This document shows positions 1-64,000 of a stretch of 64,000 nucleotides of DNA, one piece after another. The stretch's first letter is position 1. Each line of letters begins with the position of its first letter. The stretch is taken from assembly GCF_022968795.1 (NCBI RefSeq), contig NZ_JALJRB010000023.1:1-64000 (forward strand), written 5' to 3'. The notes below the pieces were generated by a model. It was not told the DNA's origin and searched no databases. It saw nothing but the letters and a program-made list of their open reading frames with translations. Source of the DNA: Desulfatitalea alkaliphila (lineage in GTDB: Bacteria; Desulfobacterota; Desulfobacteria; Desulfobacterales; Desulfosarcinaceae). The translations under genes and the position numbers were made by a program.

Positions 1-14
1 ACACACATCTAACC

Positions 15-59
15 GACAGAATTCATTAACTTAAAACTTAACACTTAAAACTTAAAACT
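15..59. repeat. AT-rich dispersed repeat, copy 1
   Basis: A 45-bp AT-rich block built from TTAAAACTTAA-type units after GAATTCATTAAC. The same sequence recurs at 38311-38351 and inverted at 55361-55419. The inverted copy also matches the bases before this block (about positions 1-14), so the element extends to at least the window edge. A shorter echo (CTTAAAACTGCCCG) follows at about 51-91. All three copies are intergenic. Function unknown. Confidence 0.8.
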
Positions 60-172
60 GCCCGTAAGGGCCCCAACTTAAAACTGCCCGAAAGTGCAAA
101 AATAAGATTGCACCCCACATCAGGTAGGTCCATCGGCGGCTTTTCACCGCATGCAACGGCACACCGCCACTG

Positions 173-883
173 TCACCCGCCGTGGTCGTCCGGGGCGGTC
201 GCGGTCAGAATGTAGCGCCATATCGCTTTGAGCAACGAGGCGCTGTGGCTCAACTGTTGGTAGGTCTCCCGGCGGGTCGGCAACCGCGACTCATCTTCGA
301 GCAGGTACCCCAGGCGCAGCGAAATATTGGCGATGCGGGCCACCTCCCGTGCCAGATCCTGCTCCGAGGCGATGGCGATGGGATGGATCTGGATCGCGTC
401 AACCTGATCTAAAACTTCGTCATTGACGATGCCGTCCATGGCGGCATGGTGTTCTCGGTTGAAGGCATTGTAGACCGTGTTGTGCAGCGGCATGGAGAGA
501 TCCCCGACATAATGCATCAGGTAGGCCAGGGGAATGCCGGCATAGCGCCCGGCGGCGCGGGCGGCCTTGACCTGGCGCACCGTAGTGACGATGGCGCCGT
601 ACAAATGGCCAGCCGGATGGTAGGTGTCGTAACGCTCGGCCTGGGCCAGTACCATGGCCGGCGTGACCACGGTGCCCCGCGGGTTATTGACGAAATGGTT
701 GTATTTTTCCATGCGCCCGATCTTGCCGCCCGCGATATCGGCGGCGGCAGCGTTGAACCACTTGGGCACGCCGGCCGCCTTGGCAATGGCCACGTGGGTT
801 TCATCGTACCACCCCGGTGCCTGCGGCACAGCCCCCAGCAGGCCCGCAAAAACCAGTGCTATGGCCACCAAACAGCGCCCCAT
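173..883 (-). CDS. Secreted zinc-dependent phospholipase C / S1-P1 nuclease-like protein
   Basis: Predicted 236-aa exported hydrolase. The ATG at 883 follows GGGGAGGATTT, and the product begins with a hydrophobic signal peptide ending near GAVPQA, so longer upstream starts were rejected. After the signal come WYDETHVAIAKAAG near the mature N-terminus, KYNHFVNNP, and HYVGDLSMPLHN in the centre. These match the His/Asp/Trp zinc-ligand pattern of the phospholipase C and S1/P1 nuclease superfamily, where an N-terminal Trp and an H-x3-D motif bind the trinuclear zinc centre. Length is near the family's usual 230-280 aa. It is a single gene, divergent from the TauE/SafE gene at 1404. The substrate (phospholipid or nucleic acid) cannot be decided from sequence. 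Confidence 0.75.
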   Translation of the reverse strand: MGRCLVAIALVFAGLLGAVPQAPGWYDETHVAIAKAAGVPKWFNAAAADIAGGKIGRMEKYNHFVNNPRGTVVTPAMVLAQAERYDTYHPAGHLYGAIVTTVRQVKAARAAGRYAGIPLAYLMHYVGDLSMPLHNTVYNAFNREHHAAMDGIVNDEVLDQVDAIQIHPIAIASEQDLAREVARIANISLRLGYLLEDESRLPTRRETYQQLSHSASLLKAIWRYILTATAPDDHGG

Positions 884-1403
884 AAATCCTCCCCTTTTTC
901 GTGGAAGCGCCATTATGACAGCGCAACCCAAGTGGGTCAAGGAAAGGGCCATGCGGGAATGGCGACCCATGGGAGATCGACATTTGCAAGGATGTGCAAA
1001 GTTTTTGTTGCAACGCATCTTTTTTATTTCGTACGAAAGGCTCCCCTTCATTCCCAATGAATATCACAAATCAAGGCATAGCATATATTATTTCAATTTA
1101 TTTCAATTTGTTAAACATTGTACTGGTCGACATGCCGAATGGCATCCATTTTGCGTAAGAACAAGCAACCTGCGCGGTCCCGGATCGCTCCGCCTTGTGC
1201 CGACCAACACCCCATGGATCATTCCGGACCCGTTTGGTGCACAAGGTAAAGCGCTGCCGCCGGACAACCGGAGCGCAACAAGACGGCACGTTGTGTAGAT
1301 GCCACCTCAGGACGATGCAATGCGGATGTAGCGACGACGCTGCATCGATTGCATCGCCCGGGGCCCCAATAACAAAATATTTTGGAAAAGGAGGGAAACA
1401 ATA
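884..1403. other. Intergenic region between divergent genes
   Basis: A 520-bp gap that must hold promoters for the hydrolase on the left and the carrier on the right. The stretch about 1050-1130 is AT-rich, unlike the surrounding DNA. I see no convincing short gene, RNA gene or strong hairpin. Confidence 0.5.
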
Positions 1404-2711
1404 GTGAACCGAACCAAGATTTACGTTGTAACCGCCCTGCTGCTGCTTTTATCATTTGCGGCGCTGGCAATGGCACAGTCCGAACCGTCTTTGACCACGC
1501 CCGGCATGCCGGACAAAATGAAAACGGCCATCCAGGCAAGCCTCGAAAACCCGGAGACGGCCGCCCAAACCCGGGCGGTGATCAAACCCGATGAAGCACC
1601 CGGCTTCCTGGGCATCCCCGGCGCCCCGGACCCCAACCTGGTGCTGGGCTTTCTGTGGGCCGTGTGGGTCGGCTGGATCTTTTCCACCGTGGGCGCCTTC
1701 GGCGGCATCATGGCCGGCGTGGGCCACATCACCATCTTCGGCCTTGCCGACTATGCCAAAGCCTTCGGCCGCGGCAACCCGGTGAACAATCTGATCACCG
1801 ACTCCATCCGCGTCTCCAACCAGTGGCTGGTGGGCCTCAGCGGCATGATCTCCTCGTTCAACTATTACCGCATGGGACGCCTGGTGGCCCCCCTGGGCAT
1901 CTGCCTGGCCATCGGCGGCGTCGGCGGCTCCTGGCTGGTTCCCGAGTTGACCGCCGGCAAGATCTCCTTGCGCGACTACCTGGGATTCTTCGGCCTGATC
2001 GTTTTCGTGCTGGGCGGTTTTCTGATTTATGAAATGACCCCCAGGGGCTCGGCCGGCAAAAAAGAAGCCAAGGCGGCCGCCCAGGCCTTCGAAAAAGCGG
2101 CTCGTGAAAAGGCAGACACCAAGGACCAGGGCGTGAAAATCATCGAAGGATCCTGGACCTTCATGTGGGTCGCCGTGGCCCTGGTGGTAATATCCGCGCT
2201 GTGGATCAACCTTGTCCAAGGTCTGAGGTTCGTTCCCTACATCCTGGTCCTCGTGGGTTGGGCGATGACCTTCATGATCGGCAAAATCCGCTTCACCTTC
2301 TACGGCCAGGAGTTCAGCTTCAAAGCCTACGTACCCATGATTGGCGGCATCGTCATCGCGGCCCTGGCCTCTTTCTTGGGCGTGGGGGGCGGTTTTCTCT
2401 ACGTGCCCTTCCTTACCTCCGTCGCGGGCCTGCCCATGTTCCTGGTGGCCGGCACATCGGCCCTATGTGTGCTGGTGGGCATGATCGTCTCGATTTTCTC
2501 CTATATGGTGGGCAAGGGCGTGGTCATTGCTTGGGGATTCATAGGCGTGGAATTGATCGGCATTTTCGTGGGCTCGATGATCGGCCCCCGCACCTCTAAA
2601 TACATTCCGGAAAAGGTGCTGAAGATCATCTTCATCGTGCTCGCCTTCTACGTCGGCATCCGGTACACCACCAAGGGGTTTCTGGGCTTCAGCATCGTAC
2701 CCCCGTTCTAG
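1404..2711 (+). CDS. TauE/SafE (TSUP) family anion permease with N-terminal extension
   Basis: A 435-aa inner-membrane carrier of the TauE/SafE family, which exports or imports small sulfur anions or carboxylates. The GTG start at 1404 follows AAAGGAGGGAAACAATA. The protein opens with a signal-like hydrophobic segment (residues 5-25), then about 50 soluble Pro/Glu-rich residues, then two blocks of membrane helices. The blocks carry family glycine motifs (GAFGGIMAGVGH near 90; SFLGVGGGFLYVP near 325) and are separated by a charged cytoplasmic loop (KKEAKAAAQAFEKAA near 215). The extension makes it longer than the usual 250-320 aa. A small membrane protein follows after a strong hairpin. Substrate is not determinable; sulfite, sulfate or sulfoacetate-like anions would fit a sulfur-metabolising anaerobe. 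Confidence 0.85.
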   Translation: MNRTKIYVVTALLLLLSFAALAMAQSEPSLTTPGMPDKMKTAIQASLENPETAAQTRAVIKPDEAPGFLGIPGAPDPNLVLGFLWAVWVGWIFSTVGAFGGIMAGVGHITIFGLADYAKAFGRGNPVNNLITDSIRVSNQWLVGLSGMISSFNYYRMGRLVAPLGICLAIGGVGGSWLVPELTAGKISLRDYLGFFGLIVFVLGGFLIYEMTPRGSAGKKEAKAAAQAFEKAAREKADTKDQGVKIIEGSWTFMWVAVALVVISALWINLVQGLRFVPYILVLVGWAMTFMIGKIRFTFYGQEFSFKAYVPMIGGIVIAALASFLGVGGGFLYVPFLTSVAGLPMFLVAGTSALCVLVGMIVSIFSYMVGKGVVIAWGFIGVELIGIFVGSMIGPRTSKYIPEKVLKIIFIVLAFYVGIRYTTKGFLGFSIVPPF

Positions 2712-2750
2712 GCTCTCCTTGAGACCCGCCCGTGGGCGTGTTAACGTACA

Positions 2751-2797
2751 GGGCATCAGCGTCCGAACCGAAAGGTTCGGACGCTGATGCCCATTGT
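2751..2797 (+). terminator. Strong hairpin, probable intrinsic terminator
   Basis: A perfect 19-bp stem (2751-2769 with 2774-2792) closed by a GAAA tetraloop and followed by ATTGTTTCTTT. It lies 40 bases after the TauE/SafE gene and 44 before the next start, so it probably ends or attenuates transcription into the membrane protein. Confidence 0.75.
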
Positions 2798-2835
2798 TTC
2801 TTTAAGGCACGCCGACGAAAAGGCACGTGGACACC

Positions 2836-3357
2836 ATGCAAACCTTTTTCAACCTCATCGACCCGGTACTGATCCTTCCCTTTCGGCTCTTCGACAATCC
2901 CATGACCGGATGGTGGGTGGGCAACTTCTGTCTTGCCTTGTGGTGCATCGTGATCGGCGAACTCACCATGGCCGTGGCCCATCGCGTCAATCGCAAAGCG
3001 ATCGCCACCAACCTGGAAGAGACCGAGTACTACCATGAACAATCCATGAAGGCCAAAGCGGCCGGTGACGAGCAGGCCTACACCGGAATCAACAAACTGG
3101 CCAACCAGGCCTACGGCAAATCCTTCTTCCTGCTCATGGCCATGGGCATGGCCGCCTTGTGGCCGGCCTTCATCGCGGCCGGCTGGCTGGACAAACGATT
3201 CGGCAATCTCCAATTCAACCTCCCCGCCTGGGCCGGCGGCTTCGAAATCAGCTTCCTGGCCCCGTTCATCTGCATTTACATCCTCCAACGCATCGCCTGG
3301 TCCCGCATCAAAAAAAGGATCATGAACCGCAGGCAACCCCCACTGGCGGACCGTTGA
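2836..3357 (+). CDS. Small membrane protein next to TauE/SafE carrier, weakly EMC3/Oxa1-like
   Basis: A 173-aa protein of unconfirmed family. The ATG at 2836 is chosen; an in-frame GTG lies 9 bases earlier, and the ribosome site is weak (AAAAGG). It has a hydrophobic segment near residues 25-47, a charged amphipathic hairpin (residues 55-95, EETEYYHEQSMKAKAAGDEQ then KLANQAYGK), a second hydrophobic segment (95-115) and a third near the C-terminus before a basic tail. A membrane segment, charged coiled hairpin and membrane segments is the architecture of DUF106/EMC3-type members of the Oxa1 superfamily, but I cannot confirm homology. Context suggests a partner or insertion aid for the TauE/SafE carrier. 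Confidence 0.6.
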   Translation: MQTFFNLIDPVLILPFRLFDNPMTGWWVGNFCLALWCIVIGELTMAVAHRVNRKAIATNLEETEYYHEQSMKAKAAGDEQAYTGINKLANQAYGKSFFLLMAMGMAALWPAFIAAGWLDKRFGNLQFNLPAWAGGFEISFLAPFICIYILQRIAWSRIKKRIMNRRQPPLADR

Positions 3358-3892
3358 AGAGCCGCTTCCCCGATCCGATCCAGCAGGCACCCGATTGATT
3401 ATATGTGTCGAGCCTTATTTCGCTACACGGCTGGATACCCTCACCGTAGGGGCACGGCATGCCGTGCCCTCGCGGGCTGATCAGGCTCACCCGGGCACGG
3501 AATGCCGTGCCCCTACGGTGGATGCAAGGCGCGATACGTGGAAGGATCTACCGGCTCGACCGCCCCAACTCTCTATAATTGATAGCACTCCTTTTAACGG
3601 CCCATTTAACGGCCCATGGGCGAACCACAACGGGAACCATATAACGGCGCCTCCTGGCTGCACGCATGGTGCATATTCACCGAGGAAAGGCGCATGCCTG
3701 AATGAGGACGCACCTGGGAGATGTCGGGATATTGGGTAGACGACTAAAGGACTATTGCATTACCGGAAAATGGAAAGGGCTTCCCATTGCTCTGTGTTCG
3801 GGGAAGTGTGGCCGGCGTGCCGAGCCGTAGCTTGCCGCCCTTTATATGAGCTTGTCGTGGGAGCCCGACTTCGCCTTACGGCTACGTCGCGG
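3358..3892. other. Intergenic region with palindromic repeats
   Basis: About 535 bp without a supportable gene. It holds an inverted pair of GGCATGCC-type palindromes (3446-3516) and a direct repeat of TTTAACGGCCCA at about 3593-3616. The remainder shows no recognisable signal. Confidence 0.6.
3446..3516. repeat. GGGCACGGCATGCCGTGCCC palindrome pair
   Basis: Two copies of a 20-bp near-perfect palindrome lie in opposite orientation: 3446-3470 with GTAG on the left, and 3493-3516 with CTAC on the right. Related copies occur at 38113-38257 and 56046-56240. The arrangement resembles bacterial interspersed palindromic elements. Confidence 0.8.
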
Positions 3893-3919
3893 CAGCCTTC
3901 GCTTTGCAAGCGAAGGCTG
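3893..3919 (-). terminator. Hairpin at the 3' end of the tRNA gene
   Basis: On the minus strand a 12-bp stem (3908-3919 with 3893-3904) with a three-base loop begins at the encoded CCA end of tRNA-Ala. There is no T run, so it may act in 3' processing or as an imperfect terminator. Confidence 0.4.
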
Positions 3920-3993
3920 GTGGAGATGAGGGGGATCGAACCCCTGACCTCAGCGTTGCGAACGCTGCGCTCTCCCAACTGAGCTACATCCCC
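3918..3993 (-). tRNA. tRNA-Ala (anticodon CGC)
   Basis: A 76-base cloverleaf with encoded CCA. The acceptor stem GGGGATG/CATCTCC contains the G3-U70 wobble that identifies alanine tRNAs. The D arm is GCTC AGTTGGGA GAGC, the anticodon arm is CAGCG with loop TTCGCAA (anticodon CGC, reading GCG), and the T arm is AGGGG TTCGATC CCCCT. It stands alone, with no other tRNA or rRNA in the window. Confidence 0.97.
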
Positions 3994-4153
3994 GTTTCGG
4001 TTGCCGCAATTCGGCGCTTTACATAGCAAAAGACGGCCGGCGAAACAACACCTATTTCCAACATAGCCGGCGCATCCCGTTTCAGACCGGCCGGAGCTTC
4101 ATGTTCAGCGTCCCCTTTTCCTCAGCGGCGCTTGTTACCGCAACGCAACTTCA

Positions 4154-6997
4154 TCACGCGACACTGTTCCGAATCGCCTGCCACACCACCTCCACCGGGT
4201 GCAGCACGGGCAGGTTGCCCAAGTGTTCCATCTGCATTTGGCAGGTGGGGCAGTCGGTGACGCCCGCGGCGGCGCCGGAGTGGTTCAGGCGCTGGATCAT
4301 GGGGGCGCCGATGGTGCGGCTGAGGGTATCGTTGGCGGCGAGCATGCCCCAACTGCCGGCGATGCCGCAGCAGTGGCTGCGCAGGTCATCGAAGCGTAGG
4401 GCCTCGATGGCCGACAGGAGGCGAATGGTGCTGTCGGCGGCCGGTTGGATGCGCAGGTGGCAGGGGTGGTGGTAGGCCACATGCAGGGGCAGGCGCGCCG
4501 GCGGCAGGCGGTCTTGGTGGTTGCGGAGCAGGTGGGTGATGTGGATGGTCTTGGCGCTGATGCCCGCGGCGGCTTCCTCGCCGATCAGGTGGGCCCAGTC
4601 GTGCATCAGGGCGTAGCCGCAGGAGGAGCAGGTGACGGCGATGTGATCGGCCCGGGCGGCCAAATCGGCCCAGGCGCGGCGATTGTTCTCGACAGCCCGG
4701 CGGGCGGCGCCGGCCAGCCCTTTGGAAATCTGCGGCAGGCCGCAGCAGTATTGGCGCGGCAGATCGACGGCGCACCCCATGGCCTGAAGCACCCGCACGG
4801 CGGTTTCGCCCAGTTCGGGCCGGATGTACCCGGCATAGCAGCCGGCATAATAGAGCACCCGCGGCCCGTCGCCCGCCATGCGGCGCGGCAGCCGCTGGTA
4901 GAGGGAGCGGCGGTCGAACAGCACGGGGGGGCGTTGGGGTGCCAACCCGGCCAGCCGGGCGGCCCAGCGCGCCACAGCAGGGCGCCGCGCCAGGGGGGCG
5001 ATCACGGGGGTGAAGCGGTGGGTCAGTTTGGCCGCCAGTTCCACGTGGGCCGTCAGCCGTTGGGGCAACGGCACACCGTAGCGGCGGGCGTACTGGGCCT
5101 TGGCTTCCATGGCCATTTTGGGGATGTGGACGTGGGAAGGGCACTCCAGGAAGCAACTGCCGCAATTGACGCACTGGGCCATCACGTGTTGCAACCCTTG
5201 CTGAAACAGGGTTTGCTCGGGCACCGCGCCGCTGATCAGGGCCCGCAGCACGTTGGCCTTGGCCTTGGGCGCGGCGGCTTCGTCGCGGGTGAATTTGTAG
5301 ACCGGGCACATGCGGGTGGCGGTGGTCAGGGTGGTGCACTTGGTGCAGCCGTGGCACTTTTCCACCTCCTCGGCGAACCGGCCGCCCCAGTCCAGCCGCA
5401 GCGCGGCCGGCGGACGGGCCTGGTAGGCCGCGCCGTAACGCAGGTGTTTGGTCATCTGGTCGGGATCGTCGTACACCTTGATCTCCGGGTTGAGCATGGC
5501 GCCGGGATCGAGCAGTTGCTTGGTTTGCACGAACAGGTCGTAGATGGCGGAATACTTGCGCCGCACGTAGGCGGTGCGCAGCCGGCCGTCGCCGTGCTCG
5601 CCCGAGACGGTGCCGCCCAGGACGTCCACCAGGGTGTACACATCATCGGCGATGGGCCGCAGCAGGGCCACGTCGGCCGGGTCCTTCAGATCGAGCAGCG
5701 GCCGGGTGTGCATCAGGCCCTTGGCGATGTGGCCGTAAAGCACGAAGGGCACGCGGCGGCGGCGGAAAAGGTCGTAAACCCCTTCAAAATAAGGCACCAG
5801 GCGATCCACGGGTACGGCGGCATCCTCCACCAGGGCCAGTACCTTGCGTCGCCCTTTGAGGGTGTAGAGGGTGGGCACGGCCGCCTTGCGCAGGGCCCAG
5901 AATTTCTCCTTTTCGGTGGCCGAAACCGCCAGGTGGGCCTTTTGGGTGAGCCCCGCGGCGGCCAGTTGGCGCTGCAACTGCTCGGCCGGGCGGGCGCAGG
6001 CTTCGGCCGATGGGCCGTCGAATTCCATCAGCAGTACGTTGTCGATGTCGGCCGGGATCGCCTCTTTTAAGGCGGGATCGCTGTCACGGGCCAGTTGCAG
6101 CAGGGACTTGTCCATGATTTCGATGCCCGACGGCCCCAGGGGCATGGCCTGCTGCACGGCCCGGGCCGCGCTGACGATGTCGTCGAAATAAGCCACCAGG
6201 AGGGCATCGGCGGCGGGTCGGTCGCGCAGGGCGAAGTGCAGTTCGGTGACGATGCCCAGGGTGCCTTCGGCGCCGCACAACAGCCGGTGCAAAAAGAGCC
6301 GGTCGTCTTGCACCAGGCCGCGCAGGTTGTAGCCCGCCACGTTGCAGCGAATGTCGGGGTAGGCGCTTTCGATGGTAGCGGCGTGTTGCTGGTAAAGGCG
6401 GGCCAGGCGGGCCATGGCGCCCGGCAGTTGGTCGATGGGGGTCTGCGCCAGGACGGACAACTGCGCGGCAGTGCCGTCGGCGAACACCACCCGGGCATCC
6501 AGCAGATAATCGGCCACATTGCCGTATTTCACCGAGTGGGCGCCGCTGGCGTTGGTGGCGCTCATGCCGCCGAAGGTGGCGTATTCGCCGCTGGATGGAT
6601 CGGGCGGGAAGAAGCGACCGCTGCCTTTGAGGGCCACCTCCAGCTCCCCCAGACGATAGCCCGGTTCGCACACGAAGATCCCTGCTTGCAGGTCCAGGCG
6701 ACGCAGGCGGTGCATGAACTTGGAAAAGTCCACCACGATGCCGTCGCCCAGGGAGGCGCCGCAAAGCCCGCTACCGGCGCCCCGGGCATGAACGCTGAAG
6801 CCCCGGCGCGCGGCAAAGCGCACCACGGCTTGGACATCCGCCTCGCTGAGGGGATAGACCACGGCGGCGGGCATTTTCTGGAAAATGCTGCCGTCGGTGG
6901 CCAGCAGGCTGCGCCGCACGGGGTCGGTGTGGACCTCGCCCGCGATGGCGGCGGCCAATTCTCCGAAGGGGGCCTGGAGGGTGCCGCTCGGGCTCAT
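4154..6997 (-). CDS. FAD/Fe-S D-lactate dehydrogenase-type oxidoreductase
   Basis: A 947-aa cytoplasmic flavo-iron-sulfur enzyme expected to oxidise D-lactate or a related 2-hydroxy acid. Start at 6997 (MSPSGTLQ) overlaps the upstream racemase stop as ATGA. Domains in order: PCMH-type FAD-binding domain (about 45-270, VVYPLSEADVQAVV, ARGAGSGLCGASLG); GlcD/FAD-oxidase C-terminal domain (about 280-530, with SGEHGDGRLR); a ferredoxin-like region with two Cys motifs (CHGCTKCTTL..CP and CVNCGSCFLECP); two CCG domains (CCGLP, CSSCGY, HCCGIAGSWGM, CPTCQ) as in heterodisulfide reductase and LldE-type subunits. Fusing dehydrogenase, ferredoxin and CCG modules is typical of anaerobes. The electron acceptor is probably menaquinone or another Fe-S carrier. 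Confidence 0.88.
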   Translation of the reverse strand: MSPSGTLQAPFGELAAAIAGEVHTDPVRRSLLATDGSIFQKMPAAVVYPLSEADVQAVVRFAARRGFSVHARGAGSGLCGASLGDGIVVDFSKFMHRLRRLDLQAGIFVCEPGYRLGELEVALKGSGRFFPPDPSSGEYATFGGMSATNASGAHSVKYGNVADYLLDARVVFADGTAAQLSVLAQTPIDQLPGAMARLARLYQQHAATIESAYPDIRCNVAGYNLRGLVQDDRLFLHRLLCGAEGTLGIVTELHFALRDRPAADALLVAYFDDIVSAARAVQQAMPLGPSGIEIMDKSLLQLARDSDPALKEAIPADIDNVLLMEFDGPSAEACARPAEQLQRQLAAAGLTQKAHLAVSATEKEKFWALRKAAVPTLYTLKGRRKVLALVEDAAVPVDRLVPYFEGVYDLFRRRRVPFVLYGHIAKGLMHTRPLLDLKDPADVALLRPIADDVYTLVDVLGGTVSGEHGDGRLRTAYVRRKYSAIYDLFVQTKQLLDPGAMLNPEIKVYDDPDQMTKHLRYGAAYQARPPAALRLDWGGRFAEEVEKCHGCTKCTTLTTATRMCPVYKFTRDEAAAPKAKANVLRALISGAVPEQTLFQQGLQHVMAQCVNCGSCFLECPSHVHIPKMAMEAKAQYARRYGVPLPQRLTAHVELAAKLTHRFTPVIAPLARRPAVARWAARLAGLAPQRPPVLFDRRSLYQRLPRRMAGDGPRVLYYAGCYAGYIRPELGETAVRVLQAMGCAVDLPRQYCCGLPQISKGLAGAARRAVENNRRAWADLAARADHIAVTCSSCGYALMHDWAHLIGEEAAAGISAKTIHITHLLRNHQDRLPPARLPLHVAYHHPCHLRIQPAADSTIRLLSAIEALRFDDLRSHCCGIAGSWGMLAANDTLSRTIGAPMIQRLNHSGAAAGVTDCPTCQMQMEHLGNLPVLHPVEVVWQAIRNSVA

Positions 6998-8247
6998 GGG
7001 GTACCCCCTTGGGCCCGGATCACCACGCCGGCATTGGGCATGACCGCCATGCTGCCCCGGTGGGCCAGGATTTCGCGGTGGGCCTGCTCCGGGGAGAGCA
7101 GGTCGCACTCGATGGCGGCGATCACCCGCGGGTCGAGGTCGGTCACCAGGCCGATGCGAATGCGGGCGGTTTTGGCCATCATGGCCAGGGCCGTGCCGCC
7201 GTTGCCCGCATAGTGGGCCGCCAATCGATCGAAGGCCGCATCCCGGCTGCCCAGGTCGAACCAGGGCAAAAAGGTGTCGGAACCGACACCGCCGTCGCAG
7301 CGGGCCAGCACGATCAGGCGACCGCCGTCGCGCACGAAGGCGGCGGCGTTGTGAATGGCCTTGTGGCTCTGAATCAGGTTGATGTCCTTGGGAAACCCGC
7401 CACAGGCCGCCAGCACCAGGTCGAAGGGGCCGCCCGCGATGGTGCAGCCGTCGGCGTGCCGGCGGCAGGCTTCCTGAAAATGGGCCTCGCCGCTGCCCAC
7501 CAGCAGGTCGCACACCTGGCCGTGACTGTCCAGGATGCCGTGGACGGCCAGATCGGCGGGGCGAAAGGCTTCGATCTCGGCCAGGTCCTCGGCCAGGGAA
7601 TTGCCCGCCAAGCGGCCCGCTTGGCATCCGGGGGCCAGCCGGCGGCCCGCGCGGTCCAAAAAGAGGCCGTGGTTGGCGTGAATGGCGGCGCGTTCGCCCA
7701 GACCGGGAAAGATCAGCTTGCGTCCTCCGCCGAAGCCGGCGAAATAGTGATGGGCGATGGCGCCGAAGGTGATGACGCAGCTTGCATCGACGATGTCCCG
7801 CCGCAGCCGCACCGGTGTGCCCCGCCCGGTGGTGCCCAGGGTCACAAAGGCATCCTGGTCGTTGCTGTCGTGGTGCACCCATGTCGGCGGCCCCGTGTAG
7901 GCGGTACCGTAGGCTTGCCGGCAACGCCCCGCGTCCTGGGGGCCGTGGGTACCGTAGGCGATGTGGATGCGCAAGCGGTGCATGTCGGCGCCCGCCGCCG
8001 CCAGGGCCTCCAGCAGCACGGGCAAATATTGGGGATAGCCGCAGAGGCGCGTCTGATCGGCCACCACCACGGCCACTCGCGACAGATCCAGGCCGGCGTC
8101 CGCCAAATAACGGTCCAAACGCCGGCGAAACCGCGGCGGATCGATGGTCACCGCCGGATCGCGCACCGTGAGCGATTCGGGTCGAAAACCGCAGTGAAAT
8201 TCCAGGGCGGTTGTCCCGTAAGGCAGTGAGAAGGCGTTGGCGGTCAC
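6994..8247 (-). CDS. larA: LarA-like nickel-pincer lactate/2-hydroxyacid racemase
   Basis: A 417-aa protein. GTG start at 8247 follows AAAGGAGATCC. It carries the LarA signature H-x-Y-F-A-G-F-G-G-G-R-K-x-I-F-P-G (near residues 170-187) followed by HANH. In characterised LarA these supply the lysine that covalently holds the nickel-pincer nucleotide and the histidines for nickel binding and proton shuttling. The FGGGRK lysine is intact. Length matches the family (about 420 aa). It is translationally coupled to the D-lactate-type dehydrogenase, so it probably converts the L-isomer into that enzyme's substrate. No larB, larC or larE lies in the window; cofactor genes must be elsewhere. A sister racemase acting on another 2-hydroxy acid is possible. 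Confidence 0.85.
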   Translation of the reverse strand: MTANAFSLPYGTTALEFHCGFRPESLTVRDPAVTIDPPRFRRRLDRYLADAGLDLSRVAVVVADQTRLCGYPQYLPVLLEALAAAGADMHRLRIHIAYGTHGPQDAGRCRQAYGTAYTGPPTWVHHDSNDQDAFVTLGTTGRGTPVRLRRDIVDASCVITFGAIAHHYFAGFGGGRKLIFPGLGERAAIHANHGLFLDRAGRRLAPGCQAGRLAGNSLAEDLAEIEAFRPADLAVHGILDSHGQVCDLLVGSGEAHFQEACRRHADGCTIAGGPFDLVLAACGGFPKDINLIQSHKAIHNAAAFVRDGGRLIVLARCDGGVGSDTFLPWFDLGSRDAAFDRLAAHYAGNGGTALAMMAKTARIRIGLVTDLDPRVIAAIECDLLSPEQAHREILAHRGSMAVMPNAGVVIRAQGGTP

Positions 8248-8481
8248 CGGAGGATCTCCTTTACCGAAAAATGGATGACGTGTCCGCAGTTATTGAAATC
8301 GGTTGAACCGACCAGCGGGACCCCATGAAGGCATCCATAATCCCGATCCCCGCAAACATCAAGCCATGGGATCGTTTGCTTGTGGCATAAAGAGGCATTA
8401 TGATGCGGGCATGGTCGGATGAAAGTGGCGGCCGTACCTCGGCGGCCCAAATTGCAGGCAACCCGGAAAAGGAGCAGACAA

Positions 8482-8682
8482 ATGAGCGAAAAAAGCCATT
8501 TCAAGTGCGCCCACTGCGAAGGCAACGCAACAGTGGAAAAAGGCAGCGCGGCCCCCGAATGTTGTGGCGAACCCATGCTCACCGCCGAGCCCTTGGACCA
8601 GTGCACCCTTTCCAGCACGGCGGAGCACAGCCGCATGGACGACATCCAGGAGCCTTGTGACGACGGTCGGGCCGGTTCTTAG
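8482..8682 (+). CDS. Desulforedoxin-like / zinc-ribbon small protein
   Basis: A 66-aa protein. ATG at 8482 follows AAAAGGAGCAGACA. FKCAHCEGNATVEKG...ECCGEPM (residues 7-31) matches the Cys-x2-Cys...Cys-Cys-Gly-Glu-Pro-Met pattern of desulforedoxin and the N-terminal domain of desulfoferrodoxin, which holds an Fe(Cys)4 rubredoxin-like site. The acidic C-terminal tail (residues 32-66) has another Cys and no superoxide reductase domain. A role in electron transfer or iron binding is likely. It is divergent from larA, and its last 4 bases overlap the end of the convergent lexA gene. Confidence 0.75.
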   Translation: MSEKSHFKCAHCEGNATVEKGSAAPECCGEPMLTAEPLDQCTLSSTAEHSRMDDIQEPCDDGRAGS

Positions 8683-9320
8683 GGCCCAAACCCTTCCGGG
8701 CCGCGGTAAAGGCCGACCACCTTGCCTTGGATCAGCACGTCGCTCAGATCGAACAGCATGGGCGCCATGGCATCGTTGGCCGGTCGCAGCTCGATGCGCT
8801 CGCCCTTGAGGAAGAACCGCTTGACCGTGGCCTCTTCGCCCCCGATCAGGGCCACCACGATTTCGCCATTGGTCGCGAACTGCCGCGGTTCGCAAATCAC
8901 CAGGTCACCGTCGAGAATACCGTCCCGGATCATGGAGTCCCCGCGCACCCGCAGCGCAAACAGGCCGTGCGCGGTGTACCGCTTGCCATCCACCACGATC
9001 CGCCCATCCCACTCCTGCTGGGCGTAGAGGGGCAGACCGGCGGCGATCTTGCCCACGACGGGCACCACCCGCGCCCGTTCGGCCGCCCCTTGTCCCGCCG
9101 CCAAGGCCTCATCCATGAGATGGAGCGTGCGACCGTAGCGCCGATCCCGCTTGATCACCCCTTTGGCCTCCAACGCCTGCACCTGCTGGGACACCGCCAT
9201 GTGGCTGACCCCCAAATCCCTGGCCGCCTCCCGCAGGCTCGGCGTACGGCCGTCGCGGGCCATGGCATCGCGCAGATAGGTCAGAAATTCCTGCTGGCGC
9301 GCCGTTAAAGCGTTCATCAT
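8679..9320 (-). CDS. lexA: LexA SOS repressor
   Basis: A 213-aa transcriptional repressor with self-cleavage. Start at 9320 (MMNALTARQQEF) follows GGGAAAGGACC; the ATG 3 bases later is equally possible. An N-terminal winged helix (residues 1-70, TPSLREAARDLGVSHMAVSQQVQ) binds DNA. The C-terminal S24 peptidase domain has the catalytic pair Ser129 (VRGDSMIRDG) and Lys167 (EEATVKRF), with a probable cleavage site at Ala94-Gly95 (GKIAAGLPL). It is divergently transcribed from a REP-associated transposase. The recognition helix differs from the E. coli type, so its operator is not predictable from the classical SOS box. Confidence 0.92.
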   Translation of the reverse strand: MMNALTARQQEFLTYLRDAMARDGRTPSLREAARDLGVSHMAVSQQVQALEAKGVIKRDRRYGRTLHLMDEALAAGQGAAERARVVPVVGKIAAGLPLYAQQEWDGRIVVDGKRYTAHGLFALRVRGDSMIRDGILDGDLVICEPRQFATNGEIVVALIGGEEATVKRFFLKGERIELRPANDAMAPMLFDLSDVLIQGKVVGLYRGPEGFGP

Positions 9321-9360
9321 GGTCCTTTCCCTGCTTGAACACATGCCATAGGACCTGACT

Positions 9361-9407
9361 GTACATCACCTTTACATTGAACGCAACGGCTACCATCGCA
9401 AATGTAC
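9361..9407. promoter_or_regulatory. Possible LexA operator between divergent genes
   Basis: GTACAT at 9361-9366 and ATGTAC at 9402-9407 form separated inverted half-sites upstream of lexA and just before the transposase start at 9455. Autoregulation of lexA is usual, but these half-sites are short and unproven. Confidence 0.25.
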
Positions 9408-9454
9408 CCTCTTTTGTATTGCTTTCCAGACGGTTATGGGCTATCTGCAGGCGC

Positions 9455-10468
9455 ATGCCACGCAAAGCCCGCATCGATGCGCCCGGTGCGTTGCATCATG
9501 TCATCGTCCGAGGCCTCAACCGCCAAACCATCTTTGCCGACCCCAGCGACCATCGCTTCTTTCTGGAGCGCTTGGCGCAGTTATTGGATGAATCGGGTAC
9601 CCGCTGTTTCGCCTGGGCCCTGCTGCCCAACCATTTCCACCTGCTGCTGCAAACCGGCCACCATCCCCTCACCTTCCTCATGCAAAAGCTGTTGACCGCC
9701 CATGCCGTGCGCTTCAATCGCCGCCACGAACGGGTGGGGCATCTGTTCCAGAACCGCTACCGCTCCATTCTGTGTCAGGAAGAGCCCTATTTGCTGGAGT
9801 TGGTGCGCTACATTCATCTCAATCCCTTGCGGGCCGGCCTGGTGGCGGATTTGCGGGCACTCCGGACCTATGCCTATTGCGGCCACGGTGTGCTCCTGGG
9901 CCGCTTGCAACACCCCTGGCAGGATCGCCACACCATCCTGGCCCGTTTCGGCGTCACCGAAAACGCCGCCAGGCGCCGCTACGATCAGTTTGTCGCCAAG
10001 GGCGTCGCAATGGGACGGCGCAGCGATCTGGCCGGTGGCGGCCTGCTGCGCAGTCAGGGCGGATGGGCGGCCATCAAGGCCAACCGCCGGGTCGGCGACT
10101 ATCAAAAAGGGGATGAGCGCATTCTGGGTGACGGCCGGTTTGTCGACCGCGCCCTGGAAAGGGCCGAAGAACGGCTGCAAAACCGCTTTCGCCTGCAGCA
10201 AGCGGGCTACGATTTGGACAAGCTCATCGCCATGGTGGCCGACTGCTTGCAAATCACGCCTGCCATGGTGCTGGATCGCCAACGGGACCGGCGCCGCACC
10301 ACGGCCAGGGACCTGCTCTGCTTCCTGGCGACGGACCGCCTCGGCGTCACCCAGGCGACCTTGGCGCAGCGGCTGCATCGTTCCCAGTCGGCCATCAGCC
10401 ACGCCGCCGCGCGCGGGCGGGCGCTCATGGCCAGGGACGCCTATCCGGTGCTCAACCGACTGTTTTAA
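9455..10468 (+). CDS. REP-associated tyrosine transposase (RAYT, IS200-like Y1)
   Basis: A 337-aa HUH-type nuclease of the RAYT class. The start MPRKARIDAPGALHHVIVRG is standard for these proteins; upstream in-frame codons are ignored. The Y1 transposase domain (residues 1-160) has NHFHLLLQ (metal-binding HUH) and ELVRYIHLNPLRAGLV, which carries the catalytic tyrosine helix. The C-terminal part (about 245-337) ends in a helix-turn-helix region resembling the DnaA C-terminal fusion common in such RAYTs. Flanking IS ends are absent, as expected for a domesticated RAYT. A GGGACG-started palindromic sequence lies downstream (10542-10577), and larger relatives surround yedF at 33.6-34.4 kb. Confidence 0.9.
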   Translation: MPRKARIDAPGALHHVIVRGLNRQTIFADPSDHRFFLERLAQLLDESGTRCFAWALLPNHFHLLLQTGHHPLTFLMQKLLTAHAVRFNRRHERVGHLFQNRYRSILCQEEPYLLELVRYIHLNPLRAGLVADLRALRTYAYCGHGVLLGRLQHPWQDRHTILARFGVTENAARRRYDQFVAKGVAMGRRSDLAGGGLLRSQGGWAAIKANRRVGDYQKGDERILGDGRFVDRALERAEERLQNRFRLQQAGYDLDKLIAMVADCLQITPAMVLDRQRDRRRTTARDLLCFLATDRLGVTQATLAQRLHRSQSAISHAAARGRALMARDAYPVLNRLF

Positions 10469-10541
10469 GCTGCTTACAATCTAAATAAAAGCCACTGCTG
10501 TTTTGACAGCGAAAACCGCCGCCCCCCGTCAGATGGGTATC

Positions 10542-10574
10542 CGTACGCTATTTTCATATTTTCATGAACGTCCC

Positions 10575-10577
<3 letters not shown>
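10542..10577. repeat. REP-like element next to RAYT gene
   Basis: Read on the minus strand, this is GGGACGTTCATGAAAATATG followed by a short A-rich part and GCGTAC. It aligns closely with the left arm of the palindrome at 33639-33705. It lies 74 bases after the RAYT gene and overlaps the stop codon of the sigma-54 activator gene. Confidence 0.6.
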
Positions 10578-11937
<1,360 letters not shown>

Positions 11938-11966
<29 letters not shown>

Positions 11967-13485
11967 GATGTTCCCTTTCATTGAGGCCATTGGCAGCCAC
12001 CGGCAGGACGATGGTGAAGACGGCCCCCCGGCCGGGGGCACTCTCCACCCGGATATCGCCGCCGTGGTTCTTGATGATGCCGTAGCTGACCGAAAGTCCC
12101 AGGCCGGTGCCCTCACCGGTGGGCTTGGTGGTGAAGAAGGGATCGAAGATGCGGTTGAGCAGATCGGCCGCGATGCCCGGCCCGGTGTCCCGGACCCGGA
12201 TGCACACCTTGCGTCCGCCGTCCGCCTGCTCGGTCTCGATAGTGATCTCCCCTTCCTTGCCCACGGCGTGCCGGGCGTTCATCAGCAAATTGATGAACAC
12301 CTGCCGGATTTTCTTTTCATCCAGCCGCAGCGGCCCCACCTCGCGCTCATAAACGGTGCGCAAACGGATGCCGTCCATGCGTGCGTGCTGCTGCATGAAG
12401 TGTAGCACATCATCGATCAAGTCGTGAATATCGCACAGCTCTCGCTTGGGGGCCGACGTGCGGGCAAAATTGAGCAAGTCTTCCACGATGGATTTGCAGT
12501 GGCGCACTTGCTTTTCGATGGTTTTTAAATCGGCGGCGCGATCCGAGTCGCCGGGTTCGTTGCGCAGCATCAATTGCGTGTAACCCAGGATGATGCCCAG
12601 GGGGTTGTTGATCTCGTGGGCGATGCCGGAGGACAGTTCGCCGATGGAGGCCAGCTTGTCGGCCTGGGCCATCTGCTCGCGCACCATGTACTGCTGTTCG
12701 ATGTCCTTGACCAGAAAATGGAGGGTTTCCTCCCCCTCCGCTACTTCCCGGACCGCCCCGCCGCTGAGCAGCGCCCGCCGCACCGGCCCGCCGCCGGCAT
12801 GCAACCCCACCTCGATGCTGGAGACAAAACCCTTCACATCGATGCTGTCGGCGATTTGCCGCCATTCGGCCGCATCGGCAATATAATCTTGCAGCGAACG
12901 ACCCTCGATGCCCGTGGCAGACGGTGCCAGGCCGAGCATTTGATAGCCGGCCGGGTTGAGATCCAACAAGCGGCCCTGCCTGTCGGTGACGGCGATCATA
13001 TCCTTGCTGGCTTCGAAGATGCGTCGATATTTGTGTTCGGACAAGTCCAGGGCCCGCGTTCGCTCCCCTACCCGCCGTTCCAGCTCCTGGTTCAGGCGCA
13101 GCATCTCCTGGTGCGCGGTCGCCAGGGCCTGGCGATCCCGGATGATGTCCTGGTAAATGGTCCAGGTCCGTTCGAAAAAGAGGGTGGCCGCACCCACCAT
13201 CATGAAGGTCAGGGTGTTGATGGCGCCGCTGAAGGGGCGGATGGGCGACCACCATTGCGCATGGCCGCTGATGATGAGCAACTGTTTGACGATGTGCCCC
13301 AGGGAGCGGGATACGGCGAACAGGGCCAGGGTGACGCTGACCCACATCATGAAGGCCCAAACAATGTTCTGTGGATCCCGCCGCCGCAACCGAAGGGCGA
13401 TATGCACGCAGAGAAAGGAGAAGACGATCATCAACAGCGCCCCTCCCACATCCACGATCCAAATGGGCAGAAAGGTGACCGTCAT
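11938..13485 (-). CDS. Membrane PAS sensor histidine kinase
   Basis: A 515-aa sensor. Start at 13485 overlaps the upstream stop as ATGA. The N-terminal region has about three hydrophobic segments (residues 6-28, 42-65, 85-108), then a coiled coil (110-155, QELERRVGERTRALDLSEHKYRR). A PAS domain (about 155-265, IFEASKDMIAVTDRQGRLLDLNP) follows. HisKA contains His290 in SGIAHEINNPLG. HATPase has N, G1 and G2 boxes (LLMNARHAV, DTGPGIA, GEGTGLGLS). The response regulator gene follows with overlap. The sensed signal is unknown; a cytoplasmic PAS could bind haem, flavin or a small ligand. Confidence 0.93.
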
Positions 13486-14006
13486 GCCCCCGTCTCCGCT
13501 TGCCGCCTCTGATCGGCGTCCCGCAGCAGGCGGCGCAGGCCGAGGTAAAGGCAGACCAGGGCCGGCACGCATAGCAGGTGGTCCAGTTTGACCAGGTAAA
13601 AGACCACACCCAGCCAACCGTAGCCCTCGCTGGTGGTGATCCGGATGTGCATGGGGCCGACCCGTTCGGTCACCAGCAGACCCGAGGCCTCTTCCAGCCA
13701 GTGGCCGAAGAAGGCATTCAGATTCCAGGCGATGAAAAAGAGCGCGCCGTACTGTATGAAGCGCCAGCCCTGTTCGGTAACCAGTCGCCGCTTGCGCAGC
13801 CAGTAGATCAACAGACCCATGGAAAAGCCGAAGAACAGGTGGGCCATCTGGTGGGCATGCAGCCCCTCGGGGCCGCCATGGGATTGAATGGCCCACGCCG
13901 GTGCGGGCCAACCCCACAGCAGGCCCCACAGCAGAACCGCTGCCGGGATAGCGAGGTGCCGGCCCACGACGGTGCGCCGTCTCGTTTGAACGGGATCGGC
14001 ATACAT
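13482..14006 (-). CDS. Unknown multi-pass membrane protein of the kinase operon
   Basis: A 174-aa protein of unrecognised family. ATG at 14006 follows ACAGGAGGACCGCC. It starts with a basic segment then a signal-like hydrophobic stretch ending PAPAWA (residues 18-41), an exported loop SHGGPEGLHAHQMAH, and three more hydrophobic segments (55-75, 85-105, 130-155). The His-rich patch HAHQMAH followed by FFGFSMG could ligate a metal or haem. Four-base coupling to the histidine kinase implies a joint role, for example as an accessory sensor. Confidence 0.65.
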   Translation of the reverse strand: MYADPVQTRRRTVVGRHLAIPAAVLLWGLLWGWPAPAWAIQSHGGPEGLHAHQMAHLFFGFSMGLLIYWLRKRRLVTEQGWRFIQYGALFFIAWNLNAFFGHWLEEASGLLVTERVGPMHIRITTSEGYGWLGVVFYLVKLDHLLCVPALVCLYLGLRRLLRDADQRRQAETGA

Positions 14007-14315
14007 GGCGGTCCTCCTGTGAAATGGAAATCGATAAGGCCGCCGCACCCGGCGCGACCCGAACCCTTTGCCCTGCGTTTTCGTGGCTGTACGCTGCCGG
14101 CAGGCAGCTGCTACCGAGCGTAGGAAAAAACCGGAAGTGAAACGCATGCTTCAATAAGCAAGCCATATGCCACCGTGCCGGGCCATCGGGCGGCGATTCC
14201 CTTCAAAAACCGCCCCAGCCTGAAATCCATTCGATAACAGAAAGTTAAAAATGTGTCGGGCCATTGCCGGCCGTTAACTCCATACAGCCACAAGCGTCTG
14301 CGCGCCAAAAGGTGC

Positions 14316-14358
14316 ATATAAAATTTTGCACCCATTTGCAATATCTGAAATTTTATAT
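14316..14358. promoter_or_regulatory. Nested inverted repeat, candidate activator-binding site
   Basis: Outer arms ATATAAAATTT (14316-14326) and AAATTTTATAT (14348-14358) are exact inverses. Inside them TTGCA (14326-14330) and TGCAA (14337-14341) form a second dyad. The element sits 200-250 bases upstream of the candidate sigma-54 promoter, a usual distance for an enhancer bound by a Fis-type activator. Confidence 0.45.
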
Positions 14359-14566
14359 TAATAAAGATAGTTATCTGTACAAGCAATAATTTTATGGCAC
14401 GCACCATAAGTTTGGCATTCCAATACGGTGGCAACGCCTTGGCCTTCTTGTGGCCCTCATCTCCGCAAAAAGATAACATACCGGATATAAGGCGAATCAA
14501 ACCGATCCACCGGCCTTGCCGAAACCCGGGCGGGGGCCTCTTTCGCCCCCACGACACACTGAAGGG

Positions 14567-14582
14567 TGGTATGGAAATTGCT
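14567..14582 (+). promoter_or_regulatory. Candidate sigma-54 promoter for the Mo-enzyme operon
   Basis: TGGTATG-GAAA-TTGCT matches the sigma-54 pattern TGGCACG-N4-TTGCW at all but two bases. GG (14568-14569) and GC (14580-14581) are spaced exactly 10 bases apart. Transcription would begin near 14593, about 146 bases before the GTG at 14739. A sigma-54 activator gene lies in the divergent operon. Confidence 0.5.
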
Positions 14583-14738
14583 AAAATACATCCCCGGCCC
14601 GCCGCCCGCCCGGTCCATCCGGGCTTGGCAGGGCGGGCGGATTGCGACAACGATTCGGGAAGCCACGCAACTTCCCCATCCGATAAAACGCACCCTGACA
14701 GGAACAACCTTTCAAGGTGACACGCACGGAGGAGGACT

Positions 14739-16844
14739 GTGAGCCAAACTTACTATTCCTTATGTTTCATGTGTTCCGTACGCTGCCCCATCCAGGTGGA
14801 AGTGGCCAATGGCCGCGTGCAGTGGGTCCAGGGCAATCCCCACGTGGCCGGCATCGAAGGCAGCCTCTGCCCCAAGGGCGCGGCGGGCACCGCCTTACTC
14901 TATGATCACCAACGACTGCACACCCCCTTGATTCGCGATGGCGAAAGGGGTTCCGGGCAGTGGCGCCAAGCTTCGTGGGAAGAGGCGCTGGACTATGTGG
15001 CCGACAAACTCAAGAAGGTGATCGACACCCACGGCGGCCGCAGCGTGGCCCTCATCGAGCGCACGAACCTTTCCACTCATGTGAGCAAGACTTTCCTCAA
15101 AGCCATCGGCTCACCCAACCACCACACCCATGACGCGCTGTGCAAAGGATCGGTCAATACCGCCTGCCGCAGCCTCTTCGGCTACACCGACGCTCAGATG
15201 GGCATGCAGTACGACAAGGCCAAACACGTCGTGCTCTACGGCCGCAATATGTTCGAGGCGGTGGCGGTCAAGGAGGTCAGAAACTTGATGACCGCCCTGT
15301 CCAACGGGGCCCAGTTGACCTACATCGACCCACGGGTCACGATCACCGCCACCAAGGCGACCCGGCACTGGATGATCCGGCCGGGGACCGATCTGGCCCT
15401 CAACTACGCCCTGATGCATGTGATCCTCAATGAACGGCTCTACGACGAAGCTTTCGTGGATCGCTGGGTCAGCGGGTTGTCCCATCTCAAGGAGTTCGTC
15501 CGGCCCTATACGCCGGAGTGGGCCGAAGGGGAAACCGGCATCGCCGCAGAGCGGATCGTCAAACTGGCGCGGCAAATCAGCCGGGACAAGCCGTCGGTCA
15601 TATTTCATTTCGGCTACCGCGGCGCCCATCATGCCAATGAAACCTATCTGCGCCGGTCCATTCTGATCCTCAATGTGCTGATGGGAGCGATCGAGGCGCC
15701 CGGCGGCCTCTTTTTCAAAAAGGGCCCCGGCGAAACGGGCGGCAAAGCGGCACGCAAGCTGACGGAGCAGGAGCTGCCCAAGGTCGATGCGCCCAGGGCG
15801 GACGGCGTGGGCGGCAAGCAACTGCCGCTGCCCGATGCCGCCCACGGTGTTCCCCAGACGTTGATCGACGCCATCCAGACCGGTGAACCCTATCCGATCA
15901 AGGCGCTGATCATCAATCGCTTCGACGCGCTCAAATCGATTCCCGACACCAACAAGACCAAAAAGGCCTTCGAGAATTTGGATCTGTTGGTGGCCATCGA
16001 TGTCAATTTCAGCGACACCGCCTGGTACGCCGACGTGGTGCTGCCGGAGTCCACCTATTTCGAACGCACCGACTGCATCCAGCAGGCCAACGGGCTCAAG
16101 CCCCAGATGTTCCTGCGTCGCCAGGTCATCCCGCCCCTGCACGAAACCCGCGAAAGCGCCATGATGCTCAAACAATTGGCCGAGCGCCTGGGGATTGAAA
16201 AGTACTTTCCCTACAACACCATGGAGGAGCTGGTGGCCTGGCAACTGGAAGGCACCGGATTCACCATGGCCGACTTCGAGGCCAAGGGGTTCGTGGCCTA
16301 CGCCAAGGACGCCATCTTCTGGGACCGCAAGGATGGCATCAAGTTCAAGACCCCCTCGGGCAAGATCGAGCTGCGCTCCGCATTGCTGGAGGATGCCGGC
16401 TTCCCCTCTTTTCCGCCCTACGTGCCGGTGCCGAAAGCAGAGCAGGATCGCTTCCGACTGGTAGTGGGCCGGGTGGCCTTTCACACCCACATCTCCACCC
16501 AGAACAACCCCTACTTGAACGAGCTATACCCCGAAAACAACTTGTGGATCCACTCTTCCCGCGCCAAAGCCCTGGGCATCGCCGACGGTCAGATGGTGGA
16601 GGTGACCAGCAGTCGCGGCAGCGGCACGCTCAAGGCCTATGTCAGCGACATGATTCACCCGGAAGCGGTCTTCATGGTGCACGGTTTCGGCCATGAAGCC
16701 CGGGAGGCCCAACGCTGTTATGCCAAAGGGGTTTCCGACAGCGTTCTGCAAGAGAGCATCACCGACATGGTGGGCGGCAGCCCTGCACTGCACGACACCT
16801 TTGTGACCGTCAAGGCCGCTGAAACGGAACCGGCCGCCGCCTGA
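14739..16844 (+). CDS. Cytoplasmic molybdopterin (bis-MGD) oxidoreductase, catalytic subunit
   Basis: A 701-aa member of the DMSO reductase superfamily. GTG start at 14739 follows GGAGGAC. Cys9, Cys12, Cys16 and Cys44 (CFMCSVRC...LCPKG) bind a 4Fe-4S cluster. Cys135 in HDALCKGSVN is at the usual molybdenum-ligand position. The C-terminal molydop-binding domain (about 570-690) includes HTHISTQNNPYLNELYP. There is no Tat signal, so it should stay in the cytoplasm, unlike most PsrA/PhsA relatives. Genes for a four-cluster ferredoxin and a GltD-like flavoprotein follow at once, suggesting a soluble complex linking substrate oxidation to NAD(P)H. Substrate unknown; no internal TGA suggests Sec. 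Confidence 0.88.
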   Translation: MSQTYYSLCFMCSVRCPIQVEVANGRVQWVQGNPHVAGIEGSLCPKGAAGTALLYDHQRLHTPLIRDGERGSGQWRQASWEEALDYVADKLKKVIDTHGGRSVALIERTNLSTHVSKTFLKAIGSPNHHTHDALCKGSVNTACRSLFGYTDAQMGMQYDKAKHVVLYGRNMFEAVAVKEVRNLMTALSNGAQLTYIDPRVTITATKATRHWMIRPGTDLALNYALMHVILNERLYDEAFVDRWVSGLSHLKEFVRPYTPEWAEGETGIAAERIVKLARQISRDKPSVIFHFGYRGAHHANETYLRRSILILNVLMGAIEAPGGLFFKKGPGETGGKAARKLTEQELPKVDAPRADGVGGKQLPLPDAAHGVPQTLIDAIQTGEPYPIKALIINRFDALKSIPDTNKTKKAFENLDLLVAIDVNFSDTAWYADVVLPESTYFERTDCIQQANGLKPQMFLRRQVIPPLHETRESAMMLKQLAERLGIEKYFPYNTMEELVAWQLEGTGFTMADFEAKGFVAYAKDAIFWDRKDGIKFKTPSGKIELRSALLEDAGFPSFPPYVPVPKAEQDRFRLVVGRVAFHTHISTQNNPYLNELYPENNLWIHSSRAKALGIADGQMVEVTSSRGSGTLKAYVSDMIHPEAVFMVHGFGHEAREAQRCYAKGVSDSVLQESITDMVGGSPALHDTFVTVKAAETEPAAA

Positions 16845-16916
16845 CCCGATATCACCGGTCGGTGAATCCATTTTCGGCAGACGCGGCTTGCCGCGTGTTA
16901 TGAGAAGGAGAACCAC

Positions 16917-17432
16917 ATGAGTGATTTTTATCTGTTTCAAGATACCCGCAAGTGCATTGGCTGTCATGCCTGCGAAGTCCAGTGCAAAGCCAACAAGGGA
17001 TTGCCGCCGGGTCCCAAGCCGAGCCAGATCGTGCCCGTGGGGCCCAAAATGGTGGGGGAACACCCTCGGGCCTCTTTCGTGTTCATGCACTGCTTTCACT
17101 GTGAAAAACCGTGGTGCGTGGATGCCTGCCCCACCGGCGCCATGCAAAAGCGGGAAAAGGACGGCATCGTATTCGTGGAGGCCGACCTGTGTGTCGGCTG
17201 CAAGGCATGCATCTCCGCCTGCCCCTGGGGCGCGCCCCAATGGCATCGCGAATCGCGCAAGGTGGTCAAGTGCGATTTCTGCATGGACCGTGTCGATCAG
17301 GGTTTGCAGCCCGCATGTGTCACCGTCTGCATCACCCACTGCCTGAGCTTCGGCGAAAGCAACGCGATGACCCAAGTGCGTCGCCAACGCCATGCCCGGT
17401 CGGTGGCCGCCTTGGACGACAATGCCTTTTAG
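16917..17432 (+). CDS. Four-cluster 4Fe-4S electron-transfer subunit (DmsB/HycB type)
   Basis: A 171-aa ferredoxin-like subunit. ATG at 16917 follows GAGAAGGAGAACCAC. Four cysteine groups are visible: CIGCHACEVQCK near the N-terminus, CFHCEKPWCVDACP around 60, CVGCKACISACP around 95, and CDFCMDRV...CVTVC from about 120. This is the usual set for the electron-transfer subunit paired with a bis-MGD enzyme. It lies 72 bases after the catalytic subunit and 9 bases before the flavoprotein gene, and there is no membrane anchor gene. It would carry electrons between the molybdenum site and the flavoprotein. Confidence 0.92.
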   Translation: MSDFYLFQDTRKCIGCHACEVQCKANKGLPPGPKPSQIVPVGPKMVGEHPRASFVFMHCFHCEKPWCVDACPTGAMQKREKDGIVFVEADLCVGCKACISACPWGAPQWHRESRKVVKCDFCMDRVDQGLQPACVTVCITHCLSFGESNAMTQVRRQRHARSVAALDDNAF

Positions 17433-17441
17433 GATCCGAGA

Positions 17442-19598
17442 ATGAAAAAAACGCCCCCTCCCCATTGTCCCGTCGACGATGCCCTCTCGCGGCTGCAATC
17501 AGCCGCCGAGGGCAACGCGCTGCAGCATCCCCGCAGCCGACGGCTTGTGGGACAACTGGCGACCCTGGTGCGCGATGTGGCCTGGGGCCGCGCGGAAATG
17601 GATCACCTGTCGGCCCTGGACCGTCTGGCCGCGGAACTGGCCGGCTTCAATGCCGACCCTCACGGGGCCGAATTGGGTGCCGCACTGCAGGCAGCCCTGG
17701 ACCAACACCGGGAAGTTTTCGAAAGTCATGTGCAGACGGAAAACTGCGCCGCCGAAGTGTGCGACCGCCTGGCCCCGGCCCCTTGCCAGATGGCTTGCCC
17801 GGCCGGTATCGACGTGCCCACCTATGTGGCGCTGATCGGCGAGGGACGGGACGCCGAGGCCATCGAAGTGATCCGGCGCGACAACCCCTTCCCCTGGGTA
17901 TGCGGCCTGGTCTGCACCCGGCCTTGTGAATTCATGTGCGTGCGCGGCCGCATCGACACCCCGGTGAGCATCAAGTTTCTCAAGGCCTTCGCCGCGGAGC
18001 GCGCCTTGTCCAAGGGGGAGTATGTCAACCCCCCCGCCGCCGCGTCCAAGAACCGCAAGGTGTGCGTGGTGGGCGCCGGGCCGGGCGGCATGACCGCCGC
18101 CTACTATCTGGCCCTCAAGGGCTACACGGTGCGGGTCTTGGAAGCTTTGCCCATGGCCGGCGGCATGATGATGGTGGGCATTCCCCGTTACCGCCTGCCG
18201 CGGGAGGTGATCGACCGCGAAGTGGCGATGATCGAAGATCTGGGCGTGACCTTTCACTTCAACACCCGCTTCGGCCGGGACGTCACCCTGGCGCAACTCC
18301 AGGCCGAGGGCTTCGAAGCCTTTTTCCTGGCCATCGGGGCCCATGACTCCTTCCGCCTGGGCATCGAGGGTGAAGGCGACTACCCCCAGGTGCTGCAATC
18401 CATCGAATTTCTCAAGCGGGTGGCCCTGGGCGACCGACATATGCCCGGCAAACGCGTGGTGGTGATCGGCGGCGGCAACGTGGCCATCGATGCCGCCCGC
18501 ACCTGCCTGCGCCTGGGATGCAGCGACGTCACCCTGGCCTACCGGCGCACCCGGGACGAAATGCCGGCCGATATCGAGGAGATCGAACAGGCGGAAGAAG
18601 AGGATGTGCGCTTCAACTTCCTGACCGTGCCGGTGGCCGTCGAAGGCCATGACGGCCGGGTCACCGGTTTGCGCTGTCTGCAGGCCGAACTGGTGTCCAA
18701 GCCGGGTTCCGACCGCATGTTCCCGGTACCCATCGACGGCAGTGAATTCGTCATACCGGCCGATGCGATCATCAGTGCCATCGGCCAGCGGGTGGCGCAG
18801 GGGAGCCTGACTGAAATCAAGTCCCTGGGATGGACCCGCCGCGACACCATCCATGTGAACACCGCCACCATGGCCACCGACGTGCCCGGCATCTTCGCTG
18901 CCGGCGACGCCGTCACCGGACCCGCCACGGTGGTGGAGGCCATCGGCGGCGGCAAACGGGCGGCCCAGGCCATCGATCGCTTTCTCAACGACATCCCCCA
19001 ACCCAACATGCCGCCGGTGCCCGTGCGACGGCAGCGGGTGGCCTGGACCGAAGTGCCCGCCGCCACCAAGATGGCCCTCAAGCGGCCCCACATGCCGCTG
19101 CTCAACATGGACCGGCGCCGCACCACCTTCCAGCAGGTGGAGTTGGGCTACACCGAGAACATGGTGCGCGAGGAGGCCCGCCGCTGCCTGCGCTGCGACA
19201 TCTGCCGCCGCTGCGGGCGTTGCGTGCAGGTGTGCCGCGACAAGATGGGGGTGGATGCCCTTCAGTTGGGCTACCTGGACTTCGATCACCCCGGCCCCAC
19301 CGACTTCCGCCTCACCCAGGAGCGTTGCATCGCCTGCGGCGCCTGCGCCGAAAACTGTCCCAACGACGCCATGCTGATCGAAGAGCGCAAGGGCGAACGG
19401 GTGCTGCACCTGTGCGGCACCATCCTCAGTCGGCAACCCTTGCTCTTCTGCGACGGTTGCGGCGCCTCCATGGGCACGGCCCGCTATCGCGACTACATCC
19501 GCAGCCGCACCAAAGCCGTGGCGCCGACCATCGGCCGGCGCATGCTGTGCGATGCATGCGCCCGCAAACAGTCCTCCATGGACCGTAATATAGAATAA
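17442..19598 (+). CDS. GltD-like FAD/NAD(P) Fe-S oxidoreductase
   Basis: A 718-aa soluble flavoprotein. After a helical N-terminal region (1-95) comes a GltD-type Fe-S domain (about 100-190; CQMACPAGIDVPTYVALI, CGLVCTRPCEFMC). A first Rossmann fold binds FAD (VCVVGAGPGGMTAAYYLA, near 206) and a second binds NAD(P)H (VVVIGGGNVAIDAARTC, near 343). A C-terminal extension holds two ferredoxin clusters (CLRCDICRRCGRCVQVC; CIACGACAENCP) and a last four-Cys knot (FCDGCG...CDACARKQ). It resembles NfnB/GltD-type subunits with added clusters. Gene order implies that it passes electrons between NAD(P)H and the preceding ferredoxin and Mo enzyme. Electron bifurcation is conceivable but not shown. Confidence 0.88.
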   Translation: MKKTPPPHCPVDDALSRLQSAAEGNALQHPRSRRLVGQLATLVRDVAWGRAEMDHLSALDRLAAELAGFNADPHGAELGAALQAALDQHREVFESHVQTENCAAEVCDRLAPAPCQMACPAGIDVPTYVALIGEGRDAEAIEVIRRDNPFPWVCGLVCTRPCEFMCVRGRIDTPVSIKFLKAFAAERALSKGEYVNPPAAASKNRKVCVVGAGPGGMTAAYYLALKGYTVRVLEALPMAGGMMMVGIPRYRLPREVIDREVAMIEDLGVTFHFNTRFGRDVTLAQLQAEGFEAFFLAIGAHDSFRLGIEGEGDYPQVLQSIEFLKRVALGDRHMPGKRVVVIGGGNVAIDAARTCLRLGCSDVTLAYRRTRDEMPADIEEIEQAEEEDVRFNFLTVPVAVEGHDGRVTGLRCLQAELVSKPGSDRMFPVPIDGSEFVIPADAIISAIGQRVAQGSLTEIKSLGWTRRDTIHVNTATMATDVPGIFAAGDAVTGPATVVEAIGGGKRAAQAIDRFLNDIPQPNMPPVPVRRQRVAWTEVPAATKMALKRPHMPLLNMDRRRTTFQQVELGYTENMVREEARRCLRCDICRRCGRCVQVCRDKMGVDALQLGYLDFDHPGPTDFRLTQERCIACGACAENCPNDAMLIEERKGERVLHLCGTILSRQPLLFCDGCGASMGTARYRDYIRSRTKAVAPTIGRRMLCDACARKQSSMDRNIE

Positions 19599-19612
19599 GG
19601 GGGAGGGTTCCC

Positions 19613-19822
19613 ATGGTTTTCCGCAGAGGTCAGAAAATCGAAGTGTTCCAGCGCAGCAGCGACGACATGTGGGAAGATTACATGGACCGCTTCATCGGAC
19701 GGCACGGCATCATCACCGATCCGGACACCTCCATCAACGATCCGGACGCCCTGGTGGAGGTGAGCCTGGAAGGCATGGGCACCCACCGCCTGCCCCAGGA
19801 TTGCCTGCGCCTGCTCGATTGA
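19613..19822 (+). CDS. Small conserved-type hypothetical protein of the Mo operon
   Basis: A 69-aa protein, family not recognised. ATG at 19613 follows AAGGGGGAGGGTTCCC, a strong ribosome site, and it lies 14 bases after the flavoprotein gene, so it is probably the last gene of the operon. It is acidic and Cys-free (MVFRRGQKIEVFQRSSDDMW), with alternating beta-like segments and no membrane helix. An assembly or regulatory subunit is a guess from position only. Confidence 0.65.
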   Translation: MVFRRGQKIEVFQRSSDDMWEDYMDRFIGRHGIITDPDTSINDPDALVEVSLEGMGTHRLPQDCLRLLD

Positions 19823-19905
19823 CGCTGCACGCTCCGGCGCATCGCTGAAACCGCCACATCCTACGCCAACCCACTGCCGGCCCTCGCCGACGGCCGTCCG
19901 CCATA

Positions 19906-19931
19906 CGCCGGCGGTCGGTTGACCGCCGGCG
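19906..19931. terminator. GC-rich hairpin after the Mo operon
   Basis: A perfect 11-bp stem, CGCCGGCGGTC (19906-19916) with GACCGCCGGCG (19921-19931), closed by GGTT. No T run follows, so termination would be inefficient or Rho-assisted. It lies 84 bases after the last gene. Confidence 0.45.
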
Positions 19932-20041
19932 CATAGCGGGCGATGCCGCGCCGTCTCCTCTCTTCGTCCCCATCCCGCTTCCGCCGGACCCGTCGCTTAC
20001 ATCCAAAGTGTACCTCGATATCTTTTGAACACCATTCTTTA

Positions 20042-20073
20042 GTTCGTCTATTCCGAACACTATTTCGTATAAT
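20042..20073 (+). promoter_or_regulatory. Possible promoter and operator before iorA
   Basis: TATAAT at 20068-20073 is a perfect -10 hexamer. Just upstream GTTCG (20042-20046) and CGAAC (20054-20058) form an inverted repeat over the expected -35 area, which may be a repressor site. The -35 hexamer itself is poor. Confidence 0.35.
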
Positions 20074-20125
20074 GGAAACTTAAGCCGCTTTTCTGTTGTC
20101 AGCGAACGGCCTTCGTGCTAGAAAT

Positions 20126-22084
20126 ATGCTTATGACGACAACATCCCAAGCATGGCATCTGGATGCGCCCGGCCGTCGCTGCATGATGTCGGGCAACGAA
20201 GCGGCCGCCCGCGGCGCCGTCGAGGCGGGGGTACAGGTGGTGGCCTCCTATCCCGGCTCACCTTCGGTGCAGGTGCTGGAGTGCCTGGCGGCCGTGGCCC
20301 GCGAACGGGAGATCTACGCCGAGTGGTCCATCAATGAAAAGGTGGCCCTGGAGGTGGCGGCGGCCGGATCCCTGGCAGGGTTGCGCGCCCTTGCGGTGAT
20401 GAAGGCCGACGGCCTGAACGTGGCGCTGGACTTTCTCACCACCTTGCCCCTTTCCGGCATCCGCGGCGGACTGGTGTTGATCGTTTCGGACGACCCCGGG
20501 GCCCACTCCAGCGTCAAGGAGGAGGACACCCGCTACCTGGCGGTGCCGGCCCACATACCGCTGTTGGAACCGACCACTCCGGCGGATACGCGGGACATGA
20601 TCGCGTGGGCCTTCGAACTGTCGGAAAAGTGCGCCCTGCCGGTGATGGTGCGGCTGGTGACCCGCATCTGTCACGCCCGCGGCAATGTGACCCTGCAACC
20701 GATCCACGCGGGCAGTCAAACGCCCCGCTTCGATCCCGATCCGGGCTACATCACCGCCGCCCGCTTCCACGGCCGGGCCCACGAACGACTTGACAACCTG
20801 CTGCCGTTATATGCCGCCGCCCCCTTCAACCCCTACACCGGCCCGGCCGATCCCGAACTGACCATCGTGGCCGGCGGCGTCAGCCACTGTTACGCCTTGG
20901 AAGCGGTGGAGCGCCTGGCCGCCGGCGACCGCGTGGGCATCTTGCGGGTGGGCACCCTTTGGCCCTTTCCCGAGGCGCCGGTGCTGGCGGTGTTGCGCCG
21001 TTCCCGGCGGGTGCTGTTTCTGGAAGAGATCGAACCGTTCATCGAAGAGCAGACCAAGCTAGTGGCCGCCGAACACGCCGCCGAGCTGGGTCCCCTTGAA
21101 TTTCTGGGCCGCCGCACCGGCCAGGTGCCTTGGGTGCAGAAGGCCCGGGGCATGGGGGAGATGGATCCCGACATCGCCACCCGGGCGTTGGCCGCGGCCC
21201 TGGACATCCCCTTCGAACAAGGGGCCACGCGATCGGCCGAAGCGCAGGCCGCTCTGGACGATCTGCCCATGCCGCTGCGCCAGCCCAGTTTCTGCGCCGG
21301 ATGTCCCCACCGGGCGGCCTATTGGGCCATCAAGAGCGCCCTGGCCATGGACGGCCGCCAGGGATTCGCCCTGGGCGACATCGGCTGCTACGCTTTGGGC
21401 GTGATGCCCACCGGCTACCAGGCCATCCGCACCGTGCACAGCATGGGATCGGGGGTCGGCTTGGCCGCCGGGTTCGGCAAGCTGCGCGCCATGGGCCTCG
21501 ATCAACCGGTGGTGGCGGTGATCGGCGACTCCACCTTCTATCATAGCGGCATCCCGCCGCTGCTCAACGCCAAAACCACCGGCGCCGACTACCTGTGCAT
21601 CGTGCTGGACAACGGCACCACGGCCATGACCGGCCATCAGCCCCATCCGGGATGCGGCGTGGATGCCCTGGGCGACCCCACCAGCGCCATGCCCATTGCC
21701 GACCTGGTGCGCAAACTGGAGATCCCCCTGACCGTGGGCGATCCCTACGACGTGCACGGCACGGTGGCCGCCATTCTGGAACTGCTGCAACGCGGCGGGC
21801 TGCAGGTGCTCCTGCTGCAGCAGCCCTGCGCCTTGCAAGCGCTCAAGGGAGACAAACGCCGAAAGGTGACCGTCGATCCCGAACGCTGCCGGGGCGACGC
21901 CTGCGGCTGCGGGCGGTTGTGCAGCCGGGTCTTCGCCTGTCCGGCCAACACCTGGGACTCCGCCGCCGGACGTGCCGTCATCGACGAGGTGGTGTGCGCC
22001 GGCTGCGGTGTCTGCGCCGCGCTCTGCCCCGAGGGCGCCATCCTGGTCGAACCCCCGCAAGGAGACGCCCATGCTGCCCCATGA
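20126..22084 (+). CDS. iorA: Indolepyruvate:ferredoxin oxidoreductase alpha subunit
   Basis: A 652-aa thiamine-diphosphate enzyme subunit that decarboxylates aryl-pyruvates to aryl-acetyl-CoA, reducing ferredoxin. ATG at 20126 is taken; 20132 is equally possible and the ribosome site is weak. N-terminal pyrimidine-binding domain (MSGNEAAARGAVEAGVQ, YPGSPS, KADGLNVALDFL), central transketolase-C-like domain, then the TPP domain (FCAGCPHRAAYW; GDIGCYALG; GDSTFYHSGI...LDNGTTAMTGHQPHPG). The C-terminal ferredoxin domain has one normal cluster (CAGCGVCAALCP) and one unusual motif (CRGDACGCGRLCSRVFACP). It overlaps iorB by 14 bases. Aromatic amino acid breakdown is the usual role. Confidence 0.93.
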   Translation: MLMTTTSQAWHLDAPGRRCMMSGNEAAARGAVEAGVQVVASYPGSPSVQVLECLAAVAREREIYAEWSINEKVALEVAAAGSLAGLRALAVMKADGLNVALDFLTTLPLSGIRGGLVLIVSDDPGAHSSVKEEDTRYLAVPAHIPLLEPTTPADTRDMIAWAFELSEKCALPVMVRLVTRICHARGNVTLQPIHAGSQTPRFDPDPGYITAARFHGRAHERLDNLLPLYAAAPFNPYTGPADPELTIVAGGVSHCYALEAVERLAAGDRVGILRVGTLWPFPEAPVLAVLRRSRRVLFLEEIEPFIEEQTKLVAAEHAAELGPLEFLGRRTGQVPWVQKARGMGEMDPDIATRALAAALDIPFEQGATRSAEAQAALDDLPMPLRQPSFCAGCPHRAAYWAIKSALAMDGRQGFALGDIGCYALGVMPTGYQAIRTVHSMGSGVGLAAGFGKLRAMGLDQPVVAVIGDSTFYHSGIPPLLNAKTTGADYLCIVLDNGTTAMTGHQPHPGCGVDALGDPTSAMPIADLVRKLEIPLTVGDPYDVHGTVAAILELLQRGGLQVLLLQQPCALQALKGDKRRKVTVDPERCRGDACGCGRLCSRVFACPANTWDSAAGRAVIDEVVCAGCGVCAALCPEGAILVEPPQGDAHAAP

Positions 22085-22682
22085 TCCCCTCAACATCATC
22101 ATCTCGGGCGTGGGCGGGCAGGGCAACATCCTGGCCTCGGACCTGCTCTCGCGCACCTTCTGCGAACAGGGATGGCACATCAGCGTGGGCGAGACCTACG
22201 GCGCCACCCAGCGGGGCGGATCGGTGGTCAGCCACCTGCGGCTTTCCCGCCGACACGCCTACGGTCCGTTGATTCCTTTGGGCGAAGCCCACATCCTCAT
22301 CGGCTTCGAACCGCTGGAGGTGTTGCGCATCCTGCGCGAGTACGGCCATGCCGATGTGCGGGTGGTGATGAACGATCGCCCCCTGCCCCCCCTGGAGGCG
22401 CTGCAGGGACAAAGCGCCTATCCTTCCCTGGACGCGCTAAAGGCGGCCATCGGCGGTATGAGCCGACAATTGGTGGTGGTGCCCGGCACCCGATTGGCCC
22501 AGGAGGCCGGCAATGCCCAGGCCCAAAACGTGGTGATGGTGGGCGCCTTTGCCGGCTTGGGGTGGATTCCGCTGGAAAAAGGCGCCTACCTGCAGCCCAT
22601 CGAAGGCCTGTTCAGCGGCACCAAGCTGGCCGTCAACCGAAAAGCCTTCGAGCTGGGATATCAAGCCGGTCAGAGGCAATAA
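22071..22682 (+). CDS. iorB: Indolepyruvate:ferredoxin oxidoreductase beta subunit
   Basis: A 203-aa partner of IorA, equivalent to the gamma domain of 2-oxoacid:ferredoxin oxidoreductases. ATG at 22071 follows AAGGAGACGCCC, inside the end of iorA. The N-terminal ISGVGGQGNILASDLLSR is the family signature, followed by GETYGATQRGGSVVSHLR. Length matches the usual 190-210 aa. Translational coupling implies a 1:1 complex. Confidence 0.95.
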   Translation: MLPHDPLNIIISGVGGQGNILASDLLSRTFCEQGWHISVGETYGATQRGGSVVSHLRLSRRHAYGPLIPLGEAHILIGFEPLEVLRILREYGHADVRVVMNDRPLPPLEALQGQSAYPSLDALKAAIGGMSRQLVVVPGTRLAQEAGNAQAQNVVMVGAFAGLGWIPLEKGAYLQPIEGLFSGTKLAVNRKAFELGYQAGQRQ

Positions 22683-22745
22683 AGGCGGCCGCCATGGCGG
22701 CGGTCCGTCTCTCTTGAACGGCCGACATCCCTGAGGAGTTGCGGC

Positions 22746-24080
22746 ATGGCCGAAATCACAGCGGCGGCACGCAAGCCGCTTTTCTACTACGGGTGGGTCA
22801 TCGTGGCCCTGGGATTCGTCACCCTGGGCACCGCTTTCGGGGTGTGGTACTCTTTCTCGGTCTTCATCCTGGCCATCATCAATGAATTCCAGTGGAGCCG
22901 GGCGGCCGCATCGAGCATCTTCTCCACCTTCATCTTCGCCCAGGCGCTGATGAATCCCGTCACCGGATACCTGCAAGACCGTTTTGGACCCCGGGTGATC
23001 ATCCCGGTGGGTACATTGGTGGTGGCCCTGGCCCTGTTCCTGACCAGCCACGCCCAGAGCCTGTGGCATTTCAACCTGGCCTACGGGGTGTTGGCGGGCG
23101 CCGGTATCAGCCTGATGGGCTTCGCCTCCCACGCAGCCTTCATCCCCAAGTGGTTCGAACGCAAACGGGGTCTGGCCCTGGGCATCACCATGGCCGGCAT
23201 CGGTTTCGGTATGCTTTTCCTGATTCCGCTGGTGGAGCGCTGGATCAGCAGCTTCGGCTGGCGCACCACCTACCTCTACCTGGCCCTGATGGTCCTGGTG
23301 GCCCTGGGGCCCCTCAACCTGCTGCTCTCCCGCCGCAGCCCCCAGGATCTCAACCTGCTGCCCGACGGCGACAGCGATCCGGACGCCCCGGACAACGGTC
23401 GCCCCGCCCCCACCATGCGCCTGACCGTGGTGGACCCCCAATGGGCCGCCCGCTCCTGGACCCTGGGCGCCGCCCTGGGCACCCAGCGCTTCTGGTTGCT
23501 GTTCCTGGCCTTCTTCTGCATGGCTTTCTCCTACCAGGGCATCTTGTTGCATGCCGTGTCGGCTATGGTGGACCAAGGGCTGACCCGTGAAACCGCCGCC
23601 TACTTCTTCGGCATCCTGGGCATCGCCGGATCGGGCGGCAAGATTCTGTTCGGCTACCTGTCCGACCTGTTCGGCCGGGAACGGACCGTCACCCTGGCCG
23701 GCGGCATCGCCTGCATCGGCATCCTCTGTTTGATGTTCGCCGGCAATGCCCCCAGCCTGCTGCCGCTGCTGTTCGCCCTGCTCTTCGGCCTGGGCTATGG
23801 CGCCGCCGCCCCCTTGCTGCCGTCCATGTGCGCCGACATTTTCCTGAGCAAAGCTTTCGGCCTGATCTTCGCCACCATCGCCATCGGCGGCGGCATGGGC
23901 GGGGCGACGGGCGCCTACATGGCGGGATTGCTGCGCGACGTGAGCAACACCTACACCACCCCCATGGTGGTCTTCATCGCCCTGCTGCTGCTCTCCTGCG
24001 TCCTGATCCGGCTGGCGGCGCCCGGCCAGGTGCGGCGCATGGTGCGCCTGAAACCGCAACACGAGAAGGAAGCCCCATGA
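22746..24080 (+). CDS. MFS transporter, monocarboxylate/oxalate-formate antiporter type
   Basis: A 444-aa inner-membrane carrier. ATG at 22746 follows GAGGAGTTGCGGC. Twelve hydrophobic segments are divided by a long central loop (about 205-240). The N-terminal FYYGWVIVALGFVTLGTAFGVWYSFSV and the motif GYLQDRFGPR match the MCT/OFA-like branch of the major facilitator family, which moves monocarboxylates. Cysteines are few and there is no added domain. It sits between iorAB and a DUF1847 gene, the latter overlapping its stop as ATGA. Uptake of the aryl- or alkyl-carboxylate that feeds the neighbouring enzymes is inferred. Confidence 0.88.
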   Translation: MAEITAAARKPLFYYGWVIVALGFVTLGTAFGVWYSFSVFILAIINEFQWSRAAASSIFSTFIFAQALMNPVTGYLQDRFGPRVIIPVGTLVVALALFLTSHAQSLWHFNLAYGVLAGAGISLMGFASHAAFIPKWFERKRGLALGITMAGIGFGMLFLIPLVERWISSFGWRTTYLYLALMVLVALGPLNLLLSRRSPQDLNLLPDGDSDPDAPDNGRPAPTMRLTVVDPQWAARSWTLGAALGTQRFWLLFLAFFCMAFSYQGILLHAVSAMVDQGLTRETAAYFFGILGIAGSGGKILFGYLSDLFGRERTVTLAGGIACIGILCLMFAGNAPSLLPLLFALLFGLGYGAAAPLLPSMCADIFLSKAFGLIFATIAIGGGMGGATGAYMAGLLRDVSNTYTTPMVVFIALLLLSCVLIRLAAPGQVRRMVRLKPQHEKEAP

Positions 24081-24787
24081 ACGACAACGCCACCAACCCA
24101 ATTGCTCCCGAAGATGCACTCGCGGCCTGTGCGGCCTGCAAGCTGCCCATCGCCAAACGCATCTGCTTCAACCCGCGGGGCACCGGTCCCAAGGGATGTC
24201 CCACCATCAACGCGGCGGCCGTGCTGGCGCAAGCCAATCAACACTACCGCGACCCGGCGGTCGGGGAGTTCGCCCGCCAGGCGTCGCGGCAGGAGGCCGA
24301 AGGGTATGCCAACCGCCACGAGCGGCCCTACATCATGCAGCCGGCCAAAACCCGCATCGTCGAGATTTGTGAATTCGCCCGCAAAATGGATTATCAACGC
24401 CTGGGTCTGGCTTTCTGTATGGGCCTGATGCGGGAGGCGGCAATGGTGGGCGACATCCTGACGGCCCAGGGCTTTGAAGTGGTTTCGGTGGGTTGCAAGG
24501 CCGGCCGCACGCCCAAAGAGACCATCGGTATCACCGACGACGAAAAGGTGTTCCAGGACAAACCCGAAGCCATGTGCAACCCCATTTTCCAGGCCCGCCT
24601 GCTCAACGACCAGGCAAGCCACTTCAACATCCTGCTGGGCCTGTGCGTGGGTCACGACGCCCTCTTCTTCCAGTACGCCACCGCCCCCACCACCGTCCTG
24701 GCCGTCAAGGACCGGGTCACCGGCCACAATCCGCTGGCGGCGGTCTACTGCTCGAACTCTTATTACCGGCGGCTGAAGCAACCCTGA
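24077..24787 (+). CDS. DUF1847-type cysteine-rich metal-binding protein
   Basis: A 236-aa cytoplasmic protein whose ATG overlaps the MFS stop. The N-terminal CAACKLPIAKRIC plus CP further on (residues 14-45) and later cysteines (FCMGLMRE, GCKAGRTPK, MCNP, LGLCVGHD, YCSNSYYRRL) fit DUF1847, a family found in anaerobes and thought to bind a metal or Fe-S cluster. Catalytic function is not established. Its place between a carboxylate carrier and a tungsten aldehyde oxidoreductase suggests a redox or metal-delivery role. No membrane segment or signal peptide. Confidence 0.75.
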   Translation: MNDNATNPIAPEDALAACAACKLPIAKRICFNPRGTGPKGCPTINAAAVLAQANQHYRDPAVGEFARQASRQEAEGYANRHERPYIMQPAKTRIVEICEFARKMDYQRLGLAFCMGLMREAAMVGDILTAQGFEVVSVGCKAGRTPKETIGITDDEKVFQDKPEAMCNPIFQARLLNDQASHFNILLGLCVGHDALFFQYATAPTTVLAVKDRVTGHNPLAAVYCSNSYYRRLKQP

Positions 24788-24914
24788 TCAGGAAGCATTG
24801 GTTGGAAGCAGGATCTATGTTATGAATTGAATACGGTTTCTGAACCGTCGTACCGGCAATCGCCGAAAAGGTTCGAATCCTTTCCCCAATAAAACCAAAC
24901 CGCAAGGAGGCCGT

Positions 24915-26636
24915 ATGCAATTGATCCGCGTCAATATGACGGACCAATCCATTCACGTCGAAGATATGCCATCCGCCTACGAAGGCCTGGGCGGCCGGGG
25001 ACTCACCTCGGTGATGATCGACGCCGAGGTGCCGCCCCGATGCGATCCCCTGGGGCCGGAAAACAAACTGATCCTGGCGCCGGGGCTGCTCAGCGGCACG
25101 CCGCTGGTCAACACCGGACGCATCTCCATCGGCGCCAAGAGCCCTTTGACCGGCGGCATCAAGGAGAGCAATTCGGGGGGCAAAATCGCCACCAGCCTGG
25201 CCAAACTGGGCATCGCCGCCGTGGTGGTGGAGGGGCAGGCACCGGCCGGCGCCTTGTGGCGGCTGGTGATCGACGACCAGGGCAAAGCCGCCTTGCAGCA
25301 AGCGTCGGATGACAAGGGAGCGCGCACCTATGCTTTGTGCGCGAAACTGCTCGAGCAATTCGGCCCCAAATACACCATCGCCTGCATCGGACCGGCGGGC
25401 GAGCTGCAATTGGGATCGGCCTCCATCCAAACCACCGATGTGGACGACCGCCCCTGCCGGGCGGCCGCACGGGGCGGCCTGGGGGCCGTGATGGGCGCCA
25501 AGGGGCTCAAGGCGGTGGTGGTTGCCACCCAGGGCAAGGCGTCGGACACCATCGCCGACCCGGAGGGCTTCAAGGAGGCGGCCAAGGCCATTGCCCAGGG
25601 TTTGCAGAAGAACCCCTTCACCGGGCAGGTGCTGCCCAACCTGGGCACCGCCGGCATCCTGGGCGGGGTCAACGCCATGGGGGCTTTTCCCAGCTACAAC
25701 GCCACCAAGGGGGTGTTCGACGGCTGGGAGAAGATCAGCGGTGAAGCCCTGGCCGAGCGGCTGCAGCAGCGGGGCGGCAAGACCAAGCACATGGGCTGTT
25801 CCCAGTGCATCATCCACTGCTCCAACGAATACGTGGACGACAAGGGCAAATATGTGACCTCGTCCCTGGAGTACGAGACCCTCTGGTCCATGGGCGGCAT
25901 GATCGGCGTCGACGATCTGGACGCCATCGCGCGCCTCGATTTTTTGTGCGACGACATCGGGCTGGACACCATGAACACCGGCGTGGCCCTGGCCGTGGCC
26001 ATGGATGCGGGCCACAAACCCTTCGGCGACGGCGCCGCCGCCATCGCCATGGTCGAAGAGGTGGCCCGGGGCACCGACTTCGGCAGGATCCTGGGCAGCG
26101 GCCCCGTGGCCGTGGGCAAGCACTTCAACCACCACCGGGTGCCGGCGGTCAAGGGCCAGGGCATCGCCGCCTACGATCCACGGGCCATGCAGGGGCTGGG
26201 GGTCACCTACGCCACCTCCACCATGGGGGCCGACCACACGGCGGGCAACCTGCTGGGCCTTTACATGGCCGGAGCCCTCGATCCCCTGGCAGCCGAAGGA
26301 CAGGCCGACGCCTCGCGGGGGGCCCAGGTCACCATGGCGGCCCTGGACTGCATCGGCCTGTGCATCTTGGCCGGCGGCGCGGTGGCCTCGTCCAAGGGAC
26401 GGGAGGCCATGCTGCGCCTGCTGGGCGCCAAATTCGGCCGGGAGATGGCCCCCGACGCCCTCACCGAGATGGGCGTGCGCATCCTGAAGGCCGAGAAGAA
26501 TTTCAACACCCGGGCCGGGCTCAGCGCCACGGACGACCGGCTGCCGCGGTTTTTCCACGAAGAGCCGCTGCCGCCGCACAACAAGACCTTTCTGGTGAGC
26601 GACGACGACCTGGACAAGGTGTACAATTTCCAATGA
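24915..26636 (+). CDS. aor: Tungsten-containing aldehyde:ferredoxin oxidoreductase
   Basis: A 573-aa cytoplasmic enzyme that oxidises aldehydes to carboxylates with ferredoxin, or the reverse. ATG at 24915 follows AAGGAGGCCGT. The N-terminal domain carries GLGGRGLTS and TGRISIGAKSPLTGGIKESNSGG, the tungstopterin-binding signature. The 4Fe-4S ligands are Cys295, Cys298 and Cys302 (CSQCIIHC), plus Cys479 or Cys483 (DCIGLC). Length is shorter than the roughly 605-aa archaeal AOR and similar to bacterial short forms. A MoaD-like carrier gene overlaps the stop. Together with IorAB, this supports disposal of aldehydes released from 2-oxo acids. Confidence 0.93.
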   Translation: MQLIRVNMTDQSIHVEDMPSAYEGLGGRGLTSVMIDAEVPPRCDPLGPENKLILAPGLLSGTPLVNTGRISIGAKSPLTGGIKESNSGGKIATSLAKLGIAAVVVEGQAPAGALWRLVIDDQGKAALQQASDDKGARTYALCAKLLEQFGPKYTIACIGPAGELQLGSASIQTTDVDDRPCRAAARGGLGAVMGAKGLKAVVVATQGKASDTIADPEGFKEAAKAIAQGLQKNPFTGQVLPNLGTAGILGGVNAMGAFPSYNATKGVFDGWEKISGEALAERLQQRGGKTKHMGCSQCIIHCSNEYVDDKGKYVTSSLEYETLWSMGGMIGVDDLDAIARLDFLCDDIGLDTMNTGVALAVAMDAGHKPFGDGAAAIAMVEEVARGTDFGRILGSGPVAVGKHFNHHRVPAVKGQGIAAYDPRAMQGLGVTYATSTMGADHTAGNLLGLYMAGALDPLAAEGQADASRGAQVTMAALDCIGLCILAGGAVASSKGREAMLRLLGAKFGREMAPDALTEMGVRILKAEKNFNTRAGLSATDDRLPRFFHEEPLPPHNKTFLVSDDDLDKVYNFQ

Positions 26637-26875
26637 TCCGCGTGACGGTTCAACTCCACGGCACCCTGCCCCGGCGGGTGCCGGCTTACGACCCCGAACG
26701 GGGCCTGACGATCTCCCTGGCGCCGGGGGCCACCGTTGCCGACCTGCTGGACGCCCTGGGTCTCACGGCCGAGGATACCGGCGTGGTGGCCCTGGACGGC
26801 CGTGTGGCCCAACCCGCGGATGCCCTGTCCGACGGCGCCCGGGTGCGCATTTTTCAGGTGGCCCACGGCGGCTGA
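26633..26875 (+). CDS. MoaD/ThiS-like sulfur-carrier protein linked to AOR
   Basis: An 80-aa ubiquitin-fold protein beginning in the AOR stop (ATGA). The sequence GATVADLLDALGL (around 32-44) and the last residues AHGG are the MoaD/ThiS pattern. The C-terminal Gly-Gly is adenylated and thiocarboxylated to donate sulfur during pterin cofactor synthesis. Coupling to aor suggests a dedicated carrier for tungstopterin; a general MoaD role is also possible. No matching moaE or moeB in the window. Confidence 0.85.
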   Translation: MIRVTVQLHGTLPRRVPAYDPERGLTISLAPGATVADLLDALGLTAEDTGVVALDGRVAQPADALSDGARVRIFQVAHGG

Positions 26876-26921
26876 GCAGACGTGCGCCGGGGCCGAACCC
26901 TCAAAACAAAGGTGCTTTGCC

Positions 26922-28079
26922 ATGATCGATTTTTCTCTGACCGCCGAACAGCAACGCTATGTGGATCTGGCACGGGAATTTTCCACCAAGGAGATCGCCC
27001 CGGTGGCCCTGGCCTATGACGCCGCGCCGGTCTATCCGGAAGCGATCCTCAAAAAGGCCCGCGAACTGGGCCTGCTGTACACCAACATCCCCGAGGCCTA
27101 CGGGGGATCGGGGATGGATTTCGTCACCCACTACCTGGTCACCGAGGCACTCAACTACGACTGCTGCGCCATCGGCCAGATGATCGGCATCGCTCACCTG
27201 GCCACCGGCCCGGTTCTCATCGGCGGCAGCGAAGCGCAGAAACAGCGCTTCCTGCAGCCCATGACCGCCGGCCACCGCAGTGCCTGCTTCTGTCTGACCG
27301 AACCGGGGGCCGGCTCGGACGCCGCCGCCATGCAGACCCGCATCGAGAAACGGGGCGACAAATACCTGCTCAACGGCGCCAAGTGCTACATCACCAACGG
27401 CCGCGACGCCGACCTGCTGGTGGTGTTCGCCACCATCGATCCATCCAAAGGCACCAAGGGCATCTGCTGCCTGGCCGTGCCGCGCACCACCCCCGGCATC
27501 CGGGTGGGGCGGGTGGAGGACAAGATGGGCCACCGGGCGCTGGTGGTCAGCGAGCTGTTCTTCGACGACGTGGAGCTGACCCGCGACCATCTCATCGGCG
27601 CCGAAGGACAGGGGTTCAAGCTGGCCATGATGGCCCTGGACCGCGGCCGGGCCAACATCGCCGCCGTCTGTACCGCCATCGCCCAACGGGCCCTGGACGA
27701 AGCCAAACGGTGGGCCAACGAGCGGGTGCAGTTCGGCCAACCCGTGGGCCAGTTCCAGGGGGTGCATTTTCTGCTGGCCGATATGTACCAGGCGGTGATG
27801 GCCGCCCGCGCCCTCTACCTGCAGGTGGGCTGGATGCTGGACCAGGGCCGCCCCTGCATCACCGAAGCCGCGGCGGCCAAGTGTTTCGCCTCGGACGCCG
27901 CCATGCGGGTGACCACCGATGCGGTGCAGATCCTGGGCGGCTCCGGCTACATGAAGGGCGCGGTGGTGGAAAAACTGATGCGCGACGCCAAGCTGACCCA
28001 GATCTTCGAAGGAACCAACCAGATCAACCGCATCGTCTGCGGCCGCGGGGTGCTAACGGGCAAAAACCGGCTTTTCTGA
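26922..28079 (+). CDS. Acyl-CoA dehydrogenase
   Basis: A 385-aa FAD enzyme that introduces an alpha-beta double bond into acyl-CoA. ATG at 26922 lies after AAAGGTGCTTTGCC. All domains are present: N-terminal helical domain, the beta domain with CFCLTEPGAGSDAAAM (FAD/substrate contact), and the C-terminal helical domain with catalytic Glu363 in IFEGTNQINR. Length is standard for short- and medium-chain types. It ends the region, 6 bases from a convergent VWA gene. It would act on the acyl-CoA products of the IorAB/AOR route, but chain specificity is open. Confidence 0.92.
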   Translation: MIDFSLTAEQQRYVDLAREFSTKEIAPVALAYDAAPVYPEAILKKARELGLLYTNIPEAYGGSGMDFVTHYLVTEALNYDCCAIGQMIGIAHLATGPVLIGGSEAQKQRFLQPMTAGHRSACFCLTEPGAGSDAAAMQTRIEKRGDKYLLNGAKCYITNGRDADLLVVFATIDPSKGTKGICCLAVPRTTPGIRVGRVEDKMGHRALVVSELFFDDVELTRDHLIGAEGQGFKLAMMALDRGRANIAAVCTAIAQRALDEAKRWANERVQFGQPVGQFQGVHFLLADMYQAVMAARALYLQVGWMLDQGRPCITEAAAAKCFASDAAMRVTTDAVQILGGSGYMKGAVVEKLMRDAKLTQIFEGTNQINRIVCGRGVLTGKNRLF

Positions 28080-28085
28080 TACGGA

Positions 28086-29273
<1,188 letters not shown>

Positions 29274-29281
29274 GGTGCTTC

Positions 29282-29337
29282 CGATCTGTCGGATCTTTCG
29301 GCGAATCTTTCGGCGGATCTTTCGGCGGATCTGTCGG
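29282..29337. repeat. 12-base tandem repeat before VWA gene
   Basis: About four imperfect copies of a 12-base unit (GGCGGATCTTTC) lie directly upstream of the VWA start, between it and the AAA gene. Being a multiple of three, it reads as a repeated Lys-Ile-Arg-Arg stretch in the VWA frame. Too short and without spacers, so not a CRISPR. It may be a slippage-prone leader. Confidence 0.7.
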
Positions 29338-29416
29338 GCGGCTCCATCGGGTCGATGCAATTTCCCGAGCCTTCCCGCGGCGGTTGTCAGTACCTTGCGA
29401 AACCGTCACCGAACGC

Positions 29417-30259
29417 TCAATAGCGTGCCCGCCGTTGCACCTGCCGGTTGGCCTGCTCGAAGTCCTGGCTTTTCTTGAAGAGCACCCCCAGAAAGGGCAG
29501 ATCCCCTTTGGGCAGCCGCTTGGGGTTGAAGTCCGGGTCGCTTTGCAGCGCTCGGATCCAGTTGATCAGCTCGCGGGTGGCCGGCCGCTTTTCGACCCCT
29601 TCGATCTGGCGCAGGCCGTAGAAGGCGTCGATGGCCGCCTCGACCAGGGCGGTGCTGGTGCCGGGAAAGTGGACATCGATGATCTTGCGCATCATCTTGG
29701 GATCGGGAAAGGCGATGTGGTGGAAATTGCAGCGCCCCAGGAAGGGGTCGGACAGGTCCTTCTTGGCGTTGGAGGTGATGATGATCACCGGGCGATGCTT
29801 GGCGCGGATGGTTTTGTCGATCTCGATGATGTCGAACTCCATCTGGTCCAGAACGTCGAGCATGTCGTCCTGGAAATCGGTGTCCGCCTTGTCGATTTCA
29901 TCGATCAGCAGCACGGTGCGCCGATCCGCCGCAAAAGACTGGCCGATCTTGCCCATCTTGATGTAGGCCTCGATGTCGCTCACGTCGCGGCTGGAGTCGC
30001 CGAAGCGGCTGTCGTTGAGCCGGGTGAGGGTATCGTATTGATACAGGGCCTCCACCAGCTTCATGCTCGATTTCACGTTGAGCACCAGCAGCGGCATGCC
30101 CAGGCTCTCGGCGATGGCGTGGGCCAGCATGGTTTTGCCGGTGCCCGGCTCGCCCTTGAGCAGCAGGGGCATCTCCAGGGCCATGGAGACATTGACGATC
30201 TGCGCCAGTTCCGCATCCAGCACATAGCGTGAAGCGCCGGTGAAAGTGGATTCGCTCAT
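29417..30259 (-). CDS. MoxR-family AAA ATPase, CoxD-like
   Basis: A 280-aa ATPase. ATG at 30259 follows AGAGGACAATCACC. It contains Walker A GEPGTGKTM (near 39), Walker B VLLIDEIDKAD (near 113), sensor 1 IITSNAKKDL (near 155) and sensor 2 near 215. Length and the VWA partner downstream fit the MoxR/CoxD group, chaperone ATPases that insert metals or remodel enzymes. It leads the operon; the VWA gene follows after 143 bases containing the 12-base repeat. Confidence 0.9.
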   Translation of the reverse strand: MSESTFTGASRYVLDAELAQIVNVSMALEMPLLLKGEPGTGKTMLAHAIAESLGMPLLVLNVKSSMKLVEALYQYDTLTRLNDSRFGDSSRDVSDIEAYIKMGKIGQSFAADRRTVLLIDEIDKADTDFQDDMLDVLDQMEFDIIEIDKTIRAKHRPVIIITSNAKKDLSDPFLGRCNFHHIAFPDPKMMRKIIDVHFPGTSTALVEAAIDAFYGLRQIEGVEKRPATRELINWIRALQSDPDFNPKRLPKGDLPFLGVLFKKSQDFEQANRQVQRRARY

Positions 30260-30336
30260 GGTGATTGTCCTCTGTTGGGTCTTGTTGCCTCGTTGATTGA
30301 AAAACCAGGGCATGACGGTTGCTATCGCCTGAGGGT

Positions 30337-31407
30337 TCAGTCGGCCCGCACGCGGCGCGCTAGGTCCCGGGTCAAGGCCAGCACCTTGGCGCCGGCGTCG
30401 GGCGGCAACGAACCGGTGCCGCAGCTGGGCGTGATAAAGGCCTGGCGCCGAATGGTCCGCGGATCGAGACCAATGGCGGCCAGCTGGGCCACCTTGGCCT
30501 GCCAATCGGCCCATAAACCGTCCAGGGTGGCCTCGGCCACCTGATCGGCATCCCCGGTGGGCACCATGCCCCAGGCCAAACAGCCGCCGCCGCCGATGAA
30601 TTCGGCCAGTTGCTTGCCGTAGAGCATTACCTTGTCAAAGTAGCCGCAGGCATCGAAATTGACGATATCCGCCCCGGCCTCCAGCAGCAGCGACCAATCG
30701 GTGTTGGCGCACACGTGCACGCCGGCCATCCCGCCCTGGTCGTGCACCGCCTGGATCACTTCGCTCAGGCACTGGACAATATCCTGCCGGGAAATGCTGA
30801 TGAACTCCGAGGAACCATAACCGGCCAGGGCCGGTTCGTCGATGAACAGGATCACGGGCACTTGGAAGCGCGCCAGTTGCCGTACCTGCCAGGCCGCCTT
30901 GACGGCCATCATCTTGACAGCCGCGTCACGCAGGGCGTCGTCGTAAAAGATAGCCCGGCGATCCTGGTCGGTCAGGCCGGTGCAGAAGGTAAAGGGCCCG
31001 GTGATCTGTCCTTTGACAGCGAACAGCTCGGCGGGACGGCGGTCCGCCAGTGCCGCCAGCAGGCTGAAAAAGCCTTTGGCCAAAGCCGGGTCGAGGGCGA
31101 AGGGGCTCTCGTCCAGTTGCTCGGGCTGCTCCATGACACCCAGGTAGGCCTCGAAAAAAGCGACCATCCGGGCATCGAAATCGTCCCGGGAGGTGTCCAC
31201 GTAAATACGGTCGTCGGCGCTAACCAAGCCGGGCATGCCCGGCGCGAATTGGGCCACCATGCCTTCTTGCGGATAAACGGGCAGTTGGACCCAATTGGGG
31301 ATTTCGGGCACGTGGCGCAGTACCAGTTGGGTGGCCTGTTCATGATCTTGCAACGGCTGGCTGCCGATCAACATGGGCCGGCCGTCGGGATGCAATGCAG
31401 GGGGCAT
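30337..31407 (-). CDS. MetE-core-like methyltransferase (UROD/methionine synthase superfamily)
   Basis: A 356-aa TIM-barrel protein. ATG at 31407 follows AAGGATATTTTTC. Motifs include LFAVKGQITGPFTF (near 126), FIDEPAL (near 190), HVCANTDW (near 233) and FITPSCGTGSLP near the C-terminus. His-x-Cys and the distal Cys fit the zinc site of cobalamin-independent methionine synthase and its core-only relatives. It lacks the N-terminal half of MetE, as in the short core methionine synthases of anaerobes that may take methyl groups from a corrinoid protein. A uroporphyrinogen decarboxylase-like methyltransferase is an alternative. It stands alone beside the AAA/VWA operon. Confidence 0.75.
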   Translation of the reverse strand: MPPALHPDGRPMLIGSQPLQDHEQATQLVLRHVPEIPNWVQLPVYPQEGMVAQFAPGMPGLVSADDRIYVDTSRDDFDARMVAFFEAYLGVMEQPEQLDESPFALDPALAKGFFSLLAALADRRPAELFAVKGQITGPFTFCTGLTDQDRRAIFYDDALRDAAVKMMAVKAAWQVRQLARFQVPVILFIDEPALAGYGSSEFISISRQDIVQCLSEVIQAVHDQGGMAGVHVCANTDWSLLLEAGADIVNFDACGYFDKVMLYGKQLAEFIGGGGCLAWGMVPTGDADQVAEATLDGLWADWQAKVAQLAAIGLDPRTIRRQAFITPSCGTGSLPPDAGAKVLALTRDLARRVRAD

Positions 31408-31640
31408 GAAAAATATCCTTGGCGTTTCGAAGGTTACGTTGACGATCGTGAAAAAACAACCGCTGACGGATGGAACATACCGTCAAGATGAAAGAATCAT
31501 GTGTACCATAACCTACAAGGCTGCACAAGACGACCACCAAACGCCCATCGATCAACGATCCTCTTTGACACCCCTGCGGGGCGGTGTTATATTCCGGGTC
31601 TTGTGTTAAGATAAATGAAATGGGGTTGTGGGTATCGCTG

Positions 31641-32051
31641 ATGAGCAAGATCATCCCTCTGGACGACAGACTCAAACTGACCGCTGAAAAAAAGGCGGCC
31701 GTGCTGCGCAAGCAAAAGATCATGGCCGTGCGCAAGCTGTTTCAGTGCACCCACTGCGCGGCCAAATGCGAGCGCTGCGGCATATCCCTGAATGCCGATC
31801 CGTCCAGCGGGGAAAACCCGCATCCCAGAACGCCCTACCACTTCTGCAACAGCTGCGCCGATGAGTATATCGACTACATCAATCGACTGCAGGGCAAGGG
31901 CAATCCCGAAGCTTACTGGCACAACGATCATTGGATGAAAGTGTGGCAAGCCTGGATCGAGTACCAGGGCGCCACCGATCAATATCTGCGATCCAAGGAG
32001 TTCCGCCGCCTGCTCGACGAGCTGGGCCCCGGGGATCTGCAATGTGATTAG
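31641..32051 (+). CDS. Zinc-ribbon hypothetical protein
   Basis: A 136-aa soluble protein. ATG at 31641 is favoured by product shape (MSKIIPLDDRLKLTAEKKAA); the ribosome site is weak and an upstream ATG at 31620 is possible. Cysteines CTHCAAKCERCG (residues 36-47) and FCNSCADEY (70-77) make a probable zinc ribbon. The remainder is helical with aromatic-rich NDHWMKVWQAWIEYQ. I do not recognise the family. It is followed by tatA after 68 bases, on the same strand. Confidence 0.65.
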   Translation: MSKIIPLDDRLKLTAEKKAAVLRKQKIMAVRKLFQCTHCAAKCERCGISLNADPSSGENPHPRTPYHFCNSCADEYIDYINRLQGKGNPEAYWHNDHWMKVWQAWIEYQGATDQYLRSKEFRRLLDELGPGDLQCD

Positions 32052-32119
32052 CCACGGCCCCGTCGGTCCCTGCCGGCGCCGCCGATCCGTTCAAAGCAGG
32101 CCATGCGTAGGAGGCAAAG

Positions 32120-32296
32120 ATGTTTGGTATCGGCATTCCCGAGCTGATCATTATTCTGGTCATCATTCTCATTATCTTCGGTGCCGGTAAACTGCCCGAA
32201 ATCGGCGGGGGACTGGGCAAAGCCATTCGTAATTTTCGCGACGCCAACAAAGAAGAAACCAAGGGGCCGGACAAAATCGAAGAAGATAAAAAGTAG
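32120..32296 (+). CDS. tatA: Sec-independent translocase protein TatA/TatE
   Basis: A 58-aa protein. ATG at 32120 follows GTAGGAGGCAAAG. It has one N-terminal hydrophobic helix ([20 protein letters not shown]), the hinge [21 protein letters not shown], and a charged amphipathic/acidic tail. FG-x-GKLPE-x-G is diagnostic for TatA/TatE. It forms the Tat pore that exports folded cofactor-containing proteins. No tatB or tatC is nearby. Short length is normal for minimal TatA. Confidence 0.93.
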
Positions 32297-32554
32297 CTTC
32301 CCCTCTCCCGATCCGCAAACCGCTACGCTCCCACTGTGCTGCCATGGGCGCCGGCGCGAACGTCGGAACCTTTACGGCGGCAGATCTGTTCCATTGGTAT
32401 TATTTGGTAACAGATAGGCGGCGTAAATAACACCCATCCTTTTCCATAGATATTCTCTATTTGATCTATTGGCGGGTTGTTAATATGTTCACTCTCGGAC
32501 ATATCGGGCCTACAGCGCCGGTCCGTCTTCAACCCGAAACCCTGGTGCATTGAC
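32297..32554. other. Intergenic region before selD
   Basis: A 258-bp gap, partly AT-rich (about 32390-32490), presumably holding the selD promoter. ATCTGTT (32384-32390) and AACAGAT (32409-32415) form a short inverted repeat. Nothing else can be supported. Confidence 0.4.
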
Positions 32555-33604
32555 ATGAACGATTTGCAGAAAATCCGCCTGACCCAAACCGTCGCCGGTT
32601 CCGGTTGAGCCTCCAAACTGGCTCCGGGGGACCTGGAGCGGGCATTGTGCGGCATGGTCTTTCCCACCGACGACAACGTGCTGGTCGGCTTGAACCGGGC
32701 CGACGATGCCGGGGTGTATCGTGTGTCCGATGCCCTGGCCCTGATTCAAACGGTGGACTTTTTCACCCCGGTGGTGGACGACCCCTATTGGTTCGGGCAA
32801 ATCGCCGCCGCCAACGCCCTCAGTGACGTGTACGCCATGGGCGGCGTACCGAAAACCGCCTTGAATCTGGTTGCGTTTCCAGGGCAATCCATGGACCTGG
32901 CGGTGTTGCGGGCCATCATCCAGGGCGGTATCGACAAGCTCAAAGAAGCCGATACGGTGTTGATCGGCGGCCACAGCGTGGAGGACCAGGAGATCAAGTA
33001 CGGTCTGTCGGTCACCGGTTTCGTTCATCCCGCCCGAATTCGGACAAAGGGCGGATTGCGGCCCGGTGACTGCCTGGTGCTGACCAAACCCCTGGGCACG
33101 GGCATCATCAACACCGCCATCAAGGCGGGCCTGGCCGAAGACCGCACCATCGAGCGGGTCACCCGCCTGATGGCCGCCTTGAACCGCACCGCCGCGGAAA
33201 CCATGGCCGGCTTCAGGGTCCACGCCTGTACCGACATCACCGGCTTCGGTTTGGTCGGCCATCTGGCGGAAATGGTGGCCGGCACCGACATCGGCGTGCG
33301 TCTCCATGCCACGGCGATTCCCCTGTTGGAGGAGGCCAAGACATTCGCCGCCATGGGATTGATCCCCGCCGGCGCCTATAAAAACCGAACCCACCGGCAG
33401 GAAATGGTCCGCATCGGCGATCGGGTGGAGCGGGCCGTGGCCGATGTGGTCCACGACCCCCAAACCTCGGGAGGCCTGCTCATCGGCGTCCACCCGGCGG
33501 ACGCCGACGCCCTGGTCAAGGCCCTGCAAGACAACGGCACCGATGCCGCCGCCGTCATCGGCGAGGCACAAGAACAACCCAAAGGATGGATTGAACTGGA
33601 ATAA
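32555..33604 (+). CDS. selD: Selenophosphate synthase, selenocysteine-containing
   Basis: A 349-residue enzyme that makes selenophosphate from selenide and ATP. A conventional reading begins only at an internal ATG (32645) because a TGA at 32606-32608 interrupts the frame. Reading that TGA as selenocysteine restores MNDLQKIRLTQTVAGSGUAS, with Sec18 and Lys21 in the position of the catalytic Cys/Lys of other SelDs. Downstream motifs are intact: DDAGVY, FFTPVVDDPYWFGQIAAANALSDVYAMGG, GGHSVEDQEIKYG, DITGFGLVGHL and DPQTSGGLL. A hairpin suitable as a bacterial SECIS follows the TGA. The ribosome site is weak. yedF and a NifS-like desulfurase are neighbours. Confidence 0.95.
32606..32639 (+). promoter_or_regulatory. 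UGA selenocysteine codon and bacterial SECIS hairpin
   Basis: After the TGA at 32606-32608 a 12-base spacer leads to GCTCC (32621-32625), which pairs with GGAGC (32635-32639). Additional G-C/G-U pairs inside give a compact stem with a G-rich apical loop about 20 bases from the UGA. Position and G in the loop fit SelB-dependent bSECIS elements. Confidence 0.75.
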
Positions 33605-33612
33605 TTGGGGAA

Positions 33613-33739
33613 GGGGACGGCAGATAGGGGACGAGATAGGGGACGTACATGAATATATGAATTTTTTTTGGGGTTCAAAAAATTCATATATTCATGTACG
33701 TCCCCGGTTATATATGTACGTCCCCGGTTATACGTCCCC
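33613..33739. repeat. Large GGGGACG-ended palindrome cluster between selD and yedF
   Basis: A perfect inverted repeat has 29-bp arms (33639-33667 and 33677-33705) and a 9-base loop. Two extra GGGGACG copies stand on the left (33613, 33627) and two CGTCCCC copies on the right (33719, 33733), making a symmetric array. The arm sequence resembles the REP-like element beside the RAYT gene (10542-10577). The A/T run at the apex could also end transcription. Confidence 0.85.
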
Positions 33740-33753
33740 GGATAAGGATGCTT

Positions 33754-34365
33754 ATGAAAGAGATCGATGCCCGCGGGCTGGCCTGCCCGGCCCCGGTACT
33801 GCAAACCAAGGCCGCCATTGAACTGGAGGGCGCCGTTGATATTCAGGTGACGGTGGACAACCCCGCCGCCCAGCAAAACGTGCAACGGTTCATGGAGTCC
33901 AAAGGGTTCTCGACCCGGCTGGACAGCGAAGGAGGCGATTACCACATCACGGGCCACGCTGCTGAAGGCGCCGCCGGAGCGCCAACATCCGCTGCCGCTC
34001 CGGCCAAACGCACACCGCAAGACGAACATCAGCGCATCGTCGTCCTGTGTGCCACCGACCGGCTCGGTTCCGGTGATGACGTCCTGGGCCGAAAATTGAT
34101 GATCAATTTCATCAAGACCCTCAAGGAAATGGGGCCCGATCTGTGGCAGCTCATTTTCGTCAACAACGGCGTCAAGCTGGCCATCGACGATTCACCGGTA
34201 CTCGATGAACTCAAGGCCTATGAAGCCGACGGCTTGACCATTCTGGTCTGCGGCACCTGCCTGGACCACTTCAATCTGCTGGAACGCAAAAAGGTGGGCA
34301 CCACCACCAACATGCTGGACATCGTCACCGCCATGCAACTGGCGGACAAGACCATCTCGCTGTAA
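33754..34365 (+). CDS. yedF: YedF, sulfurtransferase-like selenium metabolism protein
   Basis: A 203-aa fusion found with selenium genes. ATG at 33754 follows GATAAGGATGCTT; longer readings run into the palindrome. The N-terminal TusA-like domain (1-72) has the Cys of LACPAPVLQTK. A linker (73-90) leads to a DsrE/F-like domain (92-203) with GSGDDVLGRKLMINFIKTL and CGTCLDHF. TusA-like domains carry persulfide or perselenide, so the protein probably delivers selenium towards SelD. It is on the same strand as selD but separated by the palindrome cluster. Confidence 0.9.
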   Translation: MKEIDARGLACPAPVLQTKAAIELEGAVDIQVTVDNPAAQQNVQRFMESKGFSTRLDSEGGDYHITGHAAEGAAGAPTSAAAPAKRTPQDEHQRIVVLCATDRLGSGDDVLGRKLMINFIKTLKEMGPDLWQLIFVNNGVKLAIDDSPVLDELKAYEADGLTILVCGTCLDHFNLLERKKVGTTTNMLDIVTAMQLADKTISL

Positions 34366-34372
34366 AACCCGG

Positions 34373-34444
34373 AGGGGACGCCCTTAACTTTTTAACTTAC
34401 TGCCTGAAGTTCGGCAGTAAGTTAAAAAGTTAAGGGCGTCCCCT
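34373..34444. repeat. Perfect 32-bp palindrome after yedF
   Basis: Arms 34373-34404 and 34413-34444 are exact inverses around the loop TGAAGTTC. The ends are AGGGGACG/CGTCCCCT, as in the cluster before yedF, but the stem body (CCCTTAACTTTTTAACTTAC) differs. It lies between convergent genes and supplies the stop codon of the gene on the minus strand (34430-34432). It may serve as a bidirectional terminator. Confidence 0.9.
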
Positions 34445-35422
34445 CACTGCTTCGAGGAACTGTTGGGAGCGGTAGGTTTGGTGGGTGTCCACCAGGGGGT
34501 GGTGATTCAGGACGGCTTGGATGTGTTGGGCCAGGGGGTTGGCCACGGCCAGTTGGCATTGGTAGGGGGGATCGGGGATCTCGCCGCCGATCAGGGCCGA
34601 CCAGGGTGCATCATAGGCCCTGAGTTGCAGCCGGCCTTCTGCGAATACGAATCCAAAGGGTTGATTGTCGATGCGCATGCCGCGAAAGGTGCCGCCCGCG
34701 GACAGTCGGATGGTGGCCGGAATGACACGGCGATCGGGTCCGTCGGTTTGCAGACGCAGCCCGATCTCAAGGCCTCCGGGAATGGGCGTCACCTGCTCCA
34801 CGTTCGTCTGCCAGGTGTTGGGAATCAAGGACCAGGGGTGCAGCGCCAGATCGTCCAACAGGTCGTTCTCGTCGGTCGGCTTTTGCCAGACGTAGTCAAT
34901 GCGCTTTGCCTGCCGCAGCATGGACTCCAGTCGGGGATCTTCGAACATGGCCCGGGCCATGACGAACATGGGCAATTCCAAACCGAAACGGTCGGCCCGG
35001 GGATGGTCCAACAGCGCCCGGGCTTGGGCCAAACCGGCGCCTTCACCACCGGCGCGGCAAAACGGTTTCTCGCACAACACCGCCCCCACATCCAGGGCCG
35101 GCAGGGCGTAGGCGGCGTGGATGTCATCTCCCCGCACCCGGTCCCGGGCGACGATGCAGGTCAGATCAGGCTGGTGGTGATCCAGTGCCGTTCGCAGCTG
35201 TGCCTCGTCGGCCACCGCCACGCCGATCACCTGCTTGAAAGGGCAGGTCGGTTGGGCGGCGATCTCGGCGGCCATGGCTTGGGCTGTGGTCGCTTGGGTA
35301 CGACTGACAATCAAAATGTCCACCGTCGGCCATTGTCCGGGCTCGGCGGCCTTCCATCCTGACAGCACCTTGATGTAGTTGCGGCCGAATCGCCCGGCCC
35401 CCACCACAAACACGGTCGTCAT
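34430..35422 (-). CDS. Gfo/Idh-like NAD(P)-binding oxidoreductase
   Basis: A 330-aa protein. ATG at 35422. The N-terminal Rossmann fold starts VFVVGAGRFGRNYIKVLSGW, with DLTCIVARDR and AVLCEKPFC in the positions of the Gfo/Idh CEKP motif. The second half (about 130-330) has the mixed fold with LLDDLALHPWSLIP. The last codons (Arg-Gly-Arg-Pro-stop) are encoded by the palindrome at 34373-34444, so the native C-terminus may have been altered. It precedes neither selD nor yedF in the same direction, but follows the NifS-like gene by 27 bases and is probably cotranscribed with it. Substrate unknown. Confidence 0.72.
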   Translation of the reverse strand: MTTVFVVGAGRFGRNYIKVLSGWKAAEPGQWPTVDILIVSRTQATTAQAMAAEIAAQPTCPFKQVIGVAVADEAQLRTALDHHQPDLTCIVARDRVRGDDIHAAYALPALDVGAVLCEKPFCRAGGEGAGLAQARALLDHPRADRFGLELPMFVMARAMFEDPRLESMLRQAKRIDYVWQKPTDENDLLDDLALHPWSLIPNTWQTNVEQVTPIPGGLEIGLRLQTDGPDRRVIPATIRLSAGGTFRGMRIDNQPFGFVFAEGRLQLRAYDAPWSALIGGEIPDPPYQCQLAVANPLAQHIQAVLNHHPLVDTHQTYRSQQFLEAVRGRP

Positions 35423-35449
35423 TCACCCCCCCCCTATGCGCGTCCGGTA

Positions 35450-36583
35450 TCATTGCGCTGCGGCGGCGGCCACCACCGCCACCGCCCGATCGATCTCTTC
35501 GATGGTGGTCCGGCGGCCGACGGAAAACCGCAGGGTGCCCTTGGCCCATTCCAGCGGCACTTGCATCGCTTCCAGCACATGGGAGAGGGAGACGCTGTCG
35601 GCATGGCAGGCCGCCCCGGCGGAGGCGGCCACCGCCAGCCCGATCTCCTCGAGCAGCCGATTGGCCTCCTTGTTGTGAAAGGCCAAACTGACCGTGTTGG
35701 GCAGGCGATGCTCCGGGTGGCCGTTGAGCCGCATGGCGGCGACCTGTTCGGCCAGCCCTTGATGGAGGCGATCACGCATTGCTTGCATTTGGGCCATGTT
35801 GGCGGTCAGGTCCCGCGCCGCCACTTCGCAGGCCTTTCCCAAACCGACAATTTCGAGCACGTTTTCGGTGCCGGCGCGCCAGCCCCTTTCCTGGCCGGCG
35901 CCATGGCAATAGACTTGGGGCAGCAGGCCCGTGCGAATGAACAGGGCCCCCACCCCCTTGGGCGCATAGAGCTTGTGTCCGGCCAGGGAGAGCAGGTCCA
36001 CTCCCAAGGCATGAACATCCACCGCAATCTTGCCGGCCGACTGGGCGGCGTCGGTGTGCATCACAACGCCGTGTCGCCGGGCGATGGTGGCGATTTCGGC
36101 GATGGGCTGCACCGTGCCGACCTCGTTGTTGGCGTGCATCACACTGATCAAAATGGTATCGGTCCGGATCGCCCGCGCCACGGCATCCGGGTCCACCATC
36201 CCCAGGCCGTCCACGGCCACCACGGTGGCTTCAAACCCTTCATGGTCCACCAGGTGGCGGCACACTTCCAGCACCGCGGGATGTTCGAAGGCGGTGGTGA
36301 TGATGTGGCGCCCCTTGGCCTTGAGGGTGCGGGCCATGCCCTTGAGAGCGTGGTTGTTGGACTCAGTGCCGCCGGAGGTGAACACGATCTCCTCGGGGCG
36401 GCAGTTGAGCAGAGCGGCCGTCTGCCGTCGGGCCGCCTCCACCGCCTGTTTGGGGCGGATGCCGTACCAGTGGGAACTGGAAGGATTGCCGAACTCGGTT
36501 TCCAGAAAAGGGCGCATGGCGGCCGCCACTTCAGGATCGTGGGGAGTGGTGCCGTTGTAGTCGAGGTAAATGGGTTGGACCAT
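35450..36583 (-). CDS. NifS-family cysteine desulfurase / selenocysteine lyase-like
   Basis: A 377-aa PLP enzyme that removes sulfur (or selenium) from cysteine (or selenocysteine). ATG at 36583 follows ACAGGAGGTCCC. Motifs: LDYNGTTP, FGNPSSSHWYG, TSGGTESNNHALKG, HANNEVGTVQP, HTDAAQSAGK, PLP-lysine in SLAGHKLYAPKGVGAL, RAGTENV, and the catalytic cysteine loop SAGAACHADSV. The YNGTTP start is characteristic of a NifS subgroup found beside selD and yedF in anaerobes. It probably feeds selenium to YedF and SelD, but general Fe-S sulfur supply cannot be excluded. Confidence 0.92.
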   Translation of the reverse strand: MVQPIYLDYNGTTPHDPEVAAAMRPFLETEFGNPSSSHWYGIRPKQAVEAARRQTAALLNCRPEEIVFTSGGTESNNHALKGMARTLKAKGRHIITTAFEHPAVLEVCRHLVDHEGFEATVVAVDGLGMVDPDAVARAIRTDTILISVMHANNEVGTVQPIAEIATIARRHGVVMHTDAAQSAGKIAVDVHALGVDLLSLAGHKLYAPKGVGALFIRTGLLPQVYCHGAGQERGWRAGTENVLEIVGLGKACEVAARDLTANMAQMQAMRDRLHQGLAEQVAAMRLNGHPEHRLPNTVSLAFHNKEANRLLEEIGLAVAASAGAACHADSVSLSHVLEAMQVPLEWAKGTLRFSVGRRTTIEEIDRAVAVVAAAAAQ

Positions 36584-36690
36584 GGGACCTCCTGTGCAAG
36601 ACGGTCGGCCGACCATGCAGGATCAAACCCACTGGGTCGACCGGCGCCCGACGGTTGTCATTGCGCGGCAACGCCCATGGAAAGACCGGT

Positions 36691-37653
36691 TCACCAGCCG
36701 AGAAATGCCGCCCCATATTTCAATGCGGTGGCGATGATGACGGCGGCCAGCATCCATTTGATCGCCGCGGCGGGTATGAATTTCTGGCACCGGGCACCCA
36801 GGTACATTCCGGCCATGCCGCCCAGGCCGAACAGCACGCCCAGCAGCCAGTCCGGCGCCACGGACATCTCCGGATAGAAGGGCGCCAGAAACTGGTAGAA
36901 GAGCACGCCGGCCACCGAGGTGACGAAAGTGCCCATCAGGGCCGCTCCGGCCACGGTGTAAACCGGCAGGCCGAAGAAGGTGACGAAGAAGGGCGCGATG
37001 ATCGCCCCGCCGCCGATGCCGTATATACCACCTACTATACCCACAATCCAACTGAGGGTAAAGATGCCCCAAAAGGAAACATCGAAGGACTCGCCATAGA
37101 AGGTGTACCCCAACCGGCGCAAATTGAAGTGGGTCACCTGCACACCCGGTAGAACCGCGTGGTTGGCGCCGCAGCGGCTGCGCGGATCGGCCCGATGCGT
37201 GCGCACCAGTTCCTGAAAACGCCGCTCGCAGCCCGCCTTATCACCTCCGCCGCTATTTTTACCCACCAGATCCCGCACCATTCGGACCCCGATGTAGAGC
37301 AGTACGAAGGCGGCGAAGATTTTGAAATGGCGCGGATCGGGCAGATAGGCCACCCGCACGAAGGCGCCGATGAAAACGCCCGGCAGGGTGCCGGCCACCA
37401 CGACCCAGGCCAGGGGCCAAACCATGCGCCCCTCCTTGTAGTAGCGATAGACACCGCTGGGAATGGCGACAATATTGAAAAGCTGATTGGTGGCGCTGAC
37501 GGAAGGGTGTGTGTAGCCCAAAATGGAAACCTGAAACGGCAGCAGTAAAAAGGCGCCCGACACACCGGCCATGGAGGTGAAAAAGGAGATGCCGAATGCC
37601 ACCAGGGGAGGCACCCAGACAGCGACTTCGATACCGGCGGCGGGAAAATACAT
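36691..37653 (-). CDS. TauE/SafE (TSUP) family permease
   Basis: A 320-aa inner-membrane carrier. ATG at 37653 follows AAAGGGGGTCCACC. Two halves of hydrophobic helices carry SMAGVSGAFLLLPFQ (near 27) and GGIYGIGGGAIIAPF (near 205), the repeated TSUP motif, with a Cys/Arg-rich cytoplasmic loop between them (AGCERRFQELVRTHR). It is distinct from the longer carrier at 1404. It lies upstream of the NifS-like gene in the same direction, so it may move a sulfur or selenium oxyanion, which is inference only. Confidence 0.87.
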   Translation of the reverse strand: MYFPAAGIEVAVWVPPLVAFGISFFTSMAGVSGAFLLLPFQVSILGYTHPSVSATNQLFNIVAIPSGVYRYYKEGRMVWPLAWVVVAGTLPGVFIGAFVRVAYLPDPRHFKIFAAFVLLYIGVRMVRDLVGKNSGGGDKAGCERRFQELVRTHRADPRSRCGANHAVLPGVQVTHFNLRRLGYTFYGESFDVSFWGIFTLSWIVGIVGGIYGIGGGAIIAPFFVTFFGLPVYTVAGAALMGTFVTSVAGVLFYQFLAPFYPEMSVAPDWLLGVLFGLGGMAGMYLGARCQKFIPAAAIKWMLAAVIIATALKYGAAFLGW

Positions 37654-38112
37654 GGTGGACCCCCTTTGCGACGAATGACGGTATCACGTTGTTTATAGAA
37701 TTCGTGCCTGTAATAACCTTACTGCGCCTCTCATGGCATGTCAATGCGGAAAACCGATCGAAACCGGGTTTCATTCATGGCCTTGAAATTTCGGTCAAAT
37801 CCATCCGGGAGGCAGTGCACCGCAGAAACTGCAATCTTTGATTACCAGAGGGATGGATTGTCGCAGGAGTATGATTTCAACGGCTCTGACAAGGTTCGAA
37901 TGGTGGGAAGACGCGAATGGTCCGACAGGTTCGATGATGCGGATGTTGTTCTGGCGATTTGAGCGACCGCCGGCGGGTGGGAATTCTGCTCATTCGAAAT
38001 CGGGATCGTGATCGGAGTCGGGGTTGCACAGACCGCCACCACCCAACCTATACCCCCAACCCTATCCAATCGAAATGCACGGATCCGATGGCAAACAACG
38101 TACTTCCTGTGA

Positions 38113-38257
38113 GGCACGGCATGCCGTGCCCCTACGGGGTGGGAGGAACCGTACGGGTGGGTGGGGCTCCCCGGGCACGGCATGCCGTACCCCTACGGGT
38201 GGATGGACCCGTACGGGTGGGTGGGGCATGCCCGGGCACGGCGTGCCGTGCCCCTAC
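38113..38257. repeat. Tandem GGCATGCC palindromes in a 60-base unit
   Basis: Palindromes at about 38113-38135, 38173-38196 and 38234-38257 are spaced 60-61 bases apart. They are separated by related GGGTGG-rich spacers (ACGGGTGGGTGGGG), so the whole unit is tandemly repeated. Same core as at 3446 and 56046. Confidence 0.85.
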
Positions 38258-38310
38258 GATGAGTGGAAGGCCCCATCAGCCCGACCACCCTCAAGACCAT
38301 AAAATCAATA

Positions 38311-38351
38311 GAATTCATTAACTTAAAACTTAACACTTAAAACTTAAAACT
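38311..38351. repeat. AT-rich dispersed repeat, copy 2
   Basis: 41 bases identical to 19-59, starting GAATTCATTAAC. It directly precedes the end of the alcohol dehydrogenase gene. Confidence 0.85.
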
Positions 38352-38413
38352 ATAAAATCAACTTGCAGACACAGGCCATCCGGCGCGCTGGGGCCCCGAC
38401 GATTTCGAACAAC

Positions 38414-39592
38414 TCACATCATCTGCTCCAACACCCCGAGGGCCTCTTCGGCGGTGAACTTCTTGCGGTTGTAGTAGGCCGTGCCGTCCTTGACAGCAAG
38501 CGCGGCGATGGCCGGCAGCTGATCCGCCTGGACACCGGCCGCCGACAGGGTGATGGGCAGCCCACAGAGACGGTTCAAAGCTTGGAGCAAATCCCGCACC
38601 ATGCCGACGAACCGTTGCCCGCGCTGCTCCGGCGGCGTCCGGGCGTAAACCGCCGCGCCCGCCATGGGCAGCAGCAGCTCGCCGATCTCCGTTCCCACGG
38701 TGTCCAGGTTGAATTCCAGGGCGCCGGGCAAGCAGATGGCCATGGCATCACCGTGGGGTACATGGCTGACCGCCCCCACGGAATGGCCCAGGGCATGCAC
38801 CATGGTCACCATGGAGTTGGAAAAAGCGATGCCGGCCATGGTGGCGGCGTTGGCCATGGCCATGCGGGCCTCGAGGTTGTGCCCGTTTTGCACGGCTTCC
38901 ACCAGATTGCCGGCAATCAGACCGATGGCCGCCGTGGCCATGGCATCGCTGACGGGATTTTTCTGAATGCCGATGCAGGACTCGATGGCGTGGGTCAACG
39001 CATCCAGACCGGTGGAGGCGGTCAATCGCGGCGGCAGGGTGGCGGTCATGCGCGGATCGATCACCGCCGTGCTGGGCGGCATGGCGGGCGAAATCAATGA
39101 GAGTTTGATGCCCTTGTCGGGATCGGCGATCACGGCCGCCGAGGTCACTTCGGAACCGGTCCCCGCGGTGGTGGGCACCACGATGAGGGGGCAGGTGGGC
39201 TTGACCATGCGCAACACCGCCTTGAAATTCATCAGATCAACGGTTTCGTCGGCCAGCTTGATCTTAACGCCCTTGGCGGTGTCGATGGCCGAGCCGCCAC
39301 CGACGGCCAACAATGCATCGCACTGGTTCTGCTTGTATAATGCCACGATCTCGTGCACGGTACCCACCGGCGAATCGGGCGGCACCTGGTCGTAAACGGC
39401 GCCGATGGTCGCATCGGCATCGGCAAAGGCGGCCTTGACCAGATCGAGCAAACCGGCGCCGGCCACACCCGGATCGGTCACCAGTAAGGGCCGTTTGGCG
39501 CCCAGTTGCTTGAATTCGCCGGCCAGCTTGTCCAAGGCCTTTGCGCCGGCCACAACTTTAACGGGACAGTGAAATCGGTACGTGTTTGACAT
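38414..39592 (-). CDS. Iron-containing alcohol dehydrogenase
   Basis: A 392-aa group III alcohol dehydrogenase, interconverting alcohols and aldehydes with NAD(P). ATG at 39592 follows AGAGGGAGAAAATTGA. The N-terminal Rossmann-like domain has VGGGSAIDTAKG (near 98) for nucleotide binding and TTAGTGSEVT (near 141). Iron ligands lie in GLDALTHAIES (Asp, His; near 196) and HALGHSVGAVSHVPHGDAM (two His; near 262). Length is standard. It is monocistronic; it could supply aldehydes to the AOR but is encoded elsewhere. Confidence 0.93.
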   Translation of the reverse strand: MSNTYRFHCPVKVVAGAKALDKLAGEFKQLGAKRPLLVTDPGVAGAGLLDLVKAAFADADATIGAVYDQVPPDSPVGTVHEIVALYKQNQCDALLAVGGGSAIDTAKGVKIKLADETVDLMNFKAVLRMVKPTCPLIVVPTTAGTGSEVTSAAVIADPDKGIKLSLISPAMPPSTAVIDPRMTATLPPRLTASTGLDALTHAIESCIGIQKNPVSDAMATAAIGLIAGNLVEAVQNGHNLEARMAMANAATMAGIAFSNSMVTMVHALGHSVGAVSHVPHGDAMAICLPGALEFNLDTVGTEIGELLLPMAGAAVYARTPPEQRGQRFVGMVRDLLQALNRLCGLPITLSAAGVQADQLPAIAALAVKDGTAYYNRKKFTAEEALGVLEQMM

Positions 39593-39735
39593 TCAATTTT
39601 CTCCCTCTGGTTTGGCAATGGGTTCGCAATGGATCGTCAGAATGATTAGTGTGGGATTCATGGGCATCGCCCCCGAAGCGCTCTTTCATAACCCAAGGGG
39701 GGGGTGTTTTTCAATAAAGTTCAAAGGAGTCGCCG

Positions 39736-40005
39736 ATGGAATTCATCATGGTATTGCTTGTGGCGTGTGTCGTTTTCGCTTTCTGTTTTGCGGTCTTTTT
39801 GCTCAAGGGGCGTAAAGACGGTGCGGAACCGCGCCTGCACGGCTGCGGGCACACAGACGACGGGTGCCATTGCCGCAAGTCTTCCTCGCCGCCCGCCGCC
39901 GGCGGTCAGCCGACCGAGGGCTGTTGCGATGGCGCCGCCCATGGGTCCCAAAGCCGGTTCGACCTGCTGGAGGTGCTGGAAAAGGCGAAACGACAGGATT
40001 CCTAG
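39736..40005 (+). CDS. Small membrane-anchored cysteine-rich protein
   Basis: An 89-aa protein, family not recognised. ATG at 39736 follows TCAAAGGAGTCGCCG. One N-terminal hydrophobic helix (MEFIMVLLVACVVFAFCFAVFL is split around residues 2-23) precedes a soluble tail with HGCGHTDDGCHC (residues 35-46) and CC (63-64). Such Cys/His-rich tails usually bind a metal. The end is helical. It is isolated between the alcohol dehydrogenase and a hybrid kinase. Confidence 0.6.
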   Translation: MEFIMVLLVACVVFAFCFAVFLLKGRKDGAEPRLHGCGHTDDGCHCRKSSSPPAAGGQPTEGCCDGAAHGSQSRFDLLEVLEKAKRQDS

Positions 40006-40014
40006 CTGACAGCA

Positions 40015-40251
40015 TCAAACGTAAAGATCGATCCAGCGGCCGATGGCGGTCGGCACGGCGGTTCGGGCGTCCGGCCCGTAGGTGAACCCCTCGCCGCGGC
40101 CGCGGGGCGGCAGCCGATAGACCCGTTGACGCCAGGGCCGTTCCGGCATTTCTTGCCGTGCCCGAGGGCGCCGGCCCATGTCCTGCTCCCGCATCGGCCA
40201 ACGCACGGGAAGCAAGGCGGGCAGATGGAGCGTATCCGCATGGATGCCCAT
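40015..40251 (-). CDS. Possible small basic hypothetical protein
   Basis: A 78-aa reading frame starting MGIHADTLHLPALLPVRWP and ending GRWIDLYV. AAAGGAAG lies about 15 bases upstream, rather far. It is Arg/Pro-rich with no motif. The amino-acid mix is protein-like in the last 25 residues, but in GC-rich DNA such frames arise by chance, so this is a weak call. Confidence 0.3.
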   Translation of the reverse strand: MGIHADTLHLPALLPVRWPMREQDMGRRPRARQEMPERPWRQRVYRLPPRGRGEGFTYGPDARTAVPTAIGRWIDLYV

Positions 40252-40733
40252 GTCTCACACGATCTTCCTTTAAGCCGGTTCAACGCACGACGGTCCCGTA
40301 CCGTCGGGTGGGATTGCGCAATGCCCTGAAAAATTCGGATGGGCGGTTGACGACACTCCAAAACGGCGCGGCAATATGCCAGAATGCAAAGAGAGCTGCG
40401 GGGGAGCCTCCATGCGGCCATCTTGAAAACATCGCTCCGGGTCCCGGCGGGGGTTGGCAACGGAACCCTGCGCATCACCACCTTGTTCACATCCATCCGA
40501 GATACACGTCGGCAAACGGTCTGTTTGCGGCGGCTCTTCCGCTGGCACGCGCCTTTCGCATTAGAAGCCGGCGATTGCGCACCGCCGGCAACCGAGGCAA
40601 ACCACCTTGCGCCGTTGCCGGATGGATATGTAAGAAAACACTAACACCTCCTTTGCGGTTTGTCGAATGTCTGCAACGGTGTTATGTTGAAAAAGCGGAC
40701 GGCGGCGGTGTCATTGACCCAGGAGCTTTTTCC
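40252..40733. other. Intergenic region upstream of hybrid kinase
   Basis: About 480 bases with open frames but no protein-like product and no clear RNA or hairpin. The last 50 bases hold the ribosome site for the kinase gene. Confidence 0.4.
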
Positions 40734-42725
40734 ATGTCAACGCGCCAGGACTCCACAACAGCGGCACCCCTCGGCAAGACGGCCCCGGCCATGGTGCTTC
40801 ATCCGGTCACCCTGCGCTTTGCGGGCAACCAACGCTCCCTGGAACCACCTTTCCTCACTGAATATGCCCGTCGCGCCCGCCCCCAGGTACGCCTGGCGGC
40901 GCTTCTGGCGACCCTGTTTTACGGCTTGTTCGCCGTGCTGGACGCCATCGTGGCACCGGATGCGGCCCATCGCCTGTGGTTCGTAAGGTTCGCCGTGGTT
41001 TGCCCCATATTCCTGCTCGTGTGGCTGTTCACCTACTCCCGGCACTTTTTGCACTACATGCAGGCCGGCCTCGCGGTGGGCGTGCTATCGGGCGGTGGCG
41101 GTATCATCTACATGACCGCAACGGGCAACAGCTTGATGGCCGGCACCTATTATGCGGGCCTGATGCTGGTGCTGATGATGGCCTACGGTTTCATCTGGGC
41201 GCGCTTCATCTGGGCAACGGTCTGCGGCTGGCTGCTGTTGCTCACCTATGGCGGGGCGGCGGCCTGGAGCAACGCACTACCCACGAGCATCCTGGCCGGC
41301 AACCTCTTTTTCTGCACGAGCGCCAACCTCATCGGCATGGTGGTCTGCTATGCTTTCGAATTCTACACCCGGCGGGACTATTACATGCGCCATCTGCTGG
41401 ACATCCAGCATCGCGAGGTGACCGCCGCCAAATCCGAATTGGAGCAGCGGGTGGCGGAACGCACCCGTCTTTTGGCCCTCGCCAACGAGGATCTGCGTCG
41501 GGAGATCCAGGTACAGCAACGGCTCGCCTGGGAAAAGCAGGTGCTGGAAGGGCAGTTGCGCCAAGCCCAGAAAATGGAGGCCATCGGCACCCTGGCCGGC
41601 GGCATCGCCCACGATTTCAACAACATGCTGGCCGCCATCATGGGCCACACCGAGTTGGCCCTGATGGCGCCGGACAACCCGCGCGAAGTGTCCTTCAGCA
41701 TGGAGCAGGTGCTCAAGGCCAGCGAGCGGGCCAGGGAACTGGTGGGACAAATACTTTCCTTCAGCCGCCAAAGCGAAGGCCAACACCGGCCCCTGCATAT
41801 CGGTCCGGTGGTCAAGGAGGCACTGCGCCTGCTGCGGGCCACCCTGCCTGCGTCCATCGCCCTGGAAAAGGACATTGCCGCCAGGGAGAGCATGGTGGTG
41901 GCCGATGCCACCCAAATGCACCAAATCGTCATCAACCTGTGCACCAACGCGGCCCATGCGATGGCATCCGGCGGTGGCCGCTTGCAAGTCACCTTGTCGG
42001 ATGTGGAAATCGGGCCGCATCTACTGACCGCCAAACCCGAGCCGTCATCACTGCCGCCCGGCAAGTATGTGTGCCTGCAGGTCACCGACACCGGCCAAGG
42101 CATCGAAGAACACCTGATGGAACGCATCTTCGATCCCTATTTCACCACCAAGGAAAAAGGGGTCGGCACCGGCTTGGGCCTGGCCGTGGTGCGGGGCATC
42201 GTGGAACACCATGGCGGTGTCATCGATGTGCAGAGCCATGTAGGCCGGGGCACCACCGTGCGCGTGTTCCTGCAACGCATCGAGGGCGCTGACGCCGGCG
42301 CCCCCGGCCCCGTGGCACCCTTGAACCACGGGCACGAAACCATTTTGCTGGTGGACGACGAAGAGGGGCTGGCGGCTTTGGGGGCCAAACTGTTGACCGC
42401 CTTGGGTTACCGCGTCGCCGCCTTCACCTCGCCGGAAACGGCGTTGACCGCTTTCAAGGCGGATCCGGACCGCTTCGATCTGGTGATCACCGACATGATC
42501 ATGCCCGGCATCGATGGCGAAGCGCTGGCCCGGCAGATCCTCGCCTTGCGGCCGGGAACCCCCGTGATCCTCTACTCCGGCTACACGGACATGGTCTCCA
42601 CCGCGCGCCTCGAAGCCCTGGGCATCCGGGCCGTGCTGCGCAAGCCGATCACCATCCACGCCCTTTCCCGGGCCGTGCGCCAGGTGCTCAGCGCGGCTCC
42701 CGCCGCGCCAGGGCGAACAGATTGA
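40734..42725 (+). CDS. Hybrid histidine kinase with membrane sensor and receiver domain
   Basis: A 663-aa sensor kinase. ATG at 40734 follows AGGAGCTTTTTCC. The N-terminal half has about six hydrophobic segments (residues 55-215), then a coiled coil (225-275). HisKA: GGIAHDFNNMLA with His293. HATPase: NLCTNAAHAM, DTGQGI and GVGTGLGLAVVRG. The C-terminal receiver (about 535-655) has DDEEG, phosphoacceptor Asp587 (VITDMIMPGIDG) and LRKPIT. HDFNNML-type kinases with terminal receivers usually phosphotransfer to a separate protein. No regulator is adjacent. Its last 38 bases overlap the convergent gene. Confidence 0.93.
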   Translation: MSTRQDSTTAAPLGKTAPAMVLHPVTLRFAGNQRSLEPPFLTEYARRARPQVRLAALLATLFYGLFAVLDAIVAPDAAHRLWFVRFAVVCPIFLLVWLFTYSRHFLHYMQAGLAVGVLSGGGGIIYMTATGNSLMAGTYYAGLMLVLMMAYGFIWARFIWATVCGWLLLLTYGGAAAWSNALPTSILAGNLFFCTSANLIGMVVCYAFEFYTRRDYYMRHLLDIQHREVTAAKSELEQRVAERTRLLALANEDLRREIQVQQRLAWEKQVLEGQLRQAQKMEAIGTLAGGIAHDFNNMLAAIMGHTELALMAPDNPREVSFSMEQVLKASERARELVGQILSFSRQSEGQHRPLHIGPVVKEALRLLRATLPASIALEKDIAARESMVVADATQMHQIVINLCTNAAHAMASGGGRLQVTLSDVEIGPHLLTAKPEPSSLPPGKYVCLQVTDTGQGIEEHLMERIFDPYFTTKEKGVGTGLGLAVVRGIVEHHGGVIDVQSHVGRGTTVRVFLQRIEGADAGAPGPVAPLNHGHETILLVDDEEGLAALGAKLLTALGYRVAAFTSPETALTAFKADPDRFDLVITDMIMPGIDGEALARQILALRPGTPVILYSGYTDMVSTARLEALGIRAVLRKPITIHALSRAVRQVLSAAPAAPGRTD

Positions 42726-44205
42726 CCCCCTGCTCCTCGGCCTCGATGGTCACCCGGCCGCCGAAGGGGGTGTCGGCGAACAGCTGCCCCAGCTCGGCCC
42801 GATCACGATAGATCAAACGCCAATACATGAGGTGGTCCATGAGGGCGCGATCCGGATTGGCCGGCGCAAAATTGCCGATGATCAGCACCCCGCCCGGTTT
42901 GAGACAGCTGTGGCACTGCTCGATCAAGGCCTTGACCAGACGCCGGTCAAGGTAGTCGCACAATCCGGAGGTGTAGATAAGGTCCTGGGCATCGAACTGC
43001 TGGCGGGAGCGTCCCAATGCCCAGCGGATCACATTCTCGTGCATGAACCGCACACGGGCCCCATGATTGCGCGGATCGACCTGCGTGTGGGCGAATTGCA
43101 GCGCCTCGGCGTCGATATCGACACACAGCGCGTCGATCCGATCACTGTAATCTGCGCCGCCGACCAGATCGAACAGCTCCCGGCAAGGACCACAAGCCAG
43201 GTTCATGATGCGGATCGGCCCTGGCCCATGCAGCCGTTCACGACAAAGGCGATCGAGGATCCGGTGCAACAACCGGCGCCGGTTGCGCACCGCCCGGGCC
43301 GGCACCCGCTTGAGCAGCCAACCATCGATGAGCCGCCCGAACTTGCCGTCGCCGTCGGGCTGGTTGCGATAGATCCGTTCGATCATGAAAAAGTCGCCGG
43401 CATACCCCTTGGGCTTATAGTAGGCCCGTTCATAGAAGCGGCTGCGCGCCAGGTAGGGAAACAGCTCCTTGAACATATAGCCCCACATCAACTCGGCATG
43501 GCCGCGGGTGTCGGCCAGGGCGGCCGCGTGACGCACTTTTTCGAAAAACCGGTCCAGCACCGCCTCTGCCTCCGCTTGTTGATGGGGCGCGATCTCCGTA
43601 TCCTGCGCTTCCTGCAGGCGGTAGGCCACATCGAACATGCGGGCCTTGAACTGCTCCAGCTCCTGATTGAGCTGTTGCCAGCCGGCCGAACCCAGCAAGT
43701 CCGCCGGCAACTGGCGCATGCCCTTGAAATGCTCCCGACCGGTACTCAGGGCGGCGGCGTAGGCCGTCAAGGGCCCCCGGTCGGATAAAATACGGCGGAA
43801 GCGGCGACACACCGCGCGCAGCACCGTCTCCAGGAAACGGGCCGCCAGGCCGGGATCGTCGGCGGTAATGCGATCCAGAATGGTCCGATCGAAAACCCGC
43901 AACTGTCCCCCGGACAATGCCTTGATGGTGCGGGTACGCGCAAGGCCATCGAAAAACCCGATCTCGCCGCAAAAGGCCCCCGGTCCGATCAGGGCCACCA
44001 CGATGGCCGTTCCCTCGGCCGTGTAGGAGACCTCCAGGGTGCCGGTTTCCACATAGTAGAAACACTGCGCGGCGGCGGCGGTTTCCAACAACGTTTCGCC
44101 GGGTTCATAGCTGCGTCGAGCGGCAAAGGGCAGCACCGCGGCGATGGTTTCCCGTTCCGGGGCGCCGCCTGTTTCATCCGTGGGCAAATGGGCATTCATC
44201 ATCAT
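42688..44205 (-). CDS. cNMP-binding domain fused to SAM-dependent methyltransferase
   Basis: A 505-aa protein. Three consecutive ATGs (44205, 44202, 44199) follow GGAAGGACC; the first is used. Residues 15-130 form a cyclic-nucleotide/Crp-like beta-roll (YEPGETLLETAAAAQCFYYVETGTLEV, GAFCGEIGFFDG). A helical middle part (155-290) includes RAYYKPKGYAGDFFMIERIY, seen in proteins annotated as 3-hydroxy-fatty-acid methyl ester (PhcB-like) enzymes. The C-terminal class I methyltransferase has IRIMNLACGPCRELFDLV (near 335), a modified SAM-binding glycine motif. Lipid or quorum-signal methylation regulated by a nucleotide is possible, but substrate is unproven. Confidence 0.8.
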   Translation of the reverse strand: MMMNAHLPTDETGGAPERETIAAVLPFAARRSYEPGETLLETAAAAQCFYYVETGTLEVSYTAEGTAIVVALIGPGAFCGEIGFFDGLARTRTIKALSGGQLRVFDRTILDRITADDPGLAARFLETVLRAVCRRFRRILSDRGPLTAYAAALSTGREHFKGMRQLPADLLGSAGWQQLNQELEQFKARMFDVAYRLQEAQDTEIAPHQQAEAEAVLDRFFEKVRHAAALADTRGHAELMWGYMFKELFPYLARSRFYERAYYKPKGYAGDFFMIERIYRNQPDGDGKFGRLIDGWLLKRVPARAVRNRRRLLHRILDRLCRERLHGPGPIRIMNLACGPCRELFDLVGGADYSDRIDALCVDIDAEALQFAHTQVDPRNHGARVRFMHENVIRWALGRSRQQFDAQDLIYTSGLCDYLDRRLVKALIEQCHSCLKPGGVLIIGNFAPANPDRALMDHLMYWRLIYRDRAELGQLFADTPFGGRVTIEAEEQGVNLFALARREPR

Positions 44206-44500
44206 CGGTCCTTCCTGTAAAAAAATGGGAGAGCGGATTTTTTCAACCGGGATGCCCGTATGACAATGAAGGGGCGGGAAGAGCGGTCGGGACCGTTGCG
44301 GCATCCTGCATCGCCGGCGGCGATATCGAATAAAGTGAAATTATTATAACGGCGTGCGGTCCTTTTGGGCAAGGGCCAAAATAAGCTTGCGTCAACCCGG
44401 CGATCCATGATGGCGCCGCAGCCCCCAGTCGGCGTTTGTCAACAAAAGGGTCCGAAGGCGCGTCATAGGGTTCCAAAACGGCAAAGAAAGGAGATCCAAC

Positions 44501-44902
44501 ATGAAATCCAAAGCCATAGCAATCATCCTGTTCGCAACCTTGTGCGCCACCCTGCTGTTCACCCCCCAAACCAGTTGGGCCGGTTCGCCCCAGAGCCATC
44601 GCTGGGAAGGAGTGGCCATCGGCATCGGCGCCGCCATCATCGGCAGCGCGATTCTCAAGGCACACCAACAGCCACCGGTGGTGGTCGCCCCGTACCGGCC
44701 GGCGGCCGTTTACGCGCCCGGTCCGCCGCCGCGCAGCAGAGGGCACTGGGAAGTGCGCAAAGAGTGGGTGCCGGCGCAGGTCGAAAAGGTTTGGAACCCG
44801 GGCCACTATGATCGCAAAGGCCGATGGGTGGCCGGCCACTGGATTCACCGGGAGGTTCAGCCCGGCTACTGGACCCAAACCCGGGTGTGGGTCTCCCGCT
44901 GA
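44501..44902 (+). CDS. Secreted Tyr/Trp-Gly-rich repeat protein
   Basis: A 133-aa exported protein. ATG at 44501 follows AAAGGAGATCCAAC. A clear signal peptide ends at SWAG (residue 27-28). A glycine-rich hydrophobic patch (37-52) is followed by a Pro-rich linker and repeated aromatic motifs: RGHWEVRKEWVP, VWNPGHYDRKGRWVAGHWIHR and GYWTQTRVWV. These are YXWXPGHW-type repeats found in surface or periplasmic beta-rich proteins of unknown role. It precedes the dikinase gene, with a terminator between. Confidence 0.75.
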   Translation: MKSKAIAIILFATLCATLLFTPQTSWAGSPQSHRWEGVAIGIGAAIIGSAILKAHQQPPVVVAPYRPAAVYAPGPPPRSRGHWEVRKEWVPAQVEKVWNPGHYDRKGRWVAGHWIHREVQPGYWTQTRVWVSR

Positions 44903-44987
44903 AGCCTCCCGCAGCGGACGGAAGTGATCAGCACAAGGGGGATAGCCCCGCACCATCAGGGGCGGGTGAGAATCGAATAAATGCATC

Positions 44988-45029
44988 GATCAGGGAGGAC
45001 CCGTGTGTCCGCCCTGATCATTTATTTTC
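44988..45029 (+). terminator. Intrinsic terminator after secreted protein gene
   Basis: GATCAGGG-A-GGAC (44988-45000) pairs with GTCC-G-CCCTGATC (45007-45019), a 12-pair stem with one A-G mismatch and a six-base loop. It is followed by ATTTATTTTC. It lies 86 bases after the gene. Confidence 0.75.
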
Positions 45030-45292
45030 GGAGCTTTTAGTCCGCCCGGGTATGACCGAGACGGTACACTGCGACTTTCCTTTTAGATCCACTTAGGCTA
45101 TATTTCTACTCCTCAGCGCGCAAAACAGCCGATGCGGACGGCCCTGCGCGCATTTGAAAACCCGTACCACCCATCAGCAACCATTGCCAAGGCAACATGC
45201 CGACCGCTCCGCGTATCATCCCCATCGGATCGCGTTGGTCGTCATGCACAATCTTTTTGACAACAAAAAAACCTCTGTTGCGGGAGATGCGA

Positions 45293-48034
<2,742 letters not shown>

Positions 48035-48040
48035 AAATCC

Positions 48041-48074
48041 GACGGCGGTATCCACGAGGCCGTGGGCCGCCGTC
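48041..48074 (+). terminator. Hairpin after ppdK
   Basis: GACGGCGG (48041-48048) pairs with CCGCCGTC (48067-48074); inside, CCACG (48052-48056) pairs with CGTGG (48061-48065) around AGGC. It starts 7 bases after the stop. No T run, so probably an inefficient or Rho-aided terminator. Confidence 0.5.
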
Positions 48075-48122
48075 TAAGACAAGCAATCAATCAGTAGTCG
48101 GACAGTAGTCGGAACCCACTGT

Positions 48123-48263
48123 TCATCATTTGAGGAATATCAGGCGTTGAAGCTGGAACGGCTGCGTCGAGAGATCAAAATCGGCGTTGACTAGATCGAG
48201 AGGGGTGAAGTCAGTGACGGTGAAACATTTTTCGATGAACTCGGAAAAGAAGTGGATGGTTGA
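48123..48263 (+). pseudogene. Remnant of ParD/CopG-like antitoxin with in-frame stop
   Basis: Reading from 48123, the frame gives EEYQALKLERLRREIKIGVD, stop (TAG at 48192-48194), then IERGEVSDGETFFDELGKEV and a final TGA at 48261-48263. The combined pattern (Y-x-x-L-K-L-x-x-L-R-x-x-I-x-x-G-x-x...RGE-x-x-DGE) is the C-terminal half of ribbon-helix-helix antitoxins. The DNA-binding N-terminus is missing and no start codon is present. No toxin gene can be recognised downstream. A decayed toxin-antitoxin locus is the best reading. Confidence 0.55.
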
Positions 48264-48399
48264 TGGCGCCCCGATCAGCAAATGGCGCCCGCGGTCCCTG
48301 CGTGAGTGGACCACGGACACCGCTGATACAGGCCGGCGGCAGTCTGAACGGAAGGAATGAGAAACGCGACGATTGTTCGATATTCGGCCATCGGCTGGG
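48264..48399. other. Intergenic region without a called gene
   Basis: No ParE/RelE-like toxin or other product can be read here. A minus-strand frame over 48126-48452 is not supported. Confidence 0.3.
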
Positions 48400-48558
48400 T
48401 CAGCCTTTGTCGTGGGTCTGATCGACGGCCCGGGTGGCCCGCAACTCTTCATGATTGACCATTTTCATGAAACGGCGCTCTTCGCGCACCGTCTGACAAT
48501 AATTACAGATTTTCACATGACGGGTCGGGGTGCCACAAATTCTGCAACGACCTTCCAT
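48400..48558 (-). CDS. Tiny zinc-ribbon protein
   Basis: A 52-aa protein starting at 48558 after CTTAAGGAGGACGCTGT, a strong ribosome site. The cysteines form CRIC (residues 5-8) and CNYC (18-21), a classical treble-clef or zinc-ribbon pair, followed by a charged helical tail QTVREERRFMKMVNHEELRA. Such proteins often bind nucleic acid or another protein. No neighbour gives a clear partner. An AT-rich leader (about 48560-48700) probably carries the promoter. Called from the ribosome site and motif together. Confidence 0.7.
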   Translation of the reverse strand: MEGRCRICGTPTRHVKICNYCQTVREERRFMKMVNHEELRATRAVDQTHDKG

Positions 48559-48812
48559 ACAGCGTCCTCCTTAAGATAAAATTTGGTTTGTAAAGGGAAT
48601 CGGGCTTGCGCGACCGAACTGCAAACCTTCAGCACACAGCGCTTTCTCTATGGTTGCCGACATTAATGCATGCCGGCGGCGATGTCAAGATTTGATTTGA
48701 GCGCAAATACCTGGCAACCGGCGTTTTGCCCGAAACACCGGCTATAAACACATATCAAAAATGATTTTACCAAGATAGCGTACCGTAAAAACCCAATAGA
48801 CGGCGATTCCCG

Positions 48813-49877
48813 TCACTGGCCGTTGGGATCGGCCGGATAACTTCCCAGGCACTTGACGACAATGCCCATCCCGGCCAACTGCTCAAAGACACGGGCCACA
48901 TGGGCATCGTGCATCCCGCCCTCGAAGTCGAGAAAAAAGCTGTAGTTGCCGGGATCGGACCGCAACGGCATGGAGGCGATGCGGGTCAGGTTGATCTGCG
49001 CCTCGGCGAACAGGCGCAACACGTTGAACAACCGTCCGGCTTCGTGGGCGGTGGCGAAGATGATGGAGGTCTTATTGCCCTGTCCCTGGAATGGGGCCCG
49101 GTCCAGCAGCAGGAAACGGGTGGAATTGGTGGCGCCGTCGGCGATGCCGCGGGCCACGACATGCAAATCGTAGAGTTCGGCGCACAGTTCGCTGGCGATG
49201 GCCGCCGCGGCCCGGGGGTTTTCGCGGGCCAGCATCTTGGCCGCGCCGGCCGTATCGTAATAGGGGCGCGCCTCCATGCGATGCTGCAACAAAAACCGCT
49301 GGCATTGGGCCAACGCCTGGGGGTGGGAATAGACCACCCGGATATCCTCTGCGTCCAGCGGTTCGGCGGCCAGCAGGCAATGATTGACGGCCACCCGCGC
49401 CTCCCCGATGACGTGCAGGTCGGTGGTGGTCAGCAGATCGTTGACCTGGGTGACGGCCCCTTCCAATGAATTTTCCACCGGCACCACGCCCAGATCCAGA
49501 TGGCCTTGGCGCACCCCCTCGAACACGTCCACGAACTCCATGCAGGGGATGAAAGCGCCACCGGGCACCAGGCGGCGGCAAGCCACCTCGCCGTAGGCCC
49601 CGGACTCGCCCTGGAAGGCGACCAGGGGGCGGTCCTCCTGCTGCAGCCGCCGGCTCTCCTCGATGATGGTCCGCAGCACCTGCCGGGCGAAGGAGCCTTG
49701 CACCAAGTCCAGATGCATCCTTTCGGCCCGCGCCAGCACCGTCTCTTCACGTTGGGTGTCGACCACCGCGCGCTTGAACTTCTTGGCACGAATGGCCAAG
49801 CCCATGCGTTCCTGCAACAGGACCAACAATTCCCGATCAACCTTGTCGATACGTCGCCGGATCTCTGCCAAATTCAT
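48813..49877 (-). CDS. pheA: Bifunctional chorismate mutase / prephenate dehydratase
   Basis: A 354-aa enzyme of phenylalanine synthesis. ATG at 49877 follows GAAGGAGGGTGAAAAG. The N-terminal AroQ chorismate mutase domain (1-85) has NLAEIRRRIDKVDRELLVLLQERM. The prephenate dehydratase domain (about 86-265) has VAFQGESGAYGE, VPVENSLEGAV, SHPQALAQC and GATNSTRFLLL with the catalytic Thr. The C-terminal ACT domain (270-354) has KTSIIFA...GRLFNVLRLFAEAQINLTRIASMPLR, for feedback by phenylalanine. A strong hairpin lies directly before the ribosome site. Confidence 0.97.
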   Translation of the reverse strand: MNLAEIRRRIDKVDRELLVLLQERMGLAIRAKKFKRAVVDTQREETVLARAERMHLDLVQGSFARQVLRTIIEESRRLQQEDRPLVAFQGESGAYGEVACRRLVPGGAFIPCMEFVDVFEGVRQGHLDLGVVPVENSLEGAVTQVNDLLTTTDLHVIGEARVAVNHCLLAAEPLDAEDIRVVYSHPQALAQCQRFLLQHRMEARPYYDTAGAAKMLARENPRAAAAIASELCAELYDLHVVARGIADGATNSTRFLLLDRAPFQGQGNKTSIIFATAHEAGRLFNVLRLFAEAQINLTRIASMPLRSDPGNYSFFLDFEGGMHDAHVARVFEQLAGMGIVVKCLGSYPADPNGQ

Positions 49878-49894
49878 CTTTTCACCCTCCTTCT

Positions 49895-49923
49895 CTTAGC
49901 CCATGCGAACCGCATGGGCTAAG
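49895..49923 (-). promoter_or_regulatory. Hairpin in the pheA leader
   Basis: A perfect 13-bp stem, CTTAGCCCATGCG with its complement, with a three-base loop, lies 11 bases before the pheA ribosome site on the minus strand. No T run follows, so it might control translation or transcript stability rather than termination. Confidence 0.45.
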
Positions 49924-50164
49924 CACATACCACGCGGACCGAGGCAAAACAACCAGGTGGTCCGCCCTGCAAAACATCGAAATCGAAATCGAAGTCAATC
50001 AAACAAAGTCCCGAACAGAACGATGCCCTGGAAACCCATTGCCTGCGCCGACGGTCCGCAAGGCGGTTTTGAATTGACTTTGGCCGGGGGTTATCGGTAT
50101 CGATGGCAGAAAACGACTTCCTATGCGGCAGTGGCCTGAAAGGCCCGAAATCGGTGGTATCGCC

Positions 50165-52918
50165 ATGCATCGTCCCACCCGAAAAACGTGGCTGTTGATC
50201 GCAGCCGGTCTGCTGCTGGTGCCGATCCTCCTGCTGACGGTGCTGCATCTCTTTTTGCCCCCCTATTTGGCCTCACGGGTGGTGCCCCGCCTGGCTGCCC
50301 AGGCCGGTATTCAGGTCCATCGGTTGGACATCCGGCACATCGGCTGGCGGAGCGCCGATCTGGGCCCGCTGCACCTGTCAATGGCACCGCAATGGCAAGT
50401 AACGGTGGCGGCTGTGCAGTTGAATTACGCGCCCGCCGATCTGCTGCGCCGCAAATTGGCCGCCATCGTGATCAGCGCACCGCGCATCCAGCTGCGCTGG
50501 CCCACCACCGCCGACGCCCCCCGCCCGGAACAACACATCGCTGATCGGCCGGTGGCCATCATCGGGCAACTGAGCGCTTGGCTGCAGCAAGCCGACCTCC
50601 CTGTAAGCGTCGACCGCCTGATGGTCGAGAACGGTCTCCTTGCCATTGATCGAAATGGACAGCTCAGCGACATGCCCTTCGATCTCGAAATGCGGGCCAG
50701 CGAAATGGCCGCGGGTCTGATCGAAGGCCGTGCACGGTTGGGAGGCCATGGCACCGCGGCACACCTTTCCGCCGCGCTGGCCATTGCAGACGGTCAATCG
50801 GTCCTCTCTCTTTCCGGCGAAGGGTTGGCCCTTGCGGTCCTCGCACCCTTTTTGCCTGCTGAACCCGCCATGACCGCAGCGGGTCGGATGGACTTCACCG
50901 CCCGTGTGCAGGGATCCAGCGACCCGCCGTCCCTGGGCCACATCGATCTGCAGGCGCGCTTGGAAGCAACGCGAGTTGCCATGCCGGAACTGGGTTTGGG
51001 CCATCTGCGGGACGCCGAGGGCGCCCCGTTGCCCATCGAAGCCCGGCTGACGACCACAGCCCAAGGCGATTGGCAATGGCGCCTCGGCCCTTTGCGGCTC
51101 GACGGTCCGATGCGCCTGGATGTCGTTGATCTGGCGGGGACCCTTGCCTACGAAAATGGGAAGTGGCATGCCACGGCAGGATGGACCACCCTCCTGCCCG
51201 CCCAGCCCATCACCTTGGACGACCCCATGGGAGGGCACCTGGCCGCTCCTATCTCCCTGGCCTGGGAGGCCACGGCCCACCCCGACGAAGACGGCATCCG
51301 ATTCGCGGTCCACGGTGCCACCCCGGCCGCGGCGGCTTATGCCGATCTCCGACTGGACCGACCGACGGAGGCCCGCCTCAACGCCAAGGCACTCCGCTTC
51401 AATATTGCCGGCTTTTATGCCGCGGGCGCTTTGACGACCCACGCGGCAGCGATTTTAACCAACCTGCGCATCCGCCGGGAGGAAATGGAGGGCCGCTGTC
51501 CCGAAGTGACGATCACGGGCGATTTGGACACCCGTCAGGGGCCGCGGATCAACGGCAAGGCCATTTTCGACGGACTGACTGTACAACGCGGTTCCTTGGG
51601 CGTCGAACTGCCGGCCAACCAGGCGACCTTTCGCTTGCAACAGGCCGGCGACAACGGCGCCCAAGACCGCTGGCAGATCGAGGGGGAGCTTCGGATGGAC
51701 AAGGGGCGCCTCAACGAGACCGCCCACGAACTGGGGATGCAGGATCTGTCCGTCCGCCTTCCCTTTCAGTGGCCACCGACCACCGCCCTTTCGGCCGGCA
51801 CCCTGAAAAGCGGTGCCATCTCCTGGCGCAAGGCGGTGCTGGGCCACCTGGAGGGGCGCCTGGGCCAACTGCCGGACGGTGGTTGGGTGGAGCTGACCCA
51901 CCAGAGTAAACTTTTTCCGGGGCTGAACGTCTTGATCGATAGTCGCTTGAACGGCCCGGATCTAAAAATGACGCTGACGGTGCCTTCATACCGCCCCGCA
52001 CAAGATCTGGATTTGGGGCGCTTGATACCCGAAGCCGCCGGTTTTCGGATTAACGGCCGGGTGAGCGCATCGGCCGAAGGGGGGTTCGAAAGCGGCGCAC
52101 TGCGATCCAGCGGACGGATTCAAGTGGAAGCGGGCCGCGTACACCACCCGCAAAGCGGTTTGCGCCTCGACGGCATCGTAACCGAGGTCGGATTCACCGA
52201 CCTGCAGACCTTGCGCACGGCGCCGGCGCAGCAGTTGCGAGTGGCGCGGATGCGCTTGGGACAAGTGGCGGCCGACGATCTGCGGATGGCGTTCCAGCTG
52301 GAACCGGCGGGCACCTTGTTCATTGAAAACCTGACGTTGGAGTGGGCCCGGGGGCGGATGCAAACCCAGGCGTTTCGCCTGAACCCCCAACGCATGACGC
52401 TGGCAACCACGATACACGGCGACCGCCTCGACCTGGCCATGGTCCTGAATCAGTTGGGAATCGCCGACGGCAGCGGCGAAGGCACGGTCAACGGGAGCAT
52501 CCCGGTCAGTTGGCAGGAGGGGCGTCTGCGCTTCGACGACGGCTTTCTCTATTCCACCCCCGGCCAGGGCGGCACCATTCAATTGCGGGGCCTCGAATTG
52601 CCCCTGGACGGTTTGCCGCCGGGAGCGCCCCAGCGGACCCAATTGGATATTGCCACCGAAGCGCTGCGCGACTATAGCTACAATTGGGCCAAGCTTTATT
52701 TGGCGAGCAGCAACGGTGAGTTGTTGGTTCGTCTGCAGCTGGACGGTAAACCCAACCGGCTGCTGCCTTTTGCCTACGACCCGCAAACCGGCGGATTTCA
52801 AAGGTATGCCGGTGAAGGACAAGCCGATTTCCAGGGGATCGGCATCGACATCAACTTCCGGACCCCCCTGGACCGGATCATGGATTATAAAACGCTTTGG
52901 ACCCCCGGCGGCGCATGA
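50165..52918 (+). CDS. ydbH: YdbH-like AsmA-family intermembrane lipid transport protein
   Basis: A 917-aa envelope protein. ATG at 50165 gives a basic start and one N-terminal membrane helix (residues 8-30), then a long beta-rich periplasmic region with no other helix. Repeating amphipathic strands and a C-terminal conserved part (GGTIQLRGLELPLDGLPPG, near 810) fit YdbH. In E. coli, YdbH with TamB and YhdP bridges the membranes and moves phospholipids. The following two genes are a YnbE-like lipoprotein and YdbL, the E. coli partners, in the same order. This makes the call much stronger than sequence alone. Confidence 0.88.
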   Translation: MHRPTRKTWLLIAAGLLLVPILLLTVLHLFLPPYLASRVVPRLAAQAGIQVHRLDIRHIGWRSADLGPLHLSMAPQWQVTVAAVQLNYAPADLLRRKLAAIVISAPRIQLRWPTTADAPRPEQHIADRPVAIIGQLSAWLQQADLPVSVDRLMVENGLLAIDRNGQLSDMPFDLEMRASEMAAGLIEGRARLGGHGTAAHLSAALAIADGQSVLSLSGEGLALAVLAPFLPAEPAMTAAGRMDFTARVQGSSDPPSLGHIDLQARLEATRVAMPELGLGHLRDAEGAPLPIEARLTTTAQGDWQWRLGPLRLDGPMRLDVVDLAGTLAYENGKWHATAGWTTLLPAQPITLDDPMGGHLAAPISLAWEATAHPDEDGIRFAVHGATPAAAAYADLRLDRPTEARLNAKALRFNIAGFYAAGALTTHAAAILTNLRIRREEMEGRCPEVTITGDLDTRQGPRINGKAIFDGLTVQRGSLGVELPANQATFRLQQAGDNGAQDRWQIEGELRMDKGRLNETAHELGMQDLSVRLPFQWPPTTALSAGTLKSGAISWRKAVLGHLEGRLGQLPDGGWVELTHQSKLFPGLNVLIDSRLNGPDLKMTLTVPSYRPAQDLDLGRLIPEAAGFRINGRVSASAEGGFESGALRSSGRIQVEAGRVHHPQSGLRLDGIVTEVGFTDLQTLRTAPAQQLRVARMRLGQVAADDLRMAFQLEPAGTLFIENLTLEWARGRMQTQAFRLNPQRMTLATTIHGDRLDLAMVLNQLGIADGSGEGTVNGSIPVSWQEGRLRFDDGFLYSTPGQGGTIQLRGLELPLDGLPPGAPQRTQLDIATEALRDYSYNWAKLYLASSNGELLVRLQLDGKPNRLLPFAYDPQTGGFQRYAGEGQADFQGIGIDINFRTPLDRIMDYKTLWTPGGA

Positions 52919-52949
52919 GGGGTCCTATCCATCAACCAAGGAGTCACTG

Positions 52950-53156
52950 ATGAAACGAGCGATGACGCTATTGGCGGCCGTGGCGCTGCTTACAATGGGG
53001 CTCCAGGCTTGCGCGACCCAACACAAGGTGGAAACGGTGCATCGCGTCGAAGTGGCGCCCATGCACATCACCATCGATGTCAATGTCAAGGTGGATCGCG
53101 CCCTGGACGACTTTTTCTCCGATCTGGACAGTGCCGAGGAACAACTGCAACCCTGA
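52950..53156 (+). CDS. ynbE: YnbE-like outer-membrane lipoprotein
   Basis: A 68-aa protein. ATG at 52950 follows CAAGGAGTCACTG. The signal peptide ends in the lipobox LQAC (Cys21). The mature part has the YnbE pattern HRVEVAPMHITIDVNVKVDR followed by an acidic helix. In E. coli, YnbE docks to YdbH by beta-strand augmentation at the outer membrane. It lies between ydbH and ydbL. Confidence 0.88.
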   Translation: MKRAMTLLAAVALLTMGLQACATQHKVETVHRVEVAPMHITIDVNVKVDRALDDFFSDLDSAEEQLQP

Positions 53157-53195
53157 ACGCAACGGCGACCGATGGGTCGCAAGGAGTGCATCCCT

Positions 53196-53570
53196 ATGAA
53201 ACCCATTAATAAAAGCCTTATCCTGGCCGCCATCGCCATGGCGCTGGTGATCTTTTCCAGCGGCTTGCTCCAGGCCGATGATCTTAAAACACGGATGCTC
53301 GAACGGTTGCCCGCCATCACCGACCTCAAGGCGCGCAACATCGTCGGCGAGAACAACCAAGGCTATCTCGAAATCCTGCCGGGGCAGTCCGAAGGCCGGG
53401 ATCTGGTCGCGGCGGAAAACAAGGACCGGCAGCGGGTCTACGAGCAGATCGCCGCCAGGACCGGCACCACCGTTGAGGTGGTGGGCCAGCGGCGTGCCTT
53501 GCAGATCGCGGAGAAGGCCGCCCCGGGGGAATGGCTCCAGGATCGCAGCGGCCGATGGTATCAAAACTAA
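53196..53570 (+). CDS. ydbL: YdbL family periplasmic protein (DUF1318)
   Basis: A 124-aa exported protein. ATG at 53196 follows GCAAGGAGTGCATCCCT. Signal peptide 1-28 (ends LQADDLK). The mature part matches DUF1318: ITDLKARNIVGENNQGYLEI, VAAENKDRQRVYEQIA and a terminal AAPGEWLQDRSGRWYQ. In E. coli YdbL helps YdbH/YnbE assembly. It completes the three-gene set. Confidence 0.9.
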   Translation: MKPINKSLILAAIAMALVIFSSGLLQADDLKTRMLERLPAITDLKARNIVGENNQGYLEILPGQSEGRDLVAAENKDRQRVYEQIAARTGTTVEVVGQRRALQIAEKAAPGEWLQDRSGRWYQN

Positions 53571-53588
53571 CAATGGAAGGAGAGCGCC

Positions 53589-53795
53589 ATGCCCATGGTC
53601 AACATTAAAATCACCCCCGATGGGGCCACCCCGGCCAAAAAGGCGGCTCTGATCAAAGGCGTGACCGATCTTTTGGCCGATCTTTTGGGAAAGAACCCGC
53701 AAACCACGGTGGTGATCATCGAGGAGGTGCCAACGGACAACTGGGGGATCGGCGGGGAAACGGTCACCGAAAGACGCCGGCAAGCATCCCAATAG
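53589..53795 (+). CDS. 4-oxalocrotonate tautomerase-like protein
   Basis: A 68-aa small tautomerase. ATG at 53589 follows GGAAGGAGAGCGCC. After Met removal, Pro1 (MPMVNIKIT) would be the catalytic base of the 4-OT family. The helix KKAALIKGVTDLLADLLGK and strand TTVVIIEEVPTDNWGIGG are standard. It lies 18 bases after ydbL and may share its transcript. The natural substrate is unknown. Confidence 0.87.
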   Translation: MPMVNIKITPDGATPAKKAALIKGVTDLLADLLGKNPQTTVVIIEEVPTDNWGIGGETVTERRRQASQ

Positions 53796-53987
53796 ATCCA
53801 CAATCGGAGGGAAACGGTTATTCAAGGAGCCGACCGAGGGGGCGATTTGCCGATTCGCCGCCATGGCGCCATCGGAAACCGCCCCCGCAACCGTTGCCCG
53901 ATCCCACTGCCGCCCGGCAGGACGTGGCCCGCCACGGCCCGGCCTGCTGAAAACGGCGCGGGGTCGGCCTGTGCAGCGCCGCTGCGC

Positions 53988-54257
53988 TTATTGCACGGCG
54001 TCCTTGAGCGCCTTGCCCGGAACGAACTTGGGCACCTTGCGGGCCGCGATCTGGATCGTGGCGCCACTCTGGGGGTTGCGCCCCGTGCGGGCCTGGCGTT
54101 CGCTCACCTTGAAACTGCCGAAACCGGCGATTTGTACCGCATCGTCTTTGGCCAGCGCTTCGGTGATGGTGTCCAGCACGCAGTCCACGGCCTCTTTGGC
54201 CAATTTTTGAGTTCCGACAACGGCGGCGACTTTCGCGACTAATTCTGTTTTGTTCAT
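53988..54257 (-). CDS. hup: HU family DNA-binding protein
   Basis: An 89-aa nucleoid protein that bends DNA. ATG at 54257 follows AACAAGGAGGAGAACAG. MNKTELVAKVAA start, helical dimer part, then GFGSFKVSERQARTGRNPQSG, the arm signature, and KFVPGKALKDAV end. Length is standard. It lies 99 bases downstream of the enoyl-CoA hydratase gene on the same strand. Confidence 0.96.
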   Translation of the reverse strand: MNKTELVAKVAAVVGTQKLAKEAVDCVLDTITEALAKDDAVQIAGFGSFKVSERQARTGRNPQSGATIQIAARKVPKFVPGKALKDAVQ

Positions 54258-54356
54258 CTGTTCTCCTCCTTGTTAAGCAGCACGATGGATGCAGTGAGCC
54301 TCCACATACCCGGCCCGCTGCAATTATACAAGCCCCAATCCTTTCGCGGCGGGCAC

Positions 54357-55124
54357 TTATTCACCTTTGAACACCGGTTCCCGCTTTTCCATGAAGGCGG
54401 TCATGCCTTCGACGGCATCCTTGCTTTGGCCAAGCTTGCGGGACCACTCACGATCCACGCGCAACCCTTCCTGCAAGCCCTTTTCCATGCCCACATGCAT
54501 GCCTTCCAAAACCGCCTGAACGGCCAATGGAGGACGTTTGCTCAGGGTGGTCGCCAAGGCCATGGCCTCTTTCATCAAGTCGGCCGAAGGCACCACGCGA
54601 TCCACCAATCCGGCGGCCAAGGCATCCTGGGGTGAGAGCCGCTTGCTGAACAGAATCATCTCCAATGCCTTTGATTTACCTACAATTCTTGGCAAACGCT
54701 GAATCCCGCCCCAACCGGGGGTGATCCCCAGGTTCACTTCAGGCAACCCGACGATGGTCCTGGCGCTGTCACCGATCAACCGAAAATGGCACACCATGGC
54801 CAGCTCGCACCCCCCGCCCAGCGCATAACCGTTGATGGCGGCGATCACCGGCTTGTTGAGGGCTTCGATGCGGTTGAAAATATCGTTGCCATTGGGGCCT
54901 TTGGCGATATTGGCGATGTCGGAAACATCCATGCCGGCGCAGAAGCCCTTTTCACCGGCACCGGTGATGATGACCGCCCTTGTTTCCCGGCTGGTTTCCA
55001 GCACCCCGACGACGTGGTCCAACTCCTCCCGGATGCCTAAATTGATGGAGTTGGCGGGCGGACGGTTGAGGGTGATGGTGGTGACAAAATCCTGGGTCGT
55101 AACAATGATGTTGCTGTACTCCAT
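54357..55124 (-). CDS. Enoyl-CoA hydratase/isomerase family protein
   Basis: A 255-aa crotonase-fold enzyme. ATG at 55124 follows ACAGGAGGATCGGC. Oxyanion-hole residues lie in KGFCAGMDVSDI (near 65) and GYALGGGCELAMVCHFRL (near 100); the two catalytic glutamates of hydratases are in CELAM and GLPEVNLGITPGWGG. Length is typical. It probably hydrates enoyl-CoA in beta-oxidation, consistent with acyl-CoA dehydrogenase elsewhere in the window; other crotonase reactions remain possible. Confidence 0.92.
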   Translation of the reverse strand: MEYSNIIVTTQDFVTTITLNRPPANSINLGIREELDHVVGVLETSRETRAVIITGAGEKGFCAGMDVSDIANIAKGPNGNDIFNRIEALNKPVIAAINGYALGGGCELAMVCHFRLIGDSARTIVGLPEVNLGITPGWGGIQRLPRIVGKSKALEMILFSKRLSPQDALAAGLVDRVVPSADLMKEAMALATTLSKRPPLAVQAVLEGMHVGMEKGLQEGLRVDREWSRKLGQSKDAVEGMTAFMEKREPVFKGE

Positions 55125-55360
55125 GCCGATCCTCCTGTGAATTTTGTTCCGGGATGACGGAATAAGGTTGTGGTGAGCGCCTGGGGCACTTTCTATTTGG
55201 GTGTGATCAACAGCCGAACTATTTCATGGCCGCCCGGTCCGTGTCAAGAATGCATCCCAAACGGCCAGGGCAATCGCGTGTAGAAATCAGGTGGAAAGGA
55301 CGTGGAAAGGACTTTGATCCAGTAGCCAGTGCATTGGCCCGCGGCGTCGGCCCTGGGGGT

Positions 55361-55419
55361 AGTTTTAAGTTTTAAGTGTTAAGTTTTAAGTTAATGAATT
55401 CTGTCGTTTAGATGAGTGT
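55361..55419. repeat. AT-rich dispersed repeat, copy 3 (inverted)
   Basis: The reverse complement matches 1-59 across its whole length with a few changes, which makes it the longest copy in the window. Confidence 0.85.
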
Positions 55420-55428
55420 AGAGAGAGA

Positions 55429-55459
55429 GGTGGCACCGGCAACCGTTGCCGGTGCCACC
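55429..55459. repeat. 15-bp arm palindrome
   Basis: GGTGGCACCGGCAAC and its exact inverse flank a single C. It follows the AT-rich repeat immediately. Confidence 0.8.
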
Positions 55460-55531
55460 CGCGTGCACATGGCTCAGCCCCTGCGGGCTGTGGTGCTGTG
55501 GCGTATTGTTGGATGCGAGGGTCTGAGACAG

Positions 55532-55561
55532 GGCAGGGACGATGCGGCCATCGTCCCTGCC
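55532..55561 (-). terminator. Hairpin downstream of dodecin gene
   Basis: A 13-bp perfect stem (GGCAGGGACGATG and inverse) with loop CGGC lies 47 bases after the dodecin stop on the minus strand. No T run. Confidence 0.45.
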
Positions 55562-55608
55562 GGTGCGGATACTTCGGGCCGCTCCGCTGTCGCAACCGCC
55601 AAGCTGAT

Positions 55609-55821
55609 TTAGTCGTTGGTGTACTTGAAAGAGAGCAGGACCCTGGCACGGAAGGCGGTCACCTTGCCGTTCTCCAGCTTCATGTCCAATTTGCTCACTT
55701 CCGCGATACGCAAATCCCGCAACGTCTTGCTTGCGGTGTCGACAGCATTGCGCGCCGCATCCTCCCAGGAATTGGGGCTTGTCCCGATCAGTTCGATCAC
55801 TTTGTAGACACTTTCCGACAT
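55609..55821 (-). CDS. Dodecin, flavin-binding storage protein
   Basis: A 70-aa protein. ATG at 55821 follows GAAGGAGGCGACC. MSESVYKVIELIGTSPNSWEDAARNAV and VSKLDMKLENGKVTAFRARVLLSFKY cover the whole dodecin family pattern: one helix packed on a three-strand sheet that assembles into a dodecamer binding flavins. The conserved Trp (SWEDA) that stacks on flavin is present. It may buffer free flavin for the many flavoproteins nearby. Confidence 0.95.
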   Translation of the reverse strand: MSESVYKVIELIGTSPNSWEDAARNAVDTASKTLRDLRIAEVSKLDMKLENGKVTAFRARVLLSFKYTND

Positions 55822-56338
55822 GGTCGCCTCCTTCGTTTTGGGGTGAATGATAAAGCATCCGATTATGGACGGCACGCCGGTATAAAAGGCCGTCAATAAA
55901 CGCTGCGTCCGCACGGCACGTCGCCGGCGATGAATCAAGGTTGGATCAACGATGGAACGCCGAAATTACCGTCTGTTCGATTGCAACCATCACAGGAGCA
56001 CGAAAGTAGGAACACAAAACGTGGCGGTCACGGTGTGTTTGTGCAGGGCACGGCATGCCGTACCCCTACATATTTATAAAATAGTCCATCCACTCCAACG
56101 ATGTCAATCAGCAACAAAGAATGCGTCGGCTTGAACGGCACAACCATCGTAGGGGCATGGCATGCCGTGCCCTGTGCGAACCACGGATTGGACCGTTGAG
56201 GCCACGGCATGACGTGAGCCCCTGCCGCAACATGCCGTACCCCGACATTGATCTTTAAAATTGGGTCCGGGTAAGGTACGATTTCAGGCTGTGATGCGAT
56301 TGTGCAGCGTTCCCAAAGGGATTGCCCGAAGGAGTGTG
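55822..56338. other. Intergenic region with palindromes
   Basis: A 517-bp gap containing GGCATGCC-type repeats and the promoters for dodecin and murJ. No gene is supported. Confidence 0.5.
56046..56240. repeat. GGCATGCC palindromes, inverted pair plus degenerate copy
   Basis: Copies at 56046-56068 (CCCCTAC on right) and 56149-56172 (GTAGGGG on left) are in opposite orientation; a decayed copy lies at about 56198-56240. Same family as 3446 and 38113. Confidence 0.8.
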
Positions 56339-58015
56339 ATGACCGGCGGCGTTTATCGTAAAATGGGGTTGGCGACCCTGATCATGACGGTTTCGGTCTT
56401 TCTGAGCCGCGCCCTGGGGGTGTTGCGCGAATCGACCATCGCCGCCCTGGGCGGGGCCGGCGTCGCCGTGGACGCCTACAAGGCGGCCTTCATCCTGCCG
56501 GAAATCCTCAACCACCTGCTGGCCAGCGGCTTTCTCTCCATCACTTTCATTCCCATCGTTGCCCGCTACCTGGCCCAAGACGACGCGGCCGGCGCCTGGC
56601 GCATCGCGTCCACCATTATCACCCTGCTCGGCGGTTTGCTGGCACTGCTGACCCTGGCGGCCATGGTGCTGACGCCCCAGCTCATCGCCATCGTGGTACC
56701 CGGCCGGGACGACCCCCAATTCCAGGCCATGGCCATCCGCATGACCCGCATCCTGCTGCCGGCCCAACTGTTTTTCTTCGCCGGCGGTATTTTCATGGCG
56801 GTGCAGTTCGTCAAGGAGCGCTTCCTGGTGCCGGCACTGGCGCCGCTGATCTACAACCTGGGCATCATTTTGGGCGGCCTGCTGCTCACGCCCCGCATGG
56901 GGGTGGAAGGCTTCGCCTGGGGCGCTTTGGCCGGCGCCCTGATCGGCAATTGCCTGCTGCAGTGGATCGGCGCCCGCCGCGCCGGTCTGCGGCTCTTCTT
57001 CTCGCCGGCCTGGCGGCACCCCGATCTGTCCGCCTACATCCGCCTGACCCTGCCCTTGATGGTGGGATTGACCATGACCTTTTCCACCGAAATCTTCTCC
57101 AAATTTTTCGGCAGCTATCTGCCGGCGGGGGCCATCGCCCACATCGATTATGCCTGGCGGATCATGCTGGTGCTTGTGGCCTTCTTCGGCCAGGCCGTGG
57201 GGGTGGCCGCCTATCCCTTCATGGCCCGCCTGGCGGCCCAGAATCAATTGGCCGAAATGAACCGCCTGCTCAACAACACCCTGCGCTACCTGGCGCTGGT
57301 GATACCAATGGCCGGCCTGCTGTTGGTCGTGCGCCACGAAGTGGTGCGGATACTGTTCGAACGCCGCGCCTTTCTGCCCGCCGATACCCAGGCCACGGCC
57401 CTGGCCCTGGCCGGCATGCTGCTGGGCGCCGCCGCCTTCGCCGCCCAGACCGTTGTCAATCGCGGCTTCTACGCCACGCGCAACACGCTGCTGCCCTCGG
57501 TCTACGGCTCCGCGGCGGTCATCGCCGGCCTGCCCCTATACTGGATCGGGATGACCACCCTGGGCGTCCTGGGCGTCGGGCTGGCCATCTCCTGCTCGGC
57601 CTTGATCCAAGTGGTTTTGCTGTATACCCTCTGGAACCGCCGCAGCGGCAACAGCGGCAGCCGTGAGGTCTACCGCTTTTACGGCAAAAGCATTCTGCTC
57701 ACCATTCCCGTTGCGGTTCTGCTGCTGTCTATCCATCGCATCCTATTACCGTGGATCGACACAACCGCCTTTGCCGGCAGCCTGCTGATGCTGATGGTGC
57801 AGGGCGTGCTGTTCCTGCTGCTGATGGCCGTTGCCGCGCGGCTTTTCAACATCGAAGAGGCCCGCATCCTGCGCCAACGCATTCAAAACCGTTTCAGCGG
57901 AAAACATAAAGCCCATTCCGCTACAGCACAAAGCGCGCCGCAACCCGACGCGGCAGAACAGCAAGCATCGACCAATAAACCCCCAAAGCCACCGAAAGGC
58001 GAGCCGCGACCATGA
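56339..58015 (+). CDS. murJ: Lipid II flippase MurJ
   Basis: A 558-aa inner-membrane protein that moves lipid II across the membrane for peptidoglycan synthesis. ATG at 56339 follows GAAGGAGTGTG; longer readings were rejected. About 14 hydrophobic segments; the first part has SRALGVLREST (near 24), the MurJ arginine motif, and FILPEILNHLLASGFLSITFIPI follows. VNRGFYATRNTLLPSVYG near 400 is also typical. The C-terminal tail (from about 505) is cytoplasmic and Pro/Lys-rich, longer than usual. The peptidase gene overlaps its stop as ATGA. Confidence 0.95.
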   Translation: MTGGVYRKMGLATLIMTVSVFLSRALGVLRESTIAALGGAGVAVDAYKAAFILPEILNHLLASGFLSITFIPIVARYLAQDDAAGAWRIASTIITLLGGLLALLTLAAMVLTPQLIAIVVPGRDDPQFQAMAIRMTRILLPAQLFFFAGGIFMAVQFVKERFLVPALAPLIYNLGIILGGLLLTPRMGVEGFAWGALAGALIGNCLLQWIGARRAGLRLFFSPAWRHPDLSAYIRLTLPLMVGLTMTFSTEIFSKFFGSYLPAGAIAHIDYAWRIMLVLVAFFGQAVGVAAYPFMARLAAQNQLAEMNRLLNNTLRYLALVIPMAGLLLVVRHEVVRILFERRAFLPADTQATALALAGMLLGAAAFAAQTVVNRGFYATRNTLLPSVYGSAAVIAGLPLYWIGMTTLGVLGVGLAISCSALIQVVLLYTLWNRRSGNSGSREVYRFYGKSILLTIPVAVLLLSIHRILLPWIDTTAFAGSLLMLMVQGVLFLLLMAVAARLFNIEEARILRQRIQNRFSGKHKAHSATAQSAPQPDAAEQQASTNKPPKPPKGEPRP

Positions 58016-59139
58016 AAGCAAGCCCTACGCCGCGCATCAACTCCCGTCGCCTGCAGCAATTGCTGCGCAAGATGGTCAACATCTACAGCCCCACCGGCAA
58101 GGAAGAAGACGTGGTGGACTTCGTCTACAATTACATCAAGCGCCACGGCCTGCCGGTGGTGCGCCAGCTGGTCAGCGACGGCCGGCACAACCTGATCGTG
58201 GAACCGGACGACATTGAAGCCCACATGCTGCTCATCGGCCATCTGGACACCACCGAAGCCTACGACCTGGACACTTCCGAATACAGCCAGGACGGAGACG
58301 AAGTGTTCGGGCTGGGCACCGCCGACATGAAAAGCGGCTGCGCCGCCATGGTGGAGGCGTTCCTGACCTTGTGGGAAAACGGCTGCGCCCACCTGCCGGT
58401 GGCCCTGGCGCTGGTGGTGGGCGAAGAAGAGACCGGCGACGGCGCCCAACGGCTGGTGCGCGAGTACGGCTTTTCCACGGCCATCGTGGGCGAACCCACC
58501 GACTTGCACCCCTGCATGAGCCACCACGGCTACCTGGAGATCCAACTGGTGACCAAGGGCCGCCGGGTGCACGCCAGCCTGGCCCAGGGCGCCAACGCGG
58601 CCACGTCCATGCTGCACTTGCTGCTGGAGTTCATCCAATACCTGGACCAGCACCTGGGCGATGCCGTCTACAATCTGCGCGATTTGACCAGCTCACGGTC
58701 GGGTTTTGCGGCTCCCGATTACTGCGAAGCCTGGATCGATCTGCACCTGCCGGCGCTGTCGGACATGGGCCAATTGACCTTCGCCCTGGAGGAGCTGCAC
58801 GCCGCCTATGCCAAAGCCCATCCGGAAAGCGATTCAGCCATCCATTTCGACACGATTCACGCCGGCTACGAGCTACCCCGCAAGGGGCCCATGCTGGAGC
58901 TGCTCAAACGGGTCTACAAGCGACACCGCTTGGCCTTTGCGCCGGGCAGTTTCCCCAGCCACTCGGACGCCAACATCCTCTGGGCGGCGGGCATCAAGCC
59001 GATTCTGCTGGGGCCCGGCAAGCTGGAAAAGGCCCACACCGCCGAAGAGTCGGTGCATTTGCCCCAGGTGTTGCAAGCCGCCCAGATCTACGTGGATCTG
59101 GCCATCGGCCTGGAGGAAAAGGAAGAAGAAAAGAAATGA
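58012..59139 (+). CDS. M20 family metallopeptidase (ArgE/DapE type)
   Basis: A 375-aa zinc hydrolase, start overlapping murJ stop. Metal and catalytic residues: IGHLDTTEAY (His, Asp), GLGTADMKSGCAAM (Asp), GEEETGDGAQ (catalytic Glu, metal Glu), GEPTDLHP (metal), and SHSDANILWAAG (terminal His). The dimerisation domain covers about 175-290. Family members deacylate amino acids or cut dipeptides. Coupling to murJ suggests a cell-wall peptide or amino-acid substrate, which is inference. The C-terminus is Glu/Lys-rich. Confidence 0.9.
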   Translation: MKASPTPRINSRRLQQLLRKMVNIYSPTGKEEDVVDFVYNYIKRHGLPVVRQLVSDGRHNLIVEPDDIEAHMLLIGHLDTTEAYDLDTSEYSQDGDEVFGLGTADMKSGCAAMVEAFLTLWENGCAHLPVALALVVGEEETGDGAQRLVREYGFSTAIVGEPTDLHPCMSHHGYLEIQLVTKGRRVHASLAQGANAATSMLHLLLEFIQYLDQHLGDAVYNLRDLTSSRSGFAAPDYCEAWIDLHLPALSDMGQLTFALEELHAAYAKAHPESDSAIHFDTIHAGYELPRKGPMLELLKRVYKRHRLAFAPGSFPSHSDANILWAAGIKPILLGPGKLEKAHTAEESVHLPQVLQAAQIYVDLAIGLEEKEEEKK

Positions 59140-59184
59140 GCGCCGCGAGCGGCCGATAGGCAGAGCCCGATGGGCATCGGTGCA

Positions 59185-60252
59185 TCAGGCCACCACCATC
59201 GCCTTTTCCGGACAGATCTCCTGGCAGCAGAAGCAGAGAATGCACAGATCGGGATCCACCACCGGCAGATCGTCCACCATGCGCAGGGCACCGACCGGGC
59301 ATTGATCCACGCAGGTGCCGCAGGCCGTGCAAAGCGCGGGATCGGCCTTGGGACGCAAAACGGTCTTGCTGTGCAACAGTTGCTGCACCACCTCCTGGCC
59401 GGGCCGAGGGGCACCTTCCATGGGCGGCAGTTTGAAATCGAGCACCCGGCGCAACGCGCCCTCCAGTTCGATGGCCGCCAGGTCGCAGTCGCCCAGCCCC
59501 ATCTCCCGGGCCTTTTGCAGAAAGGGCAACTGGTCCGGCACGCAGCCCATCATGTGGGCCACCACCGTATCCATGGCCACCGCGTTGTCGGCGGCCAGAA
59601 TCAGGCCGATGTCGCGCAGGTCGGGCGAGGCCGGGCCGTTGCCCTCCATGCCCACCACCGCATCCATGATGAACAGATCCGGCACCCGCAGGTTGAACAC
59701 CTCCACCACCACCTGCTGAAAACGCCGCGGCGATCCGGCCGCCTTGTGCAGCTTGGCCTTCTGGGCGCCGGGCAGCAGACCGTAGCTGTTCTTGATGGCC
59801 CCGGTTAGGACGGTCAGCCCGTGGGTCTTGAACTTAGGCAGACTAATGATCACATCGGCGTCCAACACCGCCCGCGACAGGCTCACCCGGGGCATGTATT
59901 GCGGGTTGAAGTCCACCTGGCGCGAATCGTCACCGATATTGCGGTAATAGCCTTTGGCGGCCGCCATCAGCCCGGTCTCGGTGAAACAGCGCTCGTTGGC
60001 GCCGTAACCCATCAGGCCGGGATTGTCGCCCACCACGATTTCGGCCGGCGCCATGGCTTCCACCTGCGCCACCACCGCTTGCAGCACCGCCGGATGGGTG
60101 ACGATGCCCTCCTCGGGCTTGGAGGCCCGCAGGACGTTGGGTTTGATCAACACCTTTTTGCCTCTGAGGTCCAGGGGAAACAGTTCGAAGGCCCGTCGCA
60201 CGGCCGGCAAGACATTGTCGTAGGTGGCGGGATGGATCAGAACCTTGGGCAT
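59185..60252 (-). CDS. DUF362 protein with two 4Fe-4S ferredoxin clusters
   Basis: A 355-aa cytoplasmic protein. ATG at 60252 follows CCGAGGAGGCGTC. The DUF362 domain (1-290) has KKVLIKPNVLRAS, EIVVGDNPGLMG, ISLPKFKTHGLTVLTGAIKNSYG and GMEGNGPA. Two ferredoxin motifs end the protein: CTACGTCVDQCPVGAL (near 308) and CILCFCCQEICP (near 337). The biochemical role of this family is unknown; redox signalling or metal handling is often proposed. It is 25 bases downstream of the CoA-disulfide-reductase-like gene and likely cotranscribed. Confidence 0.9.
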   Translation of the reverse strand: MPKVLIHPATYDNVLPAVRRAFELFPLDLRGKKVLIKPNVLRASKPEEGIVTHPAVLQAVVAQVEAMAPAEIVVGDNPGLMGYGANERCFTETGLMAAAKGYYRNIGDDSRQVDFNPQYMPRVSLSRAVLDADVIISLPKFKTHGLTVLTGAIKNSYGLLPGAQKAKLHKAAGSPRRFQQVVVEVFNLRVPDLFIMDAVVGMEGNGPASPDLRDIGLILAADNAVAMDTVVAHMMGCVPDQLPFLQKAREMGLGDCDLAAIELEGALRRVLDFKLPPMEGAPRPGQEVVQQLLHSKTVLRPKADPALCTACGTCVDQCPVGALRMVDDLPVVDPDLCILCFCCQEICPEKAMVVA

Positions 60253-60277
60253 GACGCCTCCTCGGAGTTGGTGTGGT

Positions 60278-61945
60278 TTACAAATATTTGGCCGATTCGT
60301 GCATCAGGTAGGTTTTGAAACCGCCGCTGATGTTCTTCACCGTAAAGCCGTGTTGGGACAGCGCCCGGGCCGCATAATAGGAGCGTTGCCCCACGAAACA
60401 GTAGGTCCGGATCTCCCGGTCCCGGGGCAAGGCATCCATGCGCGCGCGCAGCTCGTCCAGGGGCACGTGCAGTGCATCGTCCAGGTGATCCTGGTTGTAC
60501 TCTTCCACATCGCGTACATCCAGAATCAGGGCATCGCTCTGTTCCAGATCCTCCCAGTGGGCCAGGGACGCATCCCCGCGCAACACGTTGGCGGCGATCA
60601 TGCCCGCCATGTTGATCGGGTCCTTGGCCGACCCGAACTGCGGCGCGTAGCACAGTTCGCTCTCTTCCAAATCGAACACCGTGGCGTGCATCTGAATGGC
60701 CATGGCGATCACATCGATCCGCTTTTCCACCCCCGCCTGGCCCACCGCCTGGGCGCCCACGATGCGCCCGCCCTTCTTGGTGAAGATCAACTTCAGGCTG
60801 ATGGGCACGGCGCCGGGGTAGTATCCGGCATGATGGCCGGGGTGCAGGTAGATCTTCTCCATCTGCTCCCACATGCCCAAGCGCTTGAGGGTCTTTTCAC
60901 TGGCACCGGTGAAGGCGGCCACCTGGCCCAGGACGCCCACTACCGAGGTGCCCTGCACGCCGCGAAAACCATGCTGGCGGCCCATGATCACATCGGCGGC
61001 AATGCGCCCCTGGCGATTGGCGGGACCGGCCAGGGGTACCACGGCGGTGGCGCCGGTGACCACATCCCGCACCTCCACCGCATCCCCCACGGCCCAGATG
61101 CACGGGTCGCTGCTGCGCATGTGGGGATCCACTTGGATGCCGCCGCTCTCCCCGATGGCCAGATCGGCCGCCCGGGCCAGATCGATGTTGGGCCGCACCC
61201 CGATGCACATGATGACCAGATCGGTTTCCAGCCGGCCGCCCGATGCCAGGGTCAACGCCAGCCGATGGCCCTCCCCCGGATCGAACCGTTCCACCCCTTC
61301 GTTCAAACGAAGGCCGACCTTTTGGCCGATCAGGCTCTCGTGAATCGGTGCCGCCATCTCCGGATCGAGCAGGGGCATCACCTGGGGCTGCTTCTCCACC
61401 ACGGTCACCGCCAGCCCCCGCTTGTGCAGGTTTTCCACCATCTCCATGCCGATGTAGCCGCCGCCCACGACAACGGCCTCGCGGGCCTCGTATTGATCGA
61501 TCCACTGCCGGATTCGGCGGCTGTCGGGAATGGTGCGCACCGAAAAGATGCCGGGCAGTTGAATGCCCGGCATATCGGGCCGGATGGCCCGGGCGCCGGG
61601 GGATAGTACCAGGGCGTCGTAATGTTCGGTGTAAATGGCGCCCTGCTCCAGATCGTTGACCTCGACAAGCTGCCGCTCCCGGTCGATGCGCACCACCTCC
61701 GAGCGCAGGCGCACGTCGATATTGAAGCGTTGGCGGAACATCTCGGGGGTGGCCACCAGCAGGTGCTCCTCGTCCTTGATGACGTCCCCTACGTAGTAAG
61801 GCAATCCGCAGTTGGCAAACGAGACATGGGGACCGCGGTCGAACATGATGATTTCGGCGGTCTCCGACAGACGGCGGCAACGGGCCGCGCAAGAAGCGCC
61901 GCCGGCCACGCCGCCGACAATGAGAATGCGTTGATGATCGGACAT
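60278..61945 (-). CDS. CoA-disulfide reductase-like flavoprotein with rhodanese domain
   Basis: A 555-aa protein. ATG at 61945 follows GAAAGGTGAAAAC. FAD-binding ILIVGGVAGGASCAARCRRL (near 8), redox Cys in SFANCGLPYYVG (near 45), NAD-binding VVVGGGYIGMEMVENL (near 157), and a dimer domain to about 450. The C-terminal rhodanese domain (about 460-555) has LILDVRDVEEY and the active loop CFVGQRSYYAARAL. This fused form reduces CoA disulfides, polysulfide or CoA persulfide (Cdr/Npsr/RhdN types). It fits sulfur metabolism in an anaerobe. Confidence 0.93.
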   Translation of the reverse strand: MSDHQRILIVGGVAGGASCAARCRRLSETAEIIMFDRGPHVSFANCGLPYYVGDVIKDEEHLLVATPEMFRQRFNIDVRLRSEVVRIDRERQLVEVNDLEQGAIYTEHYDALVLSPGARAIRPDMPGIQLPGIFSVRTIPDSRRIRQWIDQYEAREAVVVGGGYIGMEMVENLHKRGLAVTVVEKQPQVMPLLDPEMAAPIHESLIGQKVGLRLNEGVERFDPGEGHRLALTLASGGRLETDLVIMCIGVRPNIDLARAADLAIGESGGIQVDPHMRSSDPCIWAVGDAVEVRDVVTGATAVVPLAGPANRQGRIAADVIMGRQHGFRGVQGTSVVGVLGQVAAFTGASEKTLKRLGMWEQMEKIYLHPGHHAGYYPGAVPISLKLIFTKKGGRIVGAQAVGQAGVEKRIDVIAMAIQMHATVFDLEESELCYAPQFGSAKDPINMAGMIAANVLRGDASLAHWEDLEQSDALILDVRDVEEYNQDHLDDALHVPLDELRARMDALPRDREIRTYCFVGQRSYYAARALSQHGFTVKNISGGFKTYLMHESAKYL

Positions 61946-62135
61946 GTTTTCACCTTTCTGCATAAAATGAACCCTGGGGATCAGACCGGGCAATGTGTGC
62001 CGCCATCGTCATCGGTGATCGGGTACAAGCGGTCTGCGGTACAAAGCCCCGCATCCCGATTTGGTAGCTGAATTTCTGCATGATCGTCAAACGATTTTAT
62101 GGTACCCTTCCGCCCAGGTGAAAGGATGCTAAATC

Positions 62136-63167
62136 ATGCCGCGGCTCTACATCGAAGAGTATACCCAGGCCCTCAAAGGCAAGACGGTGTGCATTGCATG
62201 CCGGGAGGGCATTTTGCGGGATCACTTCGCGGCGGTGCTCGACGACATCAAGCTGCTCAACCGGCAGGGCATCAAGACCGACCTTTACCACAATATCCCC
62301 AACCGGTTCGCCAATCGTAAATACTTCCAACTGCTCAGGGAACGCTTGCCCGAAACCCGCGTCGTGCGCGTACCGTCGGATGCCGATTTCTACACCCACG
62401 TGTTGGACCATGAGGAGAAGGTGAACAAACTGATTTTCCTGGAGCGCAAGGCGCTGATCGACCCGACGGGCCGCCGAATCAACACCCTCACCACCGAGGG
62501 CGTCCGCCAAAGCATTTCCACCTGGGGCGATCTGATCGCCAACACCAACTTCAAGGGGGCGCTGGAACGGATCTGCATCCGCATCGAAAGCGGCCAATAC
62601 GACCGGGTCCACATCCTGCCGGCCGGCAAAAACGTTATCAAACACGAACTGTTCACCATCGAGGGATGCGGCACCCTGATCGCCAACAATTTCGGGGAAC
62701 GGTTCCAGGCGGTGACCACCGAGGAGGATTTGCACGTCATCGACGGCATCCTCAAACTCTACCGCAGCGAAGGGTATCTCAAGCCTCGCACCAAGGCGTA
62801 CCTGATGGAGAAACATGCCAATTTCTACGTCACCCTGATCGATGACATCGTGGTGGGCTGCGTGGAAAAGAGACAGATCGACCCGGCCACGGTGGAGATC
62901 GCCGCCCTGGCCATCTCCACCAAGTTCCGTCACCAGCGGGTGGGGCTGTTCACCCTGCGTGCCTTCCTCGACACCTTCACCAAGCAGGGCTATCGCCGGT
63001 TCATCTCCCTGACCAACAACCCCAACCTGATCAAACTGTACGAGGAGCTGGGATTCCGGCGCTGCCGGCCGACGGAATACCCCGACCGCCAGGCCCGCTC
63101 CCCCGGCGTGGCCATGTTCTTCCTGGAAGCGGCCACGGAAAAAGCCCCGGATGGCTTGATTCTTTGA
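62136..63167 (+). CDS. ArgA-like N-acetyltransferase with amino-acid-kinase-like domain
   Basis: A 343-aa protein. ATG at 62136 follows AAAGGATGCTAAATC. The N-terminal two thirds (1-190) resemble a reduced amino acid kinase fold (GKTVCIACREGIL, LLNRQGIKTDLYHNIPNR, KNVIKHELFTIEGCGTLI) without clear ATP-binding lysines. The C-terminal GNAT domain (200-343) has VEIAALAISTKFRHQRVGLFTLRAF (acetyl-CoA loop variant) and SLTNNPNLIKLYEELGFRR. The arrangement matches N-acetylglutamate synthases with a degenerate kinase domain. Arginine synthesis is likely but unproven. Confidence 0.75.
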   Translation: MPRLYIEEYTQALKGKTVCIACREGILRDHFAAVLDDIKLLNRQGIKTDLYHNIPNRFANRKYFQLLRERLPETRVVRVPSDADFYTHVLDHEEKVNKLIFLERKALIDPTGRRINTLTTEGVRQSISTWGDLIANTNFKGALERICIRIESGQYDRVHILPAGKNVIKHELFTIEGCGTLIANNFGERFQAVTTEEDLHVIDGILKLYRSEGYLKPRTKAYLMEKHANFYVTLIDDIVVGCVEKRQIDPATVEIAALAISTKFRHQRVGLFTLRAFLDTFTKQGYRRFISLTNNPNLIKLYEELGFRRCRPTEYPDRQARSPGVAMFFLEAATEKAPDGLIL

Positions 63168-63218
63168 ATGGGAGCAGCCCGGGGAAAGGGCATCGCTGCA
63201 TTCATTGTTTTCTACTTG

Positions 63219-63779
63219 TCATACACCCGATCCGACATGGCCATCTGCTTCACCTTCACTATGCGCCAGCATGAAGGCCATGAATCCCGCCGCATCGGCC
63301 GCCACGTGGTGCACGCCGCAGCGCGTGGCCAGGTCGGGGTCGTAGCGGAAAGCCGGCCCGCCGGCGATCAATCGGGTCTCCGAAGGCAGCTGTCGTGCCA
63401 CCAGGGCCAAGTCCGCCTCGCTGTCCAACCAGAGCACGGTGAGGCCCAAAAAGGCCGGCCGATAGTCGTGACAGGCGTGCACGATCGCATCCGGCGGGCG
63501 GCGCAACCCCAAAGGGGTCACCACCATCCCAATGGCCGCGGCGAATCGCTCGATCAGCGCCAAACCCTGGCCGATGGCATCGTCCAGAGTGGCCGTCAGC
63601 AAACGGGGCGGACGGCGCCAGAGCCCTTTGCCGCCCATGCGCTGCCGCAGTTGCAGCAGCTCCTCGGCCGCCGCCATCATCTGCTCCCCAGAAGCCGGCC
63701 CCTGCGTTTGCAGACGGCGGCACAGCGCCGCCAACCCTTGACGCAACGCAGGTGCGTGATCTTCCGTCGCCATCATCAT
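63219..63779 (-). CDS. B12-binding-domain-like hypothetical protein
   Basis: A 186-aa protein starting in the TGA of the upstream gene (several ATGs at 63779, 63776, 63773; a GTG at 63782 is possible). The N-terminal half is helical (LRQGLAALCRRLQ, EELLQLRQRM). The C-terminal half is a Rossmann-like fold resembling cobalamin-binding domains (VVTPLG, PDAIVHACHDYRPAFLGLTVLW, LPSETRLIAGGPAFRYDP) but lacks the DxHxxG cobalt-ligand motif. It may be a sensor-like domain without B12. Coupled to the protease gene. Confidence 0.6.
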   Translation of the reverse strand: MMMATEDHAPALRQGLAALCRRLQTQGPASGEQMMAAAEELLQLRQRMGGKGLWRRPPRLLTATLDDAIGQGLALIERFAAAIGMVVTPLGLRRPPDAIVHACHDYRPAFLGLTVLWLDSEADLALVARQLPSETRLIAGGPAFRYDPDLATRCGVHHVAADAAGFMAFMLAHSEGEADGHVGSGV

Positions 63780-64000
63780 CACCTGAACAGCAGTGAAAGG
63801 GTGAAGATCGTCAGGTTGCCCGCGGCATGGATGGTGATGGGCACCATCAAATTGCGGTACCGTTCATAGGTCAGGGCGAACACCACCCCCCCGGCGATCT
63901 GGGTGTAGGGAATGCCGTGAACGGCATGCAGCAAAACGAAAACGGCGGTGCTGACCACAAGGGCGACGACCACCCCCCAGCGGCGCAAAAAGGTGTAAAA
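63779..64000 (-). CDS. CPBP family intramembrane metalloprotease (5' end beyond window)
   Basis: The last 73 residues of a protein that enters from the right edge. FVLLHAVHG (F-x3-H) and ITIHAAGN (H-x3-N) match conserved motifs 3 and 4 of CPBP/Abi proteases; a third hydrophobic helix ends the protein. RYRNLMVPITIHAAGN is typical. The catalytic Glu-Glu motif would lie outside the window. Its stop overlaps the following gene start. Confidence 0.85.
   Translation of the reverse strand, partial: FYTFLRRWGVVVALVVSTAVFVLLHAVHGIPYTQIAGGVVFALTYERYRNLMVPITIHAAGNLTIFTLSLLFR

Follow-up and report, generated by a model that had tools for sequence, protein, structure and literature searches.

A co-directional 13-kb redox region of Desulfatitalea alkaliphila probably comprises two independent units, a molybdoenzyme system and a keto-acid and aldehyde gene set

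The polysulfide and thiosulfate reductases PsrABC/PhsABC are the closest described systems to the molybdenum enzyme considered here, the Thermus structure (PDB 2vpw) being the best solved relative of its catalytic subunit (near full length, 387 bits). Acetylene hydratase (PDB 2e7z) and a cytoplasmic formate dehydrogenase (PDB 7bkb) are likewise cytoplasmic members of the bis-MGD family, of similar length and with a Cys or Sec ligand, and give weaker matches (207 and 170 bits, respectively). In formate dehydrogenases, this Sec/Cys ligand is immediately followed by a His. Aldehyde:ferredoxin oxidoreductases (AORs) of the Pyrococcus type operate alongside 2-oxoacid:ferredoxin oxidoreductases and clear aldehydes derived from keto acids, and the AorABCDE operon of Aromatoleum encodes an AOR together with a MoaD-like protein.

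Relatives of both kinds lie side by side in the window, a stretch of 64,000 nucleotides from the sulfate-reducing bacterium Desulfatitalea alkaliphila (contig NZ_JALJRB010000023.1), where eleven plus-strand genes form a co-directional run (14739-28079). The ten genes named in an earlier note were all found on the plus strand and in the order given; its list had overlooked an eleventh, encoding a 69-residue protein. That note had read the run as a single 13-kb redox pathway, a reading that does not hold: the region is made of two distinct gene sets that happen to adjoin in this genome and meet at about 19,822-20,062. Intergenic gaps do not exceed 127 nt across the run, with the single exception of a 360-nt gap between the 69-residue gene and IorA, which coincides with this meeting point. 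We consider it likely that the two sets are independent transcription units, a molybdoenzyme unit (unit A, 14739-19822) and a keto-acid/aldehyde unit (unit B, 20183-28079), neighbours in this Desulfatitalea-like lineage and functioning as proposed below. Neither is described in the open-licence literature on the Mo module, on AORs with putrescine or polyamines, on AORs with indolepyruvate or DUF1847, or on Desulfatitalea, as far as titles and the first parts of abstracts tell.

Unit B, entirely on the plus strand, opens with the alpha subunit of an indolepyruvate-type 2-oxoacid:ferredoxin oxidoreductase (IorA, 20183..22084) and a separate gamma-type subunit (IorB, 22071..22682). TPP_enzyme_C and POR (the latter in IorB) match this pair above cut-off, and the IOR_alpha model, although its cut-off of 650.9 is not reached (527 bits), is by far the best model for IorA. 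An MFS carrier of the monocarboxylate type follows (22746..24080; 214.5 bits against the curated L-lactate/monocarboxylate carrier SfMCT, under the cut-off of 320), then a DUF1847 protein with ten cysteines (24077..24787, above the family cut-off) and the AOR, predicted to be of the tungsten type (24915..26636). In the AOR, AFOR_N and AFOR_C both exceed their cut-offs, and the CxxCxxxC motif and distal Cys are present, the four cluster cysteines aligning with those of solved AORs. The last two genes encode a MoaD/ThiS sulfur carrier ending in Gly-Gly (26633..26875, ThiS above cut-off) and an acyl-CoA dehydrogenase (26922..28079), assigned by family match, with N-terminal, middle and C-terminal domains and the catalytic Glu motif of these enzymes. 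The longest open reading frame of the dehydrogenase gene would start at 26736 (TTG); this start is probably wrong, since the frame then runs into MoaD, and its family match sets in only near residue 64. Like the Pyrococcus-type systems, unit B places an AOR with four cluster cysteines next to IorAB, and it differs from them in its occurrence in a Desulfatitalea-like bacterium and in its MoaD, MFS, DUF1847 and acyl-CoA dehydrogenase genes. It shares an AOR and a MoaD-like protein with Aromatoleum AorABCDE, but lacks a ferredoxin or flavoprotein gene, both belonging here to the Mo unit. In a related AOR clade, several members lie beside agmatine deiminase, putrescine- and GABA-type aminotransferases or Pot-like transporters, and four of these amine-type loci carry a second AOR.

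Most likely, judging from the sequence, unit B oxidises 2-oxo acids while its AOR clears aldehydes. IorAB would convert 2-oxo acids into acyl-CoA and reduced ferredoxin, the AOR, aided in its maturation by MoaD, would turn the matching aldehydes into acids, the MFS carrier would transport those acids, and the acyl-CoA dehydrogenase would take the CoA ester further, IorAB, AOR and dehydrogenase thus presumably acting jointly. The earlier proposal of a link between 2-oxo acids, aldehydes and acyl-CoA over the whole run remains plausible within this right half because the order IorAB-MFS-DUF1847-AOR-MoaD-ACAD is kept in a sister genome (G004, 72-91% protein identity); the Mo half is not part of it, and the distribution is narrow, a close relative of the acyl-CoA dehydrogenase being found in two of 116 genomes, its own included.

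It is possible, if doubtful, that the AOR instead acts on aldehydes derived from alcohols or amines, with IorAB as an unrelated neighbour. A Zn-type alcohol dehydrogenase (named by eye) adjoins seven of the 25 AORs in the same part of the tree, the neighbouring AOR clade accompanies amine genes, and IorAB and AOR lie on different contigs in two genomes (G002 and G007). Against this, two genomes have the order IorAB-MFS-DUF1847-AOR in common, and in the window these genes are closely spaced or overlap.

Unit A starts with the 701-residue catalytic subunit of a cytoplasmic, PsrA/PhsA-like bis-MGD molybdoenzyme (14739..16844), identified by Pfam, NCBIfam and PDB matches, with the Molybdopterin, Molydop_binding and Molybdop_Fe4S4 families each above cut-off. 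It is followed on the same strand by a four-cluster, DmsB/NrfC-like ferredoxin subunit with 17 cysteines (16917..17432), a GltD-like flavoprotein with extra 4Fe-4S domains (17442..19598), and the conserved 69-residue protein, which has no Pfam match (19613..19822). As in PsrA, a Cys (C135) is aligned in the Mo-ligand position and the Fe-S partner is of the four-cluster kind; unlike PsrABC/PhsABC, unit A has no export signal, the first cluster Cys of the Mo subunit being residue 9, which leaves no space for one, and it contains an NAD(P)-type flavoprotein instead of a membrane-anchor gene, the remaining three genes in the block being those just listed. The match to the curated PhsA model also stays under its cut-off (607.8 bits against 694). 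Selenocysteine was considered for the ligand, as many genome-search matches of the Mo subunit contain one or two stops, but none is left in ten aligned homologues, nine of them end-trimmed by about ten codons, so that the stops in those ten are ordinary ends. A structure model of the Mo subunit from ten aligned sequences was too poor for use (mean pLDDT 46). For the 69-residue protein, the fold search gave nothing with an E of 0.001 or lower, and the assignment is therefore limited to a fold class: an SH3-like barrel is predicted from the model, the best matches (E 0.01-0.1) being KOW/SH3-like folds, PetP, FeoA and the variable chain of ferredoxin:thioredoxin reductase.

The left unit probably encodes a PsrA-like enzyme, soluble and linked to NAD(P)H, for a small, perhaps sulfur, compound. 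Within this soluble cytoplasmic complex, electrons would be exchanged between NAD(P)H and the flavoprotein and pass through the four-cluster ferredoxin subunit to the PsrA/PhsA-like Mo site, presumably in that direction. An NAD(P)H-linked formate dehydrogenase or CO2 reductase is unlikely: the cytoplasmic location, the length, the NAD(P)-type flavoprotein and a HoxU-like 2Fe-2S/4Fe-4S protein in relatives would suit such an enzyme, and the Fdh-alpha model does match, but at 277 bits it falls far under its cut-off of 666 and is much outscored by PhsA, and the ligand-position Cys is followed by Lys, not His, the C135-K-G-S motif being invariant in all ten aligned homologues.

The PsrA-like unit recurs across Desulfobacterota, usually with a gene for a TSUP (TauE/SafE) permease nearby. 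Among 53 named loci whose sequence runs 5 kb or further downstream of the Mo gene, the ferredoxin gene is present in 53, the flavoprotein gene in 51 and the 69-residue gene in 48; in 46 named loci covering 8 kb or more on the upstream side, the TSUP gene occurs in 35 and a sigma-54 regulator in 33. Exceptions include one module without Mo gene (L195) and one in which a 44% paralogue is all that lies downstream (L202). In the window, a PAS histidine kinase (11938..13485) and a sigma-54-dependent response regulator (10575..11981) are encoded divergently from the Mo unit, on the minus strand, together with a 121-residue hydrophobic companion of the kinase (13482..13847), and a motif scan places a sigma-54-type promoter motif, TGGTATGGAAATTGCT, 5' of the Mo gene on the plus strand (14567..14582). 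Upstream of the Mo gene, such a motif was found at 15 of 21 loci (eight of the 21 coming from one genus) and had no match at the other six, against 8.5% of random stretches. The kinase and regulator would activate unit A through this motif, and the permease would work with it on a small anion, perhaps a sulfur compound. The TSUP gene of the window (1506..2711, plus strand) may itself be a paralogue, as 12 kb separate it from unit A and it shares only 54% identity with the TSUP beside the Mo unit of G004.

The boundary between the units is seen in G004, where DNA similarity follows one contig (C301) up to window position 19818 and another (C187) from 20062; there, a 2.8-kb stretch after the 69-residue gene contains matches of kinase-like and regulator-like type. 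Within this junction (19823..20062), scans found no sigma-70-type promoter-like site and one weak terminator-like site (20042-20058; 0.4 in shuffled sequence), and no sigma-54-type motif upstream of IorA. Genes for IorA, IorB, MFS, DUF1847, AOR, MoaD and the acyl-CoA dehydrogenase occur at none of 20 Mo loci examined, those for IorA, AOR and DUF1847 at none of the 39 named loci that reach 9 kb or more downstream from the Mo gene, and the Mo clade at none of 42 AOR-clade loci, of which a single one, that of G004, has IorA (as IorAB) nearby; adjacency can be judged in part of the genomes only, many assemblies being fragmented. Both clades share a contig yet lie far apart in three genomes (G002, at 674,793 and 822,770; G029; G082), and some distant family members are found closer together: in L186, a Mo-family match of 30% lies 6 kb away from the AOR, and in L099 an AOR-family match of 27% is located upstream of the Mo gene. 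These neighbourhoods, the junction and the Mo-only promoter motif speak against a single operon of 13 kb; gene content, boundary, motif and separate conservation are observed, and we infer separate transcripts. A single 13-kb pathway, adaptive as a fusion in this strain, in which IorAB, AOR and the acyl-CoA dehydrogenase have their ferredoxin and NAD(P)H re-oxidised or provided by the Mo complex, is very improbable, as the single strand, the mostly short gaps, the lack of a recognised sigma-70-type promoter at the junction and the 16 genomes carrying both clades (10 expected; Fisher p 0.007, kinship ignored) are outweighed by the gap and contig switch, by the Mo unit's own promoter motif and by an adjacency confined, among the genomes examined, to this one.

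The two-unit reading corrects a tempting pathway call built on gene adjacency, and singles out a conserved Desulfobacterota enzyme system whose two-component system and promoter motif offer a ready handle on its regulation. Tentatively, unit A could be a previously undescribed molybdoenzyme system of sulfate reducers: soluble, linked to NAD(P)H, under sigma-54 control and coupled to a TSUP permease and to an SH3-like small subunit specific to the family, it would convert a sulfur oxyanion or polysulfide in the cytoplasm, as a side branch of sulfur metabolism apart from the known Dsr, Apr and Psr complexes. Should its substrate prove to be a sulfur compound, the sulfur chemistry of these bacteria would be extended by a route linked to NAD(P)H.

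The window corresponds to bases 1-64000 of contig 16 in a genome of 5.07 Mb and 98 contigs. Its segment 14739-28079 is occupied by eleven plus-strand genes, with intergenic gaps of at most 127 nt except for the 360 nt separating the gene of a 69-aa protein (19613-19822) from IorA. An earlier note had described ten of these genes as a same-strand redox run, which is borne out, the 69-aa gene being the addition. It had also proposed one joint pathway, which does not hold for the half around the Mo enzyme (unit A, 14739-19822: Mo enzyme, four-cluster ferredoxin, GltD-like flavoprotein, 69-aa protein). For the Ior-AOR half it may hold, though only within a restricted lineage (unit B, 20183-28079: IorAB, MFS carrier, DUF1847, AOR, MoaD/ThiS, acyl-CoA dehydrogenase or ACAD).

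In the sister genome G004, of the same genus, contig C301 carries the Mo unit and contig C187 the Ior-AOR unit; window DNA similarity to C301 ends at 19818, and to C187 begins at 20062. Beyond the 69-aa gene, C301 continues for 2.8 kb with kinase-like and regulator-like matches, IorA not being among the matches there, and C187 stops 265 bp upstream of IorA in a repeat-rich end without similarity to the window. Therefore, the two units are not directly adjacent in G004.

Among 116 genomes (our own and 115 relatives, the Mo-clade list being compiled by hand), a Mo homologue at >=65% identity occurs in 43, partial genes included. None of 20 fetched Mo loci, several on contigs ending soon after the unit, matches IorA, IorB, MFS, DUF1847, AOR, MoaD or ACAD. 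Named genomes were scanned as well, and the 80 best of 164 relatives were retained, partly overlapping the former set; genes were scored at any position in the locus, and weak kinase/regulator paralogues were included. Here, the ferredoxin is present in all 53 Mo loci with at least 5 kb downstream, the flavoprotein in 51, the 69-aa gene in 48, a HoxU-like Fe-S protein in 42 and a CBS protein in 20, and in none are IorA, IorB, MFS, AOR or DUF1847 found. ACAD relatives of 32-34% identity lie upstream of Mo in three of the 53 (L091, L096, L113), and an AOR-family match (27%) lies upstream of Mo at L099, outside both locus sets. The 46 loci with at least 8 kb upstream hold a TauE/SafE permease (TSUP) gene of either of two kinds (35), the regulator (33), the kinase (33) and the accompanying 121-aa hydrophobic protein TM121 (30). 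A point against our reading is the window's own TSUP gene, which lies 12 kb from unit A and shares 54% identity with the one in G004. Tandem Mo-ferredoxin pairs, two each, occur at L067 and L094, where identity to the window Mo is 70%/68% for the second Mo and 55%/49% for the first. On the minus strand of the window, 4154-8247 is occupied by genes resembling lactate racemase (LarA) and FAD/Fe-S glycolate-lactate dehydrogenase; G002, G005 and G009 also have a LarA relative close to their Mo unit.

The regulator encoded divergently from the Mo unit is of sigma-54 type. Allowing <=3 mismatches to the sigma-54 consensus, a motif was matched in 15 of 21 regions of 450 nt upstream of Mo, 71-172 nt ahead of the Mo start, as compared with 8.5% of random 450-nt stretches; these regions are not independent, because eight belong to one genus. 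Fourteen of the 15 matches conform to TGGTAYGNNNNTTGCT. The motif was not found upstream of IorA in the window or in the 265 bp present in G004, and one match lies 366 nt upstream of the window's TSUP gene.

The 69-aa protein has no match in Pfam and 54 distinct homologues besides the window member; it is strongly conserved, with 18 of 69 columns invariant among 46 aligned rows. It is predicted as a small barrel (mean pLDDT 84), whose weak PDB fold matches are SH3-like, none reaching E 0.001. The family occurs in 17 of 345 genomes of a phylum sample, own included, and its gene adjoins the flavoprotein in all 10 loci subsequently fetched. L195 carries a TSUP-ferredoxin-flavoprotein-69-aa module in which a Mo match was not found, and the same module at L202 has only a 44% Mo paralogue downstream; thus, the electron-transfer part may be the fixed core. 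The contig of L203 stops within the flavoprotein and has no bearing on Mo presence.

For unit B, G004 shares the order IorAB-MFS-DUF1847-AOR-MoaD-ACAD and the convergent VWA-MoxR-hyp356 block that comes next, at 72-94% protein identity. In the window, these VWA-like, MoxR-type AAA and hypothetical genes (28086-31407, minus strand; 84-94% in G004) converge on ACAD. G002 and G007 have MFS-DUF1847-AOR-MoaD without IorAB at the locus, their IorAB (73%) lying on other contigs than AOR, and AOR-MoaD occurs in four further members of the genus (L007, L010-L012) where MFS and DUF1847 are lacking; the contig of L013 stops at AOR. Across 42 AOR-clade loci (fetched in batches of 20, 7 and 15, some short), IorA occurs in one (G004) and DUF1847 in four. 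An ACAD match is found in 2 of 116 genomes at E <=1e-130, and the phylum sample has 11 genomes of 345 with one at E <=1e-118, own included in both; AOR is in none of five fetched ACAD loci, and G301 has both on separate contigs. Unit B thus gives the impression of having been put together recently and locally around an AOR-MoaD pair of greater age.

Counting against two separate units, 16 of 116 genomes have both the AOR clade, present in 27, and the Mo clade, present in 43, which is more than the 10 expected (p 0.007, kinship ignored). In neighbourhoods of relatives, the Mo clade was found in none of the 42 AOR-clade loci, some short, and fragmented assemblies restrict what such adjacency counts can show. 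AOR loci also carry distant paralogues: of the Mo family in L186 and of the ferredoxin in L191, each at 30%, and of the flavoprotein in L010 and L011, at 28%. Two separate units remain the likely reading of the run. Further along the window, 32654-36583 holds AIR-synthase-type (SelD-like), TusA-DsrE fusion and class V aminotransferase (cysteine desulfurase-like) genes, a set suggestive of selenium or sulfur trafficking.

In a quick tree of 50 AORs with neighbour labels assigned by hand, 10 members of a clade of 15 (support 100) have amine-related neighbours. Locus counts are 4 for agmatine deiminase relatives, 5 for GABA-type and 4 for putrescine-type aminotransferases, and 4 for Pot-like transporters; the label of L190 rests on a 35% aminotransferase match. 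With one representative of each scanned, agmatine deiminase and GABA aminotransferase passed their cut-offs, and putrescine aminotransferase and PotD did not reach theirs. Various mixes of these genes, with saccharopine-dehydrogenase-like ones, accompany AOR at L015, L017-L020 and L022-L025. A second, distant AOR lies inside the amine cluster at L017, L018, L019 and L023, which, with the amine-gene neighbours, suggests a possible AOR-based putrescine-to-succinate route in Desulfosarcina relatives. The window AOR is not part of this clade; it belongs to a 25-member set (support 94, not starred) without any amine label, seven members of which have alcohol-dehydrogenase neighbours, named by eye from sequence. 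At L184, L185, L186 and L191-L194 the dehydrogenase is of Zn-dependent type, and some of these loci also have branched-chain-type ABC transporters or corrinoid/methyltransferase-like proteins (again by eye).

The closest solved structure to the Mo subunit is Thermus PsrA (387 bits), and the closest model is PhsA, with a score under the cut-off. The C135-K-G-S of the Mo subunit is unchanged across ten aligned homologues, and its N-terminus leaves no space for an export signal. Sulfate reducers are rich in TSUP proteins, whose function there defied prediction (PMC5840216); therefore, we only infer a sulfur compound as the substrate of unit A. Judged from its genes, unit A is expected to be a soluble enzyme linked to NAD(P)H, because it combines a four-cluster ferredoxin and an NAD(P)-type flavoprotein with the absence of a membrane anchor.
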